NCBI RefSeq assembly: GCF_020736365.1
Contig: NZ_CP085989.1
Span: forward strand, 1-31,981
Length of the DNA stretch: 31,981 bases
Direction: 5' to 3'
Origin: Clostridium sp. M62/1
GTDB taxonomy: Bacteria; Bacillota; Clostridia; Lachnospirales; Lachnospiraceae
How positions within the stretch are numbered: the first letter of the stretch is position 1; the number at the start of each line of letters is the position of its first letter. Made by a program: the position numbers and the translations under genes. Of the stretch, positions 1-31,981 are shown in pieces. Below the pieces are notes generated by a model. The model saw nothing but the letters and a program-made list of their open reading frames with translations, did not search any database and had not been told where the DNA came from.

Positions 1-1694
1 CAGGCCATATGGATTTTTTGGCGGAAGTATACCGTTCTTTATCCGTATTAGACGGAGCAGTATTATTAGTTTCTGCAAAGGATGGCATACAGGCACAGAC
101 CCGTATACTGTTTCATGCACTACAGACAATGAAGATTCCGACAATTTTTTTCATCAATAAAATTGACCAAGAGGGGATTGATTTGCCAATGGTATATCAA
201 GAAATGAAAGCAAAGCTTTCTTCGGAAATTATAGTGAAGCAAAAGGTTGGGCAGCATCCTCATATAAATGTAACGGACAATGACGATATGGAACAGTGGG
301 ATGCGGTAATTATGGGAAACGATGAACTATTAGAGAAATATATGTCAGGGAAACCGTTTAAAATGTCAGAACTGGAACAGGAAGAAAACAGGAGATTCCA
401 AAACGGAACGTTATTTCCCGTTTATCACGGAAGCGCTAAAAACAATCTGGGGATTCGGCAGCTTATAGAAGTGATTGCCAGTAAGTTTTATTCATCAACG
501 CCTGAAGGTCAATCTGAACTATGCGGGCAGGTTTTTAAGATTGAATATTCAGAGAAAAGGCGGCGTTTTGTTTATGTGCGTATATATAGCGGAACATTGC
601 ATTTGAGGGATGTTATTAAAATATCTGAAAAAGAGAAAATAAAAATCACAGAGATGTGTGTTCCGACAAACGGTGAATTATGTTCATCCGATACAGCCTG
701 CTCTGGTGATATTGTAATTTTACCAAATGATGTTTTGCAGCTAAACAGTATTTTGGGGAACGAAATGCTGTTGCCGCAGAGAACATTTATTGAAAATCCT
801 CTCCCTATGCTCCAAACAACGATTGCAGCAAAGAAATCTGAACAGCGGGAAATATTGCTTGGGGCACTTACAGAAATTTCAGATGGCGACCCTCTTTTAA
901 AATATTATGTGGATACTACAACGCATGAGATTATACTTTCTTTTTTGGGGAAAGTGCAGATGGAAGTCATTTGTGCCATCCTTGAGGAAAAATATCATGT
1001 GGAGGCAGAAATAAAAGAGCCTACTGTTATATATATGGAAAGACCGCTTAGAAAAGCAGAATATACCATCCACATAGAAGTCCCGCCAAATCCTTTCTGG
1101 GCTTCTGTCGGGTTGTCCATAGAGCCGCTCCCTATTGGAAGTGGAGTGCAGTATGAAAGCAGAGTTTCACTTGGATATTTAAACCAATCGTTCCAAAATG
1201 CGGTTATGGAGGGGGTTCTTTATGGCTGCGAGCAGGGGCTGTATGGATGGAAAGTGACAGACTGTAAAATCTGTTTTGAATATGGATTGTATTATAGTCC
1301 TGTAAGTACCCCCGCAGACTTTCGGCTGCTTTCCCCTATCGTATTGGAGCAGGCTTTAAAAAAAGCAGGGACAGAACTATTAGAGCCATATCTCCACTTT
1401 GAAATTTATGCACCGCAGGAATATCTCTCACGGGCGTATCATGATGCTCCAAGGTATTGTGCAGATATTGTAAGTACTCAGATAAAGAATGACGAGGTCA
1501 TTCTGAAAGGAGAAATCCCTGCTAGATGTATTCAAGAATACAGGAACGATTTAACTTATTTCACAAATGGGCAGGGAGTCTGCTTGACAGAGTTAAAAGG
1601 ATACCAGCCAGCTACTGGTAAACTTATTTGCCAACCCCGCCGCCCGAATAGCCGTATAGATAAGGTTCGGCATATGTTCCACAAGTTAGCCTAA
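1..1694 (+). CDS. tet(O): Tet(O) ribosomal protection protein, 3' part (5' part at the window end)
   Basis: This is the last 564 or so codons of tet(O); the window begins inside the gene. The frame is open from base 3, continuing the codon split across the circle junction (31981 plus bases 1-2). The first ATG, at base 9, is an internal Met (residue 79 of the intact copy), not a start. It encodes the remaining G-domain, including the NKID guanine-specificity motif, and the EF-G-like domains that release tetracycline from the ribosome. The sequence is identical to the matching part of the intact gene at 15766-17685. Its own 5' part at 31757-31981 has a 1-base deletion, so this copy would be frameshifted if the deletion is real. 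tet(40) follows after 45 bases. Confidence 0.93.
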
Positions 1695-1739
1695 CAGCTT
1701 GCGAAAGTCGTATAAAATGAGAAAGGAGAATGTAACTTC

Positions 1740-2960
1740 ATGTTTTCTAAAAATTCAAAGGCATATTCTGTCTATCTGCTGTTCCGATTTGTCTATTCCC
1801 TGGCGGCTTCTATGGCCACAGTGCTTTCCATCGTGTACCACCTGGAGGTGGTGCAGCTGGATGCTTTTCAGCTTGTCCTGGTGGGGACTGTTCTGGAAAC
1901 CTCCTGCTTTCTGTTCGAGATACCCACCGGTGTGGTGGCGGATTTGTATAGCCGTCGGCGCTCGGTGCTGATTGGAATGTTCCTCTACGGCCTGGGCTTT
2001 CTGATGGAGGGTGCGCTGCCGTGGTTCGCGACGGTTCTGCTGGCCCAGGTTGTCTGGGGTTGCGGTGATACCTTCATCACCGGCGCTCTGGAGGCGTGGA
2101 TTGCCTCGGAGGAAGAGGACAAGCCCATGGATAAGGTGTTCCTGCGTGGCATTCAAATGGGGCAAATCGGCGGCGTTCTGGGCGTGGTGCTGGGCACACT
2201 GCTGGGAAACATAAACCTGCAAATGCCTATCATCTTGGGGGGCAGTTTGTGCTTGCTGCTGGGGCTGGTGCTGGTTCGCATCATGCCAGAAACCAACTTC
2301 TCCCCTGCTATTGAGGAACGGCAGGGCTTGCTTAAAGACTTTGTCTGCCTGTTCAAGCTCAACCTGGGCTTTGTGAAAGGCGCACCTGTGTTGCTGGCGC
2401 TCTTAGCAATCACACTGTGCGGGGGACTTGCCAGTGAAGGCTTTGACCGGCTCTCCACCGCTCATTTTCTGGATGACACGGTAATACCCGTTATCGGGCC
2501 ACTGAACAGCGTCACTTGGTTCGGTGTTATCAGTCTTATCGGCAACGGCTTAGGTATTCTGGCTTCTCAGTTGCTCATCGCCCGCATGGAGAAAAAAGGG
2601 ACTGTCAGCCGAACCAGTGTGGTCATGTCCACCAGCGCCGGGTATATCCTGTGCCTAGTTCTCTTTGCGGTGGGGCGGAGCTTTTGGTTCATGTTGTTGA
2701 TGTTCCTCCTGGCGGGGCTTATGCGCACCATCAAGGAGCCGGTGCTGGCCGCCTGGATGAACGACCATGTGGAGGAGAAAATGCGCGCCACAGTCTTTTC
2801 TACCAGTGGACAACTGGACTCTTTCGGGCAGATCATCGGCGGGCCTATTGTGGGGCTGGTAGCCCAACAGGTGTCCATACCCTGGGGGCTGGTCTGCACC
2901 GCTTTCCTGCTGTTGCCCGCGCTGTTCTTGGTGCCAGTGGCGGGAAAGAAGCGGGATTGA
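1740..2960 (+). CDS. tet(40): Tet(40) tetracycline efflux MFS transporter
   Basis: A 406-aa major facilitator protein expected to export tetracycline across the cell membrane by proton antiport. Hydrophobic segments run the full length, as in 12-helix drug transporters, and the loop after the second helix carries the motif A pattern GVVADLYSRRR (residues 64-74). I recognise the sequence as Tet(40), a gut Firmicute efflux protein known to lie in tandem with tet(O)-type genes. The start is the ATG 8-14 bases after AAAGGAG. It lies 45 bases after tet(O) with no terminator between, so it is probably co-transcribed from the tet(O) promoter. Its base composition is clearly richer in GC than tet(O), which points to a separate origin before the two genes were joined. 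A hairpin terminator follows. Confidence 0.93.
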   Translation: MFSKNSKAYSVYLLFRFVYSLAASMATVLSIVYHLEVVQLDAFQLVLVGTVLETSCFLFEIPTGVVADLYSRRRSVLIGMFLYGLGFLMEGALPWFATVLLAQVVWGCGDTFITGALEAWIASEEEDKPMDKVFLRGIQMGQIGGVLGVVLGTLLGNINLQMPIILGGSLCLLLGLVLVRIMPETNFSPAIEERQGLLKDFVCLFKLNLGFVKGAPVLLALLAITLCGGLASEGFDRLSTAHFLDDTVIPVIGPLNSVTWFGVISLIGNGLGILASQLLIARMEKKGTVSRTSVVMSTSAGYILCLVLFAVGRSFWFMLLMFLLAGLMRTIKEPVLAAWMNDHVEEKMRATVFSTSGQLDSFGQIIGGPIVGLVAQQVSIPWGLVCTAFLLLPALFLVPVAGKKRD

Positions 2961-2981
2961 TATGGCATAGTTAAGTTTACT

Positions 2982-3009
2982 GACGAGCGGGAGATTACTT
3001 CCGCTCGTC
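2982..3009 (+). terminator. Hairpin after tet(40)
   Basis: Perfect 9-bp arms GACGAGCGG and CCGCTCGTC around a 10-base loop, followed by TTCATTT. The T-tract is weak. It ends the tet operon and sits just beside the stop of the truncated coupling protein gene on the other strand. Confidence 0.75.
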
Positions 3010-3014
3010 TTCAT

Positions 3015-3617
3015 TTAGCAGCGCAAAATTTGAGGACTCTTTATCTCCTTATTCGGCATAGCGGAGGCGGCTGTCAATTCGACATAATTTTCTTGTGATA
3101 CTTTACCACACATGAGCATCAGCGTAGGGATTGCAACAGCGGCTGTTTTTCCGCTACCAGCTCCACCAACAATCAAAATATGTCCGTCTGTGCTTTCGGG
3201 CATGGTCGCATATTTTCCATTACTCTTGCCGAACACAACACCCGAAAGGTCTTTTGCTGTTTTCAGTGCTACCGTATCACCGCCCAGCTTCGCTTCAAAG
3301 CCTTTCTTCTGTCTATTATGCAAAAGAAGCTCTAAAAAGCTGAATTTGCGGTCTTTTTTTACCATACGAATGATATTTTGAAGAAAATTTAATGGGCATA
3401 AAACATAACAAGCATACCACAAAATAGTGAAAATACCGTCCATAATCTGATTATTTTGTATGAACGTTCCTGTTATTTCCTCATATCCAATCCCTACAAC
3501 AAGTGGAACACAAAACCACCACAGACCAGTAAACCATACCAGTTTAAGCACATATTTTAAGCCTTTTAGCAGGAACATAAATACCCTTGCTATCATTCCT
3601 AAATCGTTTCCGTCCAT
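3015..3617 (-). pseudogene. Truncated VirD4/TraG-like coupling protein
   Basis: A 200-aa ORF that starts like a type IV coupling protein, the ATPase that links a relaxosome to a secretion channel. It has N-terminal membrane segments (about residues 12-45 and 60-83) and a Walker A motif GGAGSGKT at 151-158 within GHILIVGGAGSGKT. Family members are usually about 500-600 aa or longer. Here Walker B and the rest of the ATPase domain are missing, and the last 30 or so residues look unrelated. The ORF stops a few bases from the tet(40) terminator, so the tet module probably joined here and removed the 3' part. The start ATG follows AGGAGGG closely, 8 bases after the stop of the 253-aa gene. It is most likely non-functional. 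Confidence 0.75.
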
Positions 3618-3625
3618 AAACCCTC

Positions 3626-4387
3626 CTATCTGCTATGCCCTATATCATGCGTTTTACTGTGTTCCTGTTTTCTCAATGCGTCCTGCACTTTTGTTTTCAA
3701 AGCCTCTCTCCTTTCGGAAAACCCACCTTTTGTTGGTGCTTTTTTCATCTGTTCCATGCCATTGCCGCCCTCTGTCTTTTCTGCGGCTTTCTCGGCTCTC
3801 TTTTCGTCATAATAACCCGATTTTACAAGCCGCATATATTTATCTTCTGTATTGGCTAAATCCCTTAATTCTTGGCTCTGTGGGGTCTTATCGTCCTTGC
3901 GCTGGCTGTTTTCTTCCTTGCGCCGTGTTTCCTCTTTCAGACGTTCTTCCCTCGCTGGCTCCTGTTCCTGCCGCTGGCTGTCCTCTCTCTGCTGTCTTTC
4001 CTGCTTACGGCGTTCTTCCTGTGCCCTCTGCTCCTGTCTGCGCCTTTCCTCTTGGCGGCGTTGCTCGTCCTGTCTGCGCTGTTCTTCCTGCCGCTGGCTG
4101 TCCTGTCGGCGTTGCTCGTCCTGCATACGGCGTATTTCCTGCCGCTGGCGTTCTTCTGCTAAGGCTCGCTCGGATAACTGGCGGCTCTCTACGGCTTGTT
4201 GCTCCAAACGCTGACGGTCATTCCTTGCGGCTTCTTCCTGTCTGTTCTGTTCACTCATAATCTCCAAAAGCTCCTTTCGTCTCTTTCTGTGTAGCCACTT
4301 CCACCAAACAGGTAAAAACAACATCATCAGAAAGATTATTATAACCGTGTAGTTTTCCGTCCTTTTCTCACTCCTTTCTGTCCTCAC
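3626..4387 (-). CDS. Membrane-anchored coiled-coil protein, Gln/Arg/Glu-rich
   Basis: A 253-aa protein of unknown function. One hydrophobic segment lies near residues 14-31, then a positively charged stretch, then a long low-complexity region (about 45-165) made of near-repeats such as RRQDEQRRQEE, which should form a long helix or coiled coil, and a hydrophilic tail. It is immediately upstream of the coupling protein fragment with 8 bases between, so it probably belonged to the same mobilization operon. The start shown is GTG; an inner start at MSEQNRQ (residue 44) after AAAGGAG would give a soluble form without the membrane segment. The GTG sits inside a CTCACGGTGAG palindrome (4383-4393). 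Without a search I cannot assign a family; a MobB-like or structural role is inference only. Confidence 0.7.
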   Translation of the reverse strand: MRTERSEKRTENYTVIIIFLMMLFLPVWWKWLHRKRRKELLEIMSEQNRQEEAARNDRQRLEQQAVESRQLSERALAEERQRQEIRRMQDEQRRQDSQRQEEQRRQDEQRRQEERRRQEQRAQEERRKQERQQREDSQRQEQEPAREERLKEETRRKEENSQRKDDKTPQSQELRDLANTEDKYMRLVKSGYYDEKRAEKAAEKTEGGNGMEQMKKAPTKGGFSERREALKTKVQDALRKQEHSKTHDIGHSR

Positions 4388-4393
4388 GGTGAG
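4383..4393. promoter_or_regulatory. CTCACGGTGAG palindrome at a gene start
   Basis: Eleven-base palindrome around a central G that overlaps the GTG start of the 253-aa gene. The core TCACGGTGA recurs at 7801-7809, 7824-7832 (complement form) and 8575-8583. A possible operator; function unproven. Confidence 0.4.
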
Positions 4394-4431
4394 TAAGTGT
4401 AAATGAAATATTTTATTTACTGTATATATAT

Positions 4432-4473
4432 TATATAACTTATGTAATGTATTGTCAATATATAAGTTATATA
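4432..4473. promoter_or_regulatory. AT-rich inverted repeat, shared operator-like site A
   Basis: Perfect 12-bp arms TATATAACTTAT (4432-4443) and ATAAGTTATATA (4462-4473). The 16-mer ATATATAAGTTATATA at 4458-4473 occurs identically upstream of parA (7702-7717). It lies between the divergent 253-aa gene and the secreted protein gene. Likely a binding site for a plasmid DNA-binding protein, possibly the RHH partner of ParA (inference). Confidence 0.55.
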
Positions 4474-4593
4474 TTTTTTTCTATATGCACAATTTTTTAC
4501 AATATTTTCCATTTTTTTAGTGACATTTTATGTACAATGTGTTATGTTAAGATTGTAAATTATTACAGTTTCACGGAAAGGGCGGTATTGCTT

Positions 4594-5445
4594 ATGATTA
4601 AAAAGCACTTTAAGAAACTCGTCAGTGTTGCTCTTACCGCTGTCATGGCTTTAGGGATGACAACAACTGCCTTTGCAAACGAAAAAGACACGCTTAATCT
4701 TGATGCCGCACTTATGGAAAAAGGGTATCCTCAAATTGTTCTTGATACAATGGACGAAGATACCAAAATGGATATTTATAACGAGGGAGACATTGCGTTC
4801 TGTGGTGCTGTAATTACCTATTATGATGAAAACAGTGGTACTTATTCAGAAATCGATGTCAATGAAGATGGAACTTATATTGCACCAAGAGGGCAAATCT
4901 CTACATCAGACCTTTCTTTAAGTTTCACTTATTCAAGAAGCCCTGCAGCCAAGAACACAAAACTTTCTTACATCAAAGTTACTTACAATTATAACTGGCT
5001 TAATCTTCCGTTTTTCCGCTGGCAAGACCCTACTTCTGTTTCATGGGATGACAGCAAATTTCAGATGACGGATAATAGCTTTTCTAAAGTTGATAAGTAT
5101 GATGGCTATGTGATTGGTCCAAATGGAGAGCTTTTAGGACCTTATACAAACCAAACTCATTCTTCTGAAAATGGTTATGCCAACGCAAGTAATGCTGGCG
5201 TTTCTTGGTATGCTGACTTAAAAGGTTATATTGGAGTTCAACCGACTAAATTATATGGAAGTGGCACATTCAAACTTGCTCCAAAATCAACAACTACCAG
5301 CGGTTCAACAACTCTGTATGGTCACTATGTTCACCCAAAAGCAGAATTAGGGCTTAGTGTTAATGTTTCATCTTATGGTAGCTTCTCCATTTCCGGTGGT
5401 AGCAACTATGATGAGCGTGGTTCTCAAAAAACAATATCTTGGTAA
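4594..5445 (+). CDS. Secreted protein of unknown function
   Basis: A 283-aa protein with a clear signal peptide: basic n-region MIKKHFKK, a hydrophobic core, and a likely signal peptidase I site after TTTAFA (about residue 28). The mature part is about 255 aa, rich in Tyr, Ser, Thr, Asn and Trp, without Cys-rich or LPXTG-like anchoring signals, and ends in a beta-prone Gly/Ser stretch and a terminal Trp. The frame is open further upstream to 4447, but ATG 4594 is preceded by a purine-rich AAAGGGCGG and starts a proper signal peptide, so I prefer it. It is the only plus-strand gene in the maintenance half and has its own terminator. I do not recognise the family. A bacteriocin-like or surface role is speculation. 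Confidence 0.8.
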   Translation: MIKKHFKKLVSVALTAVMALGMTTTAFANEKDTLNLDAALMEKGYPQIVLDTMDEDTKMDIYNEGDIAFCGAVITYYDENSGTYSEIDVNEDGTYIAPRGQISTSDLSLSFTYSRSPAAKNTKLSYIKVTYNYNWLNLPFFRWQDPTSVSWDDSKFQMTDNSFSKVDKYDGYVIGPNGELLGPYTNQTHSSENGYANASNAGVSWYADLKGYIGVQPTKLYGSGTFKLAPKSTTTSGSTTLYGHYVHPKAELGLSVNVSSYGSFSISGGSNYDERGSQKTISW

Positions 5446-5474
5446 AAAAAAGGAGGGGAATCCCCTCCTTTTTT
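5446..5474. terminator. Bidirectional terminator between convergent genes
   Basis: Perfect 13-bp arms AAAAAAGGAGGGG and CCCCTCCTTTTTT around a 3-base loop directly after the stop of the secreted protein gene. The A and T runs make it work on both strands. The opposing 48-aa gene ends at 5473, within the right arm. Confidence 0.9.
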
Positions 5475-5619
5475 ACTCGTCTTTTTTATTCTCATTTTGA
5501 TAAATAAGAAACGCCCCTATAATACTAATTGATACTACTACTCCAATTCCGTGATTAAAAAATGATAACCATGTACCTACCCCTACACTTAATATAAATG
5601 CAATAATCGCTTTTCCCAT
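5473..5619 (-). CDS. Small membrane protein, 48 aa
   Basis: Encodes MGKAIIAFILSVGVGTW and onward, ending NENKKDE. Two hydrophobic stretches (about 4-18 and 26-40) with a short NHG loop and a charged tail suggest a small two-pass or hairpin membrane protein. The ATG follows AGAAAGGAAAAAGATT, a usable ribosome binding site. It faces the secreted protein gene across a shared terminator. An immunity-like role for the secreted protein is possible but unsupported beyond position. No family recognised. Confidence 0.6.
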   Translation of the reverse strand: MGKAIIAFILSVGVGTWLSFFNHGIGVVVSISIIGAFLIYQNENKKDE

Positions 5620-5658
5620 AATCTTTTTCCTTTCTCATTTTGAAAATTTAATTTTGCC

Positions 5659-6318
5659 TTATATCTCGGCTTTTTCATCTAAAAAGCTCTGATACTCCTG
5701 CCAATAGTCAAGGACTTTTTTCATTTCTTCCTCAAATGTACCGTTCTTATATTCCTTTTTCTGCTCGGTATATTCGTTCCAGTATTCCGAAAGTGTCTGT
5801 TTGTCTGCTTCAACTTCTTCTCGCCAATCAGATATAACCGTTCTTTCTTCCTGTTCCCATTCTTCTTTACTGGAATAACAAGGCGTTCCCTTTCCGTTAG
5901 TGAGGTCTTTCCATGTGTAGGTTCTTCCACCCCTGCCTTTCATCACGCCGCTTGCAAGTGCTTCTTCGCTGGTCTGTATATTTTCTTCGGTACTCTTTAT
6001 ATTTTCCCATGCACCTATAACTTCATCAAGTCCACCCCACTCAATCAGATACCTTAAAAAAGTGAGGTCGGGGAACATTCCAAACCAGCAACGCTCAAAC
6101 CACTGTTCCGCATACATTCTTTCATCAGAACCGTTACTATATGTTCCGCATACTAAATCACCGATAAAATTCTCTATCAGCTCCCCCACGGTCAAACCGT
6201 GTGCCGCCGCCTTTTCAGAAATACGCTTTACATCAGCGTCCGATAATTTGACTTCGATTGTTCTCGATCTGATTGTTTCAATTTCTTCTTGCTGTTGTCC
6301 TGCCATACCTACCACCAT
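5659..6318 (-). CDS. Plasmid protein with RHH-like N-terminal region
   Basis: A protein of 219 aa, or 215 aa if it starts at the second Met (6306). Residues about 20-58 (IEVKLSDADVKRISEKAAAHG and onward) look like a ribbon-helix-helix or CopG-type DNA-binding segment: a beta strand followed by two helices. The rest is acidic, Trp-rich and largely helical (TYTWKDL, then EEWEQEER, then a Glu/Lys-rich tail) with no motif I recognise. Its start overlaps the stop of the upstream 74-aa gene by about 10 bases (TGGTGGTAG region), so the two are translationally coupled. The block lies downstream of parA and its partner. A role in plasmid maintenance or regulation is inference. Confidence 0.65.
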   Translation of the reverse strand: MVVGMAGQQQEEIETIRSRTIEVKLSDADVKRISEKAAAHGLTVGELIENFIGDLVCGTYSNGSDERMYAEQWFERCWFGMFPDLTFLRYLIEWGGLDEVIGAWENIKSTEENIQTSEEALASGVMKGRGGRTYTWKDLTNGKGTPCYSSKEEWEQEERTVISDWREEVEADKQTLSEYWNEYTEQKKEYKNGTFEEEMKKVLDYWQEYQSFLDEKAEI

Positions 6319-6533
6319 TCCCCCTTATCGTTATAGTGCCACCATTTGCCGCTTTCGTACTCGATACAGAAGTTCCCCTCAAAGTCAAACCACGCCTTTA
6401 CAGGCTCGCCCTCTCCCCATTCTTCAAAGGCTTCTTTATGCCTGGCATAATTCGCCCTGGCTAAGTTCTCCATATCCTCACGAACACGCTTGTACTCTGC
6501 GATTGTCTTTGTTCCCTTTATTACCGTATTCAT
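6309..6533 (-). CDS. Small conserved-looking plasmid protein, 74 aa
   Basis: Starts MNTVIKGTKTIAEYKRVRED and ends in the Trp-rich KWWHYNDKGEWW. The first half is a charged helix; the second half (KAWFDFEGNFCIEYESGKWW) looks like a small beta sheet. It overlaps the next gene by about 10 bases, so they form one operon. Upstream lies an AT-rich site (6570-6604) of the same type as that before parA and rep. No function assigned. Confidence 0.6.
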   Translation of the reverse strand: MNTVIKGTKTIAEYKRVREDMENLARANYARHKEAFEEWGEGEPVKAWFDFEGNFCIEYESGKWWHYNDKGEWW

Positions 6534-6553
6534 CGCCGCACCTCGCTTTCCAT

Positions 6554-6604
6554 GTTATTGCTATTATGCAAGTTATATATATCGCATAATATACATAACT
6601 TATG
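6554..6604. promoter_or_regulatory. Shared operator-like site B plus GTTATTGCTATTATG element
   Basis: The 15-mer GTTATTGCTATTATG (6554-6568) also occurs as an inverted pair at 8506-8552. Directly after it lie AAGTTATATATA (6570-6581) and TATACATAACTTATG (6590-6604), an imperfect inverted repeat of the same AAGTTATATA type found at sites A and C. The site sits between the 74-aa gene and the RHH gene, next to parA. Candidate operator or centromere-like site. Confidence 0.5.
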
Positions 6605-6608
6605 CCTG

Positions 6609-6905
6609 TTATTCAGTTTTGATTTTATCGTACTCTTTCAGCTTTCCAGCGTTTGCGGCTACATAATCGGCTATCAATTCCGACACTATATCACTTGCGC
6701 TCTGACGGTTCACATAGGCAATTTTCTGTAAAGCTCCGTAACTGCTCGGATAAAGAGCAAGGCTAACACGCTTTTTTGTTTCTCTCTCAACTGGCGGTCT
6801 GCCCTTTCCTGCTGGCTTATCCGCTTTCTTCTCGTCCTCTGTTGCTCCTGCTCCTATAATCGACTTAAACGCCGCTTCTTGGTCAAATTTTGCCTTTCCT
6901 GCCAT
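6609..6905 (-). CDS. RHH DNA-binding protein, probable ParA partner
   Basis: A 98-aa basic protein in the position of a ParB-type partner. The N-terminal part is Lys-rich and disordered-looking (ADKPAGKGRPPVERETKKR), then residues about 44-85 have a strand (RVSLALYP) followed by helices (SYGALQKIAYVNRQSASDIV, then SELIADYVAANAG), as in ribbon-helix-helix proteins. Its ATG overlaps the parA stop by one base (TAATG), so the two are coupled. In type Ib partition systems a small RHH protein binds the centromere and represses the par promoter; the AT-rich palindromes upstream of parA are natural targets (inference). Confidence 0.75.
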   Translation of the reverse strand: MAGKAKFDQEAAFKSIIGAGATEDEKKADKPAGKGRPPVERETKKRVSLALYPSSYGALQKIAYVNRQSASDIVSELIADYVAANAGKLKEYDKIKTE

Positions 6906-7669
6906 TACTCCTGCTCTCCTTTCAGAAATTCCTCTATAAAGGCTTTGTAGTCCTCTGATACCGTTGATTTTTCTGCATAGTCAAATATATCTACCCTGTT
7001 CGCCTGTGCTTCTTCCACTGCTACTGCAGAACGGATATAGGTCTTATAAATCGGTGCAGAAATATACTGGCTCAACTGCTCCGTAAGTTCCTTTATCTGC
7101 TTGCTGATATTTGCCCTCGGATTGAAACGAGTAAACAAAATACCCGTTATCTTCACATTCGGGTTGCAATACTTCTGTACGCTCTTTACAGTTTCATTAA
7201 GCTGGTTAATTCCCGTAGTCGCAAATATTCCTGCCGTTGTAGGTATCAGAATATCACTTGCCGCTGTAAATGCGTTGACCGTCAGCACACCCAACGAGGG
7301 CGGCGTATCAACAATGATATAATCATAGTTATCCGATACGGCGGCAATCGCTTCTTTCAGCCTATGTTCCTTTCCTGTCTGTGAAAGCTCCTGTTCTGCT
7401 CCTGCAAGCATGATATTTGAGGGGATTATATCATATCCACCGTTCATGTGCTGGATCGTTTCCTCTGCGGTCACTTCCCGTTTCATCAGCTCATAAATAG
7501 TCGGTACGTTATAATTCACCGAACCGCAAGCAGAAGAAAGATTTCCCTGTGGGTCAAGGTCAATTCCCAGTACTTTATATCCCTTATCTGCTAACCCTGC
7601 GGTCAAGGCTTGTGAGGTTGTCGTTTTACCAACGCCCCCTTTTTGATTAGCCACAGCTACAATTCTCAT
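6905..7669 (-). CDS. parA: ParA-family partition ATPase
   Basis: A 254-aa ATPase that moves plasmid copies apart on the nucleoid. It starts MRIVAVANQKGGVGKTTTSQ: the deviant Walker A KGGVGKTT is at residues 10-17, the Walker A' region GIDLDPQGN at 35-43, and the DTPPSLG Walker B/switch II region at 121-127. It lacks a long N-terminal HTH extension, as expected for the small ParA (type Ib/Soj-like) class. The frame is open upstream to 7804, but ATG 7669 follows AAAGGAG at 9 bases and begins the conserved domain. The RHH gene follows with a one-base overlap. A near-perfect 36-bp palindrome lies about 28 bases upstream. Confidence 0.93.
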   Translation of the reverse strand: MRIVAVANQKGGVGKTTTSQALTAGLADKGYKVLGIDLDPQGNLSSACGSVNYNVPTIYELMKREVTAEETIQHMNGGYDIIPSNIMLAGAEQELSQTGKEHRLKEAIAAVSDNYDYIIVDTPPSLGVLTVNAFTAASDILIPTTAGIFATTGINQLNETVKSVQKYCNPNVKITGILFTRFNPRANISKQIKELTEQLSQYISAPIYKTYIRSAVAVEEAQANRVDIFDYAEKSTVSEDYKAFIEEFLKGEQE

Positions 7670-7696
7670 AGGGTCACACTCCTTTACGTTTGTTGT

Positions 7697-7732
7697 ATAA
7701 CATATATAAGTTATATAATTTATATATGTTAT
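7697..7732. promoter_or_regulatory. AT-rich 36-bp palindrome upstream of parA, site C
   Basis: The 34 bases 7698-7731 form a palindrome with a single mismatched pair, extendable by one pair each side. It contains ATATATAAGTTATATA (7702-7717), identical to site A. A further TTTATATATGT copy follows near 7748. The position in the parA promoter region suggests autoregulation or a centromere. Confidence 0.65.
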
Positions 7733-7792
7733 TGTACCACCATAATTTATATATGTCAATCCTTTTCCATACAGATTTAAGCGATAAAAGAG

Positions 7793-7840
7793 AAAAGTCC
7801 TCACGGTGAGGACTTTTTTTACTCACCGTGAGTAAAAAAA
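7793..7840. terminator. Two overlapping hairpins with TCACGGTGA cores
   Basis: Hairpin one (7793-7817) has arms AAAAGTCCTCA and TGAGGACTTTT; hairpin two (7814-7840) has T7-ACTCA and its complement around the same core in opposite orientation. They share the T-run at 7814-7820. Both have T-tracts on either strand and probably isolate the toxin-antitoxin operon from parA. Confidence 0.75.
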
Positions 7841-7857
7841 GAGGGCGGTTGCCCGTC
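7834..7857 (-). terminator. Terminator of the toxin-antitoxin operon
   Basis: On the minus strand, GGGC-AACC-GCCC followed by TCTTTTTTT, starting 7 bases after the toxin stop codon. A short but GC-rich stem with a good T-tract. Confidence 0.65.
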
Positions 7858-7863
7858 CCCCTT

Positions 7864-8124
7864 TCAATCTTCATAATGCCCTTTGCACGAAACAATATAG
7901 ATTATCTCGTCTTTCTCATAGTAAACAATTCTGTTGGTATCATCAATACGCCTGCTCCACATACCGCTTAGATTTTCCTTTAGCGGTTCAGGCTTCCCGA
8001 TACCCTCAAAGGTGCTTCTCTGAATATCCTTGATAAGTCCGTTAATTCTTTTCAGCGTTTTCTTATCCTGCGTCTGCCAATACAGATAATCACTCCACGC
8101 TCTATCTTCCCATAGCAACCTCAT
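7864..8124 (-). CDS. yoeB: YoeB/Txe-family mRNA interferase toxin
   Basis: An 86-aa toxin expected to cut mRNA in the ribosomal A site and stop growth unless bound by its antitoxin. The sequence fits YoeB closely: MRLLWEDRAWSDYLYWQTQD at the start, KLKRINxLIKDIQR-like helix, and catalytic residues at the same numbers as in E. coli YoeB: Glu46 (in GKPEPLK), Arg65 (DTNRIVY), His83 and Tyr84 (KGHYED). All key residues are present, so it should be active. Its ATG overlaps the antitoxin stop by one base (TAATG), giving tight coupling with antitoxin first. A plasmid addiction role is expected. Confidence 0.95.
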   Translation of the reverse strand: MRLLWEDRAWSDYLYWQTQDKKTLKRINGLIKDIQRSTFEGIGKPEPLKENLSGMWSRRIDDTNRIVYYEKDEIIYIVSCKGHYED

Positions 8125-8390
8125 TAGTCCACCTCTATCAAGTCATGCTCTGCGAAATGGGCTTTGCCGTCCTTAATATCACTCACGATATTTTCCAAAT
8201 AACGGATATTGCTATCAGAATAAAACGGGTCTACCGATACCTCAAAAGGAATACGCTTTTCTCTGCCTACTTTTTTAGCAAACACAGTGAACGCCGCACT
8301 CATGGAAAGACCTAATTCAGAACACGCCTGTTCCATGCTCTTTTTTACATCTGCGTCCAGCTTGAAATTAACATTAACTGCCTGTGACAT
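8124..8390 (-). CDS. RelB/DinJ-family antitoxin
   Basis: An 88-aa antitoxin, first gene of the pair. The N-terminus MSQAVNVNFKLDADVKKSME followed by LGLSMSAAFTVFAKKV is the RelB/DinJ ribbon-helix-helix DNA-binding region; the C-terminus (residues about 60-88, IRYLENIVSDIKDG and onward) should wrap the toxin. I chose ATG 8390 because it lies 8 bases after GGAG; upstream GTG and TTG codons in frame (8399, 8396) are too close to the ribosome binding site. The usual antitoxin of YoeB is the Phd-type YefM, so this is a mixed pair. The complex probably represses its own promoter at 8415-8443, where inverted AGTAAAGAA and TTCTTTACT repeats lie. Confidence 0.9.
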   Translation of the reverse strand: MSQAVNVNFKLDADVKKSMEQACSELGLSMSAAFTVFAKKVGREKRIPFEVSVDPFYSDSNIRYLENIVSDIKDGKAHFAEHDLIEVD

Positions 8391-8414
8391 ATACAACACT
8401 CCTTTCTTACTTAT

Positions 8415-8443
8415 AGTATATACAAGAACAAAGAAAAAGTAAA
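8415..8443 (-). promoter_or_regulatory. Promoter of the toxin-antitoxin operon
   Basis: On the minus strand -35 TTTACT (8438-8443) and -10 TATACT (8415-8420) with a 17-base spacer, 24 bases upstream of the antitoxin ATG. The -35 lies inside an inverted repeat AGTAAAGAA (8438-8446) and TTCTTTACT (8461-8469), a likely autorepression site. Confidence 0.65.
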
Positions 8444-8504
8444 GAATATTTCTTTAATTTTTCTTTACTATTTATAGTATTTCCACCTCTCATATATTCA
8501 TACA

Positions 8505-8552
8505 GCATAATAGCAATAACTTATTTTCTGTATTTATGTTATTGCTATTATG
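8505..8552. repeat. 15-bp inverted repeat CATAATAGCAATAAC
   Basis: Perfect arms CATAATAGCAATAAC (8506-8520) and GTTATTGCTATTATG (8538-8552) around 17 AT-rich bases, between the rep 3' end and the toxin-antitoxin promoter. There is no T-tract, so a terminator is doubtful. The same 15-mer occurs a third time at 6554-6568. Confidence 0.65.
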
Positions 8553-8570
8553 TATATTATTCGTTTGAAT

Positions 8571-8587
8571 TTAATCACGGTGATTAA
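8571..8587. promoter_or_regulatory. Palindrome TTAATCAC-G-GTGATTAA over the rep stop codon
   Basis: Perfect 17-base palindrome around a central G, spanning the last codons and stop of rep. Its core TCACGGTGA matches the palindromes at 4383-4393 and 7793-7840. Confidence 0.45.
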
Positions 8588-10088
8588 CTCGGTCAACTCG
8601 CCCTATTCTCTGCAAATTCTCACAGCGAGAAAACACCGCCCGTAATTCTTCCGTGTCCAATCCTGCCGCTACGATCGGCTCTGCTGGTTTTAACTGCGTT
8701 TTTTCTTTTGCCGCTTCATAATATTTGTAAACTGTCTTTTTATCAAGTCCCGTGCCCCTTATAACATCACACTTTCTTGCCTCGGGATTTTCCCTCAAAA
8801 ATGCTTCAACCACACTTTCTGCACTCGGTCTACCATTTTTGTTTCTCCACTCACCATTCGGGTAATCACTATCACGCAACAACGTAATTCTTTTTATATG
8901 CTCTGATTGTTTTCGTCCATTTCTTTTATTTCTCTCAATATGCAAATCTGTTAGATACTCAATATCTGAAATCTTAAAATTGTAATACTCCTTGCTATAT
9001 ACCTCTAATGCGCTCTCCACATCTTCTTCCGTCAATGGATTGTCATGCTCTATCAGTTTCAGCTTATCAAACACTTCATACATATCCGCTTTCAGCTTCT
9101 CTTTCGGCACATCACACTTACAAGCATAAATGACAAGACACATCAGATAATAGTATCTGTGACCGCCCGTAATCTCCCCTGCTCGGTTCAGCCACCAATT
9201 ATACAGAGCGAAGCCCTGCTTGCCTTTTATGTCCCATTTCTTTTGCCGCTTGTTCTTCTCTACGACTACACGCTGATACCATTCGGGATAACTTTCCTTA
9301 GCCTGCTCCCTTGACATCTTAGATGGGGCAAAACGCCGATTCACATCAACCCTATTCTGCGGCTTCACATAGGAATTAAGATACTCTAACGTTACCCTAC
9401 CGCCAATCTGAAACGCTTTCACTTCAACATCATACTTCGGGTTAATGCTCCCCACCATACGAAAACCTTGAACGATTGACTGATACTGCACTTTATCTTT
9501 CTTGGAAGTCGATTTATAGTCCCACATTCTAAAAGTAAGGTCATATTTCAAAGACTTCATTTGCAACTTGATATTCGGAAAAAGGTCTATCGCTTCTTCA
9601 AAAACGTAATACACATGAAGTCCCGTGCCACTCACTACAAGAAAAGTTGGAACAGGAAGTGTGCGAATATTTTCCGCTGGTTGTCCAAATCTTAACAACA
9701 AATTTTTTAATTCATACAATCCAACCCCGTCAAGGTCAATCGCCAGCGCATACATACGTTGAGCGTTCTCTAAATTATTCGCCCTACCTCGATACGCAAT
9801 CCCACTACACAAAGTAGATGGGTTCTGCTCCACATAATTTATATAATCTTCTTTCCATGTATCTGAAAGCATTATGCGACGCCTTAATCTTCTCCTTGTC
9901 CCACTGTCTTTTTCATCGGTATAAAGATAAACTGCATTAGGCTTTTCATAGTGACTACACTGCTCCCCCTGCTTCTGATTATCGGGGAAAATATAATCAT
10001 AAAAAGAGCAACCGTCCACCTCATCATAAAGCACATTCAAAACTTCCAATACTTCTATATACTCCTGCGGTGGTTCTTTCTTAGCCAT
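8571..10088 (-). CDS. Plasmid replication protein, AEP primase-polymerase type
   Basis: A 505-aa protein that probably starts plasmid replication. It shows the archaeo-eukaryotic primase pattern: an acidic DxD pair in YALAIDLDGVG (Asp118, Asp120), the second motif in VVSGTGLHVYYVFE (Ser153, His158), and QGFRMVGS (207-214). The middle part is helical; residues about 440-470 (NPEARKCDVIRGTGLDKKTV) look like a helix-turn-helix for DNA binding. The ATG follows AAGGAAG at 9 bases. It is the only complete replication gene in the plasmid unit. Four iteron-like 19-mers lie upstream beyond a 74-aa gene, and an AT-rich operator-like site lies directly in front. A 17-bp palindrome overlaps its stop codon. 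The function as Rep is inferred from motifs and context. Confidence 0.8.
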   Translation of the reverse strand: MAKKEPPQEYIEVLEVLNVLYDEVDGCSFYDYIFPDNQKQGEQCSHYEKPNAVYLYTDEKDSGTRRRLRRRIMLSDTWKEDYINYVEQNPSTLCSGIAYRGRANNLENAQRMYALAIDLDGVGLYELKNLLLRFGQPAENIRTLPVPTFLVVSGTGLHVYYVFEEAIDLFPNIKLQMKSLKYDLTFRMWDYKSTSKKDKVQYQSIVQGFRMVGSINPKYDVEVKAFQIGGRVTLEYLNSYVKPQNRVDVNRRFAPSKMSREQAKESYPEWYQRVVVEKNKRQKKWDIKGKQGFALYNWWLNRAGEITGGHRYYYLMCLVIYACKCDVPKEKLKADMYEVFDKLKLIEHDNPLTEEDVESALEVYSKEYYNFKISDIEYLTDLHIERNKRNGRKQSEHIKRITLLRDSDYPNGEWRNKNGRPSAESVVEAFLRENPEARKCDVIRGTGLDKKTVYKYYEAAKEKTQLKPAEPIVAAGLDTEELRAVFSRCENLQRIGRVDRVNHRD

Positions 10089-10101
10089 AGTACAACACTT
10101 C

Positions 10102-10156
10102 CTTATTTACATGATATATATTATATATCTTATTTACATTATATAACATAAATAAG
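10102..10156. promoter_or_regulatory. AT-rich site upstream of rep, site D
   Basis: Direct repeats CTTATTTACAT at 10102 and 10129, and an inverted pair CTTATTTA (10129-10136) and TAAATAAG (10149-10156). The stretch TTATTTAC followed by ATATATATTATATA strongly resembles the sequence left of site A (4413-4438). Probably holds the rep promoter and its operator. Confidence 0.5.
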
Positions 10157-10174
10157 AAAAATGCAAGTTCCTTT

Positions 10175-10399
10175 TTACCGTTCTTCTACCTGCGTATCAA
10201 GATAATAAGTACATAAAGTCCTACTTACAGCCGTAGGGTGCATTTCCAAACCAACTGCACCAACCACCAGCACATAACCACTTTCCAACCATTGGTTCTC
10301 TGTCTTGAACCGTTCCCTCAACTCCACAGGCAAATGATTTTTTACAGGCAACCCATCATAGGAAGATAAATAAGTAACATCAAAACCCTCAATCCTCAT
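10175..10399 (-). CDS. Small protein of unknown function between iterons and rep
   Basis: A 74-aa protein, MRIEGFDVTYLSSYDGLPVK to CTYYLDTQVEER. The ATG at 10399 lies 9 bases after GAGAGGAG, a strong ribosome binding site; the frame is open upstream to 10510 but those codons run through an iteron-like repeat. Mixed helix and strand, no membrane segment or recognised motif. It lies between the iteron cluster and rep on the same strand, so a copy-control or replication accessory role is plausible but unproven. Confidence 0.6.
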   Translation of the reverse strand: MRIEGFDVTYLSSYDGLPVKNHLPVELRERFKTENQWLESGYVLVVGAVGLEMHPTAVSRTLCTYYLDTQVEER

Positions 10400-10452
10400 G
10401 TATAAAAACTCCTCTCTGCTGAATAATATATAATAGCCCCACACCCTACTTG

Positions 10453-10634
10453 GGGGACTTAGATTATCAATGAAGTATTTCCACCTTTTAGTATATGAGT
10501 AATGCCCCACTTCGTCAAGGGGGACTTAGATTATCAATGAAGTATTTCCACCTTTTTTTGAAGTCATAGGGGACTTAGATTATCAATAGGTTTTTTTACC
10601 TCTATTTAGGTCATAGGGGACTTAGATTATCAAT
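10453..10634. repeat. Four iteron-like 19-mers, candidate replication origin
   Basis: GGGGACTTAGATTATCAAT occurs exactly at 10453, 10520, 10569 and 10616, all in the same orientation, spaced 67, 49 and 47 bases. The first two copies share a longer 37-base unit ending TTTCCACCTTTT. AT-rich sequence follows the last copy. Direct repeats of this size upstream of a rep gene are typical of iterons bound by Rep. Two variant copies lie at 12313 and 12409. Confidence 0.7.
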
Positions 10635-10790
10635 ATATTTTATTTACCTATGTCACCTGTGCCGCATATTGCCCTATAAAGCCGTTTTCTCGCTCTGTAT
10701 GTAGTTTTTCCCATCTTCTAATAAATCATTCGTCTATGCGGCTTACACGGCTTTTAACGGGTATCTCGCCGCTGATGGGTGAGAAATGCA

Positions 10791-10827
10791 GTCAAGGGCG
10801 GCTCCTGCCGCTTGCCTTGCCCTTGAC
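10791..10827. repeat. Inverted repeat GTCAAGGGC with inner GCGGC stem
   Basis: Arms GTCAAGGGC (10791-10799) and GCCCTTGAC (10819-10827), with an inner GC-rich pair (GCGG and CCGC). The 11-mer CAGTCAAGGGC at its left edge recurs in the oriT candidate region at 14854-14864. It could be a replication or transfer structure, or a terminator without T-tract. Confidence 0.55.
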
Positions 10828-10852
10828 GAAATGGAACGCCGCACAATAAGAA

Positions 10853-10889
10853 AAGGGGAAGTTGCTCACTCTTTGAGTAACTTCCCCTT
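10853..10889. terminator. Strong terminator-like hairpin
   Basis: Arms AAGGGGAAGTTGCTCA (10853-10868) and TGAGTAACTTCCCCTT (10874-10889), 16 pairs with one G-T, 5-base loop. On the minus strand it lies downstream of the coiled-coil ORF and before the iterons. Confidence 0.75.
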
Positions 10890-11008
10890 GATTACTTTTC
10901 TATACTGCCCCTGTGAGAGCGTCACGGCTTATTAGAGCAGTCTTATTTCCCCCATTAAGGAAATACACCATGAAAACCACCAAACGGCTCTATGGGGCAA
11001 ATACCGTG

Positions 11009-11980
11009 TTATATACCTCTGTCACGGTCATGTGTCCTGTTCCGTTCCCTCGTCTGTGCTTCTTGCTTCAATGCAGTGTCAAGCTGGCGGCGTGCTTCGG
11101 CTTCGGCTTGGTAATACTGCAATCGTCCCATGGTTGGAATTTCTTTCTGCTGTCCCATACGGTCAAGTATTTCCTGCCGTTGGTCTGCCGGTATCTGCTT
11201 CGCCGCTTCGAGAAATGCCGCTTTTACTTCTTCGGCTCTCTCCTTTGCCCCTCTGTTCTGCATAGCCGCCTTTGCCCTGTTCTGCTCCTGTGCCGCCACG
11301 CTTCTTTTTTCTTTTACCGCTTCATCTGCCTTGGACGGTTCGGACACACCAAGCGCACCCAGCTTGTCAAGATTACTCCTGCGCAATCTCTCAAAATTAT
11401 CAATTTTGTTTTGCAGTTCTTTTTTCTCCCTGCCTTTGAAGATACCCAACTTGTCCCTTTCTTCCTGCAAGCTCTTTATAGTTCGGCTCTGTTCCGATAT
11501 GGTCTTTGAAATACTCTCTATTTCGTTTGCCTGTCTTTCATAGATCGGGTTCGGCTGATAGCTGGTACGCTCTGCACTCTGTACCATGGCTTTTACAAAT
11601 TCACTGCGCAACGCTGAAAGTTTTCTTGCCATTTCTTCTGCATAGGCAGTATCAATTTTCGGTGCGTCCTGCTTTGGTTGCTCCTGCCGCATTATACTTT
11701 CACGCCTTGCGACAAAACCGCTCTGTGGTTCTGCTGTTTTTGCCCTTTCTCTTATTGCTTCAAGACTGCTCTCTATTTTATCCCGTATGAATGAAATATC
11801 TCCTATCAGCTTGTCTTTATGATAATCAAAATATGGAACTTTACGCCCATCACATTCTATTGTTCTTTCTGCACTGGCTGTGGTTGGCTCTAAACGCTTC
11901 GCTATGTTATAGGTTTTGAGCATTTCAGTTTGCAATCTCAAAAGCACATTTTTATTTTCTTCTGTGGCTTTTGGTAACAT
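11009..11980 (-). pseudogene. Coiled-coil protein, probably 5'-truncated
   Basis: An ORF of 323 aa, highly charged and helical throughout (for example IRDKIESSLEAIRERAKTA and RTIKSLQEERDKLGIFKGRE), ending in basic QTRERNRTHDRDRG. The first ATG (11980) has no ribosome binding site. The same frame stays open for 40 further codons upstream, back to a TAG at 12101-12103, without any ATG, GTG or TTG. The upstream part overlaps the end of the 69-aa Rep-like remnant in another frame. I read this as the 3' part of a larger gene, possibly a mobilization protein, whose 5' end was lost in a deletion. Translation from 11980 at low level cannot be excluded. Confidence 0.6.
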
Positions 11981-12062
11981 TCGTTCAATTTTTGCAATAT
12001 GTTCATGCTGTTTATTCCATTCAATATCTTCTCTGATATTTATAATTTCTTTTTGTGTCTGC

Positions 12063-12272
12063 TTAGTCAGAATATCTATTGTTTGCCTTATCGTTTTCGA
12101 CTATAGTTATAATGCCATTTGCTTTTCCGTCCTCAAAATGCCCAGCTCTCTCAAAACTTCCCTCCGGGAAAACAGCCCGATAAAACTCTTTCGGCTTCAC
12201 TTCCTCAAAAAACTGCCCAAGCCATTCATTTTTCAGCTTATACAACTGCTTTTCAGTCGGTTTTTTTGCCAT
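12063..12272 (-). pseudogene. N-terminal remnant of a second Rep/primase-like protein
   Basis: A 69-aa ORF, MAKKPTEKQLYKLKNEWLGQ and onward. Residues 30-54 (FYRAVFPEGSFERAGHFEDG and then KANGI) line up with residues 29-53 of the plasmid's own Rep (FYDYIFPDNQKQGEQCSHYE, then KPNAV): FY, FP, H, E, K and N fall at matching places. The ORF then ends abruptly, before any AEP catalytic motif. It starts after GGTGG and has two iteron-like repeats just upstream, as the intact rep has four. I infer a broken second replication gene; the alternative is a small independent protein. Confidence 0.6.
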
Positions 12273-12301
12273 AAGTCCACCACCTTTCTTCTCCCCTCTA
12301 A

Positions 12302-12490
12302 AACACCTATAGGGGGCTTATATTATCAATATATTTTATTTTACCTTTTTGACCTTTCAAAAAAGGGCTATTTTTCTCTCCCTTTCCCCACCCCTAAAAA
12401 CACCTATAGGGGGCTTATATTATCAATATATTTTATTTTACCTTTTTGACCTCTTAAAAAAGGGCGATTTTTCTCTCCCTTTTCCCTACC
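12302..12490. repeat. Two tandem 96-bp units with iteron-like 19-mers
   Basis: Two near-identical units spaced 96 bases, each starting ACACCTATAGGGGGCTTATA and containing GGGGGCTTATATTATCAAT (12313-12331 and 12409-12427). These differ from the four copies at 10453-10634 in only two of 19 positions. The second unit is where the two plasmid copies diverge. Confidence 0.75.
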
Positions 12491-12502
12491 AGTATAGCAC
12501 TA

Positions 12503-12736
12503 CTATTTTTTCTTCAAAAAATAAAAAATTATCGCTACTATCAACATCACAACACCTATCGCAATAAGCAAGATGCTGACAAGAACACTATTCAACTTTC
12601 CTGCGACAAATACCGAGGTAGGACCATCTACACCTCCGATTATAGCAATAGCATTATTATTCATCTTCAATGCAACACCCACAATAACAGATATTATTCC
12701 AACAACACCAGCAACGATTCCTAATATTTTTTTCAT
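12503..12736 (-). CDS. Small two-helix membrane protein with OadB-like motif
   Basis: A 77-aa protein: membrane helix (about 4-23), a loop with IIGGVDGPTSVFVAGK (residues 32-47), a second helix (about 51-73) and a KKK tail. The loop resembles the conserved GGADGPT motif of the beta subunit of sodium-pumping decarboxylases (OadB/GcdB), but the 8-11 helix body of that family is absent, so pump activity is not expected. The ATG lies 8 bases after AAAGGAG. It is the last gene of the mobilization operon, 43 bases after the MobB-like gene. Function unknown. Confidence 0.75.
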   Translation of the reverse strand: MKKILGIVAGVVGIISVIVGVALKMNNNAIAIIGGVDGPTSVFVAGKLNSVLVSILLIAIGVVMLIVAIIFYFLKKK

Positions 12737-12779
12737 TGACTAATCTCCTTTCTCAACCTTCCGATTTGTCGATTTCTTT

Positions 12780-13352
12780 TTACTTACCAAGCATACCATA
12801 TAACAGCATAAGAAACACTAAAATATTACAGACCATACCGCCCCAAAACAGGTACAGCTTTAAGCCCTCATATCTGAAAAAGCTGTTCTTACTTTCCTCC
12901 AGCTCCCGGATCTTTTGCTTCATCACGCTCGTAAGTGTATCAGACTGCTTCTCAAGAAGCTTTGTAGCCCTCTGTATAGCCTCTATATTCGCCTGTAACG
13001 CCTTTCTAACCTCTTGGACGGTGTTTTCCTTAACCTCATCTTTCAAACTCCCAATCTCGCCCGATATAGCGTCTTGAAGCAATTCGTTGCTGTTCTTCAG
13101 CAGCTCTACGCTCTGCTTCAGCTCGCTGATGAGCTTCCTGTTCTGCTCTGCGTCTCTCTGCCTGTTCTGCTCTGCCCTTACTTGTTCTTGATTTGACTGC
13201 TTCATCAATTCCTCGCAGTTCTCGCTCGACATCGCCAACGCTTCTTTGAGCAGACTGTTTTCCAGCTCTGTCCGGCTCTGTCGGTTTAACTCTTGAAGCT
13301 GCTCTCTTGGACTGCTCTGCTTCTGCTGTTCGTGCATTTCTCTCAAACTCAT
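12780..13352 (-). CDS. MobB-like coiled-coil protein with C-terminal membrane helix
   Basis: A 190-aa protein from MSLREMHEQQKQ, chosen because ATG 13352 lies about 10 bases after GAAAGGAG; an earlier in-frame ATG at 13373 is inside that site. Residues about 10-160 are polar and helical (coiled coil: ELKQSVELLKNSNELLQDAI), and the end LYLFWGGMVCNILVFLMLLY is one membrane helix. The first 105 codons overlap the relaxase gene out of frame (13036-13352). ColE1-type mob loci also nest mobB within the relaxase gene, and MobB proteins can anchor the relaxase at the membrane, so a similar role is likely. Confidence 0.75.
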   Translation of the reverse strand: MSLREMHEQQKQSSPREQLQELNRQSRTELENSLLKEALAMSSENCEELMKQSNQEQVRAEQNRQRDAEQNRKLISELKQSVELLKNSNELLQDAISGEIGSLKDEVKENTVQEVRKALQANIEAIQRATKLLEKQSDTLTSVMKQKIRELEESKNSFFRYEGLKLYLFWGGMVCNILVFLMLLYGMLGK

Positions 13353-14145
13353 GCTCCATGCTCTCCTTTCCAAAATCCATATTGTAGTATTTTTCCAGCT
13401 TGTTATCCCTGATTTTACAAGCCTTTTCTCCTGCCTGTTCCCTGGCTAAGTCGGTATATGTGATGTACTTGTGGCTGTCCTGCCAGTCTACGCCGTACCC
13501 TCTTTCATTCATCATCCGGATAAAGGTTTCCCGGCTGGTCGCTGTTTCCTTACAGTCCAGCACCGCAAGGGCAATATCCTGCACATAGCTTTTGACCTTT
13601 CCCTGCTCTGCCTGTTTCAAAAGCTGGTAGGTGTCTTTGCTCCATGCCACCGTTTCTTCCCGGACTTCTCCAGCAAAGGTCTTTCCTTTCTCCGGCACAT
13701 GCAAGCCCTGTTCCCGGCTCTGCTCGTTGCACCGTTCCTTTAGGTCTTTAAGGTCGTGCTTACTCCATTGGAGCTTATGACCGTCCTCATAATTTACGGA
13801 ATTGACAATAAAATGCGTGTGTATATGCCCCTTGTCTATATGCGTGGCTATCAGAACTTCATGCCCTTTCCATGCCTTTGTATGCTCTGCCAGCTCGACA
13901 GCGTTCTTGTGAGCCTGCTCCGGGGTTATTTTCTCGTCCTCATGGTAGGATTGCACATAATGCTTATAGGTTCTTCCATCCGTCTTGCCCCACAGCTCCT
14001 TTGTGGCTTGCATTTCTTCCTTGACCGTCTCCGGCTCACAATGCAGACCGCTGACAAGCTTCTCCTCTGTCTTTTCTTTTTTTGTCACATAATCTATGGC
14101 GTGCCCTATGCCCGCCTTTGAAGATACCGCCTTAATGACTGCCAT
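13036..14145 (-). CDS. mobA: MobP-type relaxase (mobilization nuclease)
   Basis: A 369-aa relaxase that nicks oriT and leads the strand into the recipient. The N-terminal relaxase domain has Tyr19 in AIDYVTKKEK as candidate nucleophile and the metal-binding three-His motif in IATHIDKGHIHTHFIVNSVN (His102, His107, His109, His111, with Asp104 and Asn115). The C-terminal 110 residues are charged and low complexity (AEQAERRRAEQEAHQRAEAE). It overlaps the end of mobC by 40 bases, and its own 3' third is overlapped by the MobB-like gene in another frame. Length is typical of short mobilizable plasmids. The precise MOB class (P or V-like) would need a profile search. Confidence 0.9.
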   Translation of the reverse strand: MAVIKAVSSKAGIGHAIDYVTKKEKTEEKLVSGLHCEPETVKEEMQATKELWGKTDGRTYKHYVQSYHEDEKITPEQAHKNAVELAEHTKAWKGHEVLIATHIDKGHIHTHFIVNSVNYEDGHKLQWSKHDLKDLKERCNEQSREQGLHVPEKGKTFAGEVREETVAWSKDTYQLLKQAEQGKVKSYVQDIALAVLDCKETATSRETFIRMMNERGYGVDWQDSHKYITYTDLAREQAGEKACKIRDNKLEKYYNMDFGKESMEHEFERNARTAEAEQSKRAASRVKPTEPDRAGKQSAQRSVGDVERELRGIDEAVKSRTSKGRAEQAERRRAEQEAHQRAEAERRAAEEQQRIASRRYIGRDWEFER

Positions 14146-14426
14146 ACTTTGTTCAGCTCCTCTCCATGCTTCCGCACTTCCGCTTCACTCGGCAACATTC
14201 CCCCCTCATTACACCGCTTTGCTATCTGGTTGAGGTTGTTCCCTATCCGTTTCAGTTCCGGGATAAGTTCCTTGATACCGTCCGTATTCACGATTTGCTT
14301 CTCCAGCACACAGGAAAGGATATATTCCTGCTGGTTCTTTCCACTCTCTGAAATCTTCTCCTGTAGCTGCTGGTATTCTTCTTCACTTACCCGGAATGAT
14401 AGCTGCTTTGGTCTTGTCTTGTTCAT
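14106..14426 (-). CDS. mobC: MobC relaxosome accessory protein
   Basis: A 106-aa protein from MNKTRPKQLSFRVSEEEYQQ. The N-terminal part reads as a ribbon-helix-helix DNA-binding fold, and ELKRIGNNLNQIAKRCNEGG (residues 57-76) is the MobC family signature. It binds near oriT and helps the relaxase open the DNA. I chose ATG 14426, 4 bases after the stop of the 53-aa gene, with GGAG 10 bases before; an upstream in-frame ATG at 14465 lies inside that gene. It overlaps the relaxase gene by 40 bases. Confidence 0.9.
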   Translation of the reverse strand: MNKTRPKQLSFRVSEEEYQQLQEKISESGKNQQEYILSCVLEKQIVNTDGIKELIPELKRIGNNLNQIAKRCNEGGMLPSEAEVRKHGEELNKVWQSLRRYLQRRA

Positions 14427-14430
14427 ACCC

Positions 14431-14592
14431 TTACCACTCCATATCCATGACATCAAGTAGGTCAAAGAAACGCTCCAGCGTCTTATTTTCCTTTTCTGCC
14501 GGATTCTGTTTTACATATTTATCAATTACTTTCATCAGCTCCTGCACCTCGTATCTGTACTCAAACTGAATTTTATCCATATCTTTTTTCAT
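14431..14592 (-). CDS. Small protein at the head of the mob operon, 53 aa
   Basis: Starts MKKDMDKIQFEYRYEVQELM and ends FFDLLDVMDMEW. Acidic and fully helical-looking. The ATG follows GAGAGG in a good position and the stop TAA lies only 4 bases before the mobC start, so it is translationally coupled. No family assigned; a relaxosome or regulatory role is suggested by position only. Confidence 0.65.
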   Translation of the reverse strand: MKKDMDKIQFEYRYEVQELMKVIDKYVKQNPAEKENKTLERFFDLLDVMDMEW

Positions 14593-14629
14593 GCCTTTGA
14601 CCTCTCTTTCTTCGGTGCTACCACCGTCA

Positions 14630-14930
14630 TATTATGAGCCTTCCGGCTCGTTTAAAAGGGGGATTGAAGGGGGGCTTGCCACCCTCACAAGTTCTAAAGT
14701 GGTAACACTTTAGGAAACTTGCAATATATCCGCTACACATATTATAGCATGATAGACACCCTATATCAAGCGGATATATTCGTGCGTATATTCTGCCAAG
14801 AATATAGTGGAGCTTACTTCCTCTTGGGCGACTTTGGAAGTGTAGGAGGGAGACAGTCAAGGGCTTGTTTTTTATCTGCAGTATGAGCTTCGGCTTGCCG
14901 ATCAGCGAGTACAGCAGATAAAAAATGGTC
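14630..14930. other. Hairpin-rich candidate oriT region
   Basis: This is most of the geneless stretch 14593-15024. It lies directly upstream of the mob operon and contains, in order: GAGCC-TTCC-GGCTC (14636-14649); CTAAAGTG-GTAA-CACTTTAG (14694-14713); arms AATATATCCGCT and AGCGGATATATT (14723-14780); TATATTCT-GCCA-AGAATATA (14787-14806); CAGTCAAGGGC (14854-14864); and arms TTTTTTATCTGC and GCAGATAAAAAA (14868-14925). Such clustered inverted repeats beside mobC and relaxase genes are typical of oriT. The nick site cannot be named from sequence alone. Confidence 0.55.
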
Positions 14931-15024
14931 GCAGACCACCCTTTACTTTCTTCCGCCGGAACGGACAATGTAGGACGGATTTTGCGGACATTCAAAATAA
15001 AAAAGAATGTGGAGGTAACAGACA

Positions 15025-15399
15025 ATGGCAAAATCATTATTTGAGGAACTGGGCGGCAAATACGAAAGGCAAGGGGATTATTTGATACCGTGCTTAACTG
15101 TACCCGCCGAAGAAGAACAGGCAATAGGCATCTGGGGGCAACGGCATTTAGATTATCTAAAACAGTACCGTAAAGTTACATACACCAATCTTCTTACAAG
15201 CGGCAGGCTAAACGCCTACCTTGCCGACATCAACAGACAGGCACAGGAACGCTTTGAAAGGCTCATAGAGGGTATGAAACAGGCACAGGGCATAACGGAA
15301 CAGCTAAAGGCAGAAAACGCCTTAGAATGGACAGGATGCCTCAATAACATAAGGGCTTGTGCGAGGGAGATTGTGGAAAAGGAAATTATTTTTGCATAA
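15025..15399 (+). CDS. tnpV: TnpV-family transposon-encoded protein
   Basis: A 124-aa protein, MAKSLFEELGGKYERQGDYL and onward, with IGIWGQRHLDYLKQYRKVTY in the middle and RFERLIEGMKQAQGITEQLK near the end. I recognise this as TnpV, a protein of unknown function carried by Tn4451-like elements and often found beside resistance genes in Clostridia. Start after GTGGAGGTAACAGACA. It stands alone here without the recombinase of those elements, so it is probably a left-over marking how the tet region was acquired. A terminator follows and then the tet promoter. Confidence 0.85.
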   Translation: MAKSLFEELGGKYERQGDYLIPCLTVPAEEEQAIGIWGQRHLDYLKQYRKVTYTNLLTSGRLNAYLADINRQAQERFERLIEGMKQAQGITEQLKAENALEWTGCLNNIRACAREIVEKEIIFA

Positions 15400-15412
15400 A
15401 CAGATGATTAGT

Positions 15413-15437
15413 GGCAGGGGGAAATCCTGCCGCTTTT
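15413..15437 (+). terminator. Terminator after tnpV
   Basis: GGCAGG (15413-15418) and CCTGCC (15426-15431) around a 7-base loop, followed by GCTTTTTCT. It separates tnpV from the tet promoter 20 bases on. Confidence 0.8.
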
Positions 15438-15456
15438 TCTGCTTTAGTTTGTCAGC

Positions 15457-15485
15457 TTGACAAATAAAGGGTTAAGGAATATAAT
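15457..15485 (+). promoter_or_regulatory. Promoter of the tet(O)-tet(40) operon
   Basis: Perfect consensus -35 TTGACA (15457-15462) and -10 TATAAT (15480-15485) with a 17-base spacer. It lies about 280 bases before tet(O), ahead of a leader peptide and attenuator. Confidence 0.95.
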
Positions 15486-15517
15486 TAGATTCAGTATTAT
15501 ACAAGGAGTTAATAAAT

Positions 15518-15541
15518 ATGCGGCAAGGTATTCTTAAATAA
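15518..15541 (+). CDS. tet(O) leader peptide MRQGILK
   Basis: Seven codons after AAGGAG (15503-15508), ending TAA. The coding sequence overlaps the left arm of the attenuator stem, the arrangement known for tet(O)/tet(M)-type leaders: when tetracycline slows the ribosome here, the downstream terminator is avoided. Confidence 0.8.
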   Translation: MRQGILK

Positions 15542-15630
15542 ACTGTCAATTTGATAGTGGGAACAAAAAGTAGCAGTCCCGTTTCACTTTTAATATGGGG
15601 CTTAGTTTTTTGTACCCAGTTTAAGAATAC
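15528..15630 (+). promoter_or_regulatory. Attenuator stem in the tet(O) leader
   Basis: GTATTCTTAAA with ACTG (15528-15545) pairs with CAGTTTAAGAATAC (15617-15630), allowing a 3-base bulge TAA that is the leader stop codon. With the terminator at 15694 it forms the leader switch of the tet operon. Confidence 0.75.
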
Positions 15631-15693
15631 TTTTATCATGTAATTTTATATGCCCGAAAACATATAAGTGTTTTGGGGCTATTGGAGTTATTT

Positions 15694-15730
15694 ACCCAGT
15701 GATAGGAGTATTTATCACTGGGTATTTTTA
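15694..15730 (+). terminator. Leader terminator before tet(O)
   Basis: Perfect 11-bp arms ACCCAGTGATA (15694-15704) and TATCACTGGGT (15713-15723), 8-base loop, then ATTTTTA. Readthrough is expected only under tetracycline. Confidence 0.85.
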
Positions 15731-15765
15731 TGCCCTTTTTTGGGTGTTGATAGGAGGAAAATCAC

Positions 15766-17685
15766 ATGAAAATAATTAACTTAGGCATTCTGGCTCACGT
15801 TGACGCAGGAAAGACAACATTAACGGAGAGTTTATTGTATACCAGTGGTGCAATTGCAGAACCAGGGAGCGTAGATAAAGGCACAACAAGGACAGATACA
15901 ATGAATTTGGAGCGTCAAAGGGGAATCACTATCCAGACAGCAGTGACATCTTTTCAGTGGGAGGATGTAAAAGTCAACATTATAGATACGCCAGGCCATA
16001 TGGATTTTTTGGCGGAAGTATACCGTTCTTTATCCGTATTAGACGGAGCAGTATTATTAGTTTCTGCAAAGGATGGCATACAGGCACAGACCCGTATACT
16101 GTTTCATGCACTACAGACAATGAAGATTCCGACAATTTTTTTCATCAATAAAATTGACCAAGAGGGGATTGATTTGCCAATGGTATATCAAGAAATGAAA
16201 GCAAAGCTTTCTTCGGAAATTATAGTGAAGCAAAAGGTTGGGCAGCATCCTCATATAAATGTAACGGACAATGACGATATGGAACAGTGGGATGCGGTAA
16301 TTATGGGAAACGATGAACTATTAGAGAAATATATGTCAGGGAAACCGTTTAAAATGTCAGAACTGGAACAGGAAGAAAACAGGAGATTCCAAAACGGAAC
16401 GTTATTTCCCGTTTATCACGGAAGCGCTAAAAACAATCTGGGGATTCGGCAGCTTATAGAAGTGATTGCCAGTAAGTTTTATTCATCAACGCCTGAAGGT
16501 CAATCTGAACTATGCGGGCAGGTTTTTAAGATTGAATATTCAGAGAAAAGGCGGCGTTTTGTTTATGTGCGTATATATAGCGGAACATTGCATTTGAGGG
16601 ATGTTATTAAAATATCTGAAAAAGAGAAAATAAAAATCACAGAGATGTGTGTTCCGACAAACGGTGAATTATGTTCATCCGATACAGCCTGCTCTGGTGA
16701 TATTGTAATTTTACCAAATGATGTTTTGCAGCTAAACAGTATTTTGGGGAACGAAATGCTGTTGCCGCAGAGAACATTTATTGAAAATCCTCTCCCTATG
16801 CTCCAAACAACGATTGCAGCAAAGAAATCTGAACAGCGGGAAATATTGCTTGGGGCACTTACAGAAATTTCAGATGGCGACCCTCTTTTAAAATATTATG
16901 TGGATACTACAACGCATGAGATTATACTTTCTTTTTTGGGGAAAGTGCAGATGGAAGTCATTTGTGCCATCCTTGAGGAAAAATATCATGTGGAGGCAGA
17001 AATAAAAGAGCCTACTGTTATATATATGGAAAGACCGCTTAGAAAAGCAGAATATACCATCCACATAGAAGTCCCGCCAAATCCTTTCTGGGCTTCTGTC
17101 GGGTTGTCCATAGAGCCGCTCCCTATTGGAAGTGGAGTGCAGTATGAAAGCAGAGTTTCACTTGGATATTTAAACCAATCGTTCCAAAATGCGGTTATGG
17201 AGGGGGTTCTTTATGGCTGCGAGCAGGGGCTGTATGGATGGAAAGTGACAGACTGTAAAATCTGTTTTGAATATGGATTGTATTATAGTCCTGTAAGTAC
17301 CCCCGCAGACTTTCGGCTGCTTTCCCCTATCGTATTGGAGCAGGCTTTAAAAAAAGCAGGGACAGAACTATTAGAGCCATATCTCCACTTTGAAATTTAT
17401 GCACCGCAGGAATATCTCTCACGGGCGTATCATGATGCTCCAAGGTATTGTGCAGATATTGTAAGTACTCAGATAAAGAATGACGAGGTCATTCTGAAAG
17501 GAGAAATCCCTGCTAGATGTATTCAAGAATACAGGAACGATTTAACTTATTTCACAAATGGGCAGGGAGTCTGCTTGACAGAGTTAAAAGGATACCAGCC
17601 AGCTACTGGTAAACTTATTTGCCAACCCCGCCGCCCGAATAGCCGTATAGATAAGGTTCGGCATATGTTCCACAAGTTAGCCTAA
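15766..17685 (+). CDS. tet(O): Tet(O) ribosomal protection protein, intact copy
   Basis: A 639-aa translation GTPase that binds the ribosome like EF-G and removes tetracycline from the decoding site. Full family length. G1 AHVDAGKT is at residues 10-17, G2 QRGIT at 51-55, G3 DTPGH at 74-78 and G4 NKID at 128-131; EF-G-like domains follow. By recall the sequence reads as Tet(O) along the whole length, though short mosaic tet(32) segments cannot be ruled out. ATG 15766 lies 8 bases after AGGAGG. It is preceded by the promoter, leader peptide and attenuator, and followed after 45 bases by tet(40). It spans the border between the two plasmid copies and is the only unbroken tet(O) in the window. 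Confidence 0.96.
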
Positions 17686-17730
17686 CAGCTTGCGAAAGTC
17701 GTATAAAATGAGAAAGGAGAATGTAACTTC

Positions 17731-18951
17731 ATGTTTTCTAAAAATTCAAAGGCATATTCTGTCTATCTGCTGTTCCGATTTGTCTATTCCCTGGCGGCTT
17801 CTATGGCCACAGTGCTTTCCATCGTGTACCACCTGGAGGTGGTGCAGCTGGATGCTTTTCAGCTTGTCCTGGTGGGGACTGTTCTGGAAACCTCCTGCTT
17901 TCTGTTCGAGATACCCACCGGTGTGGTGGCGGATTTGTATAGCCGTCGGCGCTCGGTGCTGATTGGAATGTTCCTCTACGGCCTGGGCTTTCTGATGGAG
18001 GGTGCGCTGCCGTGGTTCGCGACGGTTCTGCTGGCCCAGGTTGTCTGGGGTTGCGGTGATACCTTCATCACCGGCGCTCTGGAGGCGTGGATTGCCTCGG
18101 AGGAAGAGGACAAGCCCATGGATAAGGTGTTCCTGCGTGGCATTCAAATGGGGCAAATCGGCGGCGTTCTGGGCGTGGTGCTGGGCACACTGCTGGGAAA
18201 CATAAACCTGCAAATGCCTATCATCTTGGGGGGCAGTTTGTGCTTGCTGCTGGGGCTGGTGCTGGTTCGCATCATGCCAGAAACCAACTTCTCCCCTGCT
18301 ATTGAGGAACGGCAGGGCTTGCTTAAAGACTTTGTCTGCCTGTTCAAGCTCAACCTGGGCTTTGTGAAAGGCGCACCTGTGTTGCTGGCGCTCTTAGCAA
18401 TCACACTGTGCGGGGGACTTGCCAGTGAAGGCTTTGACCGGCTCTCCACCGCTCATTTTCTGGATGACACGGTAATACCCGTTATCGGGCCACTGAACAG
18501 CGTCACTTGGTTCGGTGTTATCAGTCTTATCGGCAACGGCTTAGGTATTCTGGCTTCTCAGTTGCTCATCGCCCGCATGGAGAAAAAAGGGACTGTCAGC
18601 CGAACCAGTGTGGTCATGTCCACCAGCGCCGGGTATATCCTGTGCCTAGTTCTCTTTGCGGTGGGGCGGAGCTTTTGGTTCATGTTGTTGATGTTCCTCC
18701 TGGCGGGGCTTATGCGCACCATCAAGGAGCCGGTGCTGGCCGCCTGGATGAACGACCATGTGGAGGAGAAAATGCGCGCCACAGTCTTTTCTACCAGTGG
18801 ACAACTGGACTCTTTCGGGCAGATCATCGGCGGGCCTATTGTGGGGCTGGTAGCCCAACAGGTGTCCATACCCTGGGGGCTGGTCTGCACCGCTTTCCTG
18901 CTGTTGCCCGCGCTGTTCTTGGTGCCAGTGGCGGGAAAGAAGCGGGATTGA
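17731..18951 (+). CDS. tet(40): Tet(40) efflux transporter, second copy
   Basis: Identical to the gene at 1740-2960. Here the full operon from promoter (15457) through leader and tet(O) to tet(40) can be read without interruption. Confidence 0.93.
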   Translation: MFSKNSKAYSVYLLFRFVYSLAASMATVLSIVYHLEVVQLDAFQLVLVGTVLETSCFLFEIPTGVVADLYSRRRSVLIGMFLYGLGFLMEGALPWFATVLLAQVVWGCGDTFITGALEAWIASEEEDKPMDKVFLRGIQMGQIGGVLGVVLGTLLGNINLQMPIILGGSLCLLLGLVLVRIMPETNFSPAIEERQGLLKDFVCLFKLNLGFVKGAPVLLALLAITLCGGLASEGFDRLSTAHFLDDTVIPVIGPLNSVTWFGVISLIGNGLGILASQLLIARMEKKGTVSRTSVVMSTSAGYILCLVLFAVGRSFWFMLLMFLLAGLMRTIKEPVLAAWMNDHVEEKMRATVFSTSGQLDSFGQIIGGPIVGLVAQQVSIPWGLVCTAFLLLPALFLVPVAGKKRD

Positions 18952-18972
18952 TATGGCATAGTTAAGTTTACT

Positions 18973-19000
18973 GACGAGCGGGAGATTACTTCCGCTCGTC
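18973..19000 (+). terminator. Hairpin after tet(40), second copy
   Basis: Same GACGAGCGG/CCGCTCGTC stem as at 2982-3009. Confidence 0.75.
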
Positions 19001-19005
19001 TTCAT

Positions 19006-19608
19006 TTAGCAGCGCAAAATTTGAGGACTCTTTATCTCCTTATTCGGCATAGCGGAGGCGGCTGTCAATTCGACATAATTTTCTTGTGATACTTTACCAC
19101 ACATGAGCATCAGCGTAGGGATTGCAACAGCGGCTGTTTTTCCGCTACCAGCTCCACCAACAATCAAAATATGTCCGTCTGTGCTTTCGGGCATGGTCGC
19201 ATATTTTCCATTACTCTTGCCGAACACAACACCCGAAAGGTCTTTTGCTGTTTTCAGTGCTACCGTATCACCGCCCAGCTTCGCTTCAAAGCCTTTCTTC
19301 TGTCTATTATGCAAAAGAAGCTCTAAAAAGCTGAATTTGCGGTCTTTTTTTACCATACGAATGATATTTTGAAGAAAATTTAATGGGCATAAAACATAAC
19401 AAGCATACCACAAAATAGTGAAAATACCGTCCATAATCTGATTATTTTGTATGAACGTTCCTGTTATTTCCTCATATCCAATCCCTACAACAAGTGGAAC
19501 ACAAAACCACCACAGACCAGTAAACCATACCAGTTTAAGCACATATTTTAAGCCTTTTAGCAGGAACATAAATACCCTTGCTATCATTCCTAAATCGTTT
19601 CCGTCCAT
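19006..19608 (-). pseudogene. Truncated coupling protein, second copy
   Basis: Identical to 3015-3617: VirD4/TraG-like N-terminus with Walker A GGAGSGKT, cut short next to the tet(40) terminator. Confidence 0.75.
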
Positions 19609-19616
19609 AAACCCTC

Positions 19617-20378
19617 CTATCTGCTATGCCCTATATCATGCGTTTTACTGTGTTCCTGTTTTCTCAATGCGTCCTGCACTTTTGTTTTCAAAGCCTCTCT
19701 CCTTTCGGAAAACCCACCTTTTGTTGGTGCTTTTTTCATCTGTTCCATGCCATTGCCGCCCTCTGTCTTTTCTGCGGCTTTCTCGGCTCTCTTTTCGTCA
19801 TAATAACCCGATTTTACAAGCCGCATATATTTATCTTCTGTATTGGCTAAATCCCTTAATTCTTGGCTCTGTGGGGTCTTATCGTCCTTGCGCTGGCTGT
19901 TTTCTTCCTTGCGCCGTGTTTCCTCTTTCAGACGTTCTTCCCTCGCTGGCTCCTGTTCCTGCCGCTGGCTGTCCTCTCTCTGCTGTCTTTCCTGCTTACG
20001 GCGTTCTTCCTGTGCCCTCTGCTCCTGTCTGCGCCTTTCCTCTTGGCGGCGTTGCTCGTCCTGTCTGCGCTGTTCTTCCTGCCGCTGGCTGTCCTGTCGG
20101 CGTTGCTCGTCCTGCATACGGCGTATTTCCTGCCGCTGGCGTTCTTCTGCTAAGGCTCGCTCGGATAACTGGCGGCTCTCTACGGCTTGTTGCTCCAAAC
20201 GCTGACGGTCATTCCTTGCGGCTTCTTCCTGTCTGTTCTGTTCACTCATAATCTCCAAAAGCTCCTTTCGTCTCTTTCTGTGTAGCCACTTCCACCAAAC
20301 AGGTAAAAACAACATCATCAGAAAGATTATTATAACCGTGTAGTTTTCCGTCCTTTTCTCACTCCTTTCTGTCCTCAC
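19617..20378 (-). CDS. Membrane-anchored coiled-coil protein, second copy
   Basis: Identical to 3626-4387: GTG start in a CTCACGGTGAG palindrome, one membrane segment, long Gln/Arg/Glu helix. Confidence 0.7.
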   Translation of the reverse strand: MRTERSEKRTENYTVIIIFLMMLFLPVWWKWLHRKRRKELLEIMSEQNRQEEAARNDRQRLEQQAVESRQLSERALAEERQRQEIRRMQDEQRRQDSQRQEEQRRQDEQRRQEERRRQEQRAQEERRKQERQQREDSQRQEQEPAREERLKEETRRKEENSQRKDDKTPQSQELRDLANTEDKYMRLVKSGYYDEKRAEKAAEKTEGGNGMEQMKKAPTKGGFSERREALKTKVQDALRKQEHSKTHDIGHSR

Positions 20379-20422
20379 GGTGAGTAAGTGTAAATGAAAT
20401 ATTTTATTTACTGTATATATAT

Positions 20423-20464
20423 TATATAACTTATGTAATGTATTGTCAATATATAAGTTATATA
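20423..20464. promoter_or_regulatory. AT-rich site A, second copy
   Basis: Same TATATAACTTAT / ATAAGTTATATA inverted repeat as at 4432-4473. Confidence 0.55.
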
Positions 20465-20584
20465 TTTTTTTCTATATGCACAATTTTTTACAATATTTTC
20501 CATTTTTTTAGTGACATTTTATGTACAATGTGTTATGTTAAGATTGTAAATTATTACAGTTTCACGGAAAGGGCGGTATTGCTT

Positions 20585-21436
20585 ATGATTAAAAAGCACT
20601 TTAAGAAACTCGTCAGTGTTGCTCTTACCGCTGTCATGGCTTTAGGGATGACAACAACTGCCTTTGCAAACGAAAAAGACACGCTTAATCTTGATGCCGC
20701 ACTTATGGAAAAAGGGTATCCTCAAATTGTTCTTGATACAATGGACGAAGATACCAAAATGGATATTTATAACGAGGGAGACATTGCGTTCTGTGGTGCT
20801 GTAATTACCTATTATGATGAAAACAGTGGTACTTATTCAGAAATCGATGTCAATGAAGATGGAACTTATATTGCACCAAGAGGGCAAATCTCTACATCAG
20901 ACCTTTCTTTAAGTTTCACTTATTCAAGAAGCCCTGCAGCCAAGAACACAAAACTTTCTTACATCAAAGTTACTTACAATTATAACTGGCTTAATCTTCC
21001 GTTTTTCCGCTGGCAAGACCCTACTTCTGTTTCATGGGATGACAGCAAATTTCAGATGACGGATAATAGCTTTTCTAAAGTTGATAAGTATGATGGCTAT
21101 GTGATTGGTCCAAATGGAGAGCTTTTAGGACCTTATACAAACCAAACTCATTCTTCTGAAAATGGTTATGCCAACGCAAGTAATGCTGGCGTTTCTTGGT
21201 ATGCTGACTTAAAAGGTTATATTGGAGTTCAACCGACTAAATTATATGGAAGTGGCACATTCAAACTTGCTCCAAAATCAACAACTACCAGCGGTTCAAC
21301 AACTCTGTATGGTCACTATGTTCACCCAAAAGCAGAATTAGGGCTTAGTGTTAATGTTTCATCTTATGGTAGCTTCTCCATTTCCGGTGGTAGCAACTAT
21401 GATGAGCGTGGTTCTCAAAAAACAATATCTTGGTAA
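20585..21436 (+). CDS. Secreted protein of unknown function, second copy
   Basis: Identical to 4594-5445: 283 aa with signal peptide ending TTTAFA. Confidence 0.8.
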   Translation: MIKKHFKKLVSVALTAVMALGMTTTAFANEKDTLNLDAALMEKGYPQIVLDTMDEDTKMDIYNEGDIAFCGAVITYYDENSGTYSEIDVNEDGTYIAPRGQISTSDLSLSFTYSRSPAAKNTKLSYIKVTYNYNWLNLPFFRWQDPTSVSWDDSKFQMTDNSFSKVDKYDGYVIGPNGELLGPYTNQTHSSENGYANASNAGVSWYADLKGYIGVQPTKLYGSGTFKLAPKSTTTSGSTTLYGHYVHPKAELGLSVNVSSYGSFSISGGSNYDERGSQKTISW

Positions 21437-21465
21437 AAAAAAGGAGGGGAATCCCCTCCTTTTTT
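21437..21465. terminator. Bidirectional terminator, second copy
   Basis: Same 13-bp GGAGGGG stem with A and T runs as at 5446-5474. Confidence 0.9.
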
Positions 21466-21610
21466 ACTCGTCTTTTTTATTCTCATTTTGATAAATAAGA
21501 AACGCCCCTATAATACTAATTGATACTACTACTCCAATTCCGTGATTAAAAAATGATAACCATGTACCTACCCCTACACTTAATATAAATGCAATAATCG
21601 CTTTTCCCAT
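21464..21610 (-). CDS. Small membrane protein, 48 aa, second copy
   Basis: Identical to 5473-5619. Confidence 0.6.
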   Translation of the reverse strand: MGKAIIAFILSVGVGTWLSFFNHGIGVVVSISIIGAFLIYQNENKKDE

Positions 21611-21649
21611 AATCTTTTTCCTTTCTCATTTTGAAAATTTAATTTTGCC

Positions 21650-22309
21650 TTATATCTCGGCTTTTTCATCTAAAAAGCTCTGATACTCCTGCCAATAGTC
21701 AAGGACTTTTTTCATTTCTTCCTCAAATGTACCGTTCTTATATTCCTTTTTCTGCTCGGTATATTCGTTCCAGTATTCCGAAAGTGTCTGTTTGTCTGCT
21801 TCAACTTCTTCTCGCCAATCAGATATAACCGTTCTTTCTTCCTGTTCCCATTCTTCTTTACTGGAATAACAAGGCGTTCCCTTTCCGTTAGTGAGGTCTT
21901 TCCATGTGTAGGTTCTTCCACCCCTGCCTTTCATCACGCCGCTTGCAAGTGCTTCTTCGCTGGTCTGTATATTTTCTTCGGTACTCTTTATATTTTCCCA
22001 TGCACCTATAACTTCATCAAGTCCACCCCACTCAATCAGATACCTTAAAAAAGTGAGGTCGGGGAACATTCCAAACCAGCAACGCTCAAACCACTGTTCC
22101 GCATACATTCTTTCATCAGAACCGTTACTATATGTTCCGCATACTAAATCACCGATAAAATTCTCTATCAGCTCCCCCACGGTCAAACCGTGTGCCGCCG
22201 CCTTTTCAGAAATACGCTTTACATCAGCGTCCGATAATTTGACTTCGATTGTTCTCGATCTGATTGTTTCAATTTCTTCTTGCTGTTGTCCTGCCATACC
22301 TACCACCAT
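21650..22309 (-). CDS. Plasmid protein with RHH-like N-terminal region, second copy
   Basis: Identical to 5659-6318; overlaps the 74-aa gene. Confidence 0.65.
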   Translation of the reverse strand: MVVGMAGQQQEEIETIRSRTIEVKLSDADVKRISEKAAAHGLTVGELIENFIGDLVCGTYSNGSDERMYAEQWFERCWFGMFPDLTFLRYLIEWGGLDEVIGAWENIKSTEENIQTSEEALASGVMKGRGGRTYTWKDLTNGKGTPCYSSKEEWEQEERTVISDWREEVEADKQTLSEYWNEYTEQKKEYKNGTFEEEMKKVLDYWQEYQSFLDEKAEI

Positions 22310-22524
22310 TCCCCCTTATCGTTATAGTGCCACCATTTGCCGCTTTCGTACTCGATACAGAAGTTCCCCTCAAAGTCAAACCACGCCTTTACAGGCTCGC
22401 CCTCTCCCCATTCTTCAAAGGCTTCTTTATGCCTGGCATAATTCGCCCTGGCTAAGTTCTCCATATCCTCACGAACACGCTTGTACTCTGCGATTGTCTT
22501 TGTTCCCTTTATTACCGTATTCAT
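22300..22524 (-). CDS. Small plasmid protein, 74 aa, second copy
   Basis: Identical to 6309-6533, ending KWWHYNDKGEWW. Confidence 0.6.
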   Translation of the reverse strand: MNTVIKGTKTIAEYKRVREDMENLARANYARHKEAFEEWGEGEPVKAWFDFEGNFCIEYESGKWWHYNDKGEWW

Positions 22525-22544
22525 CGCCGCACCTCGCTTTCCAT

Positions 22545-22595
22545 GTTATTGCTATTATGCAAGTTATATATATCGCATAATATACATAACTTATG
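22545..22595. promoter_or_regulatory. Site B, second copy
   Basis: Same GTTATTGCTATTATG element and AAGTTATATATA-type inverted repeat as at 6554-6604. Confidence 0.5.
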
Positions 22596-22599
22596 CCTG

Positions 22600-22896
22600 T
22601 TATTCAGTTTTGATTTTATCGTACTCTTTCAGCTTTCCAGCGTTTGCGGCTACATAATCGGCTATCAATTCCGACACTATATCACTTGCGCTCTGACGGT
22701 TCACATAGGCAATTTTCTGTAAAGCTCCGTAACTGCTCGGATAAAGAGCAAGGCTAACACGCTTTTTTGTTTCTCTCTCAACTGGCGGTCTGCCCTTTCC
22801 TGCTGGCTTATCCGCTTTCTTCTCGTCCTCTGTTGCTCCTGCTCCTATAATCGACTTAAACGCCGCTTCTTGGTCAAATTTTGCCTTTCCTGCCAT
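22600..22896 (-). CDS. RHH protein, probable ParA partner, second copy
   Basis: Identical to 6609-6905; coupled to parA by TAATG. Confidence 0.75.
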   Translation of the reverse strand: MAGKAKFDQEAAFKSIIGAGATEDEKKADKPAGKGRPPVERETKKRVSLALYPSSYGALQKIAYVNRQSASDIVSELIADYVAANAGKLKEYDKIKTE

Positions 22897-23660
22897 TACT
22901 CCTGCTCTCCTTTCAGAAATTCCTCTATAAAGGCTTTGTAGTCCTCTGATACCGTTGATTTTTCTGCATAGTCAAATATATCTACCCTGTTCGCCTGTGC
23001 TTCTTCCACTGCTACTGCAGAACGGATATAGGTCTTATAAATCGGTGCAGAAATATACTGGCTCAACTGCTCCGTAAGTTCCTTTATCTGCTTGCTGATA
23101 TTTGCCCTCGGATTGAAACGAGTAAACAAAATACCCGTTATCTTCACATTCGGGTTGCAATACTTCTGTACGCTCTTTACAGTTTCATTAAGCTGGTTAA
23201 TTCCCGTAGTCGCAAATATTCCTGCCGTTGTAGGTATCAGAATATCACTTGCCGCTGTAAATGCGTTGACCGTCAGCACACCCAACGAGGGCGGCGTATC
23301 AACAATGATATAATCATAGTTATCCGATACGGCGGCAATCGCTTCTTTCAGCCTATGTTCCTTTCCTGTCTGTGAAAGCTCCTGTTCTGCTCCTGCAAGC
23401 ATGATATTTGAGGGGATTATATCATATCCACCGTTCATGTGCTGGATCGTTTCCTCTGCGGTCACTTCCCGTTTCATCAGCTCATAAATAGTCGGTACGT
23501 TATAATTCACCGAACCGCAAGCAGAAGAAAGATTTCCCTGTGGGTCAAGGTCAATTCCCAGTACTTTATATCCCTTATCTGCTAACCCTGCGGTCAAGGC
23601 TTGTGAGGTTGTCGTTTTACCAACGCCCCCTTTTTGATTAGCCACAGCTACAATTCTCAT
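22896..23660 (-). CDS. parA: ParA partition ATPase, second copy
   Basis: Identical to 6905-7669: Walker A KGGVGKTT, DTPPSLG. Confidence 0.93.
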   Translation of the reverse strand: MRIVAVANQKGGVGKTTTSQALTAGLADKGYKVLGIDLDPQGNLSSACGSVNYNVPTIYELMKREVTAEETIQHMNGGYDIIPSNIMLAGAEQELSQTGKEHRLKEAIAAVSDNYDYIIVDTPPSLGVLTVNAFTAASDILIPTTAGIFATTGINQLNETVKSVQKYCNPNVKITGILFTRFNPRANISKQIKELTEQLSQYISAPIYKTYIRSAVAVEEAQANRVDIFDYAEKSTVSEDYKAFIEEFLKGEQE

Positions 23661-23687
23661 AGGGTCACACTCCTTTACGTTTGTTGT

Positions 23688-23723
23688 ATAACATATATAA
23701 GTTATATAATTTATATATGTTAT
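23688..23723. promoter_or_regulatory. Palindromic site C upstream of parA, second copy
   Basis: Same near-perfect 36-bp palindrome as at 7697-7732. Confidence 0.65.
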
Positions 23724-23783
23724 TGTACCACCATAATTTATATATGTCAATCCTTTTCCATACAGATTTAAGCGATAAAAGAG

Positions 23784-23831
23784 AAAAGTCCTCACGGTGA
23801 GGACTTTTTTTACTCACCGTGAGTAAAAAAA
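23784..23831. terminator. Two overlapping TCACGGTGA hairpins, second copy
   Basis: Same as 7793-7840. Confidence 0.75.
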
Positions 23832-23848
23832 GAGGGCGGTTGCCCGTC
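23825..23848 (-). terminator. Toxin-antitoxin operon terminator, second copy
   Basis: Same GGGC-AACC-GCCC stem with T-tract as at 7834-7857. Confidence 0.65.
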
Positions 23849-23854
23849 CCCCTT

Positions 23855-24115
23855 TCAATCTTCATAATGCCCTTTGCACGAAACAATATAGATTATCTCG
23901 TCTTTCTCATAGTAAACAATTCTGTTGGTATCATCAATACGCCTGCTCCACATACCGCTTAGATTTTCCTTTAGCGGTTCAGGCTTCCCGATACCCTCAA
24001 AGGTGCTTCTCTGAATATCCTTGATAAGTCCGTTAATTCTTTTCAGCGTTTTCTTATCCTGCGTCTGCCAATACAGATAATCACTCCACGCTCTATCTTC
24101 CCATAGCAACCTCAT
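23855..24115 (-). CDS. yoeB: YoeB/Txe toxin, second copy
   Basis: Identical to 7864-8124; Glu46, Arg65, His83 and Tyr84 present. Confidence 0.95.
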   Translation of the reverse strand: MRLLWEDRAWSDYLYWQTQDKKTLKRINGLIKDIQRSTFEGIGKPEPLKENLSGMWSRRIDDTNRIVYYEKDEIIYIVSCKGHYED

Positions 24116-24381
24116 TAGTCCACCTCTATCAAGTCATGCTCTGCGAAATGGGCTTTGCCGTCCTTAATATCACTCACGATATTTTCCAAATAACGGATAT
24201 TGCTATCAGAATAAAACGGGTCTACCGATACCTCAAAAGGAATACGCTTTTCTCTGCCTACTTTTTTAGCAAACACAGTGAACGCCGCACTCATGGAAAG
24301 ACCTAATTCAGAACACGCCTGTTCCATGCTCTTTTTTACATCTGCGTCCAGCTTGAAATTAACATTAACTGCCTGTGACAT
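24115..24381 (-). CDS. RelB/DinJ antitoxin, second copy
   Basis: Identical to 8124-8390; overlaps the toxin start by one base. Confidence 0.9.
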   Translation of the reverse strand: MSQAVNVNFKLDADVKKSMEQACSELGLSMSAAFTVFAKKVGREKRIPFEVSVDPFYSDSNIRYLENIVSDIKDGKAHFAEHDLIEVD

Positions 24382-24405
24382 ATACAACACTCCTTTCTTA
24401 CTTAT

Positions 24406-24434
24406 AGTATATACAAGAACAAAGAAAAAGTAAA
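24406..24434 (-). promoter_or_regulatory. Toxin-antitoxin promoter, second copy
   Basis: Same TTTACT-17-TATACT as at 8415-8443. Confidence 0.65.
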
Positions 24435-24495
24435 GAATATTTCTTTAATTTTTCTTTACTATTTATAGTATTTCCACCTCTCATATATTCATACA

Positions 24496-24543
24496 GCATA
24501 ATAGCAATAACTTATTTTCTGTATTTATGTTATTGCTATTATG
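24496..24543. repeat. 15-bp inverted repeat, second copy
   Basis: Same CATAATAGCAATAAC arms as at 8505-8552. Confidence 0.65.
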
Positions 24544-24561
24544 TATATTATTCGTTTGAAT

Positions 24562-26079
24562 TTAATCACGGTGATTAACTCGGTCAACTCGCCCTATTCT
24601 CTGCAAATTCTCACAGCGAGAAAACACCGCCCGTAATTCTTCCGTGTCCAATCCTGCCGCTACGATCGGCTCTGCTGGTTTTAACTGCGTTTTTTCTTTT
24701 GCCGCTTCATAATATTTGTAAACTGTCTTTTTATCAAGTCCCGTGCCCCTTATAACATCACACTTTCTTGCCTCGGGATTTTCCCTCAAAAATGCTTCAA
24801 CCACACTTTCTGCACTCGGTCTACCATTTTTGTTTCTCCACTCACCATTCGGGTAATCACTATCACGCAACAACGTAATTCTTTTTATATGCTCTGATTG
24901 TTTTCGTCCATTTCTTTTATTTCTCTCAATATGCAAATCTGTTAGATACTCAATATCTGAAATCTTAAAATTGTAATACTCCTTGCTATATACCTCTAAT
25001 GCGCTCTCCACATCTTCTTCCGTCAATGGATTGTCATGCTCTATCAGTTTCAGCTTATCAAACACTTCATACATATCCGCTTTCAGCTTCTCTTTCGGCA
25101 CATCACACTTACAAGCATAAATGACAAGACACATCAGATAATAGTATCTGTGACCGCCCGTAATCTCCCCTGCTCGGTTCAGCCACCAATTATACAGAGC
25201 GAAGCCCTGCTTGCCTTTTATGTCCCATTTCTTTTGCCGCTTGTTCTTCTCTACGACTACACGCTGATACCATTCGGGATAACTTTCCTTAGCCTGCTCC
25301 CTTGACATCTTAGATGGGGCAAAACGCCGATTCACATCAACCCTATTCTGCGGCTTCACATAGGAATTAAGATACTCTAACGTTACCCTACCGCCAATCT
25401 GAAACGCTTTCACTTCAACATCATACTTCGGGTTAATGCTCCCCACCATACGAAAACCTTGAACGATTGACTGATACTGCACTTTATCTTTCTTGGAAGT
25501 CGATTTATAGTCCCACATTCTAAAAGTAAGGTCATATTTCAAAGACTTCATTTGCAACTTGATATTCGGAAAAAGGTCTATCGCTTCTTCAAAAACGTAA
25601 TACACATGAAGTCCCGTGCCACTCACTACAAGAAAAGTTGGAACAGGAAGTGTGCGAATATTTTCCGCTGGTTGTCCAAATCTTAACAACAAATTTTTTA
25701 ATTCATACAATCCAACCCCGTCAAGGTCAATCGCCAGCGCATACATACGTTGAGCGTTCTCTAAATTATTCGCCCTACCTCGATACGCAATCCCACTACA
25801 CAAAGTAGATGGGTTCTGCTCCACATAATTTATATAATCTTCTTTCCATGTATCTGAAAGCATTATGCGACGCCTTAATCTTCTCCTTGTCCCACTGTCT
25901 TTTTCATCGGTATAAAGATAAACTGCATTAGGCTTTTCATAGTGACTACACTGCTCCCCCTGCTTCTGATTATCGGGGAAAATATAATCATAAAAAGAGC
26001 AACCGTCCACCTCATCATAAAGCACATTCAAAACTTCCAATACTTCTATATACTCCTGCGGTGGTTCTTTCTTAGCCAT
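24562..26079 (-). CDS. AEP-type replication protein, second copy
   Basis: Identical to 8571-10088; DxD in AIDLDGVG and SGTGLHVY motifs present. Confidence 0.8.
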   Translation of the reverse strand: MAKKEPPQEYIEVLEVLNVLYDEVDGCSFYDYIFPDNQKQGEQCSHYEKPNAVYLYTDEKDSGTRRRLRRRIMLSDTWKEDYINYVEQNPSTLCSGIAYRGRANNLENAQRMYALAIDLDGVGLYELKNLLLRFGQPAENIRTLPVPTFLVVSGTGLHVYYVFEEAIDLFPNIKLQMKSLKYDLTFRMWDYKSTSKKDKVQYQSIVQGFRMVGSINPKYDVEVKAFQIGGRVTLEYLNSYVKPQNRVDVNRRFAPSKMSREQAKESYPEWYQRVVVEKNKRQKKWDIKGKQGFALYNWWLNRAGEITGGHRYYYLMCLVIYACKCDVPKEKLKADMYEVFDKLKLIEHDNPLTEEDVESALEVYSKEYYNFKISDIEYLTDLHIERNKRNGRKQSEHIKRITLLRDSDYPNGEWRNKNGRPSAESVVEAFLRENPEARKCDVIRGTGLDKKTVYKYYEAAKEKTQLKPAEPIVAAGLDTEELRAVFSRCENLQRIGRVDRVNHRD

Positions 26080-26092
26080 AGTACAACACTTC

Positions 26093-26147
26093 CTTATTTA
26101 CATGATATATATTATATATCTTATTTACATTATATAACATAAATAAG
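26093..26147. promoter_or_regulatory. Site D upstream of rep, second copy
   Basis: Same CTTATTTACAT direct repeats and inverted pair as at 10102-10156. Confidence 0.5.
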
Positions 26148-26165
26148 AAAAATGCAAGTTCCTTT

Positions 26166-26390
26166 TTACCGTTCTTCTACCTGCGTATCAAGATAATAAG
26201 TACATAAAGTCCTACTTACAGCCGTAGGGTGCATTTCCAAACCAACTGCACCAACCACCAGCACATAACCACTTTCCAACCATTGGTTCTCTGTCTTGAA
26301 CCGTTCCCTCAACTCCACAGGCAAATGATTTTTTACAGGCAACCCATCATAGGAAGATAAATAAGTAACATCAAAACCCTCAATCCTCAT
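26166..26390 (-). CDS. Small protein between iterons and rep, second copy
   Basis: Identical to 10175-10399. Confidence 0.6.
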   Translation of the reverse strand: MRIEGFDVTYLSSYDGLPVKNHLPVELRERFKTENQWLESGYVLVVGAVGLEMHPTAVSRTLCTYYLDTQVEER

Positions 26391-26443
26391 GTATAAAAAC
26401 TCCTCTCTGCTGAATAATATATAATAGCCCCACACCCTACTTG

Positions 26444-26625
26444 GGGGACTTAGATTATCAATGAAGTATTTCCACCTTTTAGTATATGAGTAATGCCCCA
26501 CTTCGTCAAGGGGGACTTAGATTATCAATGAAGTATTTCCACCTTTTTTTGAAGTCATAGGGGACTTAGATTATCAATAGGTTTTTTTACCTCTATTTAG
26601 GTCATAGGGGACTTAGATTATCAAT
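26444..26625. repeat. Four iteron-like 19-mers, second copy
   Basis: GGGGACTTAGATTATCAAT at 26444, 26511, 26560 and 26607, as in the first copy. Confidence 0.7.
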
Positions 26626-26781
26626 ATATTTTATTTACCTATGTCACCTGTGCCGCATATTGCCCTATAAAGCCGTTTTCTCGCTCTGTATGTAGTTTTT
26701 CCCATCTTCTAATAAATCATTCGTCTATGCGGCTTACACGGCTTTTAACGGGTATCTCGCCGCTGATGGGTGAGAAATGCA

Positions 26782-26818
26782 GTCAAGGGCGGCTCCTGCC
26801 GCTTGCCTTGCCCTTGAC
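26782..26818. repeat. GTCAAGGGC inverted repeat, second copy
   Basis: Same as 10791-10827, within the geneless stretch 26626-26999. Confidence 0.55.
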
Positions 26819-26843
26819 GAAATGGAACGCCGCACAATAAGAA

Positions 26844-26880
26844 AAGGGGAAGTTGCTCACTCTTTGAGTAACTTCCCCTT
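26844..26880. terminator. Strong terminator-like hairpin, second copy
   Basis: Same 16-bp stem as at 10853-10889. Confidence 0.75.
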
Positions 26881-26999
26881 GATTACTTTTCTATACTGCC
26901 CCTGTGAGAGCGTCACGGCTTATTAGAGCAGTCTTATTTCCCCCATTAAGGAAATACACCATGAAAACCACCAAACGGCTCTATGGGGCAAATACCGTG

Positions 27000-27971
27000 T
27001 TATATACCTCTGTCACGGTCATGTGTCCTGTTCCGTTCCCTCGTCTGTGCTTCTTGCTTCAATGCAGTGTCAAGCTGGCGGCGTGCTTCGGCTTCGGCTT
27101 GGTAATACTGCAATCGTCCCATGGTTGGAATTTCTTTCTGCTGTCCCATACGGTCAAGTATTTCCTGCCGTTGGTCTGCCGGTATCTGCTTCGCCGCTTC
27201 GAGAAATGCCGCTTTTACTTCTTCGGCTCTCTCCTTTGCCCCTCTGTTCTGCATAGCCGCCTTTGCCCTGTTCTGCTCCTGTGCCGCCACGCTTCTTTTT
27301 TCTTTTACCGCTTCATCTGCCTTGGACGGTTCGGACACACCAAGCGCACCCAGCTTGTCAAGATTACTCCTGCGCAATCTCTCAAAATTATCAATTTTGT
27401 TTTGCAGTTCTTTTTTCTCCCTGCCTTTGAAGATACCCAACTTGTCCCTTTCTTCCTGCAAGCTCTTTATAGTTCGGCTCTGTTCCGATATGGTCTTTGA
27501 AATACTCTCTATTTCGTTTGCCTGTCTTTCATAGATCGGGTTCGGCTGATAGCTGGTACGCTCTGCACTCTGTACCATGGCTTTTACAAATTCACTGCGC
27601 AACGCTGAAAGTTTTCTTGCCATTTCTTCTGCATAGGCAGTATCAATTTTCGGTGCGTCCTGCTTTGGTTGCTCCTGCCGCATTATACTTTCACGCCTTG
27701 CGACAAAACCGCTCTGTGGTTCTGCTGTTTTTGCCCTTTCTCTTATTGCTTCAAGACTGCTCTCTATTTTATCCCGTATGAATGAAATATCTCCTATCAG
27801 CTTGTCTTTATGATAATCAAAATATGGAACTTTACGCCCATCACATTCTATTGTTCTTTCTGCACTGGCTGTGGTTGGCTCTAAACGCTTCGCTATGTTA
27901 TAGGTTTTGAGCATTTCAGTTTGCAATCTCAAAAGCACATTTTTATTTTCTTCTGTGGCTTTTGGTAACAT
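27000..27971 (-). pseudogene. 5'-truncated coiled-coil protein, second copy
   Basis: Identical to 11009-11980. Confidence 0.6.
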
Positions 27972-28053
27972 TCGTTCAATTTTTGCAATATGTTCATGCT
28001 GTTTATTCCATTCAATATCTTCTCTGATATTTATAATTTCTTTTTGTGTCTGC

Positions 28054-28263
28054 TTAGTCAGAATATCTATTGTTTGCCTTATCGTTTTCGACTATAGTTA
28101 TAATGCCATTTGCTTTTCCGTCCTCAAAATGCCCAGCTCTCTCAAAACTTCCCTCCGGGAAAACAGCCCGATAAAACTCTTTCGGCTTCACTTCCTCAAA
28201 AAACTGCCCAAGCCATTCATTTTTCAGCTTATACAACTGCTTTTCAGTCGGTTTTTTTGCCAT
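28054..28263 (-). pseudogene. Rep-like N-terminal remnant, second copy
   Basis: Identical to 12063-12272. Confidence 0.6.
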
Positions 28264-28292
28264 AAGTCCACCACCTTTCTTCTCCCCTCTAA

Positions 28293-28481
28293 AACACCTA
28301 TAGGGGGCTTATATTATCAATATATTTTATTTTACCTTTTTGACCTTTCAAAAAAGGGCTATTTTTCTCTCCCTTTCCCCACCCCTAAAAACACCTATAG
28401 GGGGCTTATATTATCAATACAGTTTATTGCACATTTTTGACCTCTTAAAAAAGGGCTGGTTTTCTCTCCCTTTTCCCTACC
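28293..28481. repeat. Tandem 96-bp units with iteron-like 19-mers, second copy (diverged)
   Basis: As at 12302-12490, but the second unit carries eight substitutions at 28420-28459 downstream of its 19-mer (28400-28418), which itself is unchanged. Confidence 0.75.
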
Positions 28482-28493
28482 AGTATAGCACTA

Positions 28494-28727
28494 CTATTTT
28501 TTCTTCAAAAAATAAAAAATTATCGCTACTATCAACATCACAACACCTATCGCAATAAGCAAGATGCTGACAAGAACACTATTCAACTTTCCTGCGACAA
28601 ATACCGAGGTAGGACCATCTACACCTCCGATTATAGCAATAGCATTATTATTCATCTTCAATGCAACACCCACAATAACAGATATTATTCCAACAACACC
28701 AGCAACGATTCCTAATATTTTTTTCAT
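28494..28727 (-). CDS. Small membrane protein with OadB-like motif, second copy
   Basis: Identical to 12503-12736; loop GGVDGPTSVF. Confidence 0.75.
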   Translation of the reverse strand: MKKILGIVAGVVGIISVIVGVALKMNNNAIAIIGGVDGPTSVFVAGKLNSVLVSILLIAIGVVMLIVAIIFYFLKKK

Positions 28728-28770
28728 TGACTAATCTCCTTTCTCAACCTTCCGATTTGTCGATTTCTTT

Positions 28771-29343
28771 TTACTTACCAAGCATACCATATAACAGCAT
28801 AAGAAACACTAAAATATTACAGACCATACCGCCCCAAAACAGGTACAGCTTTAAGCCCTCATATCTGAAAAAGCTGTTCTTACTTTCCTCCAGCTCCCGG
28901 ATCTTTTGCTTCATCACGCTCGTAAGTGTATCAGACTGCTTCTCAAGAAGCTTTGTAGCCCTCTGTATAGCCTCTATATTCGCCTGTAACGCCTTTCTAA
29001 CCTCTTGGACGGTGTTTTCCTTAACCTCATCTTTCAAACTCCCAATCTCGCCCGATATAGCGTCTTGAAGCAATTCGTTGCTGTTCTTCAGCAGCTCTAC
29101 GCTCTGCTTCAGCTCGCTGATGAGCTTCCTGTTCTGCTCTGCGTCTCTCTGCCTGTTCTGCTCTGCCCTTACTTGTTCTTGATTTGACTGCTTCATCAAT
29201 TCCTCGCAGTTCTCGCTCGACATCGCCAACGCTTCTTTGAGCAGACTGTTTTCCAGCTCTGTCCGGCTCTGTCGGTTTAACTCTTGAAGCTGCTCTCTTG
29301 GACTGCTCTGCTTCTGCTGTTCGTGCATTTCTCTCAAACTCAT
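28771..29343 (-). CDS. MobB-like protein, second copy
   Basis: Identical to 12780-13352; overlaps the relaxase gene out of frame. Confidence 0.75.
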   Translation of the reverse strand: MSLREMHEQQKQSSPREQLQELNRQSRTELENSLLKEALAMSSENCEELMKQSNQEQVRAEQNRQRDAEQNRKLISELKQSVELLKNSNELLQDAISGEIGSLKDEVKENTVQEVRKALQANIEAIQRATKLLEKQSDTLTSVMKQKIRELEESKNSFFRYEGLKLYLFWGGMVCNILVFLMLLYGMLGK

Positions 29344-30136
29344 GCTCCATGCTCTCCTTTCCAAAATCCATATTGTAGTATTTTTCCAGCTTGTTATCCC
29401 TGATTTTACAAGCCTTTTCTCCTGCCTGTTCCCTGGCTAAGTCGGTATATGTGATGTACTTGTGGCTGTCCTGCCAGTCTACGCCGTACCCTCTTTCATT
29501 CATCATCCGGATAAAGGTTTCCCGGCTGGTCGCTGTTTCCTTACAGTCCAGCACCGCAAGGGCAATATCCTGCACATAGCTTTTGACCTTTCCCTGCTCT
29601 GCCTGTTTCAAAAGCTGGTAGGTGTCTTTGCTCCATGCCACCGTTTCTTCCCGGACTTCTCCAGCAAAGGTCTTTCCTTTCTCCGGCACATGCAAGCCCT
29701 GTTCCCGGCTCTGCTCGTTGCACCGTTCCTTTAGGTCTTTAAGGTCGTGCTTACTCCATTGGAGCTTATGACCGTCCTCATAATTTACGGAATTGACAAT
29801 AAAATGCGTGTGTATATGCCCCTTGTCTATATGCGTGGCTATCAGAACTTCATGCCCTTTCCATGCCTTTGTATGCTCTGCCAGCTCGACAGCGTTCTTG
29901 TGAGCCTGCTCCGGGGTTATTTTCTCGTCCTCATGGTAGGATTGCACATAATGCTTATAGGTTCTTCCATCCGTCTTGCCCCACAGCTCCTTTGTGGCTT
30001 GCATTTCTTCCTTGACCGTCTCCGGCTCACAATGCAGACCGCTGACAAGCTTCTCCTCTGTCTTTTCTTTTTTTGTCACATAATCTATGGCGTGCCCTAT
30101 GCCCGCCTTTGAAGATACCGCCTTAATGACTGCCAT
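29027..30136 (-). CDS. mobA: MobP-type relaxase, second copy
   Basis: Identical to 13036-14145; three-His motif HIDKGHIHTH present. Confidence 0.9.
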   Translation of the reverse strand: MAVIKAVSSKAGIGHAIDYVTKKEKTEEKLVSGLHCEPETVKEEMQATKELWGKTDGRTYKHYVQSYHEDEKITPEQAHKNAVELAEHTKAWKGHEVLIATHIDKGHIHTHFIVNSVNYEDGHKLQWSKHDLKDLKERCNEQSREQGLHVPEKGKTFAGEVREETVAWSKDTYQLLKQAEQGKVKSYVQDIALAVLDCKETATSRETFIRMMNERGYGVDWQDSHKYITYTDLAREQAGEKACKIRDNKLEKYYNMDFGKESMEHEFERNARTAEAEQSKRAASRVKPTEPDRAGKQSAQRSVGDVERELRGIDEAVKSRTSKGRAEQAERRRAEQEAHQRAEAERRAAEEQQRIASRRYIGRDWEFER

Positions 30137-30417
30137 ACTTTGTTCAGCTCCTCTCCATGCTTCCGCACTTCCGCTTCACTCGGCAACATTCCCCCCTCAT
30201 TACACCGCTTTGCTATCTGGTTGAGGTTGTTCCCTATCCGTTTCAGTTCCGGGATAAGTTCCTTGATACCGTCCGTATTCACGATTTGCTTCTCCAGCAC
30301 ACAGGAAAGGATATATTCCTGCTGGTTCTTTCCACTCTCTGAAATCTTCTCCTGTAGCTGCTGGTATTCTTCTTCACTTACCCGGAATGATAGCTGCTTT
30401 GGTCTTGTCTTGTTCAT
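30097..30417 (-). CDS. mobC: MobC relaxosome protein, second copy
   Basis: Identical to 14106-14426; signature IGNNLNQIAKRCNEGG. Confidence 0.9.
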   Translation of the reverse strand: MNKTRPKQLSFRVSEEEYQQLQEKISESGKNQQEYILSCVLEKQIVNTDGIKELIPELKRIGNNLNQIAKRCNEGGMLPSEAEVRKHGEELNKVWQSLRRYLQRRA

Positions 30418-30421
30418 ACCC

Positions 30422-30583
30422 TTACCACTCCATATCCATGACATCAAGTAGGTCAAAGAAACGCTCCAGCGTCTTATTTTCCTTTTCTGCCGGATTCTGT
30501 TTTACATATTTATCAATTACTTTCATCAGCTCCTGCACCTCGTATCTGTACTCAAACTGAATTTTATCCATATCTTTTTTCAT
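30422..30583 (-). CDS. 53-aa protein at head of mob operon, second copy
   Basis: Identical to 14431-14592. Confidence 0.65.
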   Translation of the reverse strand: MKKDMDKIQFEYRYEVQELMKVIDKYVKQNPAEKENKTLERFFDLLDVMDMEW

Positions 30584-30620
30584 GCCTTTGACCTCTCTTT
30601 CTTCGGTGCTACCACCGTCA

Positions 30621-30921
30621 TATTATGAGCCTTCCGGCTCGTTTAAAAGGGGGATTGAAGGGGGGCTTGCCACCCTCACAAGTTCTAAAGTGGTAACACT
30701 TTAGGAAACTTGCAATATATCCGCTACACATATTATAGCATGATAGACACCCTATATCAAGCGGATATATTCGTGCGTATATTCTGCCAAGAATATAGTG
30801 GAGCTTACTTCCTCTTGGGCGACTTTGGAAGTGTAGGAGGGAGACAGTCAAGGGCTTGTTTTTTATCTGCAGTATGAGCTTCGGCTTGCCGATCAGCGAG
30901 TACAGCAGATAAAAAATGGTC
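30621..30921. other. Candidate oriT region, second copy
   Basis: Same series of inverted repeats as at 14630-14930, within the geneless stretch 30584-31015. Confidence 0.55.
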
Positions 30922-31015
30922 GCAGACCACCCTTTACTTTCTTCCGCCGGAACGGACAATGTAGGACGGATTTTGCGGACATTCAAAATAAAAAAGAATG
31001 TGGAGGTAACAGACA

Positions 31016-31390
31016 ATGGCAAAATCATTATTTGAGGAACTGGGCGGCAAATACGAAAGGCAAGGGGATTATTTGATACCGTGCTTAACTGTACCCGCCG
31101 AAGAAGAACAGGCAATAGGCATCTGGGGGCAACGGCATTTAGATTATCTAAAACAGTACCGTAAAGTTACATACACCAATCTTCTTACAAGCGGCAGGCT
31201 AAACGCCTACCTTGCCGACATCAACAGACAGGCACAGGAACGCTTTGAAAGGCTCATAGAGGGTATGAAACAGGCACAGGGCATAACGGAACAGCTAAAG
31301 GCAGAAAACGCCTTAGAATGGACAGGATGCCTCAATAACATAAGGGCTTGTGCGAGGGAGATTGTGGAAAAGGAAATTATTTTTGCATAA
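31016..31390 (+). CDS. tnpV: TnpV-family protein, second copy
   Basis: Identical to 15025-15399. Confidence 0.85.
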   Translation: MAKSLFEELGGKYERQGDYLIPCLTVPAEEEQAIGIWGQRHLDYLKQYRKVTYTNLLTSGRLNAYLADINRQAQERFERLIEGMKQAQGITEQLKAENALEWTGCLNNIRACAREIVEKEIIFA

Positions 31391-31403
31391 ACAGATGATT
31401 AGT

Positions 31404-31428
31404 GGCAGGGGGAAATCCTGCCGCTTTT
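31404..31428 (+). terminator. Terminator after tnpV, second copy
   Basis: Same GGCAGG/CCTGCC stem with T-tract as at 15413-15437. Confidence 0.8.
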
Positions 31429-31447
31429 TCTGCTTTAGTTTGTCAGC

Positions 31448-31476
31448 TTGACAAATAAAGGGTTAAGGAATATAAT
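31448..31476 (+). promoter_or_regulatory. tet operon promoter, second copy
   Basis: TTGACA (31448-31453), 17 bases, TATAAT (31471-31476). Confidence 0.95.
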
Positions 31477-31508
31477 TAGATTCAGTATTATACAAGGAGT
31501 TAATAAAT

Positions 31509-31532
31509 ATGCGGCAAGGTATTCTTAAATAA
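31509..31532 (+). CDS. tet(O) leader peptide MRQGILK, second copy
   Basis: Identical to 15518-15541. Confidence 0.8.
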   Translation: MRQGILK

Positions 31533-31621
31533 ACTGTCAATTTGATAGTGGGAACAAAAAGTAGCAGTCCCGTTTCACTTTTAATATGGGGCTTAGTTTT
31601 TTGTACCCAGTTTAAGAATAC
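31519..31621 (+). promoter_or_regulatory. Attenuator stem in the tet(O) leader, second copy
   Basis: Same pairing as at 15528-15630. Confidence 0.75.
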
Positions 31622-31684
31622 TTTTATCATGTAATTTTATATGCCCGAAAACATATAAGTGTTTTGGGGCTATTGGAGTTATTT

Positions 31685-31721
31685 ACCCAGTGATAGGAGT
31701 ATTTATCACTGGGTATTTTTA
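31685..31721 (+). terminator. Leader terminator before tet(O), second copy
   Basis: Same ACCCAGTGATA/TATCACTGGGT stem as at 15694-15730. Confidence 0.85.
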
Positions 31722-31756
31722 TGCCCTTTTTTGGGTGTTGATAGGAGGAAAATCAC

Positions 31757-31981
31757 ATGAAAATAATTAACTTAGGCATTCTGGCTCACGTTGACGCAGG
31801 AAAGACAACATTAACGGAGAGTTTATTGTATACCAGTGGTGCAATTGCAGAACCAGGGAGCGTAGATAAAGGCACAACAAGGACAGATACAATGAATTTG
31901 GAGCGTCAAAGGGAATCACTATCCAGACAGCAGTGACATCTTTTCAGTGGGAGGATGTAAAAGTCAACATTATAGATACGC
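31757..31981 (+). pseudogene. tet(O): tet(O) 5' part, frameshifted by one missing G
   Basis: First 75 or so codons of tet(O), continuing at base 1 across the circle junction. Compared with 15766-15991, one G is missing from the run GGGG (15920-15923; here GGG at 31911-31913). The frame breaks after Arg52, within the G2 motif QRGIT, and reads ESLSRQQ then TGA at 31934-31936, a 59-aa product. A homopolymer error near the contig end is the simplest explanation; the frame downstream of the indel is intact and continues into 1-1694. Confidence 0.9.

Follow-up and report, generated by a model that had tools for sequence, protein, structure and literature searches.

The window analyzed here, a stretch of 31,981 bases, is one entire contig of a two-contig, 3.92-Mb assembly. 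Comparison along the contig revealed a tandem dimer of a plasmid of approximately 15,991 bp, with 99.6% of positions in agreement at an offset of 15,991 bases. In the first unit, an intact gene on the minus strand (rep1, 8571–10088) encodes a 505-aa replication protein (Rep) with a predicted AEP fold and a C-terminal helix-turn-helix. Upstream of rep1 lie a 74-aa ORF (10175–10399, minus strand; no PHROG match) and four copies of a repeated element (set 1), followed by the C-terminal part of a relaxase-like gene (11009–11980, minus strand), the remnant of a second rep gene (rep2, 69 aa, 12063–12272, minus strand) and two further copies of the element (set 2). The plasmid also carries a ParA-like gene, a RelB/YoeB-type pair, a TetM/W/O-family gene and tet(40).

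The sequence-only reading of this DNA had reported six copies of a 19-mer in one orientation at two loci, each ahead of a Rep or Rep-like ORF, and both points were borne out. Plus-strand copies of GGGGRCTTAKATTATCAAT with 0 mismatches were found at 10453, 10520, 10569 and 10616 (A/G variant) and at 12312, originally given as 12313, and 12409 (G/T variant), against a chance expectation of 0.02 for up to three mismatches. The minus-strand 505-aa Rep (10088–8571) and the 69-aa ORF (12272–12063) follow the two sets. Spacing of the copies is uneven, with 67, 49 and 47 nt in set 1 and 97 nt in set 2. Because the contig is a tandem dimer, the six copies recur and the window holds twelve, those of the second unit lying at 26444–26625 and 28303–28418; the other contig of the assembly gave 0 matches with up to two mismatches, and all 12 are on the plasmid contig. 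The two units differ at 63 positions, 8 of them clustered at 12429–12468 and the other 55 lying beyond a 1-base shift near 15923.

The 19-mer is, as read from the sequence, the right half of an asymmetric, one-directional element of approximately 38 bp, which in rep sense is AAAAKGTRNAAAAAMTNTATTGATAATATAAGCCCC. A direct-repeat tool applied to the window returned a 38-nt unit. In the rep-proximal copies of 28 Rep clusters, conservation ran from approximately -19 to +19 around the core ATTGATAA, which was itself the search word for this profile. In rep sense, AAAA at -18 to -15 is followed by a G/T-rich block, an A run and then ATTGATAATATAAGCCCC. The units in the window, all on the minus strand and scored with a position weight matrix, are copy 1.4, nearest rep1 and a full bipartite unit (10452–10490, 45.6 bits; 19-mer 10453–10471), copy 1.3 (10519–10557, 46.6 bits; 19-mer at 10520), copy 1.2 (10568–10606, 41.8 bits; 19-mer at 10569), copy 1.1, farthest from rep1 (10615–10653, 43.3 bits; 19-mer at 10616), copy 2.2, nearest the rep2 remnant (12311–12349, 46.6 bits; 19-mer at 12312), and copy 2.1 (12408–12446, 46.6 bits). 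The 19-mer scan and the unit comparison placed the same six elements at 26443–28437 (minus strand) in the second unit. There, the left half of copy 2.1 differs (28399–28437): the 8 clustered differences fall in or beside it, and at these positions unit 2 matches a natural variant, L038.

Copies of the element differ in the left half. Among 11 blind 19-mer matches without a Rep gene (8 viral contigs plus L032, L039 and L042), 10 had left-half scores of -23 to -35 bits, compared with +2.7 to +20 for matches with Rep or at a sequence end (one contig-end copy was unscorable); the weight matrix was partly built from Rep-linked loci brought in by the 19-mer scan, and the ten matches lacking a left half were excluded from the build. 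The exception, L042 on an Arcobacter contig, scored +2.0 and, judging from its DNA, seems to be an orphan copy flanked by recombinase-like sequences. The description of the 19-mer as iteron-like stands for direct repeats in one orientation and falls for a 19-bp unit in a phased array, since the element is approximately 38 bp, directional and sometimes single. No RNA structure beyond that of shuffled sequence was found for the element (mean z -0.11). A hairpin behind it (CCCC...GGGG), striking by eye, was rejected as a general feature (mean z -0.63; 8/28 below -1). Rfam searches of 8400–15100 gave no match at family threshold; one match at E up to 1, to a plastid UTR model, was outside the elements.

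Structure prediction supported the earlier assignment of the 505-aa protein to the AEP type. The model had a mean pLDDT of 77 and a pTM of 0.57, and its best Foldseek match was RepB' at E 5.4e-3, with none below 0.001; the fold matches considered further were those to AEP and winged-helix structures. Residues D118, D120 and S153/G154/G156/H158 were invariant in 54 aligned members of the Rep family; we take these to be the AEP acidic pair and histidine motifs. No Pfam model (E up to 0.1) and no NCBIfam family matched the window Rep, and the pVJL1 Rep alone touched AEP-TOTE (E 0.011, below cut-off). PF03090 (Replicase) was absent from the matches of the window Rep and, at E up to 10, from the matches listed for 10 family members (in the case of the Aerococcus protein, the best 25 of 63), and a genome search with PF03090 gave no signal anywhere, controls included, and is uninformative. 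Plasmid pKKS825, which carries the window's Rep family, is tabulated with PriCT_1, REP_3 and Rep_1 in the accessible part of PMC6157413; PriCT_1 was not among the matches listed in Pfam scans of Rep relatives. We counted 1,243 relatives among 8,000 candidates scored, and Rep matches in 204 plasmid records, including those of staphylococci, enterococci, Clostridioides, Proteus, Helicobacter and Campylobacter. In a search covering 1,386 genomes, Rep was present in 8/397 genomes of the family, 4/391 of the class and 6/398 of the phylum, the window's own genome being counted each time. The element was seen in Bacillota, Campylobacterota and one Bacteroidota plasmid, and Rep alone also in Pseudomonadota.

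The linkage of the element and Rep genes was examined from both sides. A blind 19-mer scan covering 84,980 species, with a single genome per species, yielded 35 stretches, 15 of which belong to a single Rep cluster, that of pCd13_cfrC. A gene of the window Rep's family lay downstream on the same strand in 25 stretches, and in 4 more if the contig is circular (L036, L044, L055 and L058), for a total of 29/35; of the others, 3 are cut by the stretch end (L037, L040 and L063) and 3 have no Rep (L032, L039 and L042). In the reverse test, loci found via Rep or the 69-aa remnant were clustered by Rep at 80% identity and 1 kb upstream was searched. The core ATTGATAA occurred in sense in 20/24 clusters and in 20/22 of those with an HMM score >200, and in antisense in 0/24. 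Clusters without the core were L068 and L086 (well-scoring) and L097 and L098 (low-scoring); in L029, a member of a positive cluster, the core is missing as well, and an IS1216-type transposase gene stands immediately upstream of rep. The suggested search for the 19-mer beside related rep genes in other plasmids thus had a positive outcome, and a wide occurrence away from rep, which would have spoken against it, was not seen: the Rep-less matches were the 11 described above, 10 of them without the left half. For all 33 clusters, the core was observed in 28, against a Markov control with a mean of 1.7 and a maximum of 6, the Rep-found loci and the blind scan being the fairer counts, as the matrix drew partly on 19-mer-found loci. 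The 33-cluster count excludes duplicates of the window and L093 as well as 9 Rep ORFs (8 without the N-terminus and 1 with <100 bases upstream); L089, which came in through its mob segment, falls into a positive cluster together with L085, a locus found through Rep.

Further plasmids gave the same arrangement. The element was present in four plasmids added later, Veillonella pVJL1 (3 copies), pRGI00580 (1), a Waltera plasmid (2) and endosymbiont TC1 (1). With set-2 DNA as the query, 5 of 52 plasmid records were examined, and the element and Rep were found together in those of Lactococcus, Enterococcus hirae and a Muribaculaceae plasmid; the Lactococcus Rep matched over part of its length only and has an IS element beside it. 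The other two, Leptotrichia plasmids, have a different initiator in place of this Rep and no element. Of 117 scored elements at all loci, redundant ones included, 109 lay ahead of a Rep start at a distance of up to 1 kb, 5 were at ends and 3 elsewhere (L042, L100 and L107). Scans of 16 records and the window monomer placed the clear matches before rep, with one noise-level exception (13.0 bits, L021). This position is independent of relaxase type and is kept in plasmids typed as non-mobilizable as well. Viral contigs contained 0 exact matches to the spaced element consensus, and a rumen variant of the element was found there in 3 stretches, all on contigs already found through Rep.

Copy number and spacing varied among the loci. 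Core matches per upstream region (n=69) numbered one in 28, two in 24, three in 6, four in 2 and none in 9, and spacings (n=42) ranged from 45 to 120 nt start to start. Whole-plasmid scans detected a single copy at ≥12 bits in pCd13_cfrC, pSA8589 and the very small, 3.5-kb pRGI00580 (L017, L018 and L102). Three core matches in upstream coding DNA (L018 -715, L030 -802 and L057 -731) were excluded from the profile, promoter and spacing counts. Among the 26 of 33 clusters that entered the promoter count (in 5 of the others the element was absent, and in 2 the DNA ahead of it was too short), a promoter-like pair (≥9/12) preceded a copy in 20, compared with 1.9 expected by shuffling, and TTGACA-17-TATAAT was perfect in 8. 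The -10 started 24–32 bases before ATTG in 19/20 promoter-bearing loci. A -10-like hexamer at -36 to -24 was seen for 18/27 rep-proximal copies versus 6/23 distal copies. This offset suggests that the element begins about where the rep transcript should start. Distal copies, by contrast, persist with no promoter.

In the window, a promoter-like site for rep1 (TTGACG-17-TATACT, 10490–10518, minus strand, 10/12 of the consensus) lies between copies 1.3 and 1.4 in a geometry like that of relatives; the site alone is not above chance, with 5 such sites in 10080–12760 versus 6.3 expected from shuffles. Set 2 has no promoter of 9/12 at that offset, the best being 7. The only DnaA box (TTWTNCACA) in the monomer is at 15372, with none near the elements, and a box occurred within 1 kb of elements in 6/33 clusters versus 3.5 expected. 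GC skew, which had been suggested as a means of locating the origin, followed gene direction and did not place it.

The second set was traced to another plasmid. A segment of approximately 2.9 kb (12078–14976), containing the start of rep2, both set-2 elements and a relaxase gene with a Pfam Relaxase domain, was 99.65% identical over 866 bp and 99.75% identical over 2033 bp to L034, a 4,531-bp Roseburia inulinivorans contig. This contig is probably a complete circular plasmid, since the window match runs across its ends. Its Rep has 451 aa, and the first 63 residues of the 69-aa ORF are identical to it; rep2 is cut after codon 63, and the ORF then departs from the L034 Rep. The resemblance of the 69-aa ORF to a Rep N-terminus, noted earlier, therefore holds for 63/69 residues against a Rep on a separate 4.5-kb contig. 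The 97-nt spacing of set 2 is the arrangement of L034, and a two-copy 97-nt layout is also present in L038. At the rep2 junction, the backbone relaxase-like gene is cut on its N-terminal side; it has no Pfam match, shares 70.7% DNA identity over 11151–11889 with part of a 633-aa ORF of L040, and is presumably of the MobA/MobL type. What L040 has in common with the window plasmid is one element, the relaxase-like part and several stretches within 3117–7204; rep1 is outside its extent. The junction of rep2 and the relaxase remnant occurred in 0 viral contigs. Judged from these matches, the plasmid is a mosaic of an L040-like backbone and an L034-like piece, and has two element sets because a piece of a second plasmid was captured. 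These results support the earlier suggestion of two related replicons, of which the second is truncated; the first would be active, as its gene is intact.

What the element does can be read in several ways. Its role might be confined to operator or copy control at the rep promoter, with the true origin elsewhere, for example inside or behind rep. The near-fixed geometry behind a consensus-like promoter in 20/26 loci would suit such a site, ColE2-related Pseudomonas replicons offer a precedent for an origin within or after rep (accessible text of PMC5304414), and in L107 a second copy lies some 55 nt behind rep. However, extra copies that have no separate promoter are maintained, as the hexamer counts for proximal and distal copies indicate, the orientation never flips (antisense 0/24), which an operator does not need, and the 3.5-kb pRGI00580 has its one copy at ≥12 bits. 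We consider this reading unlikely. An action as RNA, with the element at the start of the rep mRNA 5' leader as a translational control or primer-RNA signal, would agree with a promoter offset from which transcription is predicted to begin roughly at the element's first bases; most distal copies have no -10-like hexamer ahead of them, the element does not fold beyond shuffled sequence, the tract behind it does so only weakly and Rfam gave no match at threshold, which makes such an action improbable.

A mobilisation, partition or recombination site near rep by coincidence seems more improbable still. Relaxase, ParA and toxin-antitoxin genes are nearby, the segment has been exchanged between plasmids, and the orphan copy in L042 appears to lie between recombinase-like sequences. 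Against this, the place before rep is kept with every relaxase type and in non-mobilizable plasmids, and the clear matches in the 16 records and the monomer stand before rep, bar the 13.0-bit match in L021. We give the least credence to the repeats and the second set being assembly artefacts, a suspicion raised by a tandem dimer contig whose units differ by 1 base in length. The dimer itself may be an assembly product. Nevertheless, the two-copy 97-nt layout recurs in other assemblies (L034 and L038), and the eight clustered unit-2 differences all agree with L038, unlike random error; this pattern points to two variants of the plasmid, or to a heterodimer, rather than to chance errors in the assembly.

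The reading we favor, as a probable but by no means assured one, is that the element is the cis recognition site of an AEP-type Rep family, serving as origin and rep operator, and that set 2 came from a captured second replicon. Rep, with its predicted primase domain and C-terminal helix-turn-helix, would bind one or more fixed-orientation copies upstream of its own gene and start plasmid replication at the element, probably by priming. In each replicon, one copy usually spans positions of about +1 to +38 downstream of the rep promoter as predicted, so that Rep bound there would also act as a repressor of its own gene (autoregulation). Set 1 (10452–10653) would then be the origin/operator of the intact replicon, and set 2 (12311–12446) that of the second, related replicon from the ~2.9-kb Roseburia-type fragment. 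A joint origin and operator would fit the strictly kept orientation, the AEP-like Rep and its DNA-binding domain, the replicons that have a single copy and the overlap with the promoter. A bolder version, which we hold only tentatively, is that the ~38-bp element might be the complete single-site origin of a large primase-initiated plasmid class, with one-direction priming without DnaA and Rep self-repression on the same bases.

Comparison with known systems revealed partial likenesses. As in the iteron-controlled theta origins of F, P1, RK2 and pSC101, the element forms direct repeats in one orientation upstream of rep and is probably origin and operator at once. Unlike those origins, it has a bipartite unit of ~38 bp, irregular spacing of 45–120 nt, a single copy in several plasmids and no DnaA box nearby. 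Iteron Reps have two winged-helix domains, according to the accessible text of PMC4980987, whereas the window Rep has a predicted AEP fold. The Rep of ColE2/ColE3 (class C theta) is described in the accessible parts of PMC4538821, PMC5304414 and PMC4980987 as a plasmid-specified AEP primase that makes a primer at a small origin. The present system is similar in its predicted AEP-like Rep and in that one short asymmetric site may suffice; L017, L018 and L102 each have one ~38-bp site. It differs in that no PF03090 match was seen for Rep and the element lies upstream of rep. In its predicted working it resembles ColE2-type replication. The ssi sites of RSF1010 are not known to lie in front of a promoter. 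RSF1010 RepB' also works differently from the window system, the primase having a separate helicase RepA and initiator RepC beside it (accessible parts of PMC4538821, PMC5304414 and PMC4980987). A CRISPR array was rejected for the element, in view of 0–4 copies, 45–120 nt apart, differing in the left half and with a rep gene behind.

A search of 5.39 million open-access papers for core strings of the element gave PMC10213047 as the sole match; earlier descriptions may exist in subscription papers. In the accessible part of this genome paper on Culturomica massiliensis and Emergencia timonensis, a table lists a 34-bp repeat and its two spacers as a CRISPR, in a row that names no cas gene. The repeat is the reverse complement of AAAATAGGG-AAATACTGT-ATTGATAATATATGCC, and its letters fit the element, left half included; the tabulated "CRISPR" is presumably this element in three copies. 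The published repeat had 0 exact matches in viral contigs. For pVJL1, pSA8589/pDB2011, pTRACA73 and pTet, no description of the origin was found in the open-access literature. These plasmids are typed apart, in MOB-suite rep clusters 133, 282, 338 and 475, and all carry the window's Rep family and the element, although the cluster labels may refer to genes other than this Rep.

These findings suggest that the 19-mer is the core of a signal just ahead of rep in a large, largely unstudied family of gut-bacterial plasmids, and that this signal is probably the site where their replication starts. The window Rep matches no Pfam or NCBIfam model, yet it has 1,243 relatives and matches in 204 plasmid records. 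The element would explain a published CRISPR call, and the window plasmid shows two such replicons merging, with an intact-looking second element set beside a cut rep gene. A shared origin-like element offers a testable place for the start of replication, predicts incompatibility between plasmids now typed apart, and, as a 38-bp tag, could allow such plasmids to be recognized. If the single-site version were true, ColE2-type replication would have a Gram-positive counterpart whose origin and operator are merged, and many gut plasmids that differ in resistance cargo would share one origin tag.

The window contig (1-31981) consisted of a plasmid of ~15,991 bp arranged as a tandem dimer. Its two units differed at 8 clustered bases (12429-12468 / 28420-28459), where the sequence matched that of a natural variant; they also showed a one-base length difference near 15923 / 31914. 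Judging from its annotation, the record of Pusillibacter faecalis pMM59_02 (L026), labelled linear, resembles this contig in that most of it consists of a single plasmid in two tandem units. Among the other ORFs, a membrane-like 77-aa ORF (12503-12736, minus strand) was found to travel with the captured Roseburia-type segment, and contained a IIGGVDGPTSVFV stretch that we presume to be reminiscent of the beta subunit of a sodium-pumping decarboxylase. The 332-aa ORF (4447-5445, plus strand) had no Pfam match; judged by eye, its N-terminus would be signal-like if an inner start were used.

The 21.8-kb Flavonifractor plautii plasmid L025 harbored two related modules, each comprising rep, toxin/antitoxin, and ATPase genes and each bearing two elements. 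This plasmid is, besides the window plasmid, a further natural fusion of two element-bearing replicons. An orphan element resembling the staphylococcal/Listeria type was observed between recombinase-like sequences around position 2515 (plus strand) of the Arcobacter contig L042; Rep was absent at this site, and the element is perhaps the scar of a lost replicon. In the viral-labelled contig L107, a second element core in unchanged orientation followed the end of the rep ORF at a distance of about 55 nt, and a second Rep match was encoded (score 280 versus 599). Several IMG/VR contigs carrying a Rep of this family (L066-L077) may be plasmids. Table 6 of PMC10213047 lists as a CRISPR array an entry that fits three element copies, and the same false call may occur in other genomes.

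The repA of Campylobacter jejuni pTet (L089, region 4215-7002) belonged to the Rep family; its C-terminus was short relative to the Rep profile, and the element was present upstream of the gene. Between repA and tet(O), the pTet relaxase segment showed 97.8% identity to window 12764-13765. This arrangement beside tet(O) suggests that a gut Bacillota plasmid was the vehicle by which tet(O) and its neighbourhood reached Campylobacter.
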